A stretch of 64,000 nucleotides of DNA. Source: Aeromonas diversa CDC 2478-85. GTDB taxonomy: Bacteria; Pseudomonadota; Gammaproteobacteria; Enterobacterales; Aeromonadaceae. The translations under genes were made by a program, and so were the position numbers. Where the stretch lies: positions 1 through 64,000 of the forward strand of contig NZ_CDCE01000020.1 in assembly GCF_000819805.1 (NCBI RefSeq). The letters run 5' to 3'. This document shows positions 1-64,000 of this stretch, one piece after another; the stretch's first letter is position 1; every line of letters starts with the position of its first letter. Below the pieces are notes generated by a model, which searched no databases, was not told where the DNA came from, and was given only the letters and a program-made list of their open reading frames with translations.

Positions 1-11
1 GACAATCTGTT

Positions 12-87
<76 letters not shown>

Positions 88-112
88 AAAAATTTGCAGA
101 TGATATTCCGTT

Positions 113-188
<76 letters not shown>

Positions 189-212
189 ATCATCCGCAGA
201 TGACCCTCCATT

Positions 213-288
<76 letters not shown>

Positions 289-400
289 AATTCTCTTTTC
301 TCTCTCCCTGTTATCTCAAGCAGAATCTGTTCCAGCTAATCGGCTGCGATCATTTATTCGCCATTGGTTTGACTTGTCTCAATGGGCTCCTTGCGACCTC

Positions 401-428
401 TTGGCACCGATCCCTGTTTTTTTATACT
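401..428 (+). promoter_or_regulatory. sigma70-type promoter for the small gene at 460
   Basis: TTGGCA (401-406, 5/6 match) and TATACT (423-428, 5/6 match) are separated by 16 bp. Transcription would start near 435, leaving a leader of about 25 nt. The rest of the 289-459 gap shows nothing else recognisable. Confidence 0.6.
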
Positions 429-459
429 GGAATCGAGTCAATGAGGGGAGGAGTCGATC

Positions 460-915
460 ATGCGCTTCCAACAGATCAAGGACTTGCTGCACTACCTGGA
501 GCAGGTGCACCAGATGTTGTCCCGCTTGTACGCTCGACTCGAACGGCAGGCGGATGCCGAACGCAGTCGACTGCTGCTGGCGTACCTCAGGGGACGTGAG
601 GAGTCGGCGCTGGTCCATCTGCAGGAGTATCAGCGACAGATGCGTGAGGGGATTGCCGATACCTGGCTGGAGCTGGGGTTTGCCGATGACCTGATCCCGC
701 TCATCAACCAGAGTGAGCTGCCGGCGACCATGACCACGGACCATATCGTCTCTCTGGCCGATGGGATCGAGAGTCGGCTGGTGAGCGAGCTCTCCCGCCT
801 GGCCAGGGAGTGCCCGACCGAGACCACCGCCAGCCTGCTCGACACCCTGGCCGCGCTGGAGCAGCAGCGGCGCAACCGGTTGGTGCACGGGGCGCACCGT
901 CTGGACGACATCTGA
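460..915 (+). CDS. small helical protein of unknown function
   Basis: A 151-residue soluble protein, strongly alpha-helical and charged throughout, with no signal peptide, membrane segment or cysteine cluster. Heptad-like leucines in the first 70 residues (for example LLHYLEQVHQML) suggest a helical bundle or coiled coil. I do not recognise the family. The ATG has a good ribosome site (GGGGAGGAG) and its own promoter upstream, and a strong hairpin follows the stop, so it is a single-gene unit. It sits where E. coli has no gene between glyVXY and queG, so it is a lineage-specific insertion. Function cannot be assigned. Confidence 0.8.
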   Translation: MRFQQIKDLLHYLEQVHQMLSRLYARLERQADAERSRLLLAYLRGREESALVHLQEYQRQMREGIADTWLELGFADDLIPLINQSELPATMTTDHIVSLADGIESRLVSELSRLARECPTETTASLLDTLAALEQQRRNRLVHGAHRLDDI

Positions 916-923
916 CGGTCAAG

Positions 924-946
924 GAAGAGGGAGTGTCTCCCTCTTC
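924..946. terminator. bidirectional intrinsic terminator
   Basis: A perfect 10-bp stem (924-933 with 937-946, GAAGAGGGAG) and a 3-nt loop, followed by TTTC on the plus strand. It lies between the convergent genes ending at 915 and 952. Confidence 0.7.
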
Positions 947-951
947 TTTCA

Positions 952-1710
952 TCAGCGTCTGGGCTTCTTGCCGGCTTGCTGGGCGGCGGCGTAGAGGGCC
1001 GCTCCTATGATGCCGGCCTGATTCAGGCTGGCCGCCGGCAGCAGAGGGGCCCGGGTGGCTATCCTGTCGATGAACTTGTCTATCTTGGCGGCGCTGCCGC
1101 CGCCCAGGATGAAGAGATCCGGGGAGAAGAGGAACTCGAGGCGCGCCAGGTATTGGTTGAAGCGCTTGCCCCATTTGCCCCAGCCGAGATCCTCGCGCTT
1201 GCGTACCGCATCGGAGCAGTAGTGCTCGGCGACCATCCCCTCCAGCATCAGGTGACCCAGCTCGGTGTTGGGCAGCAGATGGCCGTTCACAAACACGGCG
1301 GTGCCGATGCCGGTACCGACCGTGATCAGGATGACTACCCCCTCATGCCCCTTGCCCTGGCCGAAGCTCATCTCGGCGAGCCCGGCCGCATCGGCGTCGT
1401 TGAGCACGAAGCAGGGCTGGCCGGTGATCTCGCCAAACAGCCGCGCGGCGTCGGTCTCGACCCAGCTCGGGTCTATGTTGGCGGCGCTCTTGGCGACCCC
1501 GTGGTGGATGATGGCGGGGAAGCCGCAGCCCACTGGGCCCTTCCACTGAAAGTGTTCGACCAGCGCCTTGAGGGTGTGGGCGATGGCCGCCGGGGTGGCC
1601 GGCTGCGGGGTGGGGATACGGTGACGCTCGCCGATGAGCTCTCCCGTCGTGGTATCGACCAGGCATCCCTTGATACCAGAGCCGCCGATATCGACTCCCA
1701 AAATCTGCAT
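952..1710 (-). CDS. ppgK: ROK-family kinase, probable polyphosphate glucokinase
   Basis: 252 residues. It opens with the ROK phosphate-binding motif DIGGSGIKG (residues 6-14), has the catalytic NDADAAG around residue 103 and the second glycine-rich loop GTGIGTAVF near 132. ROK sugar kinases normally carry a zinc motif CxCGxxGC after the ELGH element. Here ELGHLMLEG is followed by a Trp-rich stretch ([13 protein letters not shown]) with no cysteine pair, which is the arrangement of polyphosphate/ATP-glucose phosphotransferases. The expected reaction is phosphorylation of glucose with polyphosphate (or ATP) in the cytosol. It stands alone between a terminator and queG. A plain ATP glucokinase is the main alternative. 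Confidence 0.85.
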
Positions 1711-1783
1711 CTTCTACTCCTTGTCTGGGCCCTTGGCGGCACAGGATGAAAAACCGGACGGCCCGGCGCAAGTGCGGGGGACT

Positions 1784-2932
1784 CTAGGCGTGATCCGGCA
1801 GACCTTTTTCGATGCAGCGGATCAGCCGTTGCGTCTTCTTGTTCTCTTCTTCGGCGCGAGTCTTGAGGGTGGCGAGCGCCCAGTCGATGTGCTCGGCTAC
1901 CAGGGGTGAGGCATCGGGACGCCCCTGCTCGAGCGCCTCGATCACGGCGGCATCGGCCGGCCCGTTGCCAAGGGCCACCGCCAGGTTGCGGCGCCAGCGT
2001 TGGTAGCCGATGCGACGGATCGGGCTCCCCTCGGTGTGCTTGAGAAACGCCGGCTCGTCCCAGCTCCACAGGGTGAGCAGGGGCGGGCGGTGCAGGTTGG
2101 GGCGCGGGCTGAAGTCCGGCTCCGGGGTGGCGCCCGCGTAGCGGTTCCAGGGGCAGATCAGCTGGCAATCGTCGCAGCCGTAGATGCGGTTGCCGAGTGC
2201 CGGGCGCAGCTCTACCGGAATGGGATCGTCGCTCTCTATGGTGAGGTAGGAGATGCAGCGCCGCCCGTCCACCACGTAGGGGGCGACGATGGCCCCGGTG
2301 GGGCAGATGGTGAGGCAGGCGGTGCACTTGCCGCACTGCTCTTTCTCCACCGGCGCGTCGAGGGGCAGCGGGATATTGACCAACAACTCCCCCAGGAAGA
2401 AGAAGGAGCCCGCCTCGGCGTTGAGCAGCAGGGAGTGCTTGCCCACCCAACCGAGCCCCGCCTTGGCCGCCAGGGGGCGCTCGAGTATGGGGGCCGAGTC
2501 GACGAAGGGGCGGTAGCCGAGCCCGGCACAGGCTTGCTCGATGCGCTCGCCAAGCTGCTTGAGGCGATTGCGCAACACCTTGTGATAGTCGCGGCCGAGG
2601 GCATAGCGGCTGATATAGCCGAGGCGTGGGTCGCGCAGGGTGGCGGCGAAGCCCGCCTCGAAGGGGAGGTAGTTCATCCGCACCGAGATGACGCGCAGGG
2701 TGCCCGGCAGCAGCTCGTCGGGACGGGCGCGCAGCATGCCATGGCGTTCCATGTACTCCATGCTGCCGTGGTAGCCGGCATCGAGCCAGGCCTGCAGGCG
2801 CGGCTCCTCGAGGCGCAGGTCGGTGTCGGTAATGCCGGCCTGGTCGAAGCCTAGCTCCCGTGCCCATAGCTTGATATGGTGGGCCAGGGCGTGCAGATCG
2901 CACTCGGGAGAGGGTAGCGGGAGGGAACTCAT
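1784..2932 (-). CDS. queG: epoxyqueuosine reductase
   Basis: 382 residues, the usual length for QueG, the cobalamin and iron-sulfur enzyme that reduces epoxyqueuosine to queuosine at the wobble base of tRNAs for His, Asp, Asn and Tyr. Two 4Fe-4S binding clusters are visible: CGKCTACLTICPTG (about residues 200-213) and CDDCQLICPWN (about 254-264). The N-terminal region ARELGFDQAGITDTD matches the family start. It is transcribed divergently from nnr, and the two start codons share two bases, so each gene's promoter must lie inside the other's coding sequence. Confidence 0.97.
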   Translation of the reverse strand: MSSLPLPSPECDLHALAHHIKLWARELGFDQAGITDTDLRLEEPRLQAWLDAGYHGSMEYMERHGMLRARPDELLPGTLRVISVRMNYLPFEAGFAATLRDPRLGYISRYALGRDYHKVLRNRLKQLGERIEQACAGLGYRPFVDSAPILERPLAAKAGLGWVGKHSLLLNAEAGSFFFLGELLVNIPLPLDAPVEKEQCGKCTACLTICPTGAIVAPYVVDGRRCISYLTIESDDPIPVELRPALGNRIYGCDDCQLICPWNRYAGATPEPDFSPRPNLHRPPLLTLWSWDEPAFLKHTEGSPIRRIGYQRWRRNLAVALGNGPADAAVIEALEQGRPDASPLVAEHIDWALATLKTRAEEENKKTQRLIRCIEKGLPDHA

Positions 2933-4418
2933 GGGCGAGCACTATCGGTGTGACATGGAAACGCCATCAAGTCTACCACAGGCCCTGTGGCGAGCCGAAC
3001 AGATACGCCAGGCCGAGGCCGAGCTGGCGAGCGCGGCCGGGCTCTCTCTCTACACCCTGATGGAGCGAGCCGGCAGCGCACTGCTGGCGGTGATTCAGCG
3101 CAACTGGCCCGAGGCGCGTCGTATCCTCATCTGCTGTGGCCCCGGCAACAACGGGGGGGATGGCTACGTGCTGGCTCGCCTGCTGCGCGAGCGAGGGCTG
3201 TTCGTGCAACTGGTGGCCACCCGTGAGCCGGCGCGCCTCAAGGGGGACGCCGGACGCGCCGCCGGCGCCTGGTTGGCGGCCGGGGGCGTGGCGCTGGAGT
3301 CGGTCAGTGGCATAGATACCCCAGACCTGCTGGTCGATGCCCTGCTCGGCACCGGCCTGGCCCATCAGGTGGAGGGGGCCGAGGCACACCTTATCGGCAT
3401 GATCAATCGCTGGCGAGCGGCCGGCGTGCCTGTGCTGGCGGTGGATCTCCCCTCCGGTTTACAGGCCGATACCGGCTGTGTGCTCGGCTGTGTGGTACAG
3501 GCCAGCTATACCCTTACCTTCATTGGCCTCAAACAGGGGCTGCTCACCGGGCGCGCCCCGGAATTGGTGGGGAAGTTGGGCGTGGCCAGACTGGGGATCG
3601 ATATCGAGGGGTGGGGAGAGCCCAGCGCCCTGCGCATTGACTACCCGGCGCTCACCCCTCTGCTGAGACCCCGGCGCCGCACAGCCCACAAGGGCGATCA
3701 CGGCCGGGTGTTGCTGGTCGGGGGCAATAGCGGAATGGCCGGGGCCATCCTTTTGGCGGGACGTGCCGCCCTGCGAGCCGGCGCCGGCCTGGTGTGGGTG
3801 TGTCAGCACCCCAGCTTGCCCTCGCCAGCCCTGAGCCAGCCCGAGCTGATGCAAGGGGCGCTGGAGGATGGTGACTGGGACACGGTGCGGGTCATCGGCC
3901 CCGGTCTCGGCCAGGATGAGTGGGCCAGGGGCTGTTTTGAGCGGTTCCTCTGTCAGGGGCGGTCGCTGGTGATGGATGCCGATGGCCTCAATCTGCTGGC
4001 ACAGTCGCCCCGTCATCAGGATAATTGGGTGCTCACTCCCCACCCGGGTGAGGCGGCGCGTCTGCTCGGCAGCACAGTGGCGCAGGTAGAGGCGGACCGC
4101 TTCGCCGCCGTGGTGGCACTGCAACAGCGTTATGGCGGCGTGGTGCTGCTCAAGGGGGCCGGCACCCTGATCCACGACGGTCGCCAGACCTGGCTCTGCA
4201 CCGAGGGAAATCCGGGCATGGCTGGGGGCGGCATGGGCGATCTGTTATCTGGTATAATCGCCGCCCTGTTGGCACAGGGGATGGCGCCGAGAGATGCCGT
4301 CTGTCTTGCCGTCGCCCTGCATGGGGAGGCGGCCGACCGGGCCGCGGCAGAGGGGGAGCGAGGGCTGCTCGCCTCGGATCTGCTGCCCTGGATTCGCCGA
4401 CTTGCCAATCCGTCATAA
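2931..4418 (+). CDS. nnr: bifunctional NAD(P)HX epimerase/dehydratase
   Basis: 495 residues from this ATG, which has a strong Shine-Dalgarno sequence (GGGAGGG, 2919-2925) located inside the queG start region. A second in-frame ATG at 2955 is possible but has a poorer site. The N-terminal YjeF epimerase half carries GPGNNGGDGYV and VDLPSGL; the C-terminal ADP-dependent dehydratase half carries HKGDHGRVLLVGG, VIGPGLGQ and MAGGGMGDLLSGI. The enzyme repairs hydrated NADH and NADPH. Gene order nnr-tsaE-amiB is the same as in E. coli. Confidence 0.96.
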   Translation: MGEHYRCDMETPSSLPQALWRAEQIRQAEAELASAAGLSLYTLMERAGSALLAVIQRNWPEARRILICCGPGNNGGDGYVLARLLRERGLFVQLVATREPARLKGDAGRAAGAWLAAGGVALESVSGIDTPDLLVDALLGTGLAHQVEGAEAHLIGMINRWRAAGVPVLAVDLPSGLQADTGCVLGCVVQASYTLTFIGLKQGLLTGRAPELVGKLGVARLGIDIEGWGEPSALRIDYPALTPLLRPRRRTAHKGDHGRVLLVGGNSGMAGAILLAGRAALRAGAGLVWVCQHPSLPSPALSQPELMQGALEDGDWDTVRVIGPGLGQDEWARGCFERFLCQGRSLVMDADGLNLLAQSPRHQDNWVLTPHPGEAARLLGSTVAQVEADRFAAVVALQQRYGGVVLLKGAGTLIHDGRQTWLCTEGNPGMAGGGMGDLLSGIIAALLAQGMAPRDAVCLAVALHGEAADRAAAEGERGLLASDLLPWIRRLANPS

Positions 4419-4439
4419 CCACAAGAAACGATCGAGAAC

Positions 4440-4898
4440 ATGACCAAACAGTTGTTGGTGTCGCTGCCCGATGAGGCGGCCACCGTAGATCTTGGCGGGC
4501 GATTGGCCCGTGCCCTGGAGCGGGCCACCACAGTATTCCTGCACGGTGATCTCGGTGCCGGTAAGACGACCCTGACCCGAGGCTGGGTGCAGGGGCTGGG
4601 TCATACCGGCAAGGTCAAGAGCCCCACCTATACTCTGGTCGAGCCTTATGAGCTGGCCGACTGGCAGGTGTATCACTTCGATCTCTATCGTCTGGCCGAT
4701 CCCGAGGAACTTGAGTTCATGGGGATCCGCGACTACTTCGCCGAGCAGACCCTTTGCCTGGTGGAGTGGCCCGAGAAGGGGGAGGGGTGGTTGCCTGCTC
4801 CGGATCTCGAGATCACCCTGCGTTATGTTGGAGAGCAGCGGGAGGCCGAGCTGTGTGCCCGGACTGCCATTGGTGAAGCCCTGTTACAACGGATCTGA
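4440..4898 (+). CDS. tsaE: tRNA t6A37 biosynthesis ATPase TsaE
   Basis: 152 residues with the Walker A loop GDLGAGKTT (36-44) and the family signature [10 protein letters not shown]. TsaE supports the TsaBCD complex that makes threonylcarbamoyl-adenosine at position 37 of ANN-decoding tRNAs. It lies 21 bp after nnr and 3 bp before amiB, so it is part of one operon. Confidence 0.96.
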
Positions 4899-4901
4899 TA
4901 C

Positions 4902-6521
4902 GTGCGCCTTCTTATCGCCTGCCTGCTTGCCATCGCCGCTCTCCCCGCCTGGGCCAATCAGCTCAAGGGGGTGCGTATCTGGCCATCCCCCGATAGCACC
5001 CGTGTGGTGTTCGATATGGCCAGTGCCCCCGACTACCAGTTTCAGAGTCTCTCCAACCCGGCGAGGCTGATTATCGACATAAAGAACACCAGCAATGGCA
5101 CCAACCTGGCGCGTGTCGAGAACACCAGCCAGGTGGTACGATGGCTGCGAGAGAGCACGGCTCCCCAGAGGGGGAGCATCCGCCTGGTGCTGGACTTGAG
5201 TGAGCCTATCAAGCCGGTGGTCTTCCCGCTGGCTCCGGCGGGTCCCTATGGCCATCGCCTGGTGATCGACCTCCCTTACGAAGAGAAAGGCAGCCAGCCC
5301 ACCAGTAAACCGGTCGCCCGGGGTGGCCATCCCGAGGTCGTCATCGCCATCGATGCCGGCCACGGCGGGGAAGACCCGGGCTCCATCGGTCCGCGCCGTA
5401 CCTTTGAGAAGCGGGTCACCCTGGCTATCTCCCAGCACCTGGCGGCCCTCATCGACCGCGAGCCTGGCATGCGGGCCGTGATGACCCGGCGCGGGGACTA
5501 CTTCGTCGATCTCAACCGCCGCTCTGAAATCGCCCGCAAGGGGAAATCGGATCTTCTGATCTCGGTGCACGCCGACAGCTTCAACAGTTCGGCGCCGCGG
5601 GGCGCCTCGGTCTGGGTACTCTCGACCAACCGCGCCAACCGCGAGATGGGCCGCTGGCTTGAGCAGCAGGAGAAGCAGTCCGAGCTGCTCGGCGGGGTGG
5701 GCAAGGTGATCGCCGAGTCCGACCCCAACCCCTATCTGGCGCGCACCTTCCTGGATCTCTCCATGGACAAGTCCAGGGCTGAGGGTTATGACGTGAGCCG
5801 TCAGATCCTGCGCCATCTCGGTCAGGTGGCGCGTCTGCACAAGAAGGCGCCCCAGCACGCCAGCCTGGCGGTGCTCAAGTCTCCGGATATCCCATCGGTG
5901 CTGGTTGAGACCGGGTTTATCTCCAACCATGATGAGGAGAAGCTGCTCGGCTCCTCCGCTTATCAGCAGAAGGTGGCCCGCGCCATTTTCCAGGGGATCC
6001 GCACCTACTATCGCAGTCACCCGACCAAGGGACCCATGCTGACGGGCAAGGCCAAGCCAACCCAGAGCGTGGCGGCGGCCGTCCCCGAGCGTCAGGTGGT
6101 TCAGCCAGCCCCCGTCTCCAGCGGCTCCGGGGCGGGCGTCATCAAACCCTACAGCGAGGTGGCCAATGCCCCGAGCCGCCCCGTCGCCAGCGTGACAGCC
6201 CAGGCCAGCGGACGTCATCTAGTCAAGCGCGGCGAGAGCCTCTCGCTGCTCGCCTTGCGCTACGGTACGACCCAGGCGGCCCTGGTCGAGCTCAACAACC
6301 TGAGATCCCGCGAGATCCAGATCGGCCAGACGCTGAGAGTCCCCGCCACTCAGGTGACGAGCACGGTGAAACCGCCGCTCCGTCATCAGGTGAAGCGAGG
6401 GGAGAGCCTGTCGCGCCTTGCCGAGCGTTACGGCCTGACTCAGGCCCGGTTGGTCGAATACAACAACCTGAAGTCGCGGGAAATCCAGATCGGCCAGGTG
6501 CTGAAGATCCCGCAGGAGTAA
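4902..6521 (+). CDS. amiB: N-acetylmuramoyl-L-alanine amidase AmiB with two LysM repeats
   Basis: 539 residues. A signal peptide (MRLLIACLLAIAALPAWA) is followed by an AMIN domain (about 20-130), then the zinc amidase domain beginning VIAIDAGHGGEDPG (about 146), with SVHAD and ETGFISN elements. The C-terminus carries two LysM repeats (about 440-485 and 495-538), each with RGESL...RYG...NNL. The enzyme cleaves septal peptidoglycan at daughter-cell separation. The start is GTG, 3 bp after the tsaE stop. Two LysM modules are more than E. coli AmiB (one) has. Confidence 0.95.
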   Translation: MRLLIACLLAIAALPAWANQLKGVRIWPSPDSTRVVFDMASAPDYQFQSLSNPARLIIDIKNTSNGTNLARVENTSQVVRWLRESTAPQRGSIRLVLDLSEPIKPVVFPLAPAGPYGHRLVIDLPYEEKGSQPTSKPVARGGHPEVVIAIDAGHGGEDPGSIGPRRTFEKRVTLAISQHLAALIDREPGMRAVMTRRGDYFVDLNRRSEIARKGKSDLLISVHADSFNSSAPRGASVWVLSTNRANREMGRWLEQQEKQSELLGGVGKVIAESDPNPYLARTFLDLSMDKSRAEGYDVSRQILRHLGQVARLHKKAPQHASLAVLKSPDIPSVLVETGFISNHDEEKLLGSSAYQQKVARAIFQGIRTYYRSHPTKGPMLTGKAKPTQSVAAAVPERQVVQPAPVSSGSGAGVIKPYSEVANAPSRPVASVTAQASGRHLVKRGESLSLLALRYGTTQAALVELNNLRSREIQIGQTLRVPATQVTSTVKPPLRHQVKRGESLSRLAERYGLTQARLVEYNNLKSREIQIGQVLKIPQE

Positions 6522-6524
6522 GCC

Positions 6525-8360
6525 ATGCCGATCCGTATCCTGCCGCCCATCCTTGCCAACCAGATCGCCGCCGGTGAGGTGGTCGAGCGCCCCTCTTCCG
6601 TGGTGAAGGAGCTGGTCGAGAACAGCCTCGATGCCGGGGCCGATCGGGTCGAGATCGACATCGAGAAGGGGGGCGCCAAGCTGATCCGGATCCGTGATAA
6701 CGGCTGCGGTGTGCCCCAGGATGAGCTGGTGCTGGCGCTCTCTCGCCACGCCACCTCCAAGGTGGCGACCCTGGACGATCTGGAAGGGATTGCCAGCCTG
6801 GGCTTTCGCGGTGAGGCGCTCGCCTCGATCAGCTCAGTATCGCGTCTCACCTTTACCTCCCGTACCGCCAGCCAGACCGAGGCGTGGCAGGCCGAGGCGG
6901 AAGGGAGAGAGATGCAGGTGGTGGTGCGCCCCGCCGCTCATCCGGTCGGCACCACGGTGGAGGTCAGCGATCTCTTCTTCAACACCCCGGCCCGGCGCAA
7001 GTTCCTGCGCAGCGAGAAGACCGAGTTCGCCCATATCGACGAGCTGATCCGGCGCATCGCCCTGTCACGCTTCGACATCACCCTGATCCTGCGCCACAAC
7101 GGCAAGGTAGTACGCCAGTACAAGGCGGCCCAGGCGGTGCAGGAGCAGGAGCGACGTCTCGCCGCCGTGTGCGGTACCCCCTTTATGCATCATGCGCTGG
7201 CGGTGGAGAGCGAGCATAGCGATGTGCGTCTGCGTGGCTGGATCTCGACCCCCCAGGGGGCGCGGCCGCAAAACGACCTGCAGTACACCTATGTCAACGG
7301 GCGCATGATGCGCGACAAACTCATCAACCACGCCATTCGCCAGGCGTATGACGAGCTGTTGCCCCCCGAGCATCACGCCGCCTATGTGCTCTATATCGAG
7401 CTCGATCCGCGCCAGGTGGATGTGAACGTGCATCCTGCCAAGCACGAGGTGCGCTTCCACCAGGCCCGGCTGGTGCACGACTTCATCTTCCAGGCGCTCT
7501 ATACGGCACTGCGTCAGGCGGCCGATGTCGAGCCTCCCCTGGCCGAGAGCCAGGTTGAGTTGCCCAGTGCGCCGGCGCCCGTCTATCCAGGCCAGGCCCC
7601 CAAGGCCGAGTGGTACGAGGCCGAGCACGCCTATCGCCCGCCTGCGGCGGTGCATGAATCCGCGGGCGGGTTTTCCGCTGGGCGAGGGGGCAGAGAGCTC
7701 CGCGAGGGAATAGATCCCCGCGCCGTGCGTGGCATGCAGGCGTTGATGAGTACACTGCCGGCGGCCGAGCCGCGGCCACAGCCCGAGGCGGTAGTGGGAG
7801 CCGGTGCACGCGCCCTCTCGCTGGTGCAGGGGCGTTATCTATTGTGGGAGCAGGAGGGGCGCCTCGGTCTGCTCTCATTGCGCTGTGCCGAAGGGGTGCT
7901 GCTGTTGGCCCATCTTCAGGAGCAGTGGCCCCAGGGGCTGACCACCCAGCCGCTGTTGCTGCCGGTTTCGCTCAAGTTGCCGGCAAGCCTGCTCGAGCAG
8001 AGCGAGCTGCGGGGCGAGGTGCTCAGGCGTATGGGCTTCGAGTCGAAGGGCGGGGGGCGCGATGCCCTCATCCTCACCCGGGTGCCGGCCCTGTTGCGTA
8101 GCTGCGACCTGGCACGGCTCTTCCCCGAGCTGTTGCAAATGTTGGCCAGCCTGCCGGAGGCGATAGGCGAGTCGGAGCGGGATCTGCTCTGCCGTTGGCT
8201 CATCGAGCAGGGGGCTGGCGCCGCCAAGGTCTATGACTTCACCAGCGCCAGCCGCCTGTTGCAGGAGCTGGCCAGCGATTATTCCGACCAGCTGGCGGGG
8301 CCGCCGTTGACGCGTCTGTTGCCAGTGACCGAACTGATAGAGGAGTTTGAACGTGGCTGA
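6525..8360 (+). CDS. mutL: DNA mismatch repair protein MutL
   Basis: 611 residues. GHKL ATPase motifs are intact: [11 protein letters not shown] (about 36), RIRDNGCGV (about 58) and [12 protein letters not shown] (about 90), followed by [13 protein letters not shown]. The C-terminal dimerisation domain (about 430-611) lacks the DQHA(X)2E(X)4E endonuclease motif, as expected for species that use MutH. MutL links MutS to downstream repair factors. It starts 3 bp after amiB and its last 8 bases overlap the start of miaA. Confidence 0.97.
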
Positions 8361-9279
8361 GTTGCCCCAGGCAATTTTTCTGATGGGGCCGACCGCCTCG
8401 GGCAAGACGGATCTCGCCATTGCGCTCACCCGTGCGCTGCCCTGCGACATCATCAGCGTCGATTCTGCCTTGATCTACCGGGGCATGGACATAGGTACCG
8501 CCAAGCCGAGCGCCGCCGAGCTGGCCGCCGCACCGCATCGGTTGATCGACATACTGGACCCGGCCCAGAGCTATTCGGCCGCCGATTTTCGCCGCGATGC
8601 CCTGCGCGAGATGGCGGAGATCGCCGGTCGTGGCCGCATTCCCCTTCTGGTTGGCGGCACCATGCTCTACTTCAAGGCGCTGCTGGAGGGGCTCTCGCCG
8701 CTCCCCTCGGCCGATCCCGAGGTGCGCCGTCAGCTGGAAGAGGAGGCCGAACGCCTCGGCTGGCAGGCGTTGCACGATGAACTGACGCGTGTCGACCCGG
8801 TGGCCGGTGCGCGCATCCACCCCAACGATCCCCAGCGCCTGACCCGGGCTCTCGAAGTCTATCGGGTGAGCGGCAAGACCCTCACCGAACTGACGCAGAT
8901 TCAGGGAGAGGCGCTGCCCTATCGGGTGAGTCAGTTTGCCATCGCTCCCGAGGAGCGCGGCGAACTGCACCGTCGCATCGAGTTGAGGTTTGATCTCATG
9001 CTGCAAGGAGAGTTTGAGGCCGAGGTGCGTCGCCTGCTGGAGCGGGGCGATTTGACGCCGGATCTTCCCTCCATCCGCTGTGTGGGTTATCGCCAGATGT
9101 GGGACTACCTGATTGGGGAGGTCGGTTATGACGAGATGCGGTATCGTGGCATAGTGGCGACCCGGCAACTGGCCAAGCGTCAGATGACCTGGTTGCGCAG
9201 TTGGCCCGATATTACCTGGCTGACGACGGGGAGTGAGGATAACGTTCAGCGAGTGCTCAGCGTCGTTGGTGTAGCTTGA
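8353..9279 (+). CDS. miaA: tRNA dimethylallyltransferase
   Basis: 308 residues. Walker A is GPTASGKTD (about 12-20), followed by [16 protein letters not shown] and [15 protein letters not shown]. It adds the isopentenyl group to A37 of UNN-decoding tRNAs. The start is GTG at 8353 inside the end of mutL, preceded by AGGAG at 8341-8345; an upstream TTG at 8347 is in frame but badly spaced. Confidence 0.96.
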
Positions 9280-9294
9280 CACTCCTTGTATAAT
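9266..9294 (+). promoter_or_regulatory. probable hfq promoter
   Basis: TTGGTG (9266-9271) and a perfect TATAAT (9289-9294) with a 17-bp spacer, overlapping the miaA stop. The 65-nt leader that follows is A-rich. A TTGACA at 9276 is too close to this -10 to be used with it. In E. coli, hfq is also transcribed from promoters within miaA. Confidence 0.6.
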
Positions 9295-9358
9295 CAGGTT
9301 GTTATATCGACGACCAACGTTTTACAACAACAAACACAATTAAATGAAGGAAAGAAAG

Positions 9359-9628
9359 ATGGCTAAGGGGCAATCTCTTCAAGACCCGTTTTTGAATGCG
9401 CTGCGCCGTGAGCGTATTCCGGTTTCTATCTATTTGGTGAACGGCATCAAACTGCAAGGTCAAATCGAGTCCTTCGACCAGTTCGTCATCCTGCTCAAGA
9501 ACACCGTCAGTCAGATGGTTTACAAGCACGCCATCTCTACCGTGGTGCCGGCTCGCGCCGTTAACCATCATCAGCATGCTGCCCCGGGCGGTCAGTCCGA
9601 CGAGCAGCAGGGCGAGAGTGAAGTCTGA
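9359..9628 (+). CDS. hfq: RNA chaperone Hfq
   Basis: 89 residues starting [16 protein letters not shown]. The Sm1 motif ([19 protein letters not shown]) and Sm2 motif ([10 protein letters not shown]) are intact. It forms the hexameric ring that pairs small RNAs with mRNAs. An in-frame ATG at 9344 would add five residues, but the AAGGAAAGAAAG tract sits correctly for 9359. The C-terminal tail (about 25 residues, His/Gln/Glu rich) is shorter than the E. coli tail. Confidence 0.98.
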
Positions 9629-9681
9629 CTTACTGCGGGCTATCTCCATGGATAGCCTCATGAAAATGAAGGAGTTTACGC

Positions 9682-10968
9682 TTGTTTGACCGTTATGAAG
9701 GAGGCGAACAGGCTGTTCTGGTGCACGTCAACTTCAGCGATGAGGGTGAGCGGGAAGATCTCGAAGAGCTCAGAATGCTGGTCAGCTCTGCCGGGGTCAA
9801 CACGTTGGCCGTCGTCACCACCAGTCGGGGTGCACCCAGTTCCAAATACTTCGTCGGCAGCGGCAAGGCGGAAGAGATAGCCGAGCAGGTTCGTCTGCTC
9901 GGTGCCGATGTGGTCATCTTCAACCATGCGCTGACGCCAGCCCAGGAGCGCAACCTGGAGCGGCTGATAGAATGCCGCGTGGTCGATCGCACCGGACTCA
10001 TCCTCGATATTTTTGCCCAGCGAGCACGCACCCATGAGGGCAAGCTGCAAGTTGAGCTGGCCCAGTTACGCCATCTCTCGACCCGTCTGGTTCGCGGTTG
10101 GACCCACCTGGAGCGACAGAAGGGGGGGATCGGCCTGCGTGGCCCCGGTGAGACCCAGCTTGAGACGGATCGCCGCCTGCTGCGTGAGCGCATCAAGTAC
10201 ATATTGCGCCGTCTCGACAAGGTGGCCAAACAGCGGGAGCAGGGGCGCCGCGCCCGCAACCGCAATGAGGTGCCGACCGTCTCTCTGGTGGGCTACACCA
10301 ACGCCGGCAAGTCTACTCTGTTCAACCAACTTACAGCCGCCAGCGTGTATGCTGCGGATCAACTGTTTGCCACCCTGGATCCGACCCTGCGCCGTCTCGA
10401 CGTGAAGGACGTGGGCGATGTGATCCTGGCCGATACGGTGGGTTTCATCCGCCATCTTCCCCACGATCTGGTGGCTGCCTTCAAGGCAACCCTGCAGGAG
10501 ACCCGTGAGGCCGACCTGCTGCTCCACGTGGTGGACTGTGCCGACGAGCAGATGCAGGAGAATATTGCATCGGTTCATAGCGTGCTGGCCGAGATAGAGG
10601 CCGACGATCGCCCCCAGCTGATGATCTGCAACAAGATCGACAAGCTGGCAGACCGCCCCTGTGCTCTGGAGCGTGATGAAGAGGGGCGGCCGATGCGAGT
10701 CTGGTTATCGGCCCAGAGCGGCGAAGGGTGCGACCTCCTCTATCAGGCGCTGACCGAGCTGCTCTCCGGAGCCATGGTGCACCATCTGTTGCGCCTGCCG
10801 CCGTCACAGGCCCGCCTGCGTAGTATCTTCTATCGCCTCAAGGGGATAGAGCAGGAGAGCTTCAACGAGGAGGGGGATTGCCTGCTGGAGGTTCGCCTGC
10901 CGGCGGCCGACTGGAACCGCCTGTTGAAGCAAGAGGGTGATATGTTACAACGCTTTATCAGCCACTAA
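9682..10968 (+). CDS. hflX: ribosome-splitting GTPase HflX
   Basis: 428 residues from a TTG start with AAGGAG 7 bp upstream. The N-terminal domain ends in the HflX signature QLRHLSTRLVRGWTHLER, followed by the glycine-rich linker GLRGPGETQLETDRR and the G domain: G1 GYTNAGKST (about 206), G3 DTVGF, G4 NKID. HflX rescues stalled ribosomes, notably under heat stress. The 53-bp gap after hfq contains a 7-bp hairpin (GGCTATC/GATAGCC, 9638-9657). Confidence 0.96.
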   Translation: MFDRYEGGEQAVLVHVNFSDEGEREDLEELRMLVSSAGVNTLAVVTTSRGAPSSKYFVGSGKAEEIAEQVRLLGADVVIFNHALTPAQERNLERLIECRVVDRTGLILDIFAQRARTHEGKLQVELAQLRHLSTRLVRGWTHLERQKGGIGLRGPGETQLETDRRLLRERIKYILRRLDKVAKQREQGRRARNRNEVPTVSLVGYTNAGKSTLFNQLTAASVYAADQLFATLDPTLRRLDVKDVGDVILADTVGFIRHLPHDLVAAFKATLQETREADLLLHVVDCADEQMQENIASVHSVLAEIEADDRPQLMICNKIDKLADRPCALERDEEGRPMRVWLSAQSGEGCDLLYQALTELLSGAMVHHLLRLPPSQARLRSIFYRLKGIEQESFNEEGDCLLEVRLPAADWNRLLKQEGDMLQRFISH

Positions 10969-11017
10969 GGGGCTGATAGAGTCCACTTTCCATCTGCATG
11001 AGTTAATGGAGACGCTG

Positions 11018-12178
11018 ATGGCTTGGAATGAGCCTGGAAATAATGGCAAAGACCGGGATCCCTGGGGGAATAACGGCAAGAACCAGGGTCCTCCGGATCT
11101 GGATGACCTGTTTAAGAACTTGAGCCGCCGCTTTGGTGGGCTTTTCGGGGGCGGCAACCGCTCCGGTGGCGAGTTTAGCCGAGTGGGGCTCTCGGTGGCG
11201 GTCGCTGTCGGCGTGGTGGTATGGGTCGTGAGTGGCTTCTACACCATCAAGGAAGCCGAGCGTGGCGTGGTGCTGCGCTTTGGCGAGTACTCCCATATCG
11301 TCGAGCCGGGCCTGCGCTGGAAGCCGACCTTCATCGACAAGGTGATACCGGTCGATGTGGAGTCGGTACGTTCCCTGCCGGCCTCAGGCTTTATGCTGAC
11401 CCAGGATGAGAACGTGGTTCGCGTCGAGATGGATGTGCAGTATCGGGTTGTCGATCCCAAGGCCTACCTCTTTAGCGTGACCAATGCCGACGAGAGCCTG
11501 CGCCAGGCCACCGACAGCGCCCTGCGCTACGTGGTCGGTCACAACACCATGGACGATATCCTGACCACCGGCCGCGAGCGGGTGCGTAGCGAAACCCGTG
11601 AAGGGATCGAACAGATCGTCGAACCCTATCAGATGGGTCTGCAAGTGGTCGATGTGAACTTCCTGCCGGCGCGTCCGCCGGAAGAGGTAAAGGATGCGTT
11701 TGATGACGCCATCGCCGCCCAGGAAGATGAGCAGCGCTTCATTCGTGAGGCGGAGGCCTATGCCCGTGAAGTCGAGCCGAAGGCCCGTGGCCAGGTCAAG
11801 CGCCTGGAGCAGGAAGCCGAGGGTTATAAGTCCCAGGTGGTGCTGAAGGCCAAGGGTGAGGTGGCACGCTTCAACGAGCTGCTGCCGCAATATCTGGCCG
11901 CGCCCGAGCTGACACGCCAGCGTATCTATATCGAAACGATGGAAGAGATCTACCAGAACGCCAACAAGGTGCTGGTCGACCTGCCCCAGGGTAACAACAG
12001 CATGATCTATCTCCCTCTCGACAAGTTGGCGACCGGCAGCAAGCCGGCCCGAGCCGCGGCACCGCAAATGCCCATGGCCGGGGTCGACTCTCAACAGTCG
12101 GGTGGCGGCGTGATGGAAGGGGCCAACTCGGCACCCGCCCCCATCCGCGGTGGCGATCGTTTCAGCGGGAGGAACTGA
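11018..12178 (+). CDS. hflK: HflK, membrane regulator of FtsH
   Basis: 386 residues starting MAWNEPGNNGKDRDPWG, as in E. coli. One N-terminal membrane anchor (about 68-90, VGLSVAVAVGVVVWVVSGFY) is followed by an SPFH/band-7 domain on the periplasmic side. HflK forms a large cage with HflC around the FtsH protease. The ATG at 11018 has GGAG 6 bp upstream; the reading frame runs further up but without homology. A short hairpin (10956-10978) lies between hflX and hflK. Confidence 0.95.
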   Translation: MAWNEPGNNGKDRDPWGNNGKNQGPPDLDDLFKNLSRRFGGLFGGGNRSGGEFSRVGLSVAVAVGVVVWVVSGFYTIKEAERGVVLRFGEYSHIVEPGLRWKPTFIDKVIPVDVESVRSLPASGFMLTQDENVVRVEMDVQYRVVDPKAYLFSVTNADESLRQATDSALRYVVGHNTMDDILTTGRERVRSETREGIEQIVEPYQMGLQVVDVNFLPARPPEEVKDAFDDAIAAQEDEQRFIREAEAYAREVEPKARGQVKRLEQEAEGYKSQVVLKAKGEVARFNELLPQYLAAPELTRQRIYIETMEEIYQNANKVLVDLPQGNNSMIYLPLDKLATGSKPARAAAPQMPMAGVDSQQSGGGVMEGANSAPAPIRGGDRFSGRN

Positions 12179-12181
12179 TAG

Positions 12182-13060
12182 ATGAAGAAGATGGCTATTG
12201 GTGCCGTGGCCGTGATCGCCCTGCTGGGGTTCACCTCTGTGTTTGTGGTGGACGAAGGGCAGCGCGGAATTGTCGTGCAGTTTGGCAAGGTGAAGCGTGA
12301 CGGCGAAGGGCTGCCCAAGCTCTATGAGCCGGGCCTGCACTTCAAGGTGCCCCTCATCGATAACGTGCGCAAGATGGATGCCCGCATCCAGACGCTGGAC
12401 GGCCAGGCCGACCGTTTCGTCACCTCCGAGAAGAAAGACCTCATCATCGACTCCTACGTGAAGTGGAAGATCGAGGACTTCTCCAAGTACTACCTGGCGA
12501 CCGGGGGCGGCAACCGGATGCAGGCGGAAGCCCTGCTCAAGCGCAAGATCAACAACGGTTTGCGATCCGAGATTGGTAACCGCACCATCAAGGACATCGT
12601 CTCCGGTGAGCGTGGTGCCGTGATGGAGGATGCCCTCAAGAAGATGGCGCGCTCCTCCGAGCTGGGCATCAAGGTCGTCGATGTGCGGATCAAGCAGATC
12701 AACTTGCCGACCGAGGTCTCCAACTCGATTTACCAACGGATGCGTGCCGAACGTAACGCCGTGGCTCGTGAGCACCGCTCCCAGGGCCGCGAGAAGGCGG
12801 AAGTCCTGCGTGCCGACATCGACCGCAAGGTTACCGTCATGCTGGCCGATGCCGAGAGTCATGCTCGTCAGCTGCGTGGTGAGGGCGACGCCGAGGCGGC
12901 CAAGATCTATGCCGAAAGCTATAAGAAAGAACCCGAGTTCTTCAGCTTCGTGCGTAGCATGGAGGCCTATCGCAAGAGCTTCGCCGGTAACAATGACGTC
13001 ATGGTCATCAAACCCGACAGCGAGTTCTTCCGTTATCTCAAGGATGCGAACGCCAAGTAA
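12182..13060 (+). CDS. hflC: HflC, membrane regulator of FtsH
   Basis: 292 residues with an uncleaved N-terminal membrane segment (about 5-22) and an SPFH domain. DEGQRGIVVQFGKV near the N-terminus and the C-terminal SYKKEPEFFSFVRS stretch match the family. It is the partner of HflK and starts 3 bp after it. A hairpin with a T-run follows directly. Confidence 0.96.
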   Translation: MKKMAIGAVAVIALLGFTSVFVVDEGQRGIVVQFGKVKRDGEGLPKLYEPGLHFKVPLIDNVRKMDARIQTLDGQADRFVTSEKKDLIIDSYVKWKIEDFSKYYLATGGGNRMQAEALLKRKINNGLRSEIGNRTIKDIVSGERGAVMEDALKKMARSSELGIKVVDVRIKQINLPTEVSNSIYQRMRAERNAVAREHRSQGREKAEVLRADIDRKVTVMLADAESHARQLRGEGDAEAAKIYAESYKKEPEFFSFVRSMEAYRKSFAGNNDVMVIKPDSEFFRYLKDANAK

Positions 13061-13065
13061 CCGGA

Positions 13066-13089
13066 GGGCCTGCAGTGCAGGCCCTTTTT
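13066..13089 (+). terminator. intrinsic terminator/attenuator after hflC
   Basis: GGGCCTGCA (13066-13074) pairs with TGCAGGCCC (13076-13084), followed by TTTTT. The next gene's ribosome site begins four bases after the T-run, so readthrough at this site would set its expression. Confidence 0.75.
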
Positions 13090-13101
13090 GTTGGAGCCAT
13101 G

Positions 13102-13284
13102 ATGGACGCGATACTGATCGGTTTGGGGCTACTCTTGCTGTTTGAGGGGCTGGGTCCCTTGCTGATGCCGAGGCTCTGGCAGCAGGTGTTGAGCCAGCTG
13201 GCTCAGCAGCCGCCCGAGAGCCTGCGTCGCATCGGCGGTTGCCTGGCCGTGAGTGGCGCCGTCATCCTCTGGATGACGCTCTAG
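13102..13284 (+). CDS. DUF2065 small membrane protein (YjeT-like)
   Basis: 60 residues. An N-terminal hydrophobic segment (ILIGLGLLLLFEGLGPLL) contains the family motif EGLGP, and a second hydrophobic stretch ends the protein (GGCLAVSGAVILWMTL). E. coli yjeT is in the same place after hflC. The GGAG at 13093-13096 best fits the ATG at 13102; an ATG at 13099 is adjacent. The function of the family is not known. Confidence 0.85.
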   Translation: MDAILIGLGLLLLFEGLGPLLMPRLWQQVLSQLAQQPPESLRRIGGCLAVSGAVILWMTL

Positions 13285-13290
13285 CTAAAC

Positions 13291-13317
13291 AAAAAGAGAG
13301 CCGATGGCTCTCTTTTT
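13291..13317. terminator. bidirectional intrinsic terminator
   Basis: A 12-bp perfect stem (AAAAAGAGAGCC with GGCTCTCTTTTT) and a 3-nt loop, with A and T runs on the two sides. It separates the convergent DUF2065 gene and ispB. Confidence 0.85.
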
Positions 13318-13345
13318 CGTTGCGTCATGAAGATCCCTTCAGGGA

Positions 13346-14317
13346 TCAGGCGCTGCGCTGGACGGCCATGTGGGCCAAGATTTCCAGCGCCTCCCGGTGC
13401 TGGCCCGCCGGCAGTATGGTCAGGGCAGAGATCGCCTTGTCAGCCTCTTCACGGGCCCGTTGACGGGCGTACTCGAGTGCGCCAGTGCGCTCGAGAATCG
13501 CCAGTACCGTATCCAGGCGCTCCATGCCGTTACGCAGCGCGATCGCCTCGCGGATGATCTGGCGGTCTTCGGCATTGCCAACGGCCATGGCGTAGAGCAG
13601 GGGCAGGGTGGGCTTGCCCTCGGCCAGATCGTCGCCGACGTTCTTGCCCATCTCCTTGCTGTCGGAGCAGTAATCCATCACGTCATCGATGATCTGGAAG
13701 GCGGTCCCCAGATACTTGCCGTAGTCGGTCATGGCCTGCTCGATGGCGGGAGACTGGTGGGTGAGCACGGCGGCGATGCGGGTTGCAGCCTCGAACAGCT
13801 TGGCGGTCTTGCAGTAGATGACCGTCATGTAGCTCTCTTCCGTGGTATCCGGGTCGTTGCAGTTCATCAACTGCAACACCTCACCCTCGGCGATGGTGTT
13901 GGTGGCGTCGGCCAGGATCTCCATGATGCGCAGGTTGGAGAGCTCCGACATCATCTGGAACGAGCGACTGTAGAGATAGTCACCGACCAAGACGCTGGCG
14001 GCGTTGCCAAACATGGCGTTGGCCGTCTCGCGACCGCGGCGCAAGTCTGACTCGTCCACCACATCGTCATGGAGCAGGGTCGAGGTATGGATGAACTCGA
14101 TGATGGCAGCCAGCTTGATGTGGTCGCCGCCTTCATAGCCGAGCGCCCGAGCTGCCAACACGGTCAGCAAGGGGCGCATCCGTTTTCCGCCGGCACTGAT
14201 AATGTAGTAGCCGAGCTGGTTGATCAGGCTGACGTCAGACTGCAACCGTTCGACGATCAGGGCGTTGACGGCCGTCATGTCGGCCTCGGTCAGCGCACGA
14301 ATTCCCGTTTGGTCCAT
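13346..14317 (-). CDS. ispB: octaprenyl diphosphate synthase
   Basis: 323 residues, an all-trans polyprenyl synthase. The two aspartate-rich motifs are DDVVDESDLRRG (about 84) and DDVMD (about 211), with GGKRMRP and GKPTLPLL elements. It makes the long isoprenoid side chain of ubiquinone and menaquinone. As in E. coli it is divergent from rplU-rpmA. Confidence 0.95.
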   Translation of the reverse strand: MDQTGIRALTEADMTAVNALIVERLQSDVSLINQLGYYIISAGGKRMRPLLTVLAARALGYEGGDHIKLAAIIEFIHTSTLLHDDVVDESDLRRGRETANAMFGNAASVLVGDYLYSRSFQMMSELSNLRIMEILADATNTIAEGEVLQLMNCNDPDTTEESYMTVIYCKTAKLFEAATRIAAVLTHQSPAIEQAMTDYGKYLGTAFQIIDDVMDYCSDSKEMGKNVGDDLAEGKPTLPLLYAMAVGNAEDRQIIREAIALRNGMERLDTVLAILERTGALEYARQRAREEADKAISALTILPAGQHREALEILAHMAVQRSA

Positions 14318-14456
14318 AGTTCTCTTTGACTCGACGGCAGCAGGACTGCCCAGATTGCTGTTGCGGGGATTTTACACGAATTCACTATGGGTTACAGTTA
14401 GGCGTTTGATGCGCCGGCAGAGGTGCGCACAAAATAAACTTTTTTTGAAATTGACC

Positions 14457-14485
14457 TTGCTTGAGGGGATCAATTTGCGTAAAAT
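14457..14485 (+). promoter_or_regulatory. rplU promoter candidate
   Basis: TTGCTT (14457-14462), a 17-bp spacer and TAAAAT (14480-14485). The leader to rplU would be about 65 nt. The 14318-14556 gap holds this and presumably the opposite-facing ispB promoter. Confidence 0.5.
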
Positions 14486-14556
14486 GCCGGCCCATTGTTA
14501 TTCAGTTTTTGTGCACATCTGCCATGAGCAAAGATGTGCCTATACGGAGTTAAAAA

Positions 14557-14868
14557 ATGTACGCGGTATTCCAAAGCGGCGGAAAACAACACCGTGTAGC
14601 CGAAGGTCAGATCGTTCGTCTGGAAAAGCTGAACGTCGAGACCGGTGCTGCCATCGAGTTCGATAAAGTACTGATGGTTGCCCAAGGCGACACTTTCAAG
14701 GTTGGCGCTCCTTTCGTAGAAGGCGGCAAGGTTCTGGCTGAAGTTGTGGCTCACGGCCGCGGCGACAAGGTTCAGATCATCAAGTTCCGTCGTCGTAAGC
14801 ACCATCGCAAGCACATGGGCCATCGTCAGTGGTTCACTGAAGTCAAGATCACTGGCATCAGCGCTTAA
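14557..14868 (+). CDS. rplU: 50S ribosomal protein L21
   Basis: 103 residues, the full family length, starting [14 protein letters not shown] and containing [17 protein letters not shown]21 binds 23S rRNA. Gene order rplU-rpmA-obgE is widely conserved; rpmA starts 19 bp downstream. Confidence 0.98.
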
Positions 14869-14887
14869 TAGATTAGGAGTCCGATAA

Positions 14888-15145
14888 ATGGCACACAAAA
14901 AAGCTGGCGGTTCCTCCCGCAACGGCCGCGATTCTGAAGCCAAACGCCTGGGCGTTAAGCGTTTCGGTGGCGAGTCTGTACTGGCTGGCAACATCATCGT
15001 TCGTCAGCGTGGCACCAAGTTCCACGCCGGTGACAACGTTGGTCTGGGCAAGGACCACACCCTGTTCGCTACTGCGAACGGCAAGGTGAAGTTCGAAGTT
15101 AAAGGTCCGAAGAACCGTAAGTACGTCAGCATCGTTGCTGAGTAA
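14888..15145 (+). CDS. rpmA: 50S ribosomal protein L27
   Basis: 85 residues starting [19 protein letters not shown], with the conserved GxKxxGGxxVxAG region. The flexible N-terminus reaches the peptidyl transferase centre. A strong terminator follows. Confidence 0.98.
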
Positions 15146-15167
15146 GTACGGACCGAAAGGATCCGAG

Positions 15168-15191
15168 GCCCCGCCAACTGGCGGGGCTTTT
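15168..15191 (+). terminator. intrinsic terminator after rpmA
   Basis: Perfect 8-bp stem GCCCCGCC/GGCGGGGC with loop AACT and a TTTT tail. Confidence 0.9.
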
Positions 15192-15307
15192 GTTTGTGTA
15201 CGAAAACTGATGGCGCTAGGCTGCCCGGGTACGGGGCGTTTCGATCGCCCGCTGTGGCGAACATCACTATAATTGCGTATCGGTTTTTCGAATTGAGGTG
15301 ACGGTAA

Positions 15308-16495
<1,188 letters not shown>

Positions 16496-16506
16496 TCTCC
16501 CCCAAG

Positions 16507-16533
16507 GCCGCCTCGTTGAGGCGGCTTTTTTTT
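16507..16533 (+). terminator. intrinsic terminator after obgE
   Basis: Stem GCCGCCTC/GAGGCGGC with loop GTT, then eight T. Confidence 0.9.
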
Positions 16534-16605
16534 GCGTTAGGGCAAGCCACAGGGGGGGGCGCCTGACATAGAATGGTGCCCTTTTCTGCAAGGATGCCCA
16601 GGAAG

Positions 16606-17403
16606 ATGGAAACGAGTATTTCAGGGCGGGTGATGTCCCGCGAACAGCAGACCGAAGTGACCCGGATCATCGTCAAGGTTGCCCAAATGCTGGCTCAGTT
16701 CGGTGCCGAGAGCCGGCTCATCGAGCAGACCACGGTGCGGGTGGGTCTGGCTCTCGGCCTGGAGAGCGTAGAGATGGCCATCTCCTCCAGCGCTATCGTG
16801 GTGACCAGCCTCAGCAGCGGTAGCTGCATCACCACCACGCGCCGGGTGCGCGAGCACGGTATCAACATGGCGGTGGTGTGCGAGATCCAGCGGATCTGCA
16901 TCCTCACCGAGAAGGGATTGCTCGAGGCCGAGGCCGTGCGCCAACGGCTCGATGCCATCGTTCCCTTCCATTATCACCCTTGGTTGGTGGTGATCATGGT
17001 GGGGCTCTCCTGCGGCGCCTTCAGCCTGTTATTTGGGGGAGACTGGCCCGTCTTCGCCGTGACCTCCCTGGCGGCGGCCGTCGCCATGCGGGTTCGCCAG
17101 TTGATGGCGCGTCACCATCACAGTCCGCTCATCAACTTCGCCGTTACCGGCTTTATCGCCACTCTGCTCTCATCCAGCGCAACTGTCTTTGGTTGGGGTG
17201 AACAGCCTTATCTGGCCATGGCGGCCAGCGTGCTGCTGCTGGTACCCGGCTTCCCGTTGATCAACGCCGTTTCCGACATGGTAAAAGGCTACTTCAACAT
17301 GGGATTGGCGCGTTGGGGCACCGCCACCCTGCTCACCGTCAGTGCTGCCCTGGGCATCCTGCTGGCCATGTCGGTCACGGGGATTTGGGGGTGGAAGGTA
17401 TGA
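16606..17403 (+). CDS. yjjP: YjjP-type threonine/serine exporter subunit
   Basis: 265 residues from this ATG. The ThrE N-terminal cytoplasmic domain (about 10-115, with FGAESRLIEQ and SVEMAISSSAIVV) is followed by five predicted membrane segments; LLLVPGFPLINAV matches E. coli YjjP exactly. With YjjB it forms a split ThrE-like exporter, linked in enterobacteria to succinate export. Other in-frame ATGs exist at 16573, 16594 and 16633; none has an ideal ribosome site, so the start is uncertain. It overlaps yjjB by 4 bp. Confidence 0.9.
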   Translation: METSISGRVMSREQQTEVTRIIVKVAQMLAQFGAESRLIEQTTVRVGLALGLESVEMAISSSAIVVTSLSSGSCITTTRRVREHGINMAVVCEIQRICILTEKGLLEAEAVRQRLDAIVPFHYHPWLVVIMVGLSCGAFSLLFGGDWPVFAVTSLAAAVAMRVRQLMARHHHSPLINFAVTGFIATLLSSSATVFGWGEQPYLAMAASVLLLVPGFPLINAVSDMVKGYFNMGLARWGTATLLTVSAALGILLAMSVTGIWGWKV

Positions 17404-17867
17404 CCGATTTGCTCTGGTTGTTGGCCAAGGATGCCTTCTGGTCAGCCGTGCCGGCGGTGGGCTTTGCCATGATCTTCAACGTGCCGCCACGAATGTTGAA
17501 GTATTGTGCGCTGGGCGGGGGGCTGGCTCACAGCCTGCGCACCCTGCTCATTCACTTCGGGATCCCCATCGAGTGGGCCACCCTGGCGGCGGCCACCACG
17601 ATTGGTTTTGTTTGTGTCTATTGGGCGCGGCGTTTGTTGGTGCCTCGTCCCGCCTTCAGCGTGGCATCCATCATCCCCATGATCCCGGGCAGTTATGCCT
17701 TCAAGGCGATGATCGCCATTGTAGAGCTCAACATCAATGGTGCCTCTATTGCCCTGTTGCAGGGCGCGGTGGAAAACGGCCTCAAGGCTATATTCATAGT
17801 AGGAGCATTAAGTTTAGGGCTAGCGATACCCTCGCTCGTCGTGTACCGTAATCGGCCCATAGTGTGA
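17400..17867 (+). CDS. yjjB: YjjB-type exporter subunit (ThrE C-terminal half)
   Basis: 155 residues, four to five membrane helices, matching the 157-residue E. coli YjjB. Key segments are GGGLAHSLRTLL and IPMIPGSYAFKAM. It starts in an ATGA overlap with yjjP, so the two subunits are translationally coupled. In E. coli, the gene order is yjjB-yjjP at a different locus; here it is yjjP-yjjB, next to folA. Confidence 0.9.
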   Translation: MTDLLWLLAKDAFWSAVPAVGFAMIFNVPPRMLKYCALGGGLAHSLRTLLIHFGIPIEWATLAAATTIGFVCVYWARRLLVPRPAFSVASIIPMIPGSYAFKAMIAIVELNINGASIALLQGAVENGLKAIFIVGALSLGLAIPSLVVYRNRPIV

Positions 17868-17883
17868 TGTGAAGGGGGGCGAC

Positions 17884-18381
17884 ATGAAAATTGCCATGAT
17901 AGCGGCCATGGCCCGGGACCGGGTGATCGGCCGTGACAACGCCATGCCCTGGCATCTGCCGGCGGATCTGGCCCACTTCAAGCAAGTGACGATGGGCAAG
18001 CCAGTCCTGATGGGACGGCGCACCTTCGAGTCGATCGGACGCCCGCTGCCGGGGCGGCGCAATCTGGTGATAAGCCGTAACTCAGACTATGCACCGAATG
18101 GAGTTGAGGTATTTCAATCCGTTGATGCAGCATTAGCCACGCTGAGTGAGTTTAACGATGTTGATGAGTTGATGGTGATCGGCGGCGGCAGGCTCTATGC
18201 CCAACTGCTGGAGCGCGCCGATGTGCTCTATCTGACCCATATCGATCTGGCGGTGGAGGGCGACACTCACTTCCCCGATTACCGGGTCTATGCCTGGGCA
18301 CAGCGTGATGAGGTGTGCCACCAGGCGGATGAGCGCAACCCTTACGCCTATCGTTTCGAGACCCTGGAGCGAGTGCGTTGA
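17884..18381 (+). CDS. folA: dihydrofolate reductase
   Basis: 165 residues starting MKIAMIAAMARDRVIGRDNAMPWHLP. The NADPH and folate-binding elements are normal, including the catalytic acid in PADLAHFK and the GRRTFESIGRPLPGR loop. It reduces dihydrofolate to tetrahydrofolate. The AAGGGGGG at 17873-17879 serves the ATG at 17884. Confidence 0.97.
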   Translation: MKIAMIAAMARDRVIGRDNAMPWHLPADLAHFKQVTMGKPVLMGRRTFESIGRPLPGRRNLVISRNSDYAPNGVEVFQSVDAALATLSEFNDVDELMVIGGGRLYAQLLERADVLYLTHIDLAVEGDTHFPDYRVYAWAQRDEVCHQADERNPYAYRFETLERVR

Positions 18382-18387
18382 AACAGC

Positions 18388-18409
18388 GAGGCCACCTTAG
18401 GGTGGCCTC
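18388..18409. terminator. hairpin between folA and apaH
   Basis: Perfect 9-bp stem GAGGCCACC/GGTGGCCTC with loop TTAG. The T tail is weak, but it sits exactly between two convergent genes. Confidence 0.6.
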
Positions 18410-18419
18410 GTCGTTTGCA

Positions 18420-19241
18420 TTACTTGGCGTGGGCAGGGCAGGGGGTGGCGATGAGGGCATCATCCTCATAGCGCCACAGGGTGAGACTGTTACCCCAGAC
18501 GCAGCCCGTGTCGAGCGCCTTGATATCCGGTACCGGGCACTGGCCCATCAGGGCCGCCCAGTGGCCGAAGATGATGATGGGATCGTCCACATGGTGCTCG
18601 CGTTGCTCGAACCAGGGGCGCAGTCCGGGCGTCGACTCCTTGGGGCCCAACTTGCATTTGAAGTCGAGGCGACCGTCGAAGTAGCAAAAACGCATCCGGG
18701 TGAAGACGTTGATGATGTAGCGATAACGTTCTATGCCGGTGAGGCTCTCGCTCCAGCGATCCGGTTGATCCCCGTACATGTGCTTGAGCAGCCATTGGTG
18801 CTGGTCACCCTGCAGCAGGCTCTCGACCTCGCGCGCGCAGCGCCGGGCCGTGCTCACGTCCCATGCCGGCGCCAGGCCGGCGTGCACCATCAGTAGCGGG
18901 TGCTCCGGGTGCTCGGCCAACAGCGGACGATGACGCAGCCAGTCGAGCAGCGCCAGGCCATCGGGCGCCTTGATAATCTCCTCGATCCTGTCTTTCTTCT
19001 TGAGCGGGGCATGACCACCGGCCACCGCCAGCAGGTGCAGGTCGTGGTTGCCGAGCACAGTGATGGCCCGTTCACCGAGCTCGCGCACGAAGCGCAGCAC
19101 CGACAGGGAGTCGGGGCCGCGAGCGACCAGATCGCCGCATAGCCAGAGCGTGTCGTGAGTGGGGTCAAACCGGGCGAGATCCAGCAGGCGACGCAGATCG
19201 TCATAACAGCCCTGGATATCGCCGACAAAGCAGTTAGCCAT
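18420..19241 (-). CDS. apaH: diadenosine tetraphosphatase
   Basis: 273 residues. Metallophosphatase motifs GDIQGCYDDL (about 7), GDLVARGP (about 36) and GNHDLHLLA (about 64) are intact. It hydrolyses Ap4A to two ADP and is also able to remove Np4A caps from RNA. It is the last gene of the lptD operon, 6 bp after apaG. Confidence 0.96.
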   Translation of the reverse strand: MANCFVGDIQGCYDDLRRLLDLARFDPTHDTLWLCGDLVARGPDSLSVLRFVRELGERAITVLGNHDLHLLAVAGGHAPLKKKDRIEEIIKAPDGLALLDWLRHRPLLAEHPEHPLLMVHAGLAPAWDVSTARRCAREVESLLQGDQHQWLLKHMYGDQPDRWSESLTGIERYRYIINVFTRMRFCYFDGRLDFKCKLGPKESTPGLRPWFEQREHHVDDPIIIFGHWAALMGQCPVPDIKALDTGCVWGNSLTLWRYEDDALIATPCPAHAK

Positions 19242-19247
19242 GGAACC

Positions 19248-19610
19248 TCAGTTAATGATGTTCGGTACCGCCAGGGTGAAGGGGGAGATGGGAACGGTGA
19301 ATTCTTCCCCCTCTTCATCCTGCATCACATAACACCCCTCCATCACCCCGAGCGGCGTCTCCAGCGGGACGCCACTCTGGTAGCTGAAGGTATCACCGGG
19401 GGCTATGATGGGCTGTTCTCCCACCACGCCGGCCCCTTCAACCTCGACCCGTTTGCCGTTGGCATCTGTGATGAGCCAGCGGCGACGCAGTAGCTGCACC
19501 GAGAGAGGCCCCTGATTCTCGATCTCGATGCGATAGTGGAACTGCCAGGGGTCATGGCTATCCGCCACATGATGGGGGAAGGCGCGAACCACGACGAGCG
19601 GTGTGCTCAT
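19248..19610 (-). CDS. apaG: ApaG/CorD domain protein
   Basis: 120 residues. The ApaG fold is marked by HYRIEIENQG, QLLRRRWLITDANG and EGCYVMQDEEG. The molecular role is not settled; it always lies between rsmA and apaH. Its ATG shares one base with the rsmA stop codon, so it is translationally coupled. Confidence 0.95.
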   Translation of the reverse strand: MSTPLVVVRAFPHHVADSHDPWQFHYRIEIENQGPLSVQLLRRRWLITDANGKRVEVEGAGVVGEQPIIAPGDTFSYQSGVPLETPLGVMEGCYVMQDEEGEEFTVPISPFTLAVPNIIN

Positions 19611-20422
19611 CAGACCGCCTTCTGATCTGCCAGCCAGTTGGCGATCTTGACGAACTGCTCCAGGGAGAGGTTCTCCGGACGCAGGTTGCCGTCGATGCCG
19701 AGCTCGGCCAACTGTTCGCTGTTGATGAAGTTGGCGAAGCTGTTGCGGATGGTCTTGCGGCGCTGGCCGAAGCCCTCGGTGCAGACCCGGCTCAGCAGGC
19801 GCACGTCCTTGGCCACGAAGGGTTTTTCCTTGTGGGGTACCAGACGTACCACGGCGGAGTCCACCTTGGGTGCCGGCTTGAAGGCGCCGGGGCCCACTTC
19901 GAGCACCGGAATCACCTGGCAGTAGTACTGGGTCATCACGCTCAGGCGGCCATAGGCCTTGCTGCCGGGGCCGGCGGCCAGTCGCAGCACCACTTCCTTC
20001 TGCAGCATGAAGTGCATGTCTAGGACATGCTCGGCATAGTCGCAGAGGTGGAAGATGAGCGGGGTGGAGATGTTGTAGGGCAGGTTGCCGAAGATGCGCA
20101 GGGGGTGCTCCGGACGCATCAGGGTGCTGAAGTCGAAGCGCATGGCGTCGGCCTCGATCACGTTCAGCTTCTTGGCGAGCACCGGGTGCTCGCGCAGGCG
20201 TGCAGCCAGATCCCGGTCCAGCTCGACCACGGTGAGCTTGTCGATGCGCTCGCACACCGGCTCGGTCAGCGCGGCGAGGCCCGGACCGATCTCGACCATA
20301 TTCTGCCCCGGCAGGGGATTGATGGCGTCGACGATCTGGCCGATCACATAACGATCATGCAGGAAGTTCTGGCCGAAACGCTTACGGGCCGTGTGGCCCA
20401 GGTGCACCTTGTCACTACTCAT
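19610..20422 (-). CDS. rsmA: 16S rRNA dimethyladenosine transferase
   Basis: 270 residues starting [20 protein letters not shown]. The SAM loop [13 protein letters not shown] (about 43) and catalytic [10 protein letters not shown] (about 112) are present. It dimethylates A1518 and A1519 of 16S rRNA. The frame is open further upstream, but homology begins at this ATG. It overlaps pdxA by 4 bp. Confidence 0.97.
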
Positions 20423-21402
20423 GTTCTTTTCTCTACCATCTTGATGGCGTGGTGGATGGCGGTCAGCAGGCTGCCCGGATCGGCCTGGCCTGTGCCGGCC
20501 AGATCCAGGGCGGTACCGTGATCCACCGAGGTTCGGATAAAGGGTAAACCCAGGGTGATATTGACCGAGTTGCCGAAGCCCTTGAACTTCAGTACCGGTA
20601 ACCCCTGGTCGTGGTACATGGCGAGTACCGCATCCGCATCCTTGAGGTATTTTTCCTGAAACAGGGTGTCGGCCGGCAGCGGGCCGACCAGATCCAGTCC
20701 CTGTGTACGCAGTCGCTCGAGTGCCGGCTCGATCACCTCGATCTCTTCGCGTCCCAAGTGGCCGCCTTCCCCCGCGTGGGGATTGAGACCGCACACATAG
20801 ATGCGGGGATGGGGGATCCCGAACTTGGTGCGCAGATCCGTGTGAAGGATCTGGATGATCTTGTCGAGCCGCTCCGGCGTGATGGCCTTGGCCACGTAGG
20901 CCAGCGGAATGTGAGTGGTCACCAGGGCCACTCTCAGTCCCTCGGTAGCGAGCATCATGACCACGTCCGGCGTGCCGGACTGGTGGGCAAAGAATTCGGT
21001 ATGACCGCTAAACGAGACGCCCGCCTGGTTGATGATCCCCTTGTGTACCGGGCCGGTGACGACGGCGGCAAACTCGCCGCTCATGTTGCCGTCGCAGGCG
21101 CGTTGCAGCGTCTCGAGCACATAGTGGCCGTTGCCTTCGTCGAGACGCCCGGGAATGCTCGGCACCCCGAGGGTGACGGGACAGACGGTCAGGGTGCCTT
21201 GCGCCTGCGCTGTGGCCGGCGCGGCCGGATCGTAAGGCTGAAGCTCTACCTCGATCCCCAGATGGCGGGCACGCTCGGTCAGCAGGCGGGGATCGGCGAT
21301 CACCACCAGCTGGTGCGGCCAACCCTGACGGGCAAGCTGCAGTACCAGCTCGGGGCCAACCCCGGCCGGTTCGCCGGGGGTGATGGCAATGCGTCGAATC
21401 AT
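20419..21402 (-). CDS. pdxA: 4-hydroxythreonine-4-phosphate dehydrogenase
   Basis: 327 residues, the usual family length. [13 protein letters not shown] opens the protein; metal and substrate residues lie in [22 protein letters not shown] and [12 protein letters not shown]. It is an NAD-dependent step of pyridoxal phosphate synthesis. It shares its first base with the end of surA, so the operon is very tight. Confidence 0.97.
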
Positions 21403-22706
21403 CAGCTCTGGCCGTCTTCGATGCGGATGTAGGCGCCATCGCGCAGCTCGTCCATCCAGCCCTGCACCTCTTCGGCGAAGCGGCGGTTATAAATGAGCTG
21501 ATAGGCGCGCTGTTCCAGTGCCTTGTCGGTGGCATCCTGGCTGCGGCGATCTTCCAGCTGGACGATATGCCAGCCGAAGCTGGTACGGAACGGCTGGCTG
21601 ATCTGGCCCGGTTGCAGACGATTGACCATGTCGCGGAATTCGGGGGCATAGACATCGGGAGAGGACCAACCCAGCTCACCGCCCTGGACGGCTGAGCCCG
21701 GATCCTCGGAGTACTTCTCGGCCAGCTGGGCGAAGTTGGCCTTGCCGCTACGCAGGTCCATCAGGAAGCCTTCCAGCATGCCCTTGGCCTTCTCCTCACT
21801 CAGGATGATGGAAGGCTTGATCAGAATATGGCGGGATTTCACCTCGGTCAGGTTGACCTGCTGTTGCCCCTTGGTGTCGAACACCTTGATGATGTGCAGA
21901 CCGGCGCCGGAGCGTAGCGGGCCGACGATGGCCCCCTTGCTGGCCCCTTGCACCGCCTCGGCCATCAGGGTCGGCATCTCTTGCAGGCTCATCCAGCCCC
22001 AGTCACCCCCTTCCAGCGCCTTGGGTCCGTTACTCTCGGCAATCGCCAGCTTGCGGAAATCGGCCCCGGTAGAGAGGGCTTGCATGATGCGCTGGGCCTT
22101 GGCCTTGGCGGCATCGAGCTGGGCGGCATTGGGGTTATCCGGCAGGGCGATCTGGATATGACCGACGTGGAACTCGTTCTGCTGTTGTCCCTGTTTCTTG
22201 ATGATATCCACCACCTGCTTCACCTCTTGCTCGGAGATGTTGACGCGGCGGCGGACCTGGTTACGGCGCACTTCGCCCATCAGGATCTCGCGGCGCACCT
22301 CTTCCCGGTATTGGGGATAGGTCATGCCATCACGCTCCAGCTGGGCGCGCAGTTGCTCGACGCTCATGCGGTTCTCGGCGGCGATGCCGGCGATGGCCTG
22401 CTCGAGCTGGGTGTCGCTCACCTTGAGGCCCTGGCGATCGGCCAGTTGCAGCACCAGGCTCTCCTGGATCAGGCGATCCAGCGCCTGGCGGCGCAAGGTG
22501 GCGTCGTCCGGCAGGGACTGGCCCTGCTCACGGGCATTGCTCTTCACCTTCTGGACCAGCGCCTCCTGCTGGCTGGCCAGTACCACGTCCTTGTTGACCA
22601 CGGCCAGTACGCGATCCACCAGCTCGGGGGCGGCCATGGCCGCCTGGCTCAGGGCGCCAAACATGCCTGCGGTGAGCAGGGCAATCAGGGTCTTTTTCAT
22701 ATCCAT
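21402..22706 (-). CDS. surA: periplasmic chaperone SurA
   Basis: 434 residues with a signal peptide ending near QAAMA (about 26). A chaperone N-domain is followed by two parvulin domains (about 172-273 and 283-383), with [18 protein letters not shown] and [17 protein letters not shown]. It delivers outer-membrane proteins, including LptD, to the Bam complex, and it follows lptD in the same operon. Two candidate ATGs are 6 bp apart; the upstream one is used here. Confidence 0.95.
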
Positions 22707-22725
22707 CTCTCAAGGCTGGCCAGCA

Positions 22726-25164
22726 TCACTGCTGGTCTTTCAGATTAAACGGGCGAATGTAGGGGAGCTTTTCCGTGTCCAGCGTGACGCTGCGGCCACC
22801 GGTACCGACACTGCCCAGTCCCTTCATCTCAAACTGCACGCCAATGCTCTTCTCGGAGCGGGCCTGCAATACGCTGTTCTCCCACACCGGCTGGTTGTGC
22901 CACTCCAGGCTGAAGTTGATGCTCCAGCAGCAGGAGTCGTACTTGAGACCGAGCTTGCGATCGATGTTGATGTCCTGGTTCACATCCCGGTAGTAGCCAC
23001 CGTAGAGCTGCCACTGGGGATTGATCGGGGCCATCAGCACCAGACCGGCCTGGCTGATATCCTCGGCCATGGCGGTGTTGTAGATGTTGCGGTTGCCATC
23101 TTTCAGGAAACGGTAGTTGACCTGGCTTACCAGCTTGTCGAGGCGGTATTCGACGGCGCTGTTGGCCGAGCTGAACTCGTTGTCTTCCGTATCGTACTGG
23201 GCGCCGGCATGGGCAAGCCAGCGATCCGTGATGCGGGCATCCCCCTCGAAGGAGAGCAGGGAGCGGGCATTGGTGCTCTCGGGGTCGTTGGGGTAGAGGC
23301 GCACCTTGGGCTTGGTCAGCTCGAAAGCCTGTCCCAGCGCCAGACGCAGGCGCTCGTCACCGTGATCGTCATAGACCCGGCTGGTGAGGCCCAGGGTGAC
23401 GCGATTGGCATCGCTGATACGATCCAGACCGGCGTAGCGGCGATCGCTGAACAGGCTGTAGTAGTCCTGACGCACGGTCGTGGAGTCATAGATGCCAATC
23501 TCATCCTGATTCTCATAGGGGATGTAGAGGTACTGCACCTCCGGCTCCAGAGTCTGGGTCCCCTTGCCGTTAAACCACCCGAGGGAGCGGTCGAAGTTCA
23601 TGCCCCCCTTGAAACGCAGAGAGGGCAGGGTGCGGGACAGGGTCCCCTCTTTAAGGGTGAGCTGACCATCCTTGGTGAAGAGCCTTTGATCCTGGGTGAC
23701 CAGGCGGTTGGGCACCTCCTGATCGTAGGCACTGAACATCAGCTTGTACTGGCTGGTGAGGTAGTAACCAGGCGCATCGATGAGCGGCACCGTCAGGGTC
23801 GGTGCTATGTGCAGGCGAGTCGCGGTATAGCGCTCACCGGCCTGCTGGGCGCTGGCGTTGTTGCCACTGTAGCCAAACTTGGTCAGCTCGCTGTTGAGGG
23901 CGAGATCGAACCACTTCTGCTGGTGATAGAAGTTGTAGCCCAGGCTCGGCAGCATGGTATGGGGCAGCACAGCGTTGGGGTTGAGGATCTGATAGGTGCG
24001 CGCCTCGGCGGTCAGATTCCAGGCAGGCTGGTAGTAGCCCGCCGTGAACGATTGCTGCAGTTGGCCGTCAACCTGAGCCCCGACCGGTGGGCTGAAGTCG
24101 TTGAAGTAGTTGTAGTCGAGTGCCCTGACCTGGGTGTAGTCGATGCCAAAGCGCAGGGCGCCATCCATCAGGCTCGAGCCATGACGCGCGTTGAGCAGGT
24201 AACGATGGCCATCATCCAGGGTGCTGTACTGGGGGTTACCCGCCTGGCTGGCCTGCTTGTCGTTGGCCAGGTTCTCGAAATAGAGGGTGCCCGAGTGGTT
24301 GGGCTGGGGCATGTAACGGAACTCGACTTGCTCCATCAGGCCACGTTTATCCATGAAGCGCTGGGTGATGGTGGCGTCGTAGTTCGGGGCTATGTTCCAG
24401 TAGAAGGGCTGGGTGATGTCCATCCCGTTACTGGTGCTTTGGGTATAGCCGGGGTAGAGCAGGCCGGTCTTGCGCTCGTCCTTGATGGGGAAGTTGATAT
24501 AGGGGAAGTAGAAGACCGGATAGTCATAGAGCCAGAGGCTGGCGTTCCACGCCTCGCCGAACACCTGGCTCTGATCGATGTCGATACTGCCTGCCTTGAG
24601 GGTCCACACCTCTTGGCCGGGGGGGCAGGTGGTGTATTGAGCCCCCTCCAGGGTGATGTTCTGGTTGTTGTTGGCCATGACCACCCGCTTGGCCGAACCG
24701 CGCACCGGGGAGCCGTGGACCTGATAACGTCCCTCTTCCAGCTCCGACTCCTTGGTATCCAGATTGGACTTGAGGGTCTTGTCGCTGGTAACGGTGATCT
24801 GGCCGTCGTTGTAGTAGATGTTGCCGATCGCAACGACGTCACGAGTCTTCTGATCGAGCTGGGCGTAGTCGGAATCGAACTTGCGCACCCCCTGGCGGAC
24901 CTTGACGTCACCCTGATAGACGGCGGTGCCGCCCTGTTTGGCGTCGAGGCGATCGGCATCGACCTCCACCGGCAGCGCATTGGCATCAACGCCGGCGGGG
25001 TTCTTCTCCACCTTGGGTACATAGTCGTAGCAGAGACCGTCCAGCAGGCCGGTGGCCGGCGGGGCCGGCGGAGAGGCCGCCCAGCCCACAGTGGGGGTGA
25101 GCACAGGGACCAGCCCCAGAGTCAGGGCGAGAGGGCCCGATATGCCCGCAATCCGTTTGGTCAT
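22726..25164 (-). CDS. lptD: LPS-assembly protein LptD
   Basis: 812 residues from this ATG (MTKRIAGISGPLALTLG), which begins a normal signal peptide; an in-frame ATG at 25215 would add 17 residues and has no better ribosome site. The N-terminal OstA domain (about 65-200) precedes the beta barrel. Four cysteines sit where disulfides form in E. coli LptD: one near residue 50, one in TTCPPGQEVW, and the adjacent pair in KYDSCCWSINF. With LptE it inserts lipopolysaccharide into the outer leaflet. It heads the surA-pdxA-rsmA-apaGH operon and is divergent from amgK. Confidence 0.93.
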   Translation of the reverse strand: MTKRIAGISGPLALTLGLVPVLTPTVGWAASPPAPPATGLLDGLCYDYVPKVEKNPAGVDANALPVEVDADRLDAKQGGTAVYQGDVKVRQGVRKFDSDYAQLDQKTRDVVAIGNIYYNDGQITVTSDKTLKSNLDTKESELEEGRYQVHGSPVRGSAKRVVMANNNQNITLEGAQYTTCPPGQEVWTLKAGSIDIDQSQVFGEAWNASLWLYDYPVFYFPYINFPIKDERKTGLLYPGYTQSTSNGMDITQPFYWNIAPNYDATITQRFMDKRGLMEQVEFRYMPQPNHSGTLYFENLANDKQASQAGNPQYSTLDDGHRYLLNARHGSSLMDGALRFGIDYTQVRALDYNYFNDFSPPVGAQVDGQLQQSFTAGYYQPAWNLTAEARTYQILNPNAVLPHTMLPSLGYNFYHQQKWFDLALNSELTKFGYSGNNASAQQAGERYTATRLHIAPTLTVPLIDAPGYYLTSQYKLMFSAYDQEVPNRLVTQDQRLFTKDGQLTLKEGTLSRTLPSLRFKGGMNFDRSLGWFNGKGTQTLEPEVQYLYIPYENQDEIGIYDSTTVRQDYYSLFSDRRYAGLDRISDANRVTLGLTSRVYDDHGDERLRLALGQAFELTKPKVRLYPNDPESTNARSLLSFEGDARITDRWLAHAGAQYDTEDNEFSSANSAVEYRLDKLVSQVNYRFLKDGNRNIYNTAMAEDISQAGLVLMAPINPQWQLYGGYYRDVNQDINIDRKLGLKYDSCCWSINFSLEWHNQPVWENSVLQARSEKSIGVQFEMKGLGSVGTGGRSVTLDTEKLPYIRPFNLKDQQ

Positions 25165-25338
25165 GGGATGAAGACTCGATTTGCGAATGTGAAACAGCCT
25201 AAACAGGACACGCATTTTACGACAGGTTTCACCATGTTGACATTGCATGTCATTGCTTTATGTTAGCCGGCAATCATAAAGCATTATCGCGGCCAGGGTA
25301 ACCTCCCGCTTCGGCCACCCATTCCGGTCCAAGTTTCC

Positions 25339-26340
25339 ATGATCGATCGCGCTTTACTTCTTACCGCCTGGGCCCGCCAGCTGATGGCGCAGCCTGCCCT
25401 CGAGTTGACCCTGATTTCGGGCGATGCCAGCTTCCGACGTTACTATCGCGGGGCTGGGCTCATCTGGGTTGATGCCCCGCCTGCCACCGAAAAAAACCGT
25501 GAGTTCGTGTGTAACGCCGCGGCCCTGTTGCGGGCCGACGTGCTTGCCCCCGAGGTGAGGGGCGTGGACTACGAACAGGGCTTTCTCTGTGTGACGGATC
25601 TTGGCGATACCTCCCTTCTGTCGGTACTGGATCCGCAGAGCGTGGCCGCCTGGTACGCCCTCGCCATCGATCTGTTACCCAGGCTGGCCCGGGTTGAGCT
25701 GGCCTTGGAGCCCTTCGATGCCCCCTTTATGGCGCGGGAGAACGCCATCCTGCCCGAGTGGCTGCTCGGCCACCATCTGGGGCTGACCCTGGATGAGGCG
25801 CAGCATCGGCTCTTGGCCGACACCTTTACCCTGCTCACCGAGAATAATCTCGGCCAGGTGCAGGGGGTGATGCATCGGGACTTTCACAGCCGTAATCTGA
25901 TGGTGTGTGGTGGCACCACGCCTGCCAGCGCGGCGCTGGCCGTGATCGACTTTCAGGACATGGTGCTGGGGCCGGTCACCTACGATCTGGTCTCCCTGCT
26001 CAAGGATTGCTACGTGCGCTGGCCCGACACCGTCATCGAGGCGGGCATGCGCCACGGGTTTGCCGTGCTGGAAGAGGCGGGGCTGCTCGGCGGCACCGAC
26101 TTCGCCACCTTCCGCCGTCAGGCCGATCTCACCGGGATGCAGCGCCATCTCAAGGCCGCCGGTATCTTCGCCCGGCTGCACCACAGGGACGGCAAGTCGG
26201 GTTATCTCAAGGACATACCCCGTACCCTCGACTACGTGGTCGAGGTGTGCGACCGCTACCCCGAGCTGGCCTCCTTCGGTCGCTGGCTGAAGGAGCGGGT
26301 ATTGCCGGCCCTGGCCGCCGTGTCGGAGCGGCAGCCATGA
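25339..26340 (+). CDS. amgK: N-acetylmuramate/N-acetylglucosamine anomeric kinase
   Basis: 333 residues, aminoglycoside-phosphotransferase fold. The catalytic loop is HRDFHSRNLM (about 180) and the metal site is VIDFQDMVLGPVTYDL (about 202). This wording and the following murU gene match the Pseudomonas AmgK-MurU pair, which turns recycled MurNAc into UDP-MurNAc and bypasses the fosfomycin-sensitive de novo route. It overlaps murU by 4 bp. Confidence 0.92.
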   Translation: MIDRALLLTAWARQLMAQPALELTLISGDASFRRYYRGAGLIWVDAPPATEKNREFVCNAAALLRADVLAPEVRGVDYEQGFLCVTDLGDTSLLSVLDPQSVAAWYALAIDLLPRLARVELALEPFDAPFMARENAILPEWLLGHHLGLTLDEAQHRLLADTFTLLTENNLGQVQGVMHRDFHSRNLMVCGGTTPASAALAVIDFQDMVLGPVTYDLVSLLKDCYVRWPDTVIEAGMRHGFAVLEEAGLLGGTDFATFRRQADLTGMQRHLKAAGIFARLHHRDGKSGYLKDIPRTLDYVVEVCDRYPELASFGRWLKERVLPALAAVSERQP

Positions 26341-27011
26341 AGGCGATGATCCTGGCCGCCGGGCGCGGCGAGCGGATGCGCCCGTTGACCGATGCCCTGC
26401 CCAAGCCGCTGTTGGCGGCGGGGGGCAAGCCCCTCATCGTGCACCACATTGAGCGCCTCAAGGCGGCGGGCATCACAGAGCTGGTCATCAACCACGCCTG
26501 GCTCGGCCACAAGCTGGTCGAGGCGCTGGGCGATGGCACCCGACTGGGTGTCTCCATCGCCTGGTCGGCGGAGGAGACGGCACTGGAGACCGCCGGCGGC
26601 ATAATGCAGGCGCTACCACTGCTGGGGGGGAATCCCTTCCTGGTGGTCAACGGCGACACCTGGCTCGATGTGGATTATCGCCTGTTCAGCGCTCAGTCGC
26701 TGGCGGGCGATCTCGCCCATCTCTGGCTGGTCGATAACCCGCCCCAGCATCCCCATGGCGACTTCTCCCTGCGTGGGGACAGGATCATCGACATGCCGGG
26801 GCTGACGTTCAGCGGCGTCGGTCTCTATCATCCGGCGGCGTTTGATGCCCTGGCGCAGGGGCCGCGCAAGCTGGCACCGCTGCTGCGCGACTGGATTGCA
26901 CAGGGCCGGGTCGGTGGCAGCCATCTGCTGGGGGACTGGCGCGATATCGGCACGCCCGAGCGACTGGCTCAACTCGACAGTGAACTGTTGGCCCGCGGGG
27001 TCACGAGGTAA
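26337..27011 (+). CDS. murU: N-acetylmuramate alpha-1-phosphate uridylyltransferase
   Basis: 224 residues. The nucleotidyltransferase signature is LAAGRGERMRPLTDALPKPL (about 6-25), with VVNGDTWLDVDY for metal binding. It makes UDP-MurNAc from MurNAc-1-phosphate and UTP. It starts inside the amgK stop (ATGA), and djlA follows 4 bp later. Confidence 0.93.
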   Translation: MKAMILAAGRGERMRPLTDALPKPLLAAGGKPLIVHHIERLKAAGITELVINHAWLGHKLVEALGDGTRLGVSIAWSAEETALETAGGIMQALPLLGGNPFLVVNGDTWLDVDYRLFSAQSLAGDLAHLWLVDNPPQHPHGDFSLRGDRIIDMPGLTFSGVGLYHPAAFDALAQGPRKLAPLLRDWIAQGRVGGSHLLGDWRDIGTPERLAQLDSELLARGVTR

Positions 27012-27015
27012 CGTT

Positions 27016-27849
27016 ATGCGTATCTGGGGCAAGGTGCTCGGCGCCTTCTTTGGTTTCCTGCTCGGCAATGTGTTCGGGCTGCTCATCGGTCTCTGGATCG
27101 GCCATCGCTTCGACACCGGCATGGGGCTCCAGACCGGTTTTCGTCGCCGCCCCTCCGAGGCCCAGCAGACGGTCTTCTTCCACGCCACCTTCTCGGTCAT
27201 GGGCCACATCGCCAAGGCGAGCGGTCAGGTCACCGAGAGCGAGATCCGGGTCGCCTCCGATCTGATGGACAGAATGCGTCTCACCGGTGAGCTGCGCACC
27301 CGGGCCCAAGACTCTTTTCGCCAGGGCAAGGCGGCAGATTTCCCCCTGCGCGCCACCCTGGCCGAGTTTCGTGAGGCCTGTATGGGGCAGCGCGACATAT
27401 TGCGCTTCTTCCTCGAGGTACAACTGCAGGCGGCCTTCGCCGATGGCAGTGTGCCCCCGGAGGAGCGTCAGATCCTCGAGGTCGTGGCCGAGGAGCTCGG
27501 CTTTAGCCGCTTCGAGCTGGATCGGATCCTGGCCATGGCCGAAGCCCAGCGCAACTTCTTCCGCAGCCAGGGCAGCACTGGTAGCCGGCAGCAGGGGTGG
27601 AGCGGGCAGCAGGCACGCCAGGCCCCGCCGCGGGATCGTCTCAAGGATGCCTATCAGCTGCTCGGGGTAAACGAGGGGGACTCGGATCAGGAGGTCAAGA
27701 AGGCCTACCGCAAGGAGATGGCCAAGCATCATCCGGACAAGCTGGCCGCCAAAGGGCTCCCCCCCGAGATGATGGAGATGGCCAAGCAGAAGGCGCAGGA
27801 GATCCAGAGCGCCTGGGAGATGATCCGCGAGGTTCGCGGTATCCGCTAG
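27016..27849 (+). CDS. djlA: membrane-anchored J-domain protein DjlA
   Basis: 277 residues. One N-terminal membrane helix with GxxxG spacing (about 7-29, GAFFGFLLGNVFGLLIGLWIG) is followed by a TerB-like helical domain and a C-terminal J domain with the DnaK-contact motif HPD (in KHHPDKLAA). It works with DnaK at the inner membrane. As in E. coli it is close to lptD. Confidence 0.95.
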   Translation: MRIWGKVLGAFFGFLLGNVFGLLIGLWIGHRFDTGMGLQTGFRRRPSEAQQTVFFHATFSVMGHIAKASGQVTESEIRVASDLMDRMRLTGELRTRAQDSFRQGKAADFPLRATLAEFREACMGQRDILRFFLEVQLQAAFADGSVPPEERQILEVVAEELGFSRFELDRILAMAEAQRNFFRSQGSTGSRQQGWSGQQARQAPPRDRLKDAYQLLGVNEGDSDQEVKKAYRKEMAKHHPDKLAAKGLPPEMMEMAKQKAQEIQSAWEMIREVRGIR

Positions 27850-27865
27850 TTGTACTCTCTCCGAG

Positions 27866-27894
27866 AAAAAGACCACCTCAGGGTGGTCTTTTTT
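27866..27894. terminator. bidirectional intrinsic terminator
   Basis: GACCACC/GGTGGTC with loop TCAG, flanked by an A-run on the left and a T-run on the right. It separates djlA from the minus-strand dehydrogenase. Confidence 0.85.
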
Positions 27895-27900
27895 TGTGCC

Positions 27901-28854
27901 TTACACCAGCTGTCGCAGGGGGGCGCCGGCGATGAAGCCATCGATGTTCTCTATCACCTGATCCGCCAGGCGCTGCATCGATCCCTCGCTGGCCCAGGCC
28001 ACGTGCGGGGTCAGCAGGAAGTTGGGCAGGGCCAGCGCCTGCATCAGGGGGTGATCCGCCGGGGGGGGCTCCTGGCTGGCCACGTCGAACCCGGCGCCAC
28101 CGAGATGGCCGCTTCGCAGCGCATCGAGCAGGGCCGACTCGTCGACCAGTCCCCCGCGCCCGACGTTGATGAGCAGGGCTCCCGGCTTCATGGCCGCCAG
28201 TTCGGCGGCGCCGATCAGATGGCGAGTCTGGGGGGTGAGCGGGCAGTGCAGGCTGATGATGTCTGATGTTGCCAGCAGGGCAAACAGAGGCAGCCGATCG
28301 GGAGCCGGCTCACCGTCGGTGAGGCTCTCTGCGTAGCGTACCTCGAGGCCAAGGGCCTCGGCGCGTCGCCCCAGGTCCCGGCCTATGGTACCGCGTCCTA
28401 TGATGCCGAGCCGGCGTCCGGCGAGATCCATGATGCCATGATCGAAGAAGCAGAAGCGACCGCTCTCCTGCCAGCGCCCCTGGGCCAGAGAACGTTGCCA
28501 CCCCTTGAGGTTGCGCGCCAGCGCCAGCATCAGGGCCAGGGCATGCTCGGGCACCGAGGGGCTGGCGTAGCCACGCACGTTGCACACTGTGATACCACGG
28601 GAGCGGCAGGCGTCGAGATCCAGGTTATCGGCACCGGTCGCGGCCAATGCGATGAGTCGCAGGGACGGCAGCTCGGCCAGTTCGCGCTCGCCCAGGCGCA
28701 CCTTGTTGACGATGGCGATGGTGGCGCCGCTCAGTCGCTCGACCACCTGATGAGGGGCGGTGGAGGGATACTCTATCCAGGTGTGGGGCCGGGCGGGGCG
28801 AGCCAGTCGCACCGAGGGTGCCAGGGTGTCGCGGTCGAGAAAGACGATCTGCAT
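27901..28854 (-). CDS. D-2-hydroxyacid dehydrogenase (glycerate dehydrogenase-like)
   Basis: 317 residues. The Rossmann motif GIIGRGTIGRDLGRRAEALG (about 148-167) is preceded by VPEHALALMLALARNL. Catalytic Arg, Glu and His lie in INVGRGGLVDE, the GAGFDVASQEPPP region and LLTPHVAWAS. It fits the HprA-like group that interconverts hydroxypyruvate and D-glycerate, but the true substrate cannot be read from the sequence. Its start codon and part of its ribosome site lie in a perfect 10-bp hairpin (28853-28880). Confidence 0.88.
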   Translation of the reverse strand: MQIVFLDRDTLAPSVRLARPARPHTWIEYPSTAPHQVVERLSGATIAIVNKVRLGERELAELPSLRLIALAATGADNLDLDACRSRGITVCNVRGYASPSVPEHALALMLALARNLKGWQRSLAQGRWQESGRFCFFDHGIMDLAGRRLGIIGRGTIGRDLGRRAEALGLEVRYAESLTDGEPAPDRLPLFALLATSDIISLHCPLTPQTRHLIGAAELAAMKPGALLINVGRGGLVDESALLDALRSGHLGGAGFDVASQEPPPADHPLMQALALPNFLLTPHVAWASEGSMQRLADQVIENIDGFIAGAPLRQLV

Positions 28855-28880
28855 GGTGCCTCCTTGGGGTGAGGCACCAT
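28853..28880 (-). promoter_or_regulatory. hairpin covering ribosome site and start codon
   Basis: On the minus strand ATGGTGCCTC (28880-28871) pairs perfectly with GAGGCACCAT (28862-28853), with an 8-nt loop ACCCCAAG. The Shine-Dalgarno AAGGAGG runs from the loop into the 3' arm, and the AT of the start codon is the end of that arm. This would hide the start from ribosomes unless opened. Confidence 0.55.
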
Positions 28881-28898
28881 CATGCCAAGGGGCGTGTC

Positions 28899-29705
28899 TC
28901 AGAGCCAGCCGAGATGGCGCAGCCAGCCCTGGAGCCGGGCCGGTAGCTCCGCCTGCTCCAGCAGAGCGTAGGGTCGGTAGTTGAGCTTGTTGCTGCGCCG
29001 GCTCTCGACCCGACGTGCCTCGGCGGCCACCAGCGGCCAGCCTGCCGCACTCTCCTCATAGAGATCGAGGATCGGGGCCTGGCTCTGGGCGACATCCTTG
29101 GCCAGCACAGTATTGGCCCCCTGCTCGGGAAAGTAGGCATCGAGCAGCACCAGGGCGTCGGGGGGGGGGAGTTGCTCGCTGGCGATCAGGTTGCTGGCCC
29201 AGGCGGCGGCCGTGCCCTGAGCCAGGATCAGGCGAAAGCCCCCCTCCTGCTGTTTGGCCTCGCTCAGGCTCTTGATCCGGGCGGCAAGATCCTGGCGAAA
29301 GGTGTCGCGTGCCGCATCCTTCTTCTCACCGGCCGGGTTGAGCTGTGGCTGGGCAAAGCGGGGCAGGATCAACAGGGTGTCGAACCCTTGTGAGGTCAGG
29401 GTTGCCGAGAGTTGCCAAAGCCGCCCCGTTCCCTGCCACTCGGGCAGCAGTATCACCAGTCCGAGATAGGTGCCGCTGGTGTGCTCGGCAAACAGTACCT
29501 GCTCCTGCTCTATGGTCTTGCTGGCCGGATTGTTCTGCCAGTCGAGGCGCAGCAGTTGATCCGCCGAAGGGGGTGGCTGATTGGTATCCTGGGGCGCATT
29601 ACCCGCTGCCGCCGGCTCGGTGGGCGCGGCGGCAGACGGGGAGTCCTGTTCGGCGCCATGGGCGGGAACAGTCAGCAGAGCCAAGAGTAAGAACAGAAGC
29701 GGCAT
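28899..29705 (-). CDS. DUF3530 family exported protein
   Basis: 268 residues from an ATG with an excellent ribosome site (GGAGGA). A signal peptide (MPLLFLLLALLTVPAHG) is followed by a low-complexity Ala/Pro linker (about 20-50) and an alpha/beta-hydrolase-like domain (VILLPEWQGTGRLW, ALVLLDAYFPEQGAN). DUF3530 proteins are periplasmic and of unknown function. The frame continues upstream of this ATG without homology. It lies 44 bp upstream of the dehydrogenase on the same strand, with the hairpin in between. Confidence 0.85.
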   Translation of the reverse strand: MPLLFLLLALLTVPAHGAEQDSPSAAAPTEPAAAGNAPQDTNQPPPSADQLLRLDWQNNPASKTIEQEQVLFAEHTSGTYLGLVILLPEWQGTGRLWQLSATLTSQGFDTLLILPRFAQPQLNPAGEKKDAARDTFRQDLAARIKSLSEAKQQEGGFRLILAQGTAAAWASNLIASEQLPPPDALVLLDAYFPEQGANTVLAKDVAQSQAPILDLYEESAAGWPLVAAEARRVESRRSNKLNYRPYALLEQAELPARLQGWLRHLGWL

Positions 29706-29797
29706 GGGGGTCCTCCAACGTTTACATAGCGGCCTGGGCGTCCCTTTCTTTAGCCATGGTGCTACCGAGTGGCGAGGATTGCCATTGTGTGGTCTGA

Positions 29798-29826
29798 TTG
29801 ACACCAAGATAGGTGTGGCATTTATA
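29798..29826 (+). promoter_or_regulatory. promoter candidate for the GIN-domain lipoprotein
   Basis: A perfect TTGACA (29798-29803), 17-bp spacer and a poor TTTATA -10. The spacer contains a small inverted repeat ACACC/GGTGT (29801-29816) that could be an operator. Leader about 90 nt. The rest of the 29706-29923 gap is plain AT-rich intergenic DNA. Confidence 0.4.
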
Positions 29827-29923
29827 TGGCCCATTTATAACCAACTGTTTTTAATCAATAAAAAATTTGGTCTTGTTCTTGCTGTACAGGGACGACAATG
29901 ACAAGGAGAGAAGACGCATCACA

Positions 29924-30517
29924 ATGGCGCTATTGGCACTGGGATTGGGCGGTTGCCAGTGGGGAGAGATGGGCCACCTGGAGGGTAATGGCCGGGCGCT
30001 GGATCAGCGCATGGCGCTCGCGCCGGTCTCCCGGGTCACCGCCGCCTTCCCCGGGCTGCTGCGGGTGGCGCCGGGTAGCGAGAGTGCTCTCAAGCTCAGT
30101 GGCGATGAGAACCTGCTGCCCTATCTCGAGGTCAAGCAGGAGGGGGAGGCGCTGGAGATCAGGGTCAAGCGGGGCACCAAGATTGAGCCCAATACCCCGC
30201 TCGAGCTGACACTGACCCTGCCGACTCTGCGCGAGGTGGCGCTGGCGGGGGTGACCCAGGGCGAGCTGGGGGCCTTCGAGGGGGAGCGACTCGAGCTCTC
30301 ACTGGCCGGCGCCGGTGATATGAAGACTGGGGCGCTCCACTACCGCGAGCTGGTGGGCAACCTGGCCGGGGTGGGCGAGGTCTCGGGCGCAGGGTTGCAG
30401 GCGCGCGAGGCCGAGGTAAACATCGCCGGTGCCGGCGACGTTCGCTACACTGGCTCGCCGCGTCTCACGCAGCAGATCATCGGTCAGGGACGGCTCGAGC
30501 AGGTGGCGAGCCAATAA
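29924..30517 (+). CDS. GIN-domain (DUF2807) putative lipoprotein
   Basis: 197 residues from ATG 29924. A short hydrophobic stretch ends in the lipobox-like LGLGGC (about 7-12), followed by a DUF2807 adhesin-like beta-helix with repeated LAGVTQG, LAGAGD, LAGVGEV and IAGAGDV turns. Such proteins are surface or periplasmic and of unclear role. The N-terminus is odd: there is no basic residue between this ATG and the lipobox, and the AAGGAG at 29903-29908 is 15 bp away, better placed for a different frame. The true start or a small frame error is unresolved. Confidence 0.75.
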   Translation: MALLALGLGGCQWGEMGHLEGNGRALDQRMALAPVSRVTAAFPGLLRVAPGSESALKLSGDENLLPYLEVKQEGEALEIRVKRGTKIEPNTPLELTLTLPTLREVALAGVTQGELGAFEGERLELSLAGAGDMKTGALHYRELVGNLAGVGEVSGAGLQAREAEVNIAGAGDVRYTGSPRLTQQIIGQGRLEQVASQ

Positions 30518-30531
30518 GCGGGTAATAAAAA

Positions 30532-30550
30532 AGCGAGCCGGTGGCTCGCT
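30532..30550. terminator. bidirectional intrinsic terminator
   Basis: AGCGAGCC/GGCTCGCT with loop GGT, flanked by AAAAAA and CTTTTAT. Between the GIN protein gene and efp. Confidence 0.85.
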
Positions 30551-30577
30551 CTTTTATCGACAGACGTCAGGCGTTTA

Positions 30578-31144
30578 TCAGGAAACGCGACGCTTGAACT
30601 CGCCGGTGCGGGTGTCGATTTCGATCTTGTCGCCGATCTCAACGAAGGCGGCAACAGACAGCTCGAAGTCAGTACCAACCAGACGGGCCGGCTTGGTGAC
30701 CTTGCCGGAGGTGTCGCCACGGGCGGCCGGCTCGGTGTACTCGACTTCGCGAACGATGGTGGTCGGCAGCTCGACAGAGATGGCCTTATCGTTGTAGAAG
30801 GTCACTTCGCACACGTCTTCCATGCCGTCGACCATGTAGTTCAGCACATCGCCCAGGTTGTCTTTCTCAACGTCGTACTGGTTGTAGTCGGTATCCATGA
30901 AGACATACATGGGGTCGGCGAAGTAGGAGTAGGTGCACTCCTTGCGCTCCAGCATGACCACTTCCATCTTCTCGTCAGCCTTGAAGACGGGCTCGGAGGC
31001 GCTGCCGGTCAGCAGACCCTTCAGCTTCATCTTGACCACGGCGGCGTTACGGCCGGATTTGTTGAACTCGGTCTTCTGAACCACCATGGGCTCGGTGCCG
31101 ACCATGACCACGTTACCAGCGCGGATTTCCTGTGCGGTTTTCAT
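30578..31144 (-). CDS. efp: elongation factor P, arginine type
   Basis: 188 residues starting [19 protein letters not shown] relieves ribosomes stalled at polyproline stretches. The modified loop reads [11 protein letters not shown], placing Arg at position 32, as in Pseudomonas EF-P. E. coli EF-P has a Lys (34) in this loop that receives beta-lysine from EpmA/B. The residue therefore predicts arginine rhamnosylation, and the enzyme for it, earP, is the gene immediately upstream on the same strand (46 bp apart). A TATAAT-like -10 for efp lies over the earP stop (31190-31195). Confidence 0.97.
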
Positions 31145-31190
31145 GTAAAAAATTTCCTGTTCGTGAAACGGACGGATAAAAACTGCCAGA

Positions 31191-32321
31191 TTATATCTTC
31201 GTTTCCAAAAATTTCACTAACCGAGTGACGAGATCGCCACCAGCGAGCAGAGCGGTGGGCCACTTCGGTGCCTGTTCGAGCCAGCTTGCTTGCCAGTCAT
31301 CCCACGTTTGCCACAGTTCTTCGCACGATTCCCCCCGGTTGAGTGCCAGCATCAGGCCCTTTATCCACTCCGCCTGGGGCTTGGGGTGGCTTGCTAGGTA
31401 ACGATCGAGGAAGGCCTCCAGTTTGACCAGATGGTAATCCTCCTCCTGGGGATAGATGTGCCAGAGGAAGGGGCGAGCCGCCCACTGGGCGCGCACGAAG
31501 GAGTCTTCGCCGCGCACTATGTTGAGATCGCACGACCAGAGCAGCCGGTCATAACCGGCCTGGTCTGTCATCGGCAGCACCACCACAGTGAGGGCGCCAT
31601 CTGTGATGCGATCGCCCGGCACTGCCGCCGCCACCCCGAGTGCGTTGAGCACCTGGGGCAGGGCGCGCCCGACCGGTACCAGCAGGGTCACGGGGCAGGC
31701 TCCACGTCGCCAGGCCTCGACCAGGGAGGGGATGGCCGCGCTTTCGTAGGCAAACAGGCTGATTCGCAGCTCGCCTGGTGCCGGGGGGGGCAGACCCAGG
31801 CCGCCCCAGTAGGCGGCGAGGCCCGCCTCGTCCGCCTGCCAGGCGGCGCGGCGCGCCATCAGGCTTTGCTCGCAGAGCAGGCCACCCGTCTTGTCGGTAA
31901 AGCCGGGGAAGAAGAAGAACTTGTTGAGCCTGCCCTGGGGTGAGGGAAGGGCGTGGCACCCTTCGACCCAAGGCTCGGCCGAGAGGTATTCGAGGTTGAG
32001 CCAGGCGGGTGGCGGCGTTATGGCCTGCATGCGCGCCTTGTAGGGGGCCGGCAGCTCGCAGGCAAATGCCTCGATGACGACCTTCGCCGGCGCGAGGTCG
32101 GCATCCGCATGCCAGTGCTGGATGGTGATACCCTGCTCACACTGGGTCTCGCGGGAGGGATCGAGAGTGGGGCAGATACGCGCGAAGCTCGCCAGATCGT
32201 CGACCCAGAGGCGCACCGGGCCGTGGCCCTCGTCGTGCAGTTGGCGTGCGAGCCGCCAGGTGACGCCGATGTCGCCGAAGTTGTCGACCACGGTACAGAA
32301 GATGTCGAAGTTAAAAGCCAT
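31191..32321 (-). CDS. earP: EF-P arginine rhamnosyltransferase
   Basis: 376 residues, GT-B glycosyltransferase of the DUF2331 family, with a start preceded by GGAG. The catalytic N-terminal motif is [15 protein letters not shown], with Asp13 and Asp17 in the same positions as the essential residues of Pseudomonas EarP. The nucleotide-sugar region [12 protein letters not shown] (Glu272) is also conserved. It transfers rhamnose from TDP-beta-L-rhamnose to Arg32 of EF-P. The efp gene next to it encodes the matching arginine acceptor. A guaC terminator separates it from the gene upstream. Confidence 0.95.
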
Positions 32322-32340
32322 GCTGACTCCGGCGCAATAC

Positions 32341-32369
32341 AAAACCGGCGTGCAGGGTAGCACGCCGGT
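32341..32369 (-). terminator. intrinsic terminator after guaC
   Basis: On the minus strand ACCGGCGTGC pairs with GCACGCCGGT around a 6-nt loop, followed by TTTT. Confidence 0.8.
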
Positions 32370-32391
32370 CGGGCTCACTCTATGTCCCGGC

Positions 32392-33435
32392 TTACTCCTT
32401 GCCGTAGACGTTGTTCTCTTGCTCGCGTACCCGGATGAAGGTGGTGCGCTTGGTCAGCTCCTTGAGCTGGGCGGCCCCCACATAGGTACAGGTGGAGCGC
32501 ACCCCACCCAGGATGTCGCGCACCGTGTGCTCGACCGGGCCGCGATAAGGCAGCAGCACCGTCTTGCCCTCGGAGGCGCGGTACTCGGCGACGCCACCCG
32601 AATGCCTGTCCATGGCACTCGAGGAGCTCATGCCGTAGAACTTCATGAAGGGCTCACCATCCACATCGACCAGTTCGCCACCGCACTCCTCGTGGGCTGC
32701 CAGCATGCCGCCCAGCATCACGAAGTCGGCACCGCCGCCGAAGGCTTTGGATACATCGCCCGGACAGGTGCAACCGCCATCGCCGATGATCTGGCCGCCG
32801 AGGCCGTGGGCCGCGTCGGCGCACTCTATTATGGCGGAGAGCTGGGGATAGCCGACCCCGGTCTTGACCCGGGTGGTGCAGACCGAGCCTGGGCCTATGC
32901 CCACCTTGATGATGTCGGCGCCCGAGAGGATCAGCTCCTCGACCATCTCGCCGGTGACCACGTTGCCAGCCACGATGACGTGTTGGGGGCAGGCTTCGCG
33001 CATCTTGCTGACGAAGGCGACGAAGTGCTCGGAGTAACCGTTGGCCACGTCGACGCAGATGAAGCGCAGGAAGGGGGAGAGGGCCAGGATCTCGCGGGTC
33101 TTGTCGAAGTCGGTATCGGAGGTGCCGGTAGAGACCATGACGTGGCGTAGCACCGACTCGTCATGCTGGGCGATGAACTGTTGCCACTGCTCGAGGGAGT
33201 AGTGCTTGTGCACGGCGGTCATCATCTCGAAGCCGGCCAGGGTGCGCGCCATGGCGAAGCTGCCGACCGTGTCCATATTGGCGGCGATGACCGGGACGCC
33301 CTGCCACTGGATGCCGGTGTGCTTGAAGGTGAACTGGCGGGTCAGACTGACCTGAGAGCGGCTCTTGAGCGTGGAGCGCTTGGGGCGGAACAGTACGTCC
33401 TTGAAACCGAGCTTCAGGTCTTCTTCGATACGCAT
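32392..33435 (-). CDS. guaC: GMP reductase
   Basis: 347 residues, starting [20 protein letters not shown] as in E. coli. The catalytic cysteine loop [11 protein letters not shown] (about 180-190), AANMDTVG and [12 protein letters not shown] are intact. It deaminates GMP to IMP with NADPH. The frame is open further upstream, but homology starts at this ATG. A terminator-like hairpin lies about 40-70 bp upstream in the leader or promoter region. Confidence 0.96.
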
Positions 33436-33474
33436 GGCATGGTGTCCTTTCAACTGGTGGATAGTCGGCAGGCA

Positions 33475-33508
33475 CAAAAAAACCGGGGGTTTTCAGGGCC
33501 TCCGGTTT
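33475..33508 (-). terminator. terminator-like hairpin upstream of guaC
   Basis: On the minus strand AAACCGG (33508-33502) pairs with CCGGTTT (33486-33480), followed at once by a T-run. The inner loop is 15 nt with a possible extra GG/CC pairing. It is either the end of the cheV transcript or an attenuator in the guaC leader. A candidate promoter (TTGCCG 33541-33536, 16 bp, TAGACT 33519-33514) would start transcription right at the hairpin. Confidence 0.65.
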
Positions 33509-33603
33509 ACCACAGTCTAGCCAGAAAAACGCTTTCGGCAAGACTGATAATGCAACGCTGGATATGGTATCGTCGCGCTAATAACCTGAATTCGTTCAGG
33601 GTT

Positions 33604-34596
33604 TCACTCGGATATCCCCACCAACCCGTCGATCATCCCCACCATGCGCCCCAACTCGGGCTTGGTGATGGTATCGTTCGCGCCCAGTTGCAGAGCCTTG
33701 GAGCGGTTGTCATCGCTCATCAAGGATGAAAACATCACTATGGGCATCTCTTTAAACATCGGATTGTCGCGCAGCCGTTTGAGCAGGTGCATGCCGTCCA
33801 TGCGAGGCATCTCCACATCCGACACTATGGCATTGAGGAACGAGCCGACCGGCAGATTCTCGGTATTGGCGTGGCTCTCAATGTCGGTCAACATCTCCAG
33901 GGCGTCGCCCCCGTCCTTGGCGGTGATGACATGATAGCCGGCGGTGCTCAGGGTGTTTTCGATCAGCTTGCGGATGAAGGCCGAGTCGTCGACCACCAGT
34001 ATGGTCTTGGCCTCCCGACGCGCCACCATGCGATCGTTGATCACCACCCTCCGGTCCTGGGTGACGTCGTACTTCTCCATGCTGAGTTCGGGGTTGATGG
34101 TGGCGATGATCTTCTCGAAGTCGAGGATCATGATGAGGTTGCCATCGCGGCGCACCACGGCCACCACACAGTCGTTTTCCCCGGCTTCGAGGAACTGGCT
34201 GGGAGACTCCACATCTTCCCACGACACCCGGTGGATCCTGCTCACACTGTCGACCAGGAAGCCGTTGGCCATGCGGTTGAAGTCGGTGACGATCACCACC
34301 TTGCCGGTGTGCTCAGGCCGGGTCTTGACCCGCAACCAGCCGGCGAGATCGACCAGAGGAATGAGGCGATCGCGCAGGGAGAAGACCCCAACCATGTGCG
34401 GCTGGGCATTGGGGTAGTCGGTGGTATCGGGCACCCGTATCACCTCGCGCACCTTGGCGACGTTGATGCCGTAGTAGGCCACCTTCTGGCTGCCATCCGG
34501 CAGCAGTTTGTGCAGATGGAACTCGATGATCTCGAGTTCGTTGGTTCCGCTCTCGGTCAGGATCGCGCTGCGCGATCCGCTACCCTGTTCTGTCAT
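33604..34596 (-). CDS. cheV: chemotaxis coupling protein CheV
   Basis: 330 residues. A CheW-like domain (about 25-175) is fused to a response-regulator receiver (about 200-325), with acidic DDSAF and phospho-acceptor Asp in VSDVEMPRMDG. CheV couples receptors to CheA and adapts the signal by phosphorylation. The ATG at 34596 has GGGAG upstream; a GTG 6 bp earlier is less well placed. No other chemotaxis gene is nearby. Confidence 0.93.
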   Translation of the reverse strand: MTEQGSGSRSAILTESGTNELEIIEFHLHKLLPDGSQKVAYYGINVAKVREVIRVPDTTDYPNAQPHMVGVFSLRDRLIPLVDLAGWLRVKTRPEHTGKVVIVTDFNRMANGFLVDSVSRIHRVSWEDVESPSQFLEAGENDCVVAVVRRDGNLIMILDFEKIIATINPELSMEKYDVTQDRRVVINDRMVARREAKTILVVDDSAFIRKLIENTLSTAGYHVITAKDGGDALEMLTDIESHANTENLPVGSFLNAIVSDVEMPRMDGMHLLKRLRDNPMFKEMPIVMFSSLMSDDNRSKALQLGANDTITKPELGRMVGMIDGLVGISE

Positions 34597-34764
34597 GCTC
34601 ACTCCCTAACGGCCTCAATGCTGGCAGCAGGCTCTCTGTGTTCCAGTATAGGAGCCCGCATTGGGGATTATCGGCCGTTTGCCGAAAGGCAACAGTCGGG
34701 AGTGAGTAAGATGTGAGAAAGATCAGGGAAAATTGTTTATCAACAATATGATAGATATCTACAT

Positions 34765-36789
34765 TCAGAGTTGATTGTGGTCGATCCGGCTTCCTATTTG
34801 CTCCCTCAACTGCGTGATCACAGCCCCTCGACCACTCAATCCGAGTTCTCTGGCCAGGCTCTCCCATGACTTGTATTGCCATATGGCGCCAACCATAAGT
34901 CGTTGTTCTTGCTGGCTCCATTGGGCCAGCTCTGCGTGGCGGGTCAGCAGCCAACGCTGCAGGGTCCCCTGACACAACTCGAAAGGCTTGTGGTGATGGG
35001 CAAAGCAGGCCAGCTCCTCCCACTCCCAGGATTCGAGCCCGGGAAGAGGAGTGAGGGGGGAGCCCGGAAGGCATTGGGCCAGCAATTCGGCCGACACGGT
35101 GCGCAATTCACCGGCCAGCAGGCTGGGCAGGCCGAGCAGAAAGCGGCGTTGCCACTCATCGAGCTCCGGCTCGAGGGCAGGGGTGAGCGCCTTTAGCATC
35201 AGCAGGGAGTGGCAGCCGCTGGCGGCATCGCGCTGCAAACCGATGCGAACGACCCTGAGCCGACGGTTGAGCCAGAAGGGAAGCAGCTCTACCCCAGCGG
35301 AGAAGGCGCTACCCAGATAGTCAAACTGCTGCGCCCGATAGTGATCTTCCAGCGCGGTGAGCAGCTGGGCCCCCAGTCCTTTGCGATGCAGACTTGGGTG
35401 GATCGCGATGCGCATGACGCGAGCGAAGCGGCGGTCGGCGGCGGGCCGAACGCCGGAGTGAGCGAGCAGGGATTGGGGCAGCAGCTGACCGCGGGGACGG
35501 CGGCGTCCCGCCCAGATCTCCTCGGCCAGCGCAGAGGGGATGGGCCCCTCGCGCATCACCAGGGCGACACCAAGCAGGCTGCCGCCGCTGCAGAGCTGGT
35601 GGATGTCGAGATCGGGGCATTCCAGCAGCGCGCGCAAGTCGCTGGGGCTGGTCTGGTAGTGAGCCAGCACCAGCAACCCGAAGAGGGCGCTGAGGCGATC
35701 TTCGTCATGGGTCAGACTGGCCGCGCTCACGGGTTCCCAGCGCGGTGGTGCCGTCAGCAGAGGCGTGGGGGGCTCCGCCGAGAGGGCCAGCAGGCGGTTG
35801 ACGAGAGGCTCGAGCGGGTCGTTGTCACTCCAGCGGATCGGCGCCTGCATGTGCAGCTCTCGCCAACCCGGGGTGCGCCTGTCCAGGGTGCGCTTGAAGC
35901 GAAGATGAAAGCCGCGCCCCGTTCCCTCGTAACCGTGCTCCGTGGTGGCGAAGACCATGCGGTGATAGTGGGCCAGCAACCCTTCTAGCAAGGGGGTGGG
36001 AATGGCGGCGGCTTCGTCCACCAGCAAGAGATCCAGAGCGGGCCGCTCCTCGAGCAGGCGGTCCGGGCTGAAGAAGAGCAGACGCTTGTCTTCCCCTGCG
36101 TGCAACAACAGGGTCGAGAGGGTGGCCTGAGCAGGGGCCGTGATGCCGATCCTGAGCCCCGGCTCTTCGGTCAGCAGTGCCGCTGCCGCCATGCCGAGGG
36201 CGCTGCTCTTGCCCCGCCCGCGATCCGCACTCAGAACCAGTGGGCGCTTGCGATGGCCGCGCAGCACCTGGCCAATGGCCTGGATTGCTGCCTCCTGATC
36301 TGCCGTGCGGGGACGCTCTAACCCCAGGGGTTGCCAAGAGGGCACCCCTTCGGGAAGCTCGAGGGCAAGGGCCGGGTCCTGACTGAGCAGTCGTACCATG
36401 CGCTCGATGAAACCCTGGCCACAGCGGGGCAGATCGACGGGATCCGCGATGAGGCGCAGCCGATCCGGGTCGGCATAGATGGGCCACCGGGCGCGGGGCG
36501 GGGTGAGCAGGAGTAACAGGCCGCCGGCGCGCAGGGTGCCGCTCAGGGCGCCAAAGGCATCGGGGTGAAACCCGCTGAAGGCGTTGCAGACCAGGGTGTC
36601 GCACTCTCGTCCCAGGTAGCGCAACGCCTTGGCGGCGGGCAGCGGCGAGTGCTCGGCAGGGCCCTCACCCAGCCAGACGATGTGGCCGTCCAGCCACTCC
36701 CGGGTCTTGGCGATACACTCCTGCTCCTCACCCTCGAGCCAGATGAGGCGGCGTTCACCGGCCTGCCGCAGTCCCTCGCGCAGGGTCAC
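34765..36789 (-). CDS. tmcA: tRNA(Met) cytidine acetyltransferase TmcA
   Basis: 674 residues. An RNA-helicase-like ATPase module has Walker A ADRGRGKSS (about 188) and Walker B LLLVDEAAAIP (about 255). A GNAT acetyltransferase domain follows (VMRIAIHPSLHRKGLGAQLL, about 450). It acetylates C34 of elongator tRNA-Met to keep AUG decoding accurate. Its ATG overlaps the stop of the HlyU-family gene by 4 bp. Confidence 0.93.
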   Translation of the reverse strand: MTLREGLRQAGERRLIWLEGEEQECIAKTREWLDGHIVWLGEGPAEHSPLPAAKALRYLGRECDTLVCNAFSGFHPDAFGALSGTLRAGGLLLLLTPPRARWPIYADPDRLRLIADPVDLPRCGQGFIERMVRLLSQDPALALELPEGVPSWQPLGLERPRTADQEAAIQAIGQVLRGHRKRPLVLSADRGRGKSSALGMAAAALLTEEPGLRIGITAPAQATLSTLLLHAGEDKRLLFFSPDRLLEERPALDLLLVDEAAAIPTPLLEGLLAHYHRMVFATTEHGYEGTGRGFHLRFKRTLDRRTPGWRELHMQAPIRWSDNDPLEPLVNRLLALSAEPPTPLLTAPPRWEPVSAASLTHDEDRLSALFGLLVLAHYQTSPSDLRALLECPDLDIHQLCSGGSLLGVALVMREGPIPSALAEEIWAGRRRPRGQLLPQSLLAHSGVRPAADRRFARVMRIAIHPSLHRKGLGAQLLTALEDHYRAQQFDYLGSAFSAGVELLPFWLNRRLRVVRIGLQRDAASGCHSLLMLKALTPALEPELDEWQRRFLLGLPSLLAGELRTVSAELLAQCLPGSPLTPLPGLESWEWEELACFAHHHKPFELCQGTLQRWLLTRHAELAQWSQQEQRLMVGAIWQYKSWESLARELGLSGRGAVITQLREQIGSRIDHNQL

Positions 36790-37082
36790 TGCTGGCTCCG
36801 TGGTTCGAACATCTTATCGCCCATCTGGTCGATGAAGGTGTGCGCCTTGCGCAGCATGAAGTCGCGGGCGTCGTCGGGGTTGACGAAGAGATCGGAACGG
36901 ATGAAGCGGTGCTCTTTCAGTTCGCCGTCGATCTCCTTGGTGATACGGCCGGCCAGGCGGTATTGGCCCCCTTCGGCCATGGGCTCGGGGTAGATAAGAT
37001 AACCCTGGTATTCGCTCGGGGTAACCTCGGGCTGAGGGGTTGCAGTGCCGCCAAACAGGGCGCCAAACAGTTTCTTGAGCAT
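36786..37082 (-). CDS. HlyU-family protein
   Basis: 98 residues, matching PF10115: LKKLFGALFGG at the start, then YQGYLIYPEPMAEGGQYRLAG and AHTFIDQMGDKMF. The family name comes from Vibrio, but many members are small cytosolic proteins without a helix-turn-helix and with unproven function. It is cotranscribed with tmcA and divergent from bfd. Confidence 0.85.
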   Translation of the reverse strand: MLKKLFGALFGGTATPQPEVTPSEYQGYLIYPEPMAEGGQYRLAGRITKEIDGELKEHRFIRSDLFVNPDDARDFMLRKAHTFIDQMGDKMFEPRSQQ

Positions 37083-37159
37083 GGGATCCTCCGTTTGCCT
37101 GCATTCTCCCCAAGGGGAAGAGGGGTGACAAGGGACTTATTACTAAACGTTATTTGTAT

Positions 37160-37174
37160 TGCAAAGCGTTCTCA
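37160..37174 (+). promoter_or_regulatory. candidate Fur box before bfd
   Basis: TGCAAAGCGTTCTCA matches 9 of 14 positions of the 7-1-7 Fur consensus TGATAAT-ATTATCA. It is about 50 bp upstream of bfd, where an iron-responsive operator would be expected. Confidence 0.35.
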
Positions 37175-37220
37175 TTTAACTTTTTCGGCAGTTCACTCTT
37201 CTTCTCAGGATGTTGTCGCC

Positions 37221-37412
37221 ATGTATGTCTGTTTGTGCCGGGGGATCACCGATTCCCAGATCCGTAAAGCGGTGCAGTCGGGCAAGGGAGAGTTCCGCCA
37301 GTTGAAACAGGATCTCGAGGTGGGCGCCCAGTGCGGCAAGTGCGTACGCATGACCATGGAGATCATCGCCGAAGAGCTCGATAAAGCGCCTCTCTATTAC
37401 GAAGTAGCCTGA
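37221..37412 (+). CDS. bfd: bacterioferritin-associated ferredoxin
   Basis: 63 residues starting [14 protein letters not shown]. Four cysteines (4, 6 and the QCGKC pair near 38 and 41) bind a 2Fe-2S cluster. Bfd reduces stored iron so that bacterioferritin can release it. bfr follows 55 bp downstream, as in E. coli. Confidence 0.96.
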
Positions 37413-37467
37413 CCCGCTTCGCGGCTTTTCTTGGCTATCCTTGTTGGACCAACAGGGAGGTTATGCC

Positions 37468-37947
37468 ATGAAAGGTGACAGCAAAATCATCGCTCATCTC
37501 AACAAGGTACTCGGCAACGAGCTGATTGCCATCAACCAATATTTTCTGCACGCCCGCATGTTTGATGACTGGGGGCTCAAGCGTCTCGGCCACAAGGAGT
37601 ATCACGAGTCGATCGACGAGATGAAGCACGCCGATGAGCTGGTGAAGCGGATCCTCTTTCTCGAGGGTATCCCCAATCTGCAGGATCTCGGCAAGCTGAA
37701 GATCGGCGAGCATGTGGAGGAGATGCTGCGCTGCGATCTGGATCTCGAGCTCGCCGCCATTCCGGATCTGCGTGCCGCCATCCTCTATGCCGAGTCGATC
37801 CAGGATTATGTGAGCCGGGATCTGTTTCAGGACATCCTGGAGGATGAAGAAGAGCATGTGGACTGGCTGGAGACCCAGCTCGATCTCATCGACCGGCTCG
37901 GCCTCGAGAATTACCAGCAGTCGCAATTGCATCATGAGGGGTCATGA
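37468..37947 (+). CDS. bfr: bacterioferritin
   Basis: 159 residues. Ferroxidase residues are in [26 protein letters not shown] and [12 protein letters not shown]. The haem ligand Met52 is present (IDEMKHA), so this is a haem-binding Bfr. It stores iron as a 24-mer. The start has GGGAGG upstream. Confidence 0.97.
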
Positions 37948-37980
37948 CTTACGCATAACTATTGCATATCCGGTGTCACA

Positions 37981-38012
37981 AGGGGCTCGCTATGGCGGGC
38001 CCCTGCTCTTTT
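37981..38012 (+). terminator. intrinsic terminator after bfr
   Basis: AGGGGCTCGC pairs with GCGGGCCCCT (one G-T pair), loop TATG, then GCTCTTTT. Confidence 0.75.
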
Positions 38013-38153
38013 GATGAATAGGTTTTCATGGGGGGAACCCCATGAAAAATATGGTTATTTTTTGTCTCTCTGGTCACAAAAACCGCATCCATTAGCAGGC
38101 ATGATCGGCACGCTTGCAGGCACCCCATAACAAGAGCAACAAGGATGCACATC

Positions 38154-40262
38154 ATGACCCTTACCCTCAATAAGGTGGCGCTCGCCTGCGCCATCGCCCT
38201 GCCTCTGTTTGCCTGCAACGGTAGCAACGACTCATCGCCGCCCAAGGCCGATCCAGTCGCCACCCGTGCCGCTCTCCTCTCGGTGATGCAGGACGCGGTC
38301 ACTCAGTCCTCGCAGCTGGATCCCTATGGCTTTGCCATCGATGGCGAGAGCATAGCGGCCAGACAACGTCTGGATCAGTCTCTGCTGGATCGGCTCAAGG
38401 GGCTCGACGCTTCGGTGCTGGCAGAGCGGGATCGCCTCTTCTACGACATGATCCGCTGGGATCTCTCCCTGGCACTGGAGGGGGCAAGCCTGCCTCAGTC
38501 CCAGATCCCTATCCATCACTTCCGCAATCGGGTGGCCGATCTGGCCGGGGAGGTCGGAGAGGGGCCGCAGCAGGGGCGCCGTGCCGCGCCCCGCACCGCC
38601 AGCGGCTTTGACTACTTCGACGACACCACACCGGCGCAACTTGCCGTGACCGAGGCCCGTTGGCGCCAGGATCTGGAGCGTCATGACAGACCGGCCCCGC
38701 AGGCGATGGCACGCAGTACCAGCGATCCGGCCGCCTGGTATCGGGAGCACCTGGGTTGGCTCAAGGCCTATGACACCTACCTGGTCGAGGTGAAGCATCA
38801 GTTCGAGCTTGGCAGCGCCCGTGGCAATACGCTGCCGGACGAGCTGGTCGACCGGGTGGTCAAACAGCTCTCCAGCAAGCTGGAGGGGGACCAGCTGAGC
38901 GGCCTCTATGATGGCTGGAACGCCATGCCGGCACAGCTCGATGCGGCTCTGCGCGATGAATACAAGGGAGTATTGGAGCGCATCAACCAGCACTTCGTTG
39001 CCCTGCGCGACTATCTGGACTATCGCAACGGGGGCGCCTATGCGGTACGCATCGGCAGCGGCGAGTGTGATGATGGCTTCTGCGGCATGAAGGATGGACG
39101 CGACTGGTATCGTTGGCTGCTCAAGAAACACACTACTACCACCATGACCCCCGAGGAGGTTCATCAGCTGGGGTTGAGCGAGGTGGATCGCATCTTCGGC
39201 TCCATGGTGCAGGTGTGCCATACGGTGGGCAAGTGTGCCAGTGATGATGTGGCCGCGGCCAAGCAGAGTGGCGAGATCTATGCTTTCTTCCACTACCTGA
39301 ACCAGCCCGGCTTCTTCTACCAGAATCCCTATGAGGTGTGGAGTGCGGGCGTCAATCCGGGCAATCCCGGTAGCAGCCTGAGCGAGGCCCAGCAGGCGGC
39401 ACTGGCCGAGCACAACCGGGCGTTGACCGAGTACAACCGCTTCAAGGAGAAGGCGGCCCTGGTGCTGCCTGATTTCTTCGACGCCGAGAAGACCATCCCC
39501 AGGCTCGACTACGAGGTGGTGCCCGTCTCCTATGATGAGGCCCCCTACGGCGGGGTGGCCTGGTATCAGGATGGCAATCCCCAGACCGGGCGCAAGGGGC
39601 AGTTCTTCCTCAACACCTTCTATCCGTTTGGGCTGCAGAGCTGGAACATCAGCACCCTGTTGGCCCACGAGGCGGCGCCCGGACACCACTTCCAGATCAC
39701 CATAGCCCAGGAGCTGGCGGCCAAGGATCCCGACTTCCCGGCCTATATCGCCGGCTCCCACTACACCGCCTATGCGGAGGGGTGGGCCCTCTACACCGAG
39801 TACCTGGCCGATCACGACATGGGTCTCTATCAGGGGAGAGGGCTCTACGATCCGGCCAAGGGGGACCCCAAGGTCGAAGGATCGGAGGCCTTCAACAACC
39901 AGTTGCAGTATTTCGGTCGCCTCAACGAGGAGATGCTCAGGGCGATGCGGCTGGTGGTCGATACCGGCCTGCACTGGTACGGCTGGAGCCATGACCGGGC
40001 GGTGGCTTACATGAAGGAGAACTCGGCTCTGGGGGATGGGGATGTCGGCTCGGAAGTGCCGCGCTACATGGCCTACACGGGCCAGGCCACCTCCTACAAG
40101 GCCGGTCAGCTCACCTTGTTGCGGATGCGTGCCACCGCCGAAGAGGCGCTTGGCAGCCGCTTCGATCTCAAGGGCTTCCACCACCATGTGCTGGAGTACG
40201 GCATGCTGCCCATGTCGGTGCTGGAGCAGAAGAACGCCCAGTGGATCAAGGCACAGCAATAG
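38154..40262 (+). CDS. DUF885 family lipoprotein, putative metallopeptidase
   Basis: 702 residues. A lipoprotein signal ends LPLFAC (Cys about 21). The C-terminal half carries HEAAPGHHFQ, a gluzincin-like HExxxGHH motif, and a downstream glutamate in AYAEGWALYTEYL. This suggests a zinc peptidase anchored in the envelope, but DUF885 substrates are not known to me. The ATG at 38154 has AAGG at a good distance; the ATG at 38145 is too close. It stands alone between two terminators. Confidence 0.88.
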   Translation: MTLTLNKVALACAIALPLFACNGSNDSSPPKADPVATRAALLSVMQDAVTQSSQLDPYGFAIDGESIAARQRLDQSLLDRLKGLDASVLAERDRLFYDMIRWDLSLALEGASLPQSQIPIHHFRNRVADLAGEVGEGPQQGRRAAPRTASGFDYFDDTTPAQLAVTEARWRQDLERHDRPAPQAMARSTSDPAAWYREHLGWLKAYDTYLVEVKHQFELGSARGNTLPDELVDRVVKQLSSKLEGDQLSGLYDGWNAMPAQLDAALRDEYKGVLERINQHFVALRDYLDYRNGGAYAVRIGSGECDDGFCGMKDGRDWYRWLLKKHTTTTMTPEEVHQLGLSEVDRIFGSMVQVCHTVGKCASDDVAAAKQSGEIYAFFHYLNQPGFFYQNPYEVWSAGVNPGNPGSSLSEAQQAALAEHNRALTEYNRFKEKAALVLPDFFDAEKTIPRLDYEVVPVSYDEAPYGGVAWYQDGNPQTGRKGQFFLNTFYPFGLQSWNISTLLAHEAAPGHHFQITIAQELAAKDPDFPAYIAGSHYTAYAEGWALYTEYLADHDMGLYQGRGLYDPAKGDPKVEGSEAFNNQLQYFGRLNEEMLRAMRLVVDTGLHWYGWSHDRAVAYMKENSALGDGDVGSEVPRYMAYTGQATSYKAGQLTLLRMRATAEEALGSRFDLKGFHHHVLEYGMLPMSVLEQKNAQWIKAQQ

Positions 40263-40281
40263 GTTGCGGGCTATGAGCGAG

Positions 40282-40306
40282 GCGCCGGGGTAACCCGGCG
40301 CTTTTT
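40282..40306 (+). terminator. intrinsic terminator
   Basis: GCGCCGGG/CCCGGCGC with loop GTAA and a TTTTT tail. Confidence 0.9.
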
Positions 40307-40387
40307 ATTGACTCGTTCGTCTTCAACCTCGGGGCTTTGCCTGCATGGCGACATGGACGGCATTCCCAGTGAACGGTAGTGGTGCGA

Positions 40388-41260
40388 CTAACCGGCGAGA
40401 ACCCTGTCGACGAAGCGGTGGGTGAGGGGATCCTCGAGGTCGGGGTGCCAGCCGATGCCGATCTCCCACTGGGTGTGCTCTCCTTCGAGTGGGCACAGAC
40501 GCACCCCTCGCCCGGCGATGAAGGCGGTGCTGGCGGGCAGAATGGCGTTACCGAGACCGGCCGCCACCAGGGCCACCAGGGTCTGAATATCTTCGGCCTC
40601 CTGGATCACCCCCACCAGCTGGCGGGCCCCGAGAAAGCGGGCGATCTGGCTGCTAAGGCCCGGGCAGCGCCGTCCCACCATCTGTAGCAGCGGGGCCTGG
40701 CACAGAGCCTGTGCCACCGCGTCGCTCCCTTCCCCCTGCCAACTCTTTTCCGGCACCGCTAGCACCAGGCGGTCGCTGAGCAGTGGTTGCCAGGCCAGAG
40801 CCCCGCTCTCGGGGCGGCGCATAAAGCCCACCTGCAACTGACCCGACAGCAGTTGCGCCTCCTGCATCGCAGAAGGCTGGTCCTGCAGGTGCAGGCGCAC
40901 CTCCGGGTGGGTTGCGGCGAAGTCGGCGACCCAGGCCGGCGCCAGTTCGAAACTCGAGAGACCGAAGCCGATGTTGAGCCGTCCGGCCAGCCCGGCGGCG
41001 ACGGCGCGAGCCTCCTGCTCGAAACTGCTGGCGTGGGCGAGCAGGGCCTTGGCTTGCCTCAGCAACCGTTGACCCTGGGGGGTCGGCTCGGCCCCGTGGC
41101 GGCCGCGGTGCAGTAGAGAGGTGCCGAGCTGGCTCTCCAGAGTCTGGATCTGCTTGCTCAAGGCCGGTTGGGTGCAGTGCAGGCGGCTCGAGGCCTCCCG
41201 GTAGTTGCCGCATTCGGCGACGGTGACAAAGGCCTGCCACTGGCGGAGATCGACGCGCAT
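40388..41260 (-). CDS. LysR-family transcriptional regulator
   Basis: 290 residues. The N-terminal winged helix-turn-helix (YREASSRLHCTQPALSKQIQ, about 20-39) is followed by a periplasmic-binding-type effector domain (GRLNIGFGLSSFELAP onward). It is divergent from a small gene and a HAD phosphatase, the usual arrangement for a LysR regulator and its target. The effector is unknown. Confidence 0.92.
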   Translation of the reverse strand: MRVDLRQWQAFVTVAECGNYREASSRLHCTQPALSKQIQTLESQLGTSLLHRGRHGAEPTPQGQRLLRQAKALLAHASSFEQEARAVAAGLAGRLNIGFGLSSFELAPAWVADFAATHPEVRLHLQDQPSAMQEAQLLSGQLQVGFMRRPESGALAWQPLLSDRLVLAVPEKSWQGEGSDAVAQALCQAPLLQMVGRRCPGLSSQIARFLGARQLVGVIQEAEDIQTLVALVAAGLGNAILPASTAFIAGRGVRLCPLEGEHTQWEIGIGWHPDLEDPLTHRFVDRVLAG

Positions 41261-41306
41261 CCTGTCTCCAATTTGATTCTTTATGGTTATCGAATGTGGA
41301 TTTTTA

Positions 41307-41324
41307 TTGATTATAAATTATCAA
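41307..41324. promoter_or_regulatory. candidate LysR operator
   Basis: TTGAT (41307-41311) and ATCAA (41320-41324) form an AT-rich inverted repeat in the divergent gap between the LysR gene and the small gene at 41376. LysR sites are typically dyads built on T-N11-A. Confidence 0.4.
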
Positions 41325-41375
41325 ATGGCCCTGCTGTAATGGCCTCAGATCCTTTTCCACCCGATCGGAGGTTTC

Positions 41376-41609
41376 ATGTCCCGCTATGTGTTTCTGCTCA
41401 AGGGTGAGCAGACGATTCCCCAATCTCTCGACGAACCCGAGGCCGGCGCCATCCTGGTGAGCCTGCTGCGTCAGGGTTTTCGGCTCGATCCCCGCCAGCA
41501 CGATGCCCTTGATGCCCGAGCGGCACTGGCGTGGCTGCGTCGTGAGGAGACGTCGCTGTGGCATCGACTCCGGGCCTCCGAGCGAGGCGCCCATGAGGTG
41601 ACATCATGA
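41376..41609 (+). CDS. small protein of unknown function
   Basis: 77 residues, soluble, with no signal or membrane segment; it begins MSRYVFLLKGEQTIPQ. The start has GGAGG upstream and the gene ends in an ATGA overlap with the HAD phosphatase, so both are translated together. I recognise no domain. It lies immediately opposite the LysR regulator and is a likely target of it. Confidence 0.75.
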   Translation: MSRYVFLLKGEQTIPQSLDEPEAGAILVSLLRQGFRLDPRQHDALDARAALAWLRREETSLWHRLRASERGAHEVTS

Positions 41610-42256
41610 AGATCACGCACTATGCCCGAGGGCTGTTGCTCGATATGGATGGGACCCTGGTGGACTCCACCGCGTTGGTCGAGAGGGTATGGGGGCTCTG
41701 GTGCGAGCGTCACGATCTGCCTCTCGAGCCCGTGCTGGCGGCATGCCATGGGGTGCGTGCCGAGGACCTTATCGAGCGCCTGTTTCCCTGGCTCGATGCG
41801 GCGCGCGAGAGCGCCTGGCTCGACGAGTTGGAGCTGGCCAACAGCCATGTGTGCCGCCCTCTACCGGGGGCGCGCGAGGTGTTAGAACGTTTGGCGCCGC
41901 ATCAGTGGGCTCTGGTGACATCGGCTGGCCGCGAGCCGGCTACCCTGCGCCTGCAGGCCGCCGGTCTGCCCCTGCCGACCCATCTGATCTGCGCCGAGCA
42001 GGTGGTGCGAGGCAAGCCGGATCCGCAGGTATACCTGCTGGGTGCAGAGCGGCTGGGATGGTCGCCGAAGGAGTGCCTCGCCTTCGAAGATGCGGCTGCC
42101 GGGATCTTGAGTGCACGCCGGGCGGGTTGTCCCGTGGTCCAGGTGGGTGGCACAAGGGAGCTGGGAGAGGTGTTGGCCCGGATCGGCGATTGGCGACAGG
42201 TCAGTCTGACAGAGGAGGGGGAGAAGCTGCGGCTCGACCTGGATGGGCTCGGCTAG
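41606..42256 (+). CDS. HAD-superfamily sugar-phosphatase-like hydrolase
   Basis: 216 residues. HAD motif I LDMDGTLVDST (about 12-22), motif II VTSAG, motif III Lys in RGKPDPQVYL and motif IV FEDAAAGILSARRAG are intact. The helical cap is of the subfamily I type, as in YfbT, YniC and glycerol-phosphatase-like enzymes. It probably removes phosphate from a small sugar phosphate; the substrate is not readable. Second gene of a two-gene unit. Confidence 0.88.
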   Translation: MKITHYARGLLLDMDGTLVDSTALVERVWGLWCERHDLPLEPVLAACHGVRAEDLIERLFPWLDAARESAWLDELELANSHVCRPLPGAREVLERLAPHQWALVTSAGREPATLRLQAAGLPLPTHLICAEQVVRGKPDPQVYLLGAERLGWSPKECLAFEDAAAGILSARRAGCPVVQVGGTRELGEVLARIGDWRQVSLTEEGEKLRLDLDGLG

Positions 42257-42345
42257 GTCGCGAGATTTTTTGAATTTAATTCCAAAAAAAAACATAACTA
42301 AGAATTATTTGTTGTTTATTGATTGTTAATTCGAATCATACAATT

Positions 42346-42367
42346 GGGCACATTCTAGAATGTGCCC
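42346..42367. promoter_or_regulatory. perfect 22-bp palindrome, possible operator
   Basis: GGGCACATTCT followed directly by its reverse complement AGAATGTGCCC. There is no loop or T-run, so a terminator is unlikely. An AT-rich tract precedes it. It is 141 bp before the PLP enzyme gene and 90 bp after the HAD gene. Confidence 0.5.
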
Positions 42368-42372
42368 CTGTC

Positions 42373-42468
42373 ATGAGTCTGGAGCAGGCAACGGCTCTCC
42401 TGATCCCGGCCGTGCGCCGTGACCCGCTCGCGGGTCGTCAGCGTTTGTTGTCGCAGGGGCATCGCTAA
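42373..42468 (+). CDS. possible 31-residue leader ORF
   Basis: ATG to TAA, 31 codons (MSLEQATALLIPAVRRDP...), beginning 5 bp after the palindrome and ending 40 bp before the PLP enzyme. Amino-acid composition looks protein-like, but no ribosome site is visible. A GACCCGC/GCGGGTC hairpin (42421-42436) lies within it. It may equally be a structured untranslated leader. Confidence 0.25.
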   Translation: MSLEQATALLIPAVRRDPLAGRQRLLSQGHR

Positions 42469-42508
42469 CCCGAGGCTGCCGTTAGGTGGCCTGCTTTGGA
42501 GTTATTCC

Positions 42509-43669
42509 ATGAAATTCAAAACCATGAGTGTGCATAGCGGACAGCGTCTCGATCCCCAGACCGGGGCCCTGACCACTCCGCTCTACCAGAGCAGCACCTT
42601 CAGCTACTTCACCGCCGAAGAGGGGCGCGCCCGGTTTAGTGGCCAGAACCCTGGCTTCATCTACAGCCGTTTCGCCAACCCGACCACCGCCGAGCTGGAG
42701 CTAAAACTCGCGGCCCTCGAGGGGGCGGACGAGGCACTGGTGGTGGCGAGCGGCATGGCGGCGGTGAGCGCCATTCTCTACGCCCTCACCAGCCAGGGTG
42801 ACGAGATCGCCTACATAGGTCCCCTCTACGGCGGCACCGAGGCCTTCCTCAAGCAAACCTTCACCCGTGCCGGCGTCACAGTGACCGGCTACGAGAGCGA
42901 TCGGGATCTGCACGCCAACCTGAAACCCGGCACCAAGCTGGTGCTCTTCGAAACCCTGACCAACCCGACCCTCAAGGTGATCGACCCGCGTCTGGTGGTG
43001 GAGGCGGCCCAACGTGTCGGCGCCATCACGGTGTGCGACAACACCTTCCTCACCCCCTATCTGCTGCGTCCCCTCGAGCTCGGCGTGGATCTGGTGATGC
43101 ACAGCGGCACCAAGTACCTGGGCGGTCACGGTGACATCATTGCCGGTGTGGTGGCGGGGGGGAGCACCCTGATGAGCCGGGTGCGCACCGTGGCGCTCAA
43201 GCACATCGGCTCTCCCATAGGTCCGCAGGAGGCCTACCTGCTGCAGCGCGGGGTCAAGACCCTGCCCCTGCGCATGGACGCTCACCTGCACAACGCGGGC
43301 AAGGTGGCGGCTTTCCTGGCCGCCCACCCGAGCGTGCAGCGGGTCATCTACCCGGGGCTGGAGGCCCATCCCGGCCATGACGTTCTGGGGGCGGTGGCCG
43401 AGGGTTTCGGCGGCATGGTGAGCATAGAGCTGGAGGGCGGTTTTGCCCGCGCCGCGCGTTTCCTCGATCGACTGAGCCTGTTCACCCAGGCGGTGAGCCT
43501 TGGCGATCTCGAGAGCCTGGCCTGCCACCCGGCCAGCACCACCCATGCCGCCATGGACGCGGCGAGCCGTGCCGCGGCCGGGGTCAGCGACGATCTCATT
43601 CGCCTGAGTATCGGGGTGGAGGATGCCGACGACCTGATCGCCGATCTGGCGGCGGCACTGGCCGACTGA
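42509..43669 (+). CDS. Cys/Met-metabolism PLP-dependent enzyme
   Basis: 386 residues. The fold-type I signature MHSGTKYLGGHGD holds the PLP lysine (about 206). YSRFANPTTAELE and ASGMAAVSAIL are typical of the cystathionine gamma-synthase/beta-lyase and methionine gamma-lyase group. The active-site tyrosine segment reads YGGTEAF, lacking the cysteine of canonical methionine gamma-lyases (YGCT), so the reaction is left open. Start ATG with TGGAG upstream; the open frame above has no homology. Its leader contains the 22-bp palindrome. Confidence 0.85.
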   Translation: MKFKTMSVHSGQRLDPQTGALTTPLYQSSTFSYFTAEEGRARFSGQNPGFIYSRFANPTTAELELKLAALEGADEALVVASGMAAVSAILYALTSQGDEIAYIGPLYGGTEAFLKQTFTRAGVTVTGYESDRDLHANLKPGTKLVLFETLTNPTLKVIDPRLVVEAAQRVGAITVCDNTFLTPYLLRPLELGVDLVMHSGTKYLGGHGDIIAGVVAGGSTLMSRVRTVALKHIGSPIGPQEAYLLQRGVKTLPLRMDAHLHNAGKVAAFLAAHPSVQRVIYPGLEAHPGHDVLGAVAEGFGGMVSIELEGGFARAARFLDRLSLFTQAVSLGDLESLACHPASTTHAAMDAASRAAAGVSDDLIRLSIGVEDADDLIADLAAALAD

Positions 43670-43686
43670 GTTTGCCTGTATACAGA

Positions 43687-43708
43687 GCGGGGGCCCTTGG
43701 GCCCCCGC
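43687..43708. terminator. bidirectional terminator hairpin
   Basis: GCGGGGGCCC and GGGCCCCCGC form a very strong stem between convergent genes, followed by TTCGTT. Confidence 0.75.
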
Positions 43709-43722
43709 TTCGTTGCGTCGCT

Positions 43723-43953
43723 CTACTTACCCTGCTCGGCGTGGTAGAGGGTCCACTCTTCCACCACTCGGCCGTCGGGCAGGTGGCAGTAGCCGGTGAC
43801 ACCGGCCGGCTCGTCGCGCAGCTCGAGCTTACCCCCCTGCTCGACACAATATACGGAAGCGGGGTTGGCCATGCCGAGCGGTTTTTCGGGAGTGGGTTGG
43901 GTGCTACAGCCGGCGAGCAGGGTCAGCAAGGCGGCGCCAATAAGGGCTTTCAT
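43723..43953 (-). CDS. DUF333 small lipoprotein
   Basis: 76 residues. Lipoprotein signal with lipobox LLAGC (Cys about 16); the mature part carries the DUF333 pattern NPASVYCVEQGGKLELRD and GYCHLPDGRVVEEW, including two further cysteines. Such proteins are often labelled hemolysin-like, but their function is not known. AGGAG precedes the start. Confidence 0.88.
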   Translation of the reverse strand: MKALIGAALLTLLAGCSTQPTPEKPLGMANPASVYCVEQGGKLELRDEPAGVTGYCHLPDGRVVEEWTLYHAEQGK

Positions 43954-44210
43954 GGGGCTCTCCTGGAGGGGAATACCAGTCACCAGCCTAAGGATGCAGG
44001 GCGTCGAGCGCAAGAAAAAACGCCTCATTTGTGTCTTGCTCTGACAGTTTTTGTCTCTTTCATCACTCCGGTAATTAATCGGCAACAACAATAAAATCAT
44101 GTGGTTAAGCCTCGCCGTGACATCTGCTGTCGCGCCCGCTCTGGGGCGATCTCACCGCCATCTCTGCCCTTTGCCATAGTGAGTCAAAACCCATAACGAG
44201 GTGACAACTC

Positions 44211-44639
44211 ATGAATCGCATTCTTCCTCTGACACTGTGTCTGATGTTGGGAACGGCGCAGGCCTCCGAGACCCTGGGGACGATTCTCGGTGGTGGCGCC
44301 GGTGGCGCGGCCGGGGCCGTAATCGGCAAGAATCTGGGGGGGGACACCGGGGCTCTTATCGGCGCTGCCCTCGGTGGCGCTGCCGGTGGCAGCATAGGGG
44401 CCGACAAGGGCAACAAGAACGAGGCGGCCATCGGTGGTGCGGTTGGGGCCGTGAGTGGTGCGGCCCTCGGCAAGAGCCTGGGCGGTGACAACGGCCAGCT
44501 GATCGGGGCCGGGGTCGGCGGCGCCACCGGGGCGGCCATCGGTGCCAAGACTGGCGACGGTCATGAATACCGCGGTGAGCATCGCCACTATCACAAGAAG
44601 AAGCGCAAACACCGCCACTGGGATGATGACGACGATTGA
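44211..44639 (+). CDS. glycine-zipper exported protein
   Basis: 142 residues. Signal peptide (MNRILPLTLCLMLGTAQA), then about 95 residues of repeated GGxxGAxxG blocks (IGKNLGGDTGALIGAALGG and similar) interrupted by a hydrophilic segment (ADKGNKNEA). A His/Lys-rich stretch and five final aspartates close the protein. It resembles glycine-zipper OmpA-like or YMGG outer-membrane-associated proteins. The basic and acidic tail could bind metal; this is only inference. Confidence 0.85.
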   Translation: MNRILPLTLCLMLGTAQASETLGTILGGGAGGAAGAVIGKNLGGDTGALIGAALGGAAGGSIGADKGNKNEAAIGGAVGAVSGAALGKSLGGDNGQLIGAGVGGATGAAIGAKTGDGHEYRGEHRHYHKKKRKHRHWDDDDD

Positions 44640-44645
44640 GATAGC

Positions 44646-44669
44646 AAAGAGGCCCTAGCGGGCCTCTTT
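44646..44669. terminator. bidirectional intrinsic terminator
   Basis: AAAGAGGCCC/GGGCCTCTTT with loop TAGC, between convergent genes. Confidence 0.85.
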
Positions 44670-44677
44670 TCATTTCA

Positions 44678-45508
44678 TCAACTCTGACCCTTGAGCCACT
44701 TGCGGATGCGGTTGGCATCACCGACCGGAGTCAGCTTCCCCTGGGCATTGAGCAGCACTATGGTGATCTCGCGCGTATCGGGCTTGGCGCGCATCACCAG
44801 GCAGCGCCCGGCCTCGTTGGTGTAGCCGGTCTTGGAGAGACGCACGTCCCAGTCACCGTTTTTCACCAGGGGGTTGGTGTTGTTGAACATCAGGCTGTAG
44901 GCCGGCTTGGCAAAGCGCATCTCCTCAGACTCATCCTGCGTGAACTGGCGGATCAGCGGTTGGCGATAGGCCGCCGTCACCAGCTTGGCCAGGTCCCGGG
45001 CGGTGGCGACGTTGCGGGTAGAGAGGCCGGTCGAGTCGTAAAAATGCGTGTTAAACATCCCCAGCTGGCGTGCCTTGTTGTTCATGGCACGCACAAAGGC
45101 GGTGCGGCCGCCCGGATAGTGGCGTGCCAGGGCCGAGGCCATGCGGTTTTCCGACGACATCAGGGCCAGATGCAGGGCGTCGCGGCGGCTCACCTTGGTG
45201 CCCATTCGTACCCGGGAGTGGGTGCTTTTGACCCTGTCTCTGTCGTTCTCGTCTATGGTCAGCAGCTGATTGAGATCCTGCTTGGCATCGAGCACCACCA
45301 GGGCCGTCATCAGCTTGGTCAGCGAGGCGATGGGGCGCGCCTGAGTGGGGTTCTTCTGATAGAGCACGGCGCCGCTGCGGGCGTCCATCACCAGGGCGCT
45401 GCCGGATTTGAGGCCGGGATCCGTTGCCGGTTTGGCCCACAGGGTCGGGGTCAGTAGAAGAGCAGAGAGCAGCACACCGAGTGGGCGCGCCAGACGCAGA
45501 GTGAACAC
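44678..45508 (-). CDS. pbpG: D-alanyl-D-alanine endopeptidase (PBP7-like)
   Basis: 276 residues, S11 peptidase. A signal peptide ends near TLWA. The catalytic motifs are SLTK (Ser62), SEN (MSSENRMAS) and KTG (LSKTGYTNEAG). PBP7 trims D-Ala-meso-DAP crosslinks in the periplasm. There is no C-terminal amphipathic anchor, as in PBP7, which separates it from the DacA group. Confidence 0.93.
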   Translation of the reverse strand: MFTLRLARPLGVLLSALLLTPTLWAKPATDPGLKSGSALVMDARSGAVLYQKNPTQARPIASLTKLMTALVVLDAKQDLNQLLTIDENDRDRVKSTHSRVRMGTKVSRRDALHLALMSSENRMASALARHYPGGRTAFVRAMNNKARQLGMFNTHFYDSTGLSTRNVATARDLAKLVTAAYRQPLIRQFTQDESEEMRFAKPAYSLMFNNTNPLVKNGDWDVRLSKTGYTNEAGRCLVMRAKPDTREITIVLLNAQGKLTPVGDANRIRKWLKGQS

Positions 45509-45585
45509 AACAACGACTCCATGGCCTAGGAAGGTGGCACCGAAAAGGGGCTAGATTCACTCATTTTTAGCAGGGGAAAACAAGA

Positions 45586-45618
45586 GCGCCGGCACCTTTT
45601 TTTCAAGGGTGCCGGCGC
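45586..45618 (-). terminator. terminator hairpin after the DedA gene
   Basis: GCGCCGGCACC (45586-45596) and GGTGCCGGCGC (45608-45618) form a perfect 11-bp stem with an 11-nt loop; read on the minus strand it is followed by TCTTGTTTT. The remainder of the 45509-45623 gap shows nothing else. Confidence 0.6.
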
Positions 45619-45623
45619 CGGTA

Positions 45624-46280
45624 TTACTTGCTCTGGCGCTTGCGGATCTGGCGCCAGATGATGGCCCCTAGGCCCAGTACCAGCAGGGCCAGCGGCAGGT
45701 AGAGGATGAAGCTGAGGAACTGATCCTGATAGGTCTCGGCCAGCTTGGTGTGGCTGATGTAGTAGCCAAAGCCGACCAGGGGGGTGCACCACATGATGGC
45801 GCTGACGAGATTGATGATGAGGAAGCGCCCCTGGGGGATCTCGGCGGCACCGACGATGCACGGATAGACGGTGCGTACGAAGGCGATGTAGCGCGCCGTG
45901 ATCAGGGTCAGGATGCCGTACTTGTTAAGCAGATAGTAGGCCTTCTCCTGGTGCTGCTTGTCGATGTGCGAGAGCAGCCGGTGGTACATCTGGGTGTGGC
46001 CGAAGAAGCGCCCCTGCATGTAGCCGAGCCAGGTGCCGAAGAAGGAGCAGGCGATCAGCATGGGTAACACGGCCCAGCTGATCACATCCTGGAAGATCAG
46101 CACGCCGGTCAGCACCAGCAGGCTGTCGCCGGGCAGAAACGCGGTGGGCAGAAAGCCGTTCTCCAGGATCATGAACAGGGCCAGCACCACGCAGAGCATG
46201 GTGGCCAGCTTGGGGTCGGACAGGGCGACCAGGTCGAGATTCATGAAGGCATGAATCAGATGCGAGAACTGCTCCATCAT
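45624..46280 (-). CDS. DedA-family membrane protein (YqjA/YghB-like)
   Basis: 218 residues with about five membrane helices. The family signature LENGFLPTAFLPGDSLLVLTG (shown in part: FLPGDSLL) and RYIAFVRTVYP are present, as in E. coli YqjA. DedA proteins are linked to undecaprenyl-phosphate/lipid recycling and membrane potential. Its ATG overlaps the stop of the upstream CNNM gene (ATGA), so the two are coupled. Confidence 0.9.
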   Translation of the reverse strand: MMEQFSHLIHAFMNLDLVALSDPKLATMLCVVLALFMILENGFLPTAFLPGDSLLVLTGVLIFQDVISWAVLPMLIACSFFGTWLGYMQGRFFGHTQMYHRLLSHIDKQHQEKAYYLLNKYGILTLITARYIAFVRTVYPCIVGAAEIPQGRFLIINLVSAIMWCTPLVGFGYYISHTKLAETYQDQFLSFILYLPLALLVLGLGAIIWRQIRKRQSK

Positions 46281-47581
46281 GGCAGTGACTGCTCCGTAGG
46301 TTCCGAGCGTCGGGTCGCCAGCACCTTGTCGATGCGCAGGCCGTCCATATCGACGATCTCCAGTTGCCATTGCTCCAGATTCAGCACCTCCCCGGTCCGG
46401 GGAATTCGGCCAAGCAGAAACATGATCAAACCGCTAAGGGTATGGTAGTGGTGTTTCTCCTCTTCCGGCAGGCGGGAGAGGGAGAGACTGTCTTTGAGTT
46501 CGGGCAGCGGGATCAGGCCATCGAGCAGCAAGCTGCCGTCGCCCCTGAGGACTACCCAGTTTTCGGTGTCATTGCGGTCGGTAAAGTCGCCGGCCAGAGC
46601 CTCCAGCAGATCGCGCTGGGTCACCAGTCCTTGCAGCTCGCCGTATTCGTCGACCACCAGGGCCAGGGGCTCGGCATTACCGCGGAAGTGGTTGAGCAGC
46701 TCGAAACCGTGCAGGGTCTCGGGCAGCAGGCTGCCCTGCTGCACCATGGCGCGCAGATCGATGGGGGTGCCCTGCACGAAGGCATCGAGCACCCGGGTGG
46801 CGTGCAGTATGCCCACCACGTTGGAGAGGGAGCCCTCGCACACCGGATAGTAGCTGTGCTGGTCGGCCGTCATGCGACGCAGGTTCTCCTCGACGGGCAG
46901 CTCCAGATCGAGGAAGTGGATGTCGCTGCGCGGCACCATGAGGGAGGAGAGGGTGCGCTGGTCGAGGCGAAACACGTTGCGCAGCATGCGATGCTCTTCA
47001 TCCTCGATGACCCCGGCCTCGGAGCCCTCCACCAGCATGGCGTGGATCTCCTCCTCGGTGACATTGTTGGCACCGTCCTGGCGTACTCGCAGCAGGCTCA
47101 GGGTGGCATGGGTCGATGCCGACAGCAGCCAGACGAAGGGGCGGGTCAGCATGGCCAGCCCCAGCATGGGGCGGGCGACCAGACAGGCGATGCGCTCGGC
47201 GCTGATCTGGCCTATCCGTTTCGGCACCAACTCGCCGATGACGATGGAGAGATAAGTCACCACCACCACCACGAAGACGGTGGCCACCATGGCGCTGGCG
47301 CGCTCGCCCATGCCCAACTCGGTGAGCCAGAGTGCGAGCGGCTTGGCCAGCACAGACTCCCCGTAGATACCGTTGAGCAGACCAATGCTGGTGATGCCGA
47401 TCTGCACCGCCGACAGGAAGTTGGTCGGATCCTCGGCCAGACGCAGCGCGATGCGAGCGCCGCCGCTTCCCCCTTCTGCCAATTTGGCGAGGCGGGCCTT
47501 GCGGGCGGTGACGATGGCGATTTCCGACATGGCGAAGAGGCCGTTGAGCAGGATCAATCCGATGAGGATCAATAATTCCAT
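46277..47581 (-). CDS. CNNM/CBS-domain transporter-like protein (hemolysin C family)
   Basis: 434 residues. A CNNM membrane domain (about 1-190, four hydrophobic segments, GELVPKRIG) is followed by two CBS domains (about 205-330) and a C-terminal CorC_HlyC domain (about 345-425). Family members move or sense magnesium or other divalent ions. The label hemolysin is historical. Same strand and operon as the DedA gene. Confidence 0.9.
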   Translation of the reverse strand: MELLILIGLILLNGLFAMSEIAIVTARKARLAKLAEGGSGGARIALRLAEDPTNFLSAVQIGITSIGLLNGIYGESVLAKPLALWLTELGMGERASAMVATVFVVVVVTYLSIVIGELVPKRIGQISAERIACLVARPMLGLAMLTRPFVWLLSASTHATLSLLRVRQDGANNVTEEEIHAMLVEGSEAGVIEDEEHRMLRNVFRLDQRTLSSLMVPRSDIHFLDLELPVEENLRRMTADQHSYYPVCEGSLSNVVGILHATRVLDAFVQGTPIDLRAMVQQGSLLPETLHGFELLNHFRGNAEPLALVVDEYGELQGLVTQRDLLEALAGDFTDRNDTENWVVLRGDGSLLLDGLIPLPELKDSLSLSRLPEEEKHHYHTLSGLIMFLLGRIPRTGEVLNLEQWQLEIVDMDGLRIDKVLATRRSEPTEQSLP

Positions 47582-47706
47582 AGGGGTGTGACAGTTCCTG
47601 TATCGAAGCGCGTTGGCATTCTAATGAATTTGGGGGGATTGCGCTTGTAAAACCTGCCTCGGCAGGGGGATCGCCATCATGGAACTGTGATCCTGTACCG
47701 CAAATG

Positions 47707-47730
47707 AAAAGCCCCCTGCGAGCAGGGGGC
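47707..47730 (-). terminator. intrinsic terminator after valS
   Basis: GCCCCCTGC and GCAGGGGGC (47711-47730) form the stem; on the minus strand it is followed by TTTTCATTT. Confidence 0.8.
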
Positions 47731-47745
47731 TTGGTATCAGGAGCC

Positions 47746-50598
47746 TTACAGGGCGGCGATTTCCGCCTGCTGGGCTTCCAGCTTGACCAGCTGGCCGCGG
47801 TAGTCGGCGAGCTTCTCGCGCTCCTTGGCGATGACCGCCTCGGGGGCCTTGGCGACGAAGCCTTCGTTGCCGAGCTTGCCTTCGATGCGGCCGCACTCGC
47901 CGGAGAGCTTGGCGATCTCCTTGGCCAGGCGGGCCAGTTCGGCCTCCTTGTCGATGAGGCCGGCCATGGGGATCAGCAGCTCGGTGTCACCCACCAGCTT
48001 CTTGACCGACAGGGGGGCGGCTTCGCCATCGACCAGCACGCGGATCGAGGCGAGCTTGGCCAGGGTCTTGAGGAAGGTCTCGTTGTCGGCGGCGCGCTGG
48101 GCATCCACGGCGTTGCAGACCAGCAGCACCTCGAGCGGTACGCTCGGGGCCACGTTCATCTCGGCGCGGATGTTGCGAATGCCGACGATGAACTCCTTCA
48201 CCCACTCTTGGTCGGCCAGGGCGGCGTCGTCCACCTTGGCGGCGTCGAATGCCGGGAAGGCCTGCACCATGATGGTGTCGGCCTGGATGCCGGCCAGCGG
48301 GGCCACCGACTTCCAGATGGTCTCGGTGATGAACGGGATGATCGGGTGGGCCAGACGCAGCAGGGTTTCCAGCACGTTGACCAGGGTGTGGCGGGTGGCG
48401 CGCTGCTCGGCCTCGGAGCCGTTCCACAGCACCGGCTTGGTCAGCTCCAGGTACCAGTCGCAGAACTGGTTCCAGATGAACTCATAAAGCACGCCGGCGG
48501 CCATGTCGAAGCGGTAGGTATCCAGTGCGGTGCGGAAATCGCGCACGGCCAGCTGCAGCTGGGACTGGATCCAGCGATCCGCCAGGCTGAACTGCATCTC
48601 ACCGCCATTCAGGCCGCAATCCTGCTCCTCGGTGTTCATCAGCACGTAGCGCGACGCGTTCCACAGCTTGTTGCAGAAGTTGCGATAGCCATCCAGGCGC
48701 TTCATGTCCCAGTTGATGTCGCGGCCGGTGGAGGCCAGCGCCGCCAGGGTGAAGCGCAGGGCGTCGGTGCCGTGGGCCTCGATCCCTTCCGGGAACTGCT
48801 TGGCGGTGCGCTTGCCGATCTTCTCGGCCATCTGCGGCTGCATCATGTTGCCGGTGCGCTTCTCCAGCAGATCGTCCAGAGAGATGCCGTCGATCATGTC
48901 GAGGGGATCGAGCACGTTGCCCTTGGACTTGGACATCTTCTGGCCTTCCTCGTCGCGGATGAGGCCAGTGATGTAGACGGTCTTGAACGGCACTTGCGGC
49001 TGGCCGTCGTCGTCCTTGATGAAGTACATGGTCATCATGATCATCCGGGCGATCCAGAAGAAGATGATGTCGAAGCCGCTCATCAGCACGTCGGTCGGGT
49101 GGAAGGTCTTGAGGGCCTCGGTCTTCTCAGGCCAGCCCAGGGTGGAGAAGGTCCACAGGGCGGAGCTGAACCAGGTGTCGAGCACGTCGTCGTCCTGGCG
49201 CAGCACGGTGACCGCCGGGATGCTGTGCTTGGCACGGACTTCGTCCTCGCTGCGGCCCACGTAGACGTTGCCGGACTCGTCATACCAGGCCGGGATGCGG
49301 TGACCCCACCACAGCTGGCGAGAGACGCACCAGTCCTGAATGTCGCGCATCCAGGAGAAGTACATGTTCTCATATTGCTTGGGCACGAACTGGATGCGGC
49401 CATCTTCCACGGCGGCGATGGCGTCTTTGGCCAGGGGGGCGACGCGCACGTACCATTGGTCGGTCAGCATCGGCTCGATGGGCACGCCACCGCGATCACC
49501 GTACGGCTGTTGCAGCACGTGATCCTTGATTTCTGCCAGCAGGCCCAGCTCGTCGAGCTTGGCCACGATGGCCTTACGGGCGGCGAAGCGCTCGAGGCCG
49601 GCGAACTCGCCCGGCAGGGCGCCGTCGTAGGCGTCACAGACGTTGCCTTCACTGTCGAACACCTCGGCGGTGGCACGCACGTGGGCGTCCAGGGTGAAGA
49701 TGTTGATCATCGGCAGGCTGTGGCGCTTGCCGACCTGGTTATCGTTGAAGTCGTGGGCCGGGGTGATCTTCACGCAGCCGGTGCCCTTCTCCATGTCGGC
49801 GTGCTCGTCGGCGACGATGGGGATCAGGCGGTTCACCAGCGGCAGCAGGATGTGCTGGCCGATCAGCGCCTTGTAACGGGGGTCTTCCGGGTTCACGGCG
49901 ACCGCGGTGTCACCCAGCATGGTTTCCGGGCGAGTGGTGGCGACGATCAGGTGATCCTGGCCATCGGCGGTCTTGGCGCCGTTGGCGAGCGGGTAGCGCA
50001 GGTGCCACATGTGGCCCTTCACTTCCTTGTTTTCCACTTCCAGATCGGAGATGGCGGTGCCGAGCTTGGGATCCCAGTTCACCAGGCGCTTGCCGCGGTA
50101 CATCAGGCCATCTTCGTAGAGGCGCACGAACACTTCCTGCACCGCCTTGGAGAGGCCCGGATCCATGGTGAAACGCTCGCGCTCCCAATCCACGGAGTCG
50201 CCGAGGCGACGCATCTGACGGGTGATGGTGCCGCCAGACTCTTCCTTCCACTGCCAAATCTTGTCGATGAAGGCGTCACGGCCGTAGTCGTGGCGACTCT
50301 TGCCCTCTTCGGCGGCGATCTTGCGCTCCACCACCATCTGGGTGGCGATACCGGCGTGGTCGGTACCGGACTGCCACAGGGTGTTCTTGCCCTGCATGCG
50401 GTTGTAGCGGATCAGGGTGTCCATCAGGGTCTGCTGGAAGGCGTGTCCCATGTGCAGGCTGCCGGTGACGTTCGGCGGCGGAATCATGATGCAGAAGGAT
50501 TCCTTGCTGGTGTCGCCGTGGGGTTTGAAGTAACCCTGGGACTCCCAGTGCTGATAGAGCGCCTGCTCGATGGCGTTGTGGTTGAAGGTCTTTTCCAT
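47746..50598 (-). CDS. valS: valyl-tRNA synthetase
   Basis: 950 residues, class I synthetase. HIGH-type motif [11 protein letters not shown] (about 45), CP1 editing domain in the middle, KMSKS motif QKMSKSKGN (about 554), and a C-terminal coiled coil (about 880-950, rich in Glu/Lys/Leu). It charges tRNA-Val and edits mischarged Thr. Third gene of pepA-holC-valS, as in E. coli. Confidence 0.98.
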
Positions 50599-50637
50599 GG
50601 TGTCGCTGTTTTCCGAAGAATCTAAAAGGGGTGGCAG

Positions 50638-51057
50638 TCAGGAGGCGGCAGACGGGAGCTCGAGCGTCTCGAGCACATGCCCCGCCTGACGATAAGCCTT
50701 GTAGCGTGCGCGGGCCTGCTGCTTGTCGCTCTCGTTAGTGGGGACAAAATCTACCACTTGAGCGAACTCTCCTGCAAACAAAGGTGTGTCGTCAGTCAGG
50801 TTAATCAGCCGGGCGTAGCGGCGGCGCGGCGGCTGGTGGCCGATCTCGACCTGGGCCTGACCGCTCTCCTCCTGCAACTGGTGGGGCACGAAGCGGTCGG
50901 CCGGCAGTTGCCAGAGGCGCTCGTCCAGGCGCAGGGCCTGGGCCTGGTCGCGGCACAGGCAATAGACGTGGCCTTCGCGCCAGTAGTCGGCCACCAGCTG
51001 GCAGGCCAGCGCTTCCCGGTCATCGTCCTGCATCAGATAGAAGGTCACTTGGCTCAT
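50638..51057 (-). CDS. holC: DNA polymerase III chi subunit
   Basis: 139 residues starting MSQVTFYLMQ. The fold markers are CRDQAQALRLDERLWQLP, RFVPHQL and VVDFVPTNE. Chi links the clamp loader to SSB. GAGGAG is upstream of the ATG. It is 40 bp upstream of valS and separated from pepA by a hairpin with a T-run. Confidence 0.95.
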   Translation of the reverse strand: MSQVTFYLMQDDDREALACQLVADYWREGHVYCLCRDQAQALRLDERLWQLPADRFVPHQLQEESGQAQVEIGHQPPRRRYARLINLTDDTPLFAGEFAQVVDFVPTNESDKQQARARYKAYRQAGHVLETLELPSAAS

Positions 51058-51081
51058 GCCGCTCTCCTCGAGGCCATCTAA

Positions 51082-51113
51082 TAAAACAAGGAAGAGGGGG
51101 CGCCTCTTCCTTG
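51082..51113 (-). terminator. terminator/attenuator between pepA and holC
   Basis: On the minus strand CAAGGAAGAGG pairs with CCTCTTCCTTG (51113-51087), loop CGCCC, followed by TTTTATTA. Since holC begins only 25 bp later on the same strand, partial termination inside the operon is likely. Confidence 0.75.
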
Positions 51114-51139
51114 CACTGGGGTGAGTCACTCGCGACTCA

Positions 51140-52648
51140 TCAATCCTTGACTTCGATGTCCACGCCGGCCCGGTTCAGCAGGAACTGGGTCAGCAGCGGC
51201 ACCGGACGGCCGGTGGAGCCCTTGTCCTTGCCACTCTTCCAGGCGGTCCCGGCGATGTCCAGGTGCGCCCAGTTGTACTTCTTGGTGAAGCGCGACAGGA
51301 AGGCGGCGGCGGTGATGGTGCCGGCCGGACGGCCACCTAGGTTGGTCATGTCGGCGAACGGGCTCTCCAGCTGCTCCTGGTACTCGTCGAACAGGGGCAG
51401 ACGCCAGGCGCGATCGCCAGCCTGCTCCGAGGCATTGAGCAGCTCGGTGGCGAGCGGGTTGTGGTTGGCCAAGAGGCCCGAGGTGTGGTGGCCCAGGGCG
51501 ATGATGCAGGCACCGGTCAGGGTGGCCACGTCGATCACCGTCTCCGGCTCGAAGCGATCCACATAGGTGAGGGCATCGCACAGCACCAGGCGACCTTCCG
51601 CATCGGTGTTGAGCACCTCGATGGTCTGGCCGGACATGGAGGTGAGGATGTCACCGGGGCGGTAGGCGTTGCCACCGGGCATGTTTTCGCAACCGGCCAG
51701 CACGCCGATGACGTTGATCGGCAGTTGCAGCTCGGCCAGGGCGTGCATGGTACCGAGCACGGCGGCGGCGCCACCCATGTCGTACTTCATCTCGTCCATG
51801 CCGTCGGCCGGCTTGATGGAGATGCCGCCCGAATCGAAGGTGAGACCCTTGCCGACCAGCACGATGGGCTTGGCGTCCGGGTGGCCCTTGTATTCGATGA
51901 GGGCCATCATGGCTTCGTTCTCTGAGCCACGGGCCACCGCCAGGTAGGAGTTCATGCCGAGCTCGGCCATCTCCTGCTCACCGATCACCTTGGTGCTTAT
52001 GTTGGTGTAGGCGTCGGCCAGGCGGCGCGCCTGGGAAGCCAGATAAGCCGGGTTGCAGACGTTGGGCGGCATGTTGGCCACGTCGCGGCACACCTTGGTG
52101 CCACGGGCCACGGCCAGGCCGTGGGCGATCGCCTTCTCACCCACCGACAGCTCGCGGCGGGTCGGCACGTTGAACACCAGCTTGCGCAGGGGGCGGCGCG
52201 GCTCGGCCTTGTTGGTCTTGAACTGATCGAAGGTGTAGAGCCCACCCTTGGTGGCCTCGACCGCCTGACGAACCTTCCAGTAAGTATCGCGCCCCTTGAC
52301 GTGCAGCTCGGTCAGGAAGCAGACCGCTTCCATGGAGCCGGTTTCGTTGAGGGTGGTGATGGTCTTGTTGATGATCTGCTTGTACTGACGCTCGTCGAGT
52401 TCACGCTCCTTGCCGCAGCCCACCAGCAGTACACGTTCGCTCAGGACGCCCGGTACCTGGTGCAGCAGCAGCATCTGACCCGGTTTCCCTTCCAGATCTC
52501 CCCGGCGCAGCAACGAGCTGATATAACCGTCGCTGATCTTGTCCAGTTGCTCGGCAACCGGAGAGAGGCGACGCGGCTCGAAGACACCCACAACAACGCA
52601 GGCACTGCGCTGTTTCTCGGGACTGCCACTCTTAACACTGAACTCCAT
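51140..52648 (-). CDS. pepA: leucyl aminopeptidase PepA
   Basis: 502 residues from the ATG matching E. coli ([13 protein letters not shown]); the frame extends 8 codons further without need. Active-site elements [14 protein letters not shown] (about 270) and the M17 signature [10 protein letters not shown] (about 350) are intact. It is a manganese or zinc exopeptidase; in E. coli it also binds DNA at carAB and cer sites. GTAGGAGAT precedes the start. Confidence 0.97.
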
Positions 52649-52670
52649 GCAATCTCCTACATCTAAAGAC

Positions 52671-52703
52671 AAGCCCCCCCTTTTCAGGAATAATGGGGGG
52701 CTT
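52671..52703 (-). other. stem-loop in the pepA leader
   Basis: AAGCCCCCC (52671-52679) and GGGGGGCTT (52695-52703) form a perfect 9-bp GC-rich stem with a 15-nt loop, 23 bp upstream of pepA. On the minus strand the tail is GTCTTT. The remainder of the pepA/lptF divergent gap holds the promoters, including a TATACT around 52765. Confidence 0.5.
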
Positions 52704-52825
52704 ACTGGGGTCGAACAGGCGGAGCTTTACAGCCCGTGCCCCGCTGTCTAAATAGGCAAAAATCTATACTAGAGTCCTATTTTTCAGCCATTCGACCAAA
52801 AACACAAGTTTACGTGGGAATGAGT

Positions 52826-53935
52826 GTGATCGTATTCCGATATCTGTTCAAAGAGACGCTCAAGACGCAGCTTGCCGTGCTGTTCGTGCTGCTGCTGATC
52901 TTCGTCAGCCAGCAGTTCATCAAGATCATCTCCGATGCCGCCGAGGGCAGTGTGCCCACCCAGCTGGTGTCGACGCTGCTGTGGCTCAACCTGCCTAACA
53001 TGGCGCTGCTGATGCTGCCCATCAGCCTCTTTCTCGCCATCCTGTTTGCCCACGGACGCTTCTATGCCGAGAGTGAGCTGACCGTGATGCACGCGGTGGG
53101 GTTCAGCCACCGCTTCGTGATGCGTAACGCTCAGCTCCTGGCGCTGGTCACCGCCCTGGTGGCCATGGGCAACACTCTCTGGATCGCACCGATCGCCAAG
53201 GAGCGTGAATACCAGGTGATGGACCAGTTCAAGTCCGACCCCGGCATCTCTCTGTTGCAAGAGGGTCGCTTCATGGAGCTCGACAAGGGGCGGTCGGTGG
53301 CCTACATCCAGGAGCTCAACGGCCGTGGCACCGAGCTCGGCAAGATCTTCTTGCTGCAACACGGTGAGGGGAGCACGCCGCCGTCTCTGGTGGTGGCCGA
53401 TGTGGGTGAGGTGACCATCGACAAGGAGGGGCTGCAGTGGCTGACCCTCAAGGATGGCACCCGCTACGAGGGTGACTTCGGCGGCAAGGCATTTCGCATC
53501 TCCGACTTCGGCAGCTATGGGATAGTGCTGCGTCAGCGCGATCTCGAGACCTCACAGCGCAAGTCGAGCGCCAAGCCGACCGACGAGCTGCTCGGTGGCG
53601 AGCTGGACAACGAGCTGATGGCCGAGTTGCAGTGGCGCCTCTCCCTGCCCCTCTCCATTCCTGTGCTCACCTTCCTGGTGGTGCCGCTGGCCCGGGTCAA
53701 TCCGAGACAGGGGCGCTATGCCAAGCTGCTGCCGGCGATCCTGCTCTATCTCTCCTACTTCCTGATGCTCAGCGCCGGCCGCTCGGCCATCGCCAGCGGC
53801 AGCCTGCCCCATTGGCCCGGCATGTTCCTGATCCCGCTCGCCTACCTGCTGTTCGTCGGTCTGCCCCTCAACCTGCAGGGGACGGCCTGGTGGAACGGTA
53901 CCAAGGTCAGGTTGCTGCAACGGGCCAAGGCCTGA
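52826..53935 (+). CDS. lptF: LPS export permease LptF
   Basis: 369 residues from GTG 52826, which aligns with the E. coli start (IVFRYLFKETLKTQLA) and has GGGA 6 bp upstream; an ATG at 52820 is the alternative. Six membrane helices flank a periplasmic beta-jellyroll domain (about 130-255). With LptG and LptB2 it extracts LPS from the inner membrane. Divergent from pepA, as in E. coli. Confidence 0.95.
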   Translation: MIVFRYLFKETLKTQLAVLFVLLLIFVSQQFIKIISDAAEGSVPTQLVSTLLWLNLPNMALLMLPISLFLAILFAHGRFYAESELTVMHAVGFSHRFVMRNAQLLALVTALVAMGNTLWIAPIAKEREYQVMDQFKSDPGISLLQEGRFMELDKGRSVAYIQELNGRGTELGKIFLLQHGEGSTPPSLVVADVGEVTIDKEGLQWLTLKDGTRYEGDFGGKAFRISDFGSYGIVLRQRDLETSQRKSSAKPTDELLGGELDNELMAELQWRLSLPLSIPVLTFLVVPLARVNPRQGRYAKLLPAILLYLSYFLMLSAGRSAIASGSLPHWPGMFLIPLAYLLFVGLPLNLQGTAWWNGTKVRLLQRAKA

Positions 53936-53952
53936 TGATTCCGAGGTATTGA

Positions 53953-55023
53953 ATGTTTGGCATTATCGATAGGTACATAGGCCGGGTCATCTTCATGTCG
54001 ATCCTGCTGGCAGAGTTGACCCTGGTGGGGCTGGCGGCGCTCATCAAGTATGTGGAGCAGCTCAAGGCAGTGGGTGAGGGTGACTACACCCTGCTCAAGG
54101 CGTTCTATTTCGTGATCCTCTCCATGCCCAAGGAGGCGGTCATGTTCTTCCCGCTAGCGGCTCTGCTCGGCGGTCTCATCGGCCTCGGCCAGCTGGCGAC
54201 CAGCTCGGAGCTGGTGGTGATGCAGGCGGCCGGTCGTTCCCGCCTCAGCATAGTGCTGGCGGCGCTCAAGACGGCCATCCCCCTGATGCTGGTGGTGACT
54301 ATGGTGGGCGAGTATGTGGCGCCCATCGCCAAGCGGGCCGCCGGCGACATCAAGGCGAGCGCCCTCTCCGAGGGGCGTTTGACCCTCTCCGCCTACGGTG
54401 TCTGGGCGCGGGATGGTCACGACTACGTCAACATCTCGGGGGTGCGTAACGACGGTTCACTGACCGGCATCACCCTCTATCGCTTCAACGGGGAGCGCAA
54501 GCTCATCGAGGTGGTGCAGGCCCAGGAGGGGCAGTTCGTGCAGCGCCACTGGGAGCTCAAGTCGGTGGCGGTCACCCGCTTCGACGATCCCGCCCGCATC
54601 ACCCGGGAGAGCAGTGCCCTGATGGAGTGGCCTTCCGAGCTGACCCCCAAGGAGCTCGGCGTGGTCAGTATCGACCCGGAGAACCTCTCGGTGGGCGGCC
54701 TGATGGACTACATCGGCTATCTCAAGGCCAACCAGCAGGATGCCGGGCGCTACCAGCTGGAGATGTGGCGCAAGCTGCTCTCACCTTTCTCGGTCGTGGC
54801 CATGATACTGCTCGCCTCTTCGTTCATCTTCGGGCCCCTGCGTTCGGTGAGCATGGGGGCGCGCATGCTGATGGGGATCGTCACCGGCTTCCTGGTCTAC
54901 GTGAGCGACCGCCTGTTTGGCCCCATCAGCCTGGTCTACTCGGTGCCGCCCATCATAGGCGCCATCGCACCCAGCCTGCTGTTTGGCGGCGGCGCGCTCT
55001 ACATACTGAGCCGCAAGCGCTGA
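53953..55023 (+). CDS. lptG: LPS export permease LptG
   Basis: 356 residues, same six-helix plus jellyroll layout as LptF: starts MFGIIDRYIGRVIFMS, with MPKEAVMFFPLAALLGGL and SPFSVVAMILLASSFIFGPLR. It pairs with LptF in the LPS transporter. It begins 17 bp after lptF. Confidence 0.96.
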   Translation: MFGIIDRYIGRVIFMSILLAELTLVGLAALIKYVEQLKAVGEGDYTLLKAFYFVILSMPKEAVMFFPLAALLGGLIGLGQLATSSELVVMQAAGRSRLSIVLAALKTAIPLMLVVTMVGEYVAPIAKRAAGDIKASALSEGRLTLSAYGVWARDGHDYVNISGVRNDGSLTGITLYRFNGERKLIEVVQAQEGQFVQRHWELKSVAVTRFDDPARITRESSALMEWPSELTPKELGVVSIDPENLSVGGLMDYIGYLKANQQDAGRYQLEMWRKLLSPFSVVAMILLASSFIFGPLRSVSMGARMLMGIVTGFLVYVSDRLFGPISLVYSVPPIIGAIAPSLLFGGGALYILSRKR

Positions 55024-55032
55024 GGCAACAAA

Positions 55033-55054
55033 AAGGGCACCGCAAGGTGCCCTT
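55033..55054. terminator. intrinsic terminator between lptG and the RDD gene
   Basis: AAGGGCACC/GGTGCCCTT with loop GCAA, preceded by an A-run, between convergent genes. Confidence 0.75.
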
Positions 55055-55064
55055 CGTCTATCCA

Positions 55065-55577
55065 TCAATCCCGATCGAGCAGGGCGCGATTCTCCCCCTT
55101 GCTCAGCACGATCACCTCGCACTCGGCCCAGATATCCTGAAAGGCGCGGGGGCTGAAGAGGGCCAGCAGGTTACCGAGGCCGAAGGCGGCGGTTGCCAGC
55201 CGGATCAGCGCCTGGGTAAAGCGAATGTGGCTGCCATCCTTGTTCTGGATACGCAGGCGCCAGGCGCGCATGCCGATCGTCTGGCCGCCGCGGACCCAGA
55301 ACCAGCAGTAGAAGCCGATGATGATCAGGGCCAGCCAGGCGGTGTAGAGCAGGCTGTGGGAGAGGAGATCGGCTACCTCTTGCCCCTCGGCCAGCCGTGC
55401 CCAGCCCAGCGCCAACGCGAGGTGTGCCACGCCAAAGCCGATGAAGCCACCGATGATGAGCAGGGAGAGGACGACCAGGCTGTCATAGAGCCAGGCGCCC
55501 ATACGGCGCAGAAAAGAGGCCGGCGGATGGTTGGGTGCCGGTGCCGGAGGGGGTGTTTTGGGGGTACGTTTGGCCAT
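55065..55577 (-). CDS. RDD-family membrane protein
   Basis: 170 residues. A Pro-rich basic N-terminus (about 1-20) is followed by the RDD domain: RRMGAWLYDSLVVLSLL, two further helices and GQTIGMRAWRLRI. The function is not established; some RDD proteins act as ion antiporters. A GGAAGGA-type site precedes the ATG at 55577. Confidence 0.88.
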   Translation of the reverse strand: MAKRTPKTPPPAPAPNHPPASFLRRMGAWLYDSLVVLSLLIIGGFIGFGVAHLALALGWARLAEGQEVADLLSHSLLYTAWLALIIIGFYCWFWVRGGQTIGMRAWRLRIQNKDGSHIRFTQALIRLATAAFGLGNLLALFSPRAFQDIWAECEVIVLSKGENRALLDRD

Positions 55578-55680
55578 GGAGGATTCCTTCCTGAGTGTCG
55601 GGGGCATTGTAGGGAGTGCGATGAGAGTCGGCAAGATGTTGAATAATTAGACAATCGCCGAGGTGTAGCAGAAAAAGAGC

Positions 55681-55708
55681 TTGCCTGCCCCAGAGCCATT
55701 CGTATAAT
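55681..55708 (+). promoter_or_regulatory. tRNA-Leu promoter
   Basis: TTGCCT (55681-55686), 16-bp spacer, perfect TATAAT (55703-55708), then a GC-rich start region (GCTCCC) resembling a stringent discriminator, 10 bp before the tRNA. Confidence 0.75.
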
Positions 55709-55718
55709 CGCTCCCACT

Positions 55719-55803
55719 GCCCGGGTGGCGAAATCGGTAGACGCAGCGGATTCAAAATCCGCCGGGTAAAACCGTGTCGGTTCGAGTCCGACCCCGGGCA
55801 CCA
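55719..55803 (+). tRNA. tRNA-Leu (CAA)
   Basis: 85 nt with encoded CCA and the long variable arm of class II tRNAs. Acceptor stem GCCCGGG/CCCGGGC; the anticodon arm GCGGA-TTCAAAA-TCCGC gives CAA, reading UUG; T loop GGTTCGAGTCC. It marks the left edge of the accessory region, a common site for integration. Confidence 0.97.
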
Positions 55804-55812
55804 CATTCCTGA

Positions 55813-55845
55813 CAAGGCCACTCATTCGAGTGGCCTTGTTGCTTT
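55813..55845 (+). terminator. tRNA-Leu terminator
   Basis: Perfect 11-bp stem CAAGGCCACTC/GAGTGGCCTTG with loop ATTC, then TTGCTTTT. Confidence 0.85.
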
Positions 55846-55858
55846 TCGAGGATACTGC

Positions 55859-55893
55859 CCCGTTTCCCGTTTCCCGTTTCCCGTTTCCCGCTT
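55859..55893. repeat. CCCGTTT tandem repeat
   Basis: Four perfect copies of the 7-mer CCCGTTT and a fifth with one change (CCCGCTT). It begins 14 bp after the end of the tRNA-Leu terminator and is non-coding. Confidence 0.9.
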
Positions 55894-55975
55894 CCTGCAT
55901 GCCCATTGCAAGGCATCCCAATCCCTGCGGGATTGCCGCTACGCGGGGTTTCGCCCGCCCTTCGGGCTGTGGCGA

Positions 55976-56173
55976 GTGACTTTTCTTTGCGTGGCCAAAG
56001 AAAAGTCACCAAAAGAAAGGCCCCCCCCCGCTTATTCGCCCGACGGTGTCGGATTCCTTCGCCTCACCCGCTTGTCCGACGGCACGCGCCGACGGGCCTT
56101 CCATGGTCCGCCGCCACTCGCTCGACATCCCTGTCTCGCGGCCTGGACAAGCCGCCTCGTCTCAGCGAATAAG
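55976..56173. repeat. GC-rich hairpin-forming repeat element
   Basis: A perfect 14-bp inverted repeat GTGACTTTTCTTTG/CAAAGAAAAGTCAC (55976-56009, 6-nt loop) is followed by AAAAGAAAGGC. A second, long-range inverted repeat CTTATTCGC (56031-56039) / GCGAATAAG (56165-56173), flanked by C-run and G-run, encloses about 125 bp of GC-rich DNA. From memory, similar segments recur between genes in many gammaproteobacteria, often mis-called as short proteins. The 55804-56346 gap therefore holds terminator, tandem repeat, this element and, after about 56250, the AT-rich promoter region of the next gene. No gene is seen in it. Confidence 0.65.
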
Positions 56174-56346
56174 AGGGGGAGCCAATATCGTGCCCGTCTG
56201 CGCCTGAGGGGGGAGTCGCTTGCTCTTCAGGTCGCGGCGCGGCGCTCAGAATGATCGGTGTCCCAATGTTGTGTCCTAAAAGTAGATTGTTGATTTATAT
56301 GTGAATACCATATTCGAGTCATGCTTCGAGGACATCAGAGGGCACT

Positions 56347-59300
56347 GTGGCCATTTTTGATATTGAAAAAGACGAATTACTCCGGCTCTCTGATACCCAA
56401 CTTGAAGAGTTAATAGCGCGTCTTGCCGAAGCGGAAATTGCAGCCCATGGTCATAGCCCTGCTTATGTACACTGGTCAGGCTCTATAAATGCTCCCGATG
56501 GCGGTATCGATGTGCATGTTAAAGTACCGGTCGAGCAAATGAGCACTGGCTTTATTGAGAGACCTGATACGATTTTTCAAGCCAAAAAGCATCCAATGCC
56601 GAGGGCTGCGATAACCTCAGAAATGACTACTGATGGGGCATTATCACCGACGATCTCTGAGCAAGTGGCAAAGGGAGGGAGCTATATCATCGTCAGCTTG
56701 GGTGATGATTGTTCTCCTCTTATGAAAGTGGATCGCCTACAAGCAATGCAGTATGCGGTAGCGGATGAACTTAACCGCTCCAATATTCACTTGGATTTTT
56801 ACGACTGCTCGAAACTGGCGCAATGGTTGCGGCAGCACCCGTCAGTCATGCTCTGGGCCCAAAAAATACTCGGTCAGGGATATTCTGGGTGGCAGCCATA
56901 TGGGGCTTGGAGCAATCCGCCTCAGGGGTCAGAAGATACCTTGATTTCAGCACCAGGGGTGATAATTACTCTGCCATCAGGAAAAGGGCAACAGCTAGCC
57001 ATTCAGGACGCTATCGGGCCAATGCGTGAGCTGGTTCGTTCAACCAATAAAGCCGTCCGTATTACGGGATTATCCGGTGTTGGAAAGACCCGAATTGTAC
57101 AGGCTCTTTTCGATGAAACGGTCGGAGCAGATGCGCTCGATCGGACTATCGCAGTTTATGTTGATACCGGTGAAAACCCAGAGCCCTCTGCAACAGCAAT
57201 GCTGGATCGACTGATTGCTGAGGGGCGACGGGCCATTATGATCCTTGATAATTGCCCTTCTGAATTGCACACACTTCTAGCCAGTAAAGTAGCGGCCAAT
57301 AGTACGATCAGCCTTATTACTGTTGAGTATGACATTAAAGATGACAAGCCTCAGACCACAGAGGTCATCCAGATTGAAGCGGTGGGGCCTGAGGTTGCCG
57401 AACAGCTTCTTCTCTGTCGTTTTCCCAATATCGGTCGGAACAACGCCCGCCGAATAGCAGAGTTTTCTGATGGTAATGCACGCGTTTCCTTGGCTATTGC
57501 CGAGAGAGTGGAGGAAGGTGAAAGTCTGGCCCAGCTTTCAGATGCACAGTTATTTAACCGTTTGTTCGAACAGCGAAACAATCCGGATGATGGTCTACGG
57601 GAGCAAGCTGAAATATTGTCTCTGGTCTATTCATTTTCAGTTTCCTCGGTTGAGGAAGGGCAAAACGAACTGGAGGTATTGGGATCTATCTCGGGGCATT
57701 CCGTAAGCCAGTTGTTCCGAGCAACAAGCAGGTTGTCAGAACGCCATATCGTACAGAAGAGGGCTCATTGGCGGGCTATTTTGCCTCATGCAATTGCCAA
57801 CAGGCTGGCGTCATCGGCACTGAATTGTATTCCGGTTAATCTACTAAGAGCGATTTTTGAAATTCATGGCAACCAACGCTTACTCATGTCATTCGCGCAC
57901 AGGTTAGGGCTGTTGCACGATCATCCTGTGGCGAAAGAGATTGTGGAGAATTGGCTTGAGCCTGATGGATTATTAGGGCGAATAACTACATTGGACGATA
58001 TATCGGCACGAATGCTGGATTATATCGCACCAGTTGCACCTGAATATTTGCTCGACAGGATTGAGACTGTACTTGTTTCCTCTGGTTTTATGGGTATGAA
58101 GCCGGGTTATAATTTACGGCGAACATCAATCATTAATCTGTTATGTGTATTGGCTTATGAGTCAAAAGCCTTCGAACGGTGTGTCAGACTTCTTATTCAT
58201 CTAGCTGATTATGAGAAGGAAAACGATGGCAATAACTCGCTGATAACGAAGATAACGAATTTCTTCCAAGCATATCTATCCGGAACACATGCTACTTTAG
58301 AACAACGCATTTCCATTATGAATGAATGTTTTTCATCTGATGTTCCTAGACGTAAATCATTGGGTTTCAAAATGCTTTCGACAGCCCTCGAGGATCGCTG
58401 GACTGGCTTTGGAAGTAATGCGTTTGGTGCTCGACCGAGAGACTATGGACTTCACCCTAGTCATGATGAACTTGTAGAATGGCGCACTACTTTTATCGAT
58501 GTAACCGTACAGTTTGGCACTTCTGGCGATCCTGCTCTTGAAGTCCCCGCACGACAGATCATGGCTGATGCATTTCGAGGGATGTGGAACCAGCAAGCGA
58601 TGAGGGAAATACTGATTGATGCTGCTCGAAAATTAAATAAACATCATCCATGGGGAGAAGGTTGGAAAGCCGTCCGTACGATGTTATATTTTCATCATCA
58701 TGCCAAGCGAAAAAAATCGAATAATGTTGAGCCCATATCAGATGCCCTTATTGCACTGGAGAAAGATCTGGAGCCCCATGATTTGCTTCCGACAATCATG
58801 ATGTATGTGCTCAGCAGAGCACATGGCCTGTGGACGCTGGATACCGATTTTGATCACAACGATCATAACAAGTGTCAGGAAGCCGAAAGGCGACTTAAAA
58901 CCAAGGCATTCCAATTGGGTGAGGAGTTTGCGGTATCAAGCCATAAATTCGATGAGCTGGGGCCTAATCTATTTTCTAATGACTACATGCCTTACCGTGC
59001 AGCATTCGGGGGAGGTTTGGCCAAGGGGGAGGAGGATTTATATTTCGCTTGGCTAAAACTTGTTGAGTATCTTGATCTACAGCCTGCAGGACATAAAAAT
59101 TTGTCAGTGTTTGAGGGCTTTATTGAAGAGACTGACCGTATTGAGCCAGCTCTTGCAAAGGCATTACTTGATCAGTGTGCACAACATCCTCAACTTCGAC
59201 ACGGTTTGGTCGATCTTCACCCTCGAAGGAGCTTCACTGAAACTGATCTGGATCGTTGTATGAATATTATGGATGACTCTGATATTCACCCGAGTATGTA

Positions 59301-60195
59301 TGAATCAATCCTATGGCGGGATGAATATGGGGATTTATCCAGAGGCCGAGTACTCGATCTTGCGATGCGGCTCCTGAGTAAACCGGGAGGTAGTGATGTG
59401 GTGCTGCGTGCGCTAAGTATGCGGTTACACGGTGAAGAAGGGACCGCGGACAAGCTTGGCCCTGATTTTCGACAAATAGGTCTTAAAGCTGCGAGGCTGA
59501 GTCTGCCAAAGGATCATTGTGATTCCTATGGGGGGGATGGTTACAACATGGAGTGCGTCATCAATGCTGCATTACGTTTCGATGGTAATGAGCCAGAAAA
59601 ACAGGAGTGGTTGGACGCGATTTTTGCTGTTGTTGATCTGCACTATGGTTACGTTCATTCATATGAAAGCGCCATTGAGACAACAGCTGCGCTGATGCCA
59701 GAAGCATTTTTAAATCGAGTCTTTGAAGGCACTGAAGAGCAACAAGAACGACGGCAGTTTTTTATTTGTAATAGAGACTTACGATTCTCACCTCTTGCCC
59801 ATATTAATATGGATTTTCTGATTTCGTGGTGTTGTGCCAGAAATGAGCCCCGCGTATGGGTAGCTATTGCAGCAAGCATTAACCTGTGGGAAAAGGATGA
59901 CGATATTGAAGGACTCAGGATGTCAGAGTTATCTCTCAGGCTGCTTGAGTCATCTCCTGACCCTGCTATTGTTCTGGAAATATTCGCCGAGCGTGTCACT
60001 CCTTCATCTTGGTCTGGTAGCCAAGCCAAAGTAATGCAGTCCAGAGCGGAGGCAATTCATAAGTTGGTTGAACATGAAAGAGCAGATATTTCGACTGCGG
60101 CTCAAACAGTCTCTGCAAACTTGGTTCAGCTAATCGAGCGCCAGAAAGAACGAGAGCAGCGGGAGGATATGGAGCAAGAACAGCGATTTGAATAA
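56347..60195 (+). CDS. Mrr-like nuclease + STAND NTPase, putative antiphage sensor
   Basis: 1282 residues, GTG start with AGAGG upstream. N-terminus (about 15-110): PD-(D/E)XK motif of Mrr type, DGGIDVHV (Asp55) then IFQAKK (Gln78, Lys80), with Glu20 as a possible first acid. Middle (about 215-400): P-loop GLSGVGKT (241-248), Walker B-like AIMILDNC (Asp301), a sensor strand ISLITVEYD, then VGPEVAEQLL and DGNARVSLAIA, resembling the GxP and GLPL regions of NB-ARC/STAND ATPases. From about 410 to the end it is long, helical and without recognised motif, as in ligand-sensing repeat domains. This is the layout of Avs-type antiviral STAND proteins, in which binding a phage protein triggers oligomerisation and nuclease activity. 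Codon use is visibly AT-richer than in the neighbours, pointing to transfer. Function is inferred only. No partner gene is visible. Confidence 0.75.
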   Translation: MAIFDIEKDELLRLSDTQLEELIARLAEAEIAAHGHSPAYVHWSGSINAPDGGIDVHVKVPVEQMSTGFIERPDTIFQAKKHPMPRAAITSEMTTDGALSPTISEQVAKGGSYIIVSLGDDCSPLMKVDRLQAMQYAVADELNRSNIHLDFYDCSKLAQWLRQHPSVMLWAQKILGQGYSGWQPYGAWSNPPQGSEDTLISAPGVIITLPSGKGQQLAIQDAIGPMRELVRSTNKAVRITGLSGVGKTRIVQALFDETVGADALDRTIAVYVDTGENPEPSATAMLDRLIAEGRRAIMILDNCPSELHTLLASKVAANSTISLITVEYDIKDDKPQTTEVIQIEAVGPEVAEQLLLCRFPNIGRNNARRIAEFSDGNARVSLAIAERVEEGESLAQLSDAQLFNRLFEQRNNPDDGLREQAEILSLVYSFSVSSVEEGQNELEVLGSISGHSVSQLFRATSRLSERHIVQKRAHWRAILPHAIANRLASSALNCIPVNLLRAIFEIHGNQRLLMSFAHRLGLLHDHPVAKEIVENWLEPDGLLGRITTLDDISARMLDYIAPVAPEYLLDRIETVLVSSGFMGMKPGYNLRRTSIINLLCVLAYESKAFERCVRLLIHLADYEKENDGNNSLITKITNFFQAYLSGTHATLEQRISIMNECFSSDVPRRKSLGFKMLSTALEDRWTGFGSNAFGARPRDYGLHPSHDELVEWRTTFIDVTVQFGTSGDPALEVPARQIMADAFRGMWNQQAMREILIDAARKLNKHHPWGEGWKAVRTMLYFHHHAKRKKSNNVEPISDALIALEKDLEPHDLLPTIMMYVLSRAHGLWTLDTDFDHNDHNKCQEAERRLKTKAFQLGEEFAVSSHKFDELGPNLFSNDYMPYRAAFGGGLAKGEEDLYFAWLKLVEYLDLQPAGHKNLSVFEGFIEETDRIEPALAKALLDQCAQHPQLRHGLVDLHPRRSFTETDLDRCMNIMDDSDIHPSMYESILWRDEYGDLSRGRVLDLAMRLLSKPGGSDVVLRALSMRLHGEEGTADKLGPDFRQIGLKAARLSLPKDHCDSYGGDGYNMECVINAALRFDGNEPEKQEWLDAIFAVVDLHYGYVHSYESAIETTAALMPEAFLNRVFEGTEEQQERRQFFICNRDLRFSPLAHINMDFLISWCCARNEPRVWVAIAASINLWEKDDDIEGLRMSELSLRLLESSPDPAIVLEIFAERVTPSSWSGSQAKVMQSRAEAIHKLVEHERADISTAAQTVSANLVQLIERQKEREQREDMEQEQRFE

Positions 60196-60409
60196 AAATC
60201 ACGATAGCTATTCTGAGACCAACATGGTTATCAAGGCCACATGTACAGGATCTTTAGCGGTAACCAATCGGAGAATTAGGACACCTACCTTTGTGGGCAA
60301 CTGTCAGGTGAATACCATCTCCATACGCAATAGATAAGAACTCTTTCCCCTTGCGACCGGCGTGTCGTGGGCACTGTAAAGGGGGCTGGCCCCCCAGCGG
60401 ACGCCTCAG

Positions 60410-60431
60410 CGTTAACGTACTAACGTTAACG
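60410..60431. repeat. inverted repeat between accessory genes
   Basis: CGTTAACGT and ACGTTAACG with a 4-nt spacer (ACTA). A second small dyad, GCTGG/CCAGC (around 60385-60398), lies just upstream. It sits in the 60196-60457 gap, near the point where composition shifts back, 27 bp before the next gene. It could be an operator for that gene or a recombination scar; neither is shown. Confidence 0.5.
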
Positions 60432-60457
60432 GGAACCACCCCACGATGAGGTGCATC

Positions 60458-61210
60458 ATGTTCAATGTCGTACGCATGCTATCCGCAATCCTGCTACTGG
60501 CCTCGTTCACTAGCCCTGCACAGGAAGTGAAGATCGCCAATGGAGAATGGGCTCCGTATATGTCCGAGAGCCTGAGGAGTGGTGGTTTGGTCTCAGACAT
60601 AGTGAGCCAAGCCTTTGCCCGTGAAGGGCAGACGGTGAAATACAGCTATCTGCCTTGGAAACGCGGGTTCGAAGATGCCAAAGTCGGCAAGCTGGATGCT
60701 TCAATCATCTGGAGCAAAACTGCCGAACGAGAGGCCGATTTTCTCTACAGTGACCCTGTGCTCGATCTGCAAGTCGTGTTCTTCTACAACACCAGCAAAG
60801 GCTTCGACTGGAGTGACACCAACAGCCTGAAGGGCAAGAAGCTCGGAGGTGTCACCGGCTACAGTTATGGCCTGGAGGCAGAGGAGGCAGAGGAGGCAAA
60901 TGGTACCGTCGCGATCGAACGTATCTCAAGCGCAGAATCCAATTACACCAAGTTGGTCGATGGCCGTCTCGATGCGGTGCTTGAGGACCTCGACGTGGGC
61001 TTGGAAACCGTGCAGAAAATGGGTCTCAGTGACAAGATCAAGTATCACGACAAGCTGCTGGTCAAGCGTCCGCAGTATCTGATCGTGTCTAAGAAAATCC
61101 CTAACGGACAAGTACTTATCGACAGCTTCAATAAGGGATTGCAAGCTCTCAGAGATGACGGGACTTTTGACAAGCTCCTCGAGGACTCACGAGCCGGTAA
61201 GTACCGCTAG
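60458..61210 (+). CDS. orphan periplasmic amino-acid-type binding protein
   Basis: 250 residues from ATG 60458 (GAGG upstream); an in-frame ATG at 60446 is less well placed. The signal peptide ends near FTSPA. The mature protein has the SBP_bac_3 fold: IANGEWAPYMSE, a GxxxDIVxxAF-like segment and YLPWKRGFEDAKVGKLDASI. No permease or ATPase gene is adjacent. A nearly perfect 9-bp tandem repeat (GAGGCAGAG, 60875-60899) encodes EAEEAEEA within it. GC content is intermediate between the island gene and the core. The 61211-61374 gap after it shows no feature. Confidence 0.85.
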   Translation: MFNVVRMLSAILLLASFTSPAQEVKIANGEWAPYMSESLRSGGLVSDIVSQAFAREGQTVKYSYLPWKRGFEDAKVGKLDASIIWSKTAEREADFLYSDPVLDLQVVFFYNTSKGFDWSDTNSLKGKKLGGVTGYSYGLEAEEAEEANGTVAIERISSAESNYTKLVDGRLDAVLEDLDVGLETVQKMGLSDKIKYHDKLLVKRPQYLIVSKKIPNGQVLIDSFNKGLQALRDDGTFDKLLEDSRAGKYR

Positions 61211-61374
61211 ACTGGGTTGTCCACCTGCCCCCTCAGTGACAATGGCTGAAAACTGGCTGGATACGATGGCAGCGTGTCCCGCCGGTTCCCATCCTTCGTT
61301 GCGCCCCTTTGCAAGTCGCTCTCGTCATATCTCATACGGCTGGTGTGCAATCGGCCTCTTTCCGTCTGGATAGA

Positions 61375-62613
61375 CTAGGAGGCTTTCACCGGGGTGGGGC
61401 ACCAGAGCTCTTTGCCCTGACGGATCCGCTCAAGGATTTTAAGCATCTCCTTTTCACTTAAGCGGGGATCGAGAAAGAAGCGGTGCAGCTCGCTGAGCAG
61501 GGCATTGCGGATCACCGGGCAAGTGGCCATGGAGTCGGAAAAGCTGGGGACGGCGCTGCCGTGCTCGAGGGCGGCGATAAAGTCGATGCGTGCCTGTCTG
61601 GAGCAGGGATTAAAGCCGGGCAACGCTATATCGGTCTGGACCGGGATAGCGCCTTTCTTGCGGTTGAAGCGTTGCAGGAAGGCGGGATCCGAGAGCAGTT
61701 CGGTCAACCGTTCGGTCGAGGCGGGGGCGTGTTGGGCCCCGCGCATCATGACCAGACTGTCGATGTTGAAGATAAACCCCGGTTGCCGCGCCGGTGTCGG
61801 CAGGCAGAGGAGATCCGGTGGCAGTCGCCCCGCATCGTCCAGCCATTCACCCAGCACCCAGTCGCCGGTGATCTGCATGGCGAAGCGCCCCTCTTTCAGA
61901 CCGAGTGCCGCCTGATCCCAGGTCAGCGCCTCCACGGGGGCCACGGTGCGGGCGATACGACGGAAATAGGAGAGCGCCTCGCGCGTGGCCGGAGCGCGCA
62001 GGGCCGAGGGCTCGAGAGTCACAAACAGCCGATGGTAGAGGTCGGGCCCACCGAGACCAAACAGCAGGTTTTCAAAGAGTTGGGCGATCTGCCAGGGGTC
62101 ATTGCCGATGGCGAGCCCGGGGCGGCCGGCTTGCCGGAGTCGCTCCAGCGTCACGACCAGCATCTCCCAGTCGGTCGGGGGGGCTAGCCTGTTTCGGTCG
62201 AGCTCGCGCCGGTTGAGCCAGAGCCAGTTCAGGCGATGCAGGGCGATGGGGAGGGCCACCATCTCGTCATTGACCCTGTGGATCTTCTCGACCAAGGGGG
62301 GAAGAGGGTGAGAGAGCGGCAGGGGATGCAGCAGGCCAAGGGCCGCCCATGAAGAGATAGTCGGTCCCTGCAGCAGCGCCAGATGGGGAGGGCTACCGGA
62401 GAGGGTGCGGGCCTGCAGTATGGTTCTGGCGTTGTCGCCTCCCCCTCCCGGGACGGGCACCTCACGCAGTGGCAGGCCGTTTTGCTTGAGGGTCTCGGCC
62501 AGTTCGGCGACCGCCCGCCGCTCACCGCGGGAGGTCCACCAGTGCATAAACTCCAGCTCCGCGGCCTGGCCTATCTGTACCATCAGCAGCGCAGCAAGCA
62601 GCAGGCGTTTCAT
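61375..62613 (-). CDS. periplasmic solute-binding protein coupled to a histidine kinase
   Basis: 412 residues. Signal peptide MKRLLLAALLMVQIGQA, then a family 1 extracellular solute-binding protein (ELEFMHWWTSRGERRAVAEL; ALTWDQAALGLKEGRFAMQI; PGFIFNIDSLVMMRGAQ). No transporter is next to it; instead its ATG overlaps the stop of the histidine kinase gene (ATGA). It therefore probably presents a ligand to the kinase, in the manner proposed for PgtC with PgtB in Salmonella. The ligand may be a sugar or phosphorylated compound, but this is not readable. Confidence 0.85.
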   Translation of the reverse strand: MKRLLLAALLMVQIGQAAELEFMHWWTSRGERRAVAELAETLKQNGLPLREVPVPGGGGDNARTILQARTLSGSPPHLALLQGPTISSWAALGLLHPLPLSHPLPPLVEKIHRVNDEMVALPIALHRLNWLWLNRRELDRNRLAPPTDWEMLVVTLERLRQAGRPGLAIGNDPWQIAQLFENLLFGLGGPDLYHRLFVTLEPSALRAPATREALSYFRRIARTVAPVEALTWDQAALGLKEGRFAMQITGDWVLGEWLDDAGRLPPDLLCLPTPARQPGFIFNIDSLVMMRGAQHAPASTERLTELLSDPAFLQRFNRKKGAIPVQTDIALPGFNPCSRQARIDFIAALEHGSAVPSFSDSMATCPVIRNALLSELHRFFLDPRLSEKEMLKILERIRQGKELWCPTPVKAS

Positions 62614-64000
62614 GATGATTTTGCCAGGGTGAGGCAGGCCACCAGCCCCCCCTCGTCGTGGTTGTGCAGCGTCAGATCTCCCCCGTGGGCCCGGGCAATG
62701 CTGCGCGCTATGGTCAGCCCCAATCCGGAGCCGCTGCCCTGCTCCGGGCTGATGCGGGTATAGGGCTCGAAGACTCGCTCCAGCCACTCGTCATGGATCC
62801 CGGAGCCCGCGTCGTGGATCTCGATACGGTAGTGTGTCGCCGTGCTCTGCACCGCGATGGCCAGACGATCTCCGTATTTGATGCCATTGTCGATGAGGTT
62901 CATCAGGCAGCGACGCAGGGCCAGCGGCTTGGCCATACAGGGCAGTGCCGTGGCCATCTGCAGCCGGACCCGCGCTTGCTCCTGATTGTACTCATGGGCG
63001 CAGTGTCGCAGCTCGGCCGCCAGATCCACCGGCTCCGTCTCTTCGTGCAGATCGGTATCACGAATACACTGCAAGGCGTTCTTGAGCATGAAGTCTATGT
63101 CCCCCAGCAGCTTCTCGAAGCGTGCCCGGGTGGGCTCGTCGTCGAGCATGTCGGCGCGCAGCCTCAGGCAGGCGAGGGGGGTTCGCAGATCGTGAGAGAG
63201 GGTGGAGAAGAGCTGCTCCCGATCGCGCAGATAGCTGCCTATCCTGCGGTTCATCTTGTTGAAGGCGGCGACGGCGGTGCGCAGCTCTCCTGCGCCCCGC
63301 TCAGGCACTTCGGTGACGCTGAGGCGGGTGCTCATCAGGGTGGAGGCATGCACCAGCGCACGCAGGGGTTGCAGCTCGTGGCGGATCACCCGGGTGATGA
63401 TGAGCAGTAGCAGCACAGAGGCGATGATGAGGAAGAGAACTTGTCTCGGCTCGAGCACGCTGGTGGCAAAATAGGTGTAGGGGAGGGGCAGGGTCGTGGC
63501 CAGGTAGAGCCACTCACTCTGGCTAAGCGCGAGCTGGATCACGATGACCGGCAGATCGAAGTCCCCCAGTACCATGCTGTACTGCGTCCACAGCGAGGGA
63601 ACCTCATCGAGGGGTATGCCGGCGTTGAACACCCGGACATCGTCCCTGTGAGTGATGGTGACGATGGCCTTGAGCGTGCCCAGCCGCTGTTGCAGTTGCA
63701 TCAGGGCGTGCCGCGCCGCCCGTTCGCTGTTCTCGTGGGTATAGCTGCTCTGGTTCTCCACATGGTGGTTGTTGAGGGAGATGAAGAAGCGCGATCCGCC
63801 GGTTTCGAGCAGCTGGCTCAGGACCAGGTGGCGGTAGTTGTCGGGCAGAGAGCGAAAGTAGGTAACCGTCTTCACCGCCGCCTGAGTCACCTCTGTGATG
63901 ACCTTGTCGATCTCCTGATTGCGGCTGGCCTGGATGGACCTTAGCCAGATGGCGCCGGCGATGAGTTCGGCCAGCACGATCAATCCAATGATCCAGGCGC
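62610..64000 (-). CDS. sensor histidine kinase (5' end outside window)
   Basis: At least 463 codons are visible; the frame stays open to the window edge with a membrane helix in progress (AWIIGLIVLAELIAGAIWL), so the true start lies beyond 64000. After the first helix comes a periplasmic domain (about 150 residues), a second helix (LFLIIASVLLLLIITRV), a HAMP linker, the HisKA box TLSHDLRTPLACL and a HATPase domain with LIDNGIKYG, IHDAGSGI and GSGLGLTIARS. It autophosphorylates on the His of the HisKA box. Its response regulator is expected upstream, off the window. Confidence 0.92.
   Translation of the reverse strand, partial: AWIIGLIVLAELIAGAIWLRSIQASRNQEIDKVITEVTQAAVKTVTYFRSLPDNYRHLVLSQLLETGGSRFFISLNNHHVENQSSYTHENSERAARHALMQLQQRLGTLKAIVTITHRDDVRVFNAGIPLDEVPSLWTQYSMVLGDFDLPVIVIQLALSQSEWLYLATTLPLPYTYFATSVLEPRQVLFLIIASVLLLLIITRVIRHELQPLRALVHASTLMSTRLSVTEVPERGAGELRTAVAAFNKMNRRIGSYLRDREQLFSTLSHDLRTPLACLRLRADMLDDEPTRARFEKLLGDIDFMLKNALQCIRDTDLHEETEPVDLAAELRHCAHEYNQEQARVRLQMATALPCMAKPLALRRCLMNLIDNGIKYGDRLAIAVQSTATHYRIEIHDAGSGIHDEWLERVFEPYTRISPEQGSGSGLGLTIARSIARAHGGDLTLHNHDEGGLVACLTLAKSS

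Follow-up and report, generated by a model that had tools for sequence, protein, structure and literature searches.

A stand-alone PD-lambda-4 A protein of Aeromonas diversa as a probable NLR-like phage sensor with a predicted nuclease output

Results

A full-length PD-lambda-4 A homologue without an adjoining B gene

We analysed a 64,000-nucleotide stretch of the Aeromonas diversa CDC 2478-85 genome (contig NZ_CDCE01000020.1, positions 1 to 64,000; hereafter the window), and found that one of its genes encodes a stand-alone PD-lambda-4 A protein, which is probably a bacterial STAND (NLR-like) phage sensor with a nuclease output (Table 1). The PADLOC model PD-Lambda-4_A aligned with residues 1–1282 of the protein over model positions 1–1283 (E = 0, 2092.5 bits). 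At an E limit of 10, the PADLOC-DB of 2023 listed three PD-Lambda-4_A models and nothing else, hence no Avs model, bearing in mind that the HMMER filters discard most matches above approximately 0.1 despite that limit. An earlier note, made from the window sequence without database searches, had considered the protein a compact relative of the Avs defence proteins with a C-terminal sensor that could not be matched to Avs1–4; given the end-to-end match, an undescribed protein is not supported, and we reject Avs membership by sequence, as PADLOC lists PD-Lambda-4_A models only. By sequence, the protein is of a known kind, a stand-alone variant of PD-lambda-4 A with a predicted function.

In the table of a review (PMC10952713), PD-lambda-4 is credited to Vassallo et al. 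2022 and classed only under P-loop NTPases; the systems of Vassallo et al. lowered phage plating in E. coli (PMC9519451). The full-length homology to PD-Lambda-4_A, a component of a system credited to that phage selection, supports a role in phage defence, as the earlier note had proposed. The open-access literature that we searched yielded no paper describing PD-lambda-4 as a STAND receptor. Other collections were less informative: Pfam gave weak AAA matches only, NCBIfam gave nothing near its cut-offs, and a PDB sequence search with the whole protein returned no solved relative. A profile of the N-terminal part gave 16 weak PDB matches at E ≤ 1, most of them to other P-loop proteins and the best at 0.015, and a profile of the C-terminal part gave none.

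Table 1 Features of the PD-lambda-4 A gene (positions in the window)
Feature	Position	Strand	Remarks
Conserved upstream stretch, shared like the gene by two other Aeromonas genomes	56277..56346	+	nucleotide homology
PD-Lambda-4_A homologue (stand-alone receptor)	56347..60195	+	1282 aa; PADLOC PDLC03991
PD-(D/E)XK/Mrr-type nuclease-like effector (predicted)	56347..56841	+	residues ~1–165; motif and strand order
DGGID motif	56497..56511	+	residues 51–55
QAKK motif	56578..56589	+	residues 78–81
STAND/AAA+ switch	56914..57831	+	residues ~190–495
P-loop GLSGVGKT	57067..57090	+	residues 241–248
Walker B-like AIMILDNC	57232..57255	+	residues 296–303
Change-point zone between receptors of different detector classes	57706..58185	+	residues 454–613; joint support intervals of six pairs
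C-terminal helical solenoid, presumed detector	57844..60192	+	residues ~500–1282

The gene starts with GTG. Its dN/dS was 0.31, 0.24 and 0.24 against the relatives at loci L009, L010 and L137, respectively (two more pairs gave 0.07 and 0.06 at saturated dS), and on the strength of the 0.24–0.31 values we regard it as kept as a protein by purifying selection. The whole-length profile match, the size of full-length relatives (1260–1293 aa among 72 kept loci), dN/dS and the helical model of the C-terminal part together argue that the frame is no chance ORF, in agreement with the earlier reading of it as a real gene. Also as noted before, it is AT-richer than its surroundings, with a GC content of 46.7% vs 62.6% for window bases 1–56000. 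Two other Aeromonas genomes show nucleotide homology across 56277–60198, that is, the gene and 70 upstream bases.

The start codon lies 544 bases beyond the end of a tRNA-Leu(CAA) gene at 55719–55803, so the position next to tRNA-Leu stands; that this position matters is not shown, with no integrase found beside the gene among the neighbours examined. Downstream of the same tRNA-Leu, 10 genes from nine other Aeromonas genomes were tested, and two proved to be integrases. Use of the tRNA as the attachment site of the gene was considered and is not shown by these data.

Domain organization: nuclease-like effector, STAND switch and helical C-terminus

In one chain, the protein joins an N-terminal nuclease-like domain to a STAND-type switch and an extended helical C-terminal part, the organization that had been read from the sequence beforehand. 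Mrr-type motifs are indeed present at the N-terminus, one residue away from the previously given span of 52–80. Residues D51, G53, D55, Q78, K80 and E92 were invariant in 28 rows reaching down to 18% identity, and in the predicted model D55 lies just before a strand (56–59), with Q78 and K80 on another (74–80). PD-(D/E)XK enzymes place their motifs comparably relative to their strands. The Asp and (E/Q)xK motif of PD-(D/E)XK/Mrr nucleases is thus recognizable by both conservation and strand placing in the model, which points, at the level of motifs, to a PD-(D/E)XK-type nuclease-like domain in residues ~1–165.

Profile comparisons were less decisive. No Pfam nuclease family matched the N-terminal domain, and hhalign to the single sequence of E. 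coli Mrr was not significant (probability 2.4%, E = 0.02). This lack of a significant nuclease-family match would suit a domain that acts on RNA or merely binds nucleic acid, giving an outcome other than DNA cleavage. Against such a domain stand the six invariant residues, the predicted placing of D55, Q78 and K80 at strands, and the hhalign alignment itself, in which the DGGID of the window protein faces that of E. coli Mrr; we therefore consider it very unlikely and retain the predicted DNA nuclease.

In the switch, the P-loop GLSGVGKT at 241–248, ILDNC at 299–303 and DGNARVSLAIA near 375–385 were all confirmed, the first of them at the position given before. P-loop residues were conserved in a 73-row alignment, in which D301, N302 and C303 were at least 97% conserved. 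Fold comparison of the N-terminal model matched the AAA+/STAND fold and hardly covered the nuclease-like domain; a P-loop, a hydrophobic strand ending in Asp and an AAA+/NB-ARC-like fold, the hallmarks of STAND NTPases, were thus all found. The ~780 C-terminal residues are mostly helical, with no more than two short strands in a structure prediction of mean pLDDT 85.7, and their best 50 fold-comparison matches were generic HEAT/ARM-like ones. The C-terminal part is presumed to be the detector.

Partner gene B

PADLOC holds separate models for PD-Lambda-4 A and B, and in E. coli FEX669 (L001) A is followed side by side by a 303-aa gene matching PD-Lambda-4_B. At the window, PADLOC found no match at E 0.01 in five neighbouring genes, including the next one downstream (60446–61210), and tblastn of the E. 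coli B found none within 46001–64000. An obligate two-gene system, in which the window A would be an orphan or decaying gene and protection would be lost, would account for these observations. We find this account rather unlikely: the window A is intact and under purifying selection (dN/dS 0.24–0.31), and 82 of 88 loci carry no B detectable by tblastn (E ≤ 0.01), a search that misses diverged or distant B genes at loci some of which end soon after A. All six loci with B belong to Enterobacterales.

The similarity to B breaks off early in L014, L022 and L023, and in L192 (E. coli) a frameshift splits B into two annotated ORFs. We obtained a B match in 147 of 5426 E. coli genomes; among those listed, 57 of 60 had two or three annotated features under the match, although a single event may underlie these closely related copies. 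The same kind of search found A in 151 E. coli genomes, with coverage of at least 80% in 131. These results suggest that A matters more than B and speak against the two-gene account; even so, A may be inactive on its own. Should A be sufficient, annotation requiring both PD-lambda-4 genes to be adjacent would miss the window system and the other loci in which no B was found (82/88).

Replacement of the effector

Three plasmid relatives, from Enterobacter roggenkampii (L007), Vibrio halioticoli (L193) and Lelliottia (L194), carry an N-terminal DUF676 serine esterase (E-values of 8.7e-6, 2.7e-6 and 4.3e-6, respectively) and no nuclease; their identity to the window protein is ~27% over a stretch that starts at residue 161 or 169 and ends at 1270 or 1282. 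A Moraxella plasmid protein (L195) aligns with the window protein over 177–868, and its N-terminus gave no Pfam match and no clear similarity to that of the window protein.

Detector classes on a near-identical chassis

We compared all pairs among the window protein and 72 full-length loci, kept from 82 (the best 80 of 337 relatives from a genome scan and two further loci) after removing 10 that were broken, duplicates or truncated at a contig end. In 58 pairs with an identity of 90% or more over residues 1–400, residues 601–1282 were at least 80% identical in 31 and below 70% in 27, with none between; the reverse, a detector of at least 80% with a first part below 80%, occurred in none of 52 pairs. 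These pairs are not independent, and the contrasts arise within Enterobacterales, where there are three classes, in Rhodobacterales (L036 vs others) and in Aeromonas/Shewanella (the window and L009 vs L010). A fourth case, from the window's own genus (G025), is spread over two contigs and showed 85–93% amino acid identity over 1–500 and 49–70% after 600.

Synonymous divergence followed the same pattern. Between residues 2–400 and 601–1282, dS rose in cross-class pairs from 0.15 to 1.17 (window/L010), 0.16 to 2.58 (L019/L023), 0.27 to 1.43 (L014/L017) and 0.20 to 2.09 (L014/L022); L036/L056 gave 0.63 over the first part and was not computable over the second. The corresponding same-class values were 0.04 and 0.10 for window/L009, and 0.42/0.25, 0.15/0.06, 0.21/0.37 and 0.72/0.77 for the others. 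Six cross-class pairs, chosen once the identity table had been inspected, had third-position change-points after residues 462, 476, 508, 540, 508 and 560; 2ΔlnL was 132–238 in these vs 15–29 in three same-class pairs, two of the latter reversed.

Trees gave a more mixed picture, for groups (that of L036 included) named after quick trees had been seen. In Enterobacterales, the detector half rejected two pairings from the N-terminal tree (AU p = 1.1e-5 and 6e-10), and the N-terminal half did not reject the detector classes as groups (AU p = 0.57–0.60), so a tree conflict within this order is not shown. For L036, the detector half rejected the N-terminal group (AU p = 3.7e-8), where the N-terminal side had a support of 86–93.

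Because of the identity contrast, the jump in dS and the sharp change-points, we read the pattern as recombination near the switch/detector border, where either side may be the one that moves; it suggests that detectors were replaced while the chassis stayed fixed. A detector that diversified faster, with no recombination, would instead draw on three observations: detectors are in general less conserved than the remainder of the protein in the 73-row alignment, the Enterobacterales N-terminal half does not reject the detector classes, and dN/dS is not everywhere lower in the detector. Such evolution has a small probability in our assessment, given that synonymous sites jump too, that the change-points are sharp and that none of the 58 pairs lies between 70 and 80% in the detector.

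Over residues 601–1282, the window protein was 92.5% identical to L009, 64.7% to L010 and at most 61.5% to all other rows. Megablast of the three Enterobacterales detector classes found only that of L023 in E. coli (143 genomes), and neither that of L014 nor that of L017. A new trigger for the window protein, as the earlier note had suggested, is possible.

Distribution and genomic surroundings

One copy was found in the window's own genome. Across the genus matches were patchy: they occurred in five of 37 genomes, counting that of the window, with identities of 100, 95 and 86% in three, 86 and 58% in a copy divided between two contigs, and 33% in the last. The closest named relative among the matches listed was Aeromonas dhakensis, at 95%. 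Homologues were found on chromosomes and plasmids (44 plasmid records), and a collection of phage records gave no match.

We searched 147 of 148 ORFs around 20 loci, which were taken from 47 with flanks above 6 kb (one ORF excluded for its length), and, as a control, 150 of 156 ORFs from other parts of the same 20 contigs (two excluded for length, four for size). At 1e-10, 83 PADLOC models matched near homologues vs 53 in the controls, in both cases overlapping models of which many are generic. Among the matches listed were PifA, QatA, MzaA, Olo, Old, PDC families and PD-Lambda-4_B near homologues, and mad3, mad8, RtcR, a UvrD-type helicase under GajB, WYL and an RT-associated helicase in the controls, whose listed matches were mainly generic. 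As a sign of defence-gene enrichment around homologues these counts are suggestive at most, and we claim no rate since 25 models were listed per set and these overlap and are often generic; the neighbourhood survey envisaged earlier thus yielded defence families near homologues and no measured enrichment. Separately, three of the 147 neighbouring ORFs contained a GMP-synthase C-terminal domain; guaA is a known insertion site.

Discussion

Proposed mechanism

We propose that the C-terminal solenoid would sense an infection signal, probably a phage protein. Once the ligand is bound, the STAND module would exchange its nucleotide and the ATP-bound modules would assemble; assembly would switch on the N-terminal PD-(D/E)XK nuclease, which would cut DNA and end the infection, perhaps at the cell's expense. 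The computation itself shows the family match, the domain order, conserved nuclease-motif and P-loop residues, no B gene adjoining A, another N-terminal effector in some relatives and sharp breaks in divergence near the switch/detector border; protection from phage by the window copy, its ligand, assembly, DNA cleavage and the working of A without B are what we infer.

A wider reading, for which we judge the chances to be evenly balanced, is that PD-lambda-4 A is by itself an NLR-like receptor with a fixed nuclease and switch chassis, on which detector blocks would be swapped by recombination near residues 460–560 to give discrete classes with different phage triggers. The effector would likewise be replaceable by an esterase, B would be a dispensable addition of Enterobacterales, and the window's detector class would be one not found in E. 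coli. Natural detector classes on near-identical chassis would offer a ready-made set for mapping phage specificity in a bacterial NLR-like receptor.

Comparison with known systems

The likeness to E. coli Mrr consists in the DGGID stretch, which aligns with its counterpart; there is no significant overall similarity, and the window domain is fused to a receptor. From the plant NB-ARC receptors NRC1 and Roq1, the window protein differs in its nuclease-like effector and has no clear sequence relation to them in the PDB. With Avs1–4 (AVAST, nuclease effectors), whose activation results in both phage and host genomes being cleaved (PMC12931631), it shares the order of nuclease-like N-terminus (by motif and strand order), STAND module and C-terminal presumed detector; it differs from these and from Avs5 in that PADLOC lists no Avs model for it at the E limit of 10. 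The fold comparison showed the shared AAA+/STAND fold; the solved Avs3 and Avs4 were not among the best 50 matches listed for either model, a listing that speaks for those 50 rows only. The closest likeness is to PD-lambda-4 itself, as a full-length A homologue that shares 65% identity with the E. coli FEX669 A protein; from that system the window protein differs in lacking an adjoining B and in carrying a detector of another class.

Decay of the PD-Lambda-4 genes

The usual partner of the receptor gene, PD-Lambda-4_B, is annotated in the E. coli locus as two ORFs because of a frameshift (see table), and among the E. coli genomes listed its match covers two or three annotated features in 57 of 60. 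Homologues of the receptor gene (PD-Lambda-4_A) are themselves below full length or broken in four loci (L041, 137 aa; L045, 864 aa; L052, 828 aa; L061, 493 aa; lengths counted from the chosen start), so the receptor gene decays as well.

Features referred to in the text
Feature	Location	Remarks
Interspersed repeat	window 55945-56196	between tRNA-Leu and receptor gene; multicopy across genus genomes
37-base exact repeat	window 60290-60326	identical copies in many genus genomes
SBP_bac_3 solute-binding protein gene	window 60446-61210	
E. coli PD-Lambda-4_B	L192:6001-6913	ORFs of 248 and 51 aa
Phage integrase	L176:362-1621	212 bases past end of matching tRNA-Leu
Phage integrase	L188:8387-9595	261 bases past end of matching tRNA-Leu
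Distant homologue	L196:2820-6572	cyanobacterial plasmid; DGGED/DGGID-type N-terminus
Distant homologue	L197:2880-6581	haloarchaeal plasmid; DGGED/DGGID-type N-terminus

Surroundings of the receptor gene

The exact repeat downstream of the receptor gene is probably a relic of an insertion sequence end, since its 37 bases terminate a longer common stretch in the four copies fetched (L134, L139, L140 and L141). The interspersed repeat upstream likewise has numerous copies in genomes of the genus. For the solute-binding protein gene, no counterpart was found among the matches listed from the other 36 genus genomes. The two tabulated integrases follow the matching tRNA-Leu, each in a different genus genome other than the window's own.

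Distant homologues

The DGGED/DGGID-type N-terminus is retained in both distant plasmid homologues.
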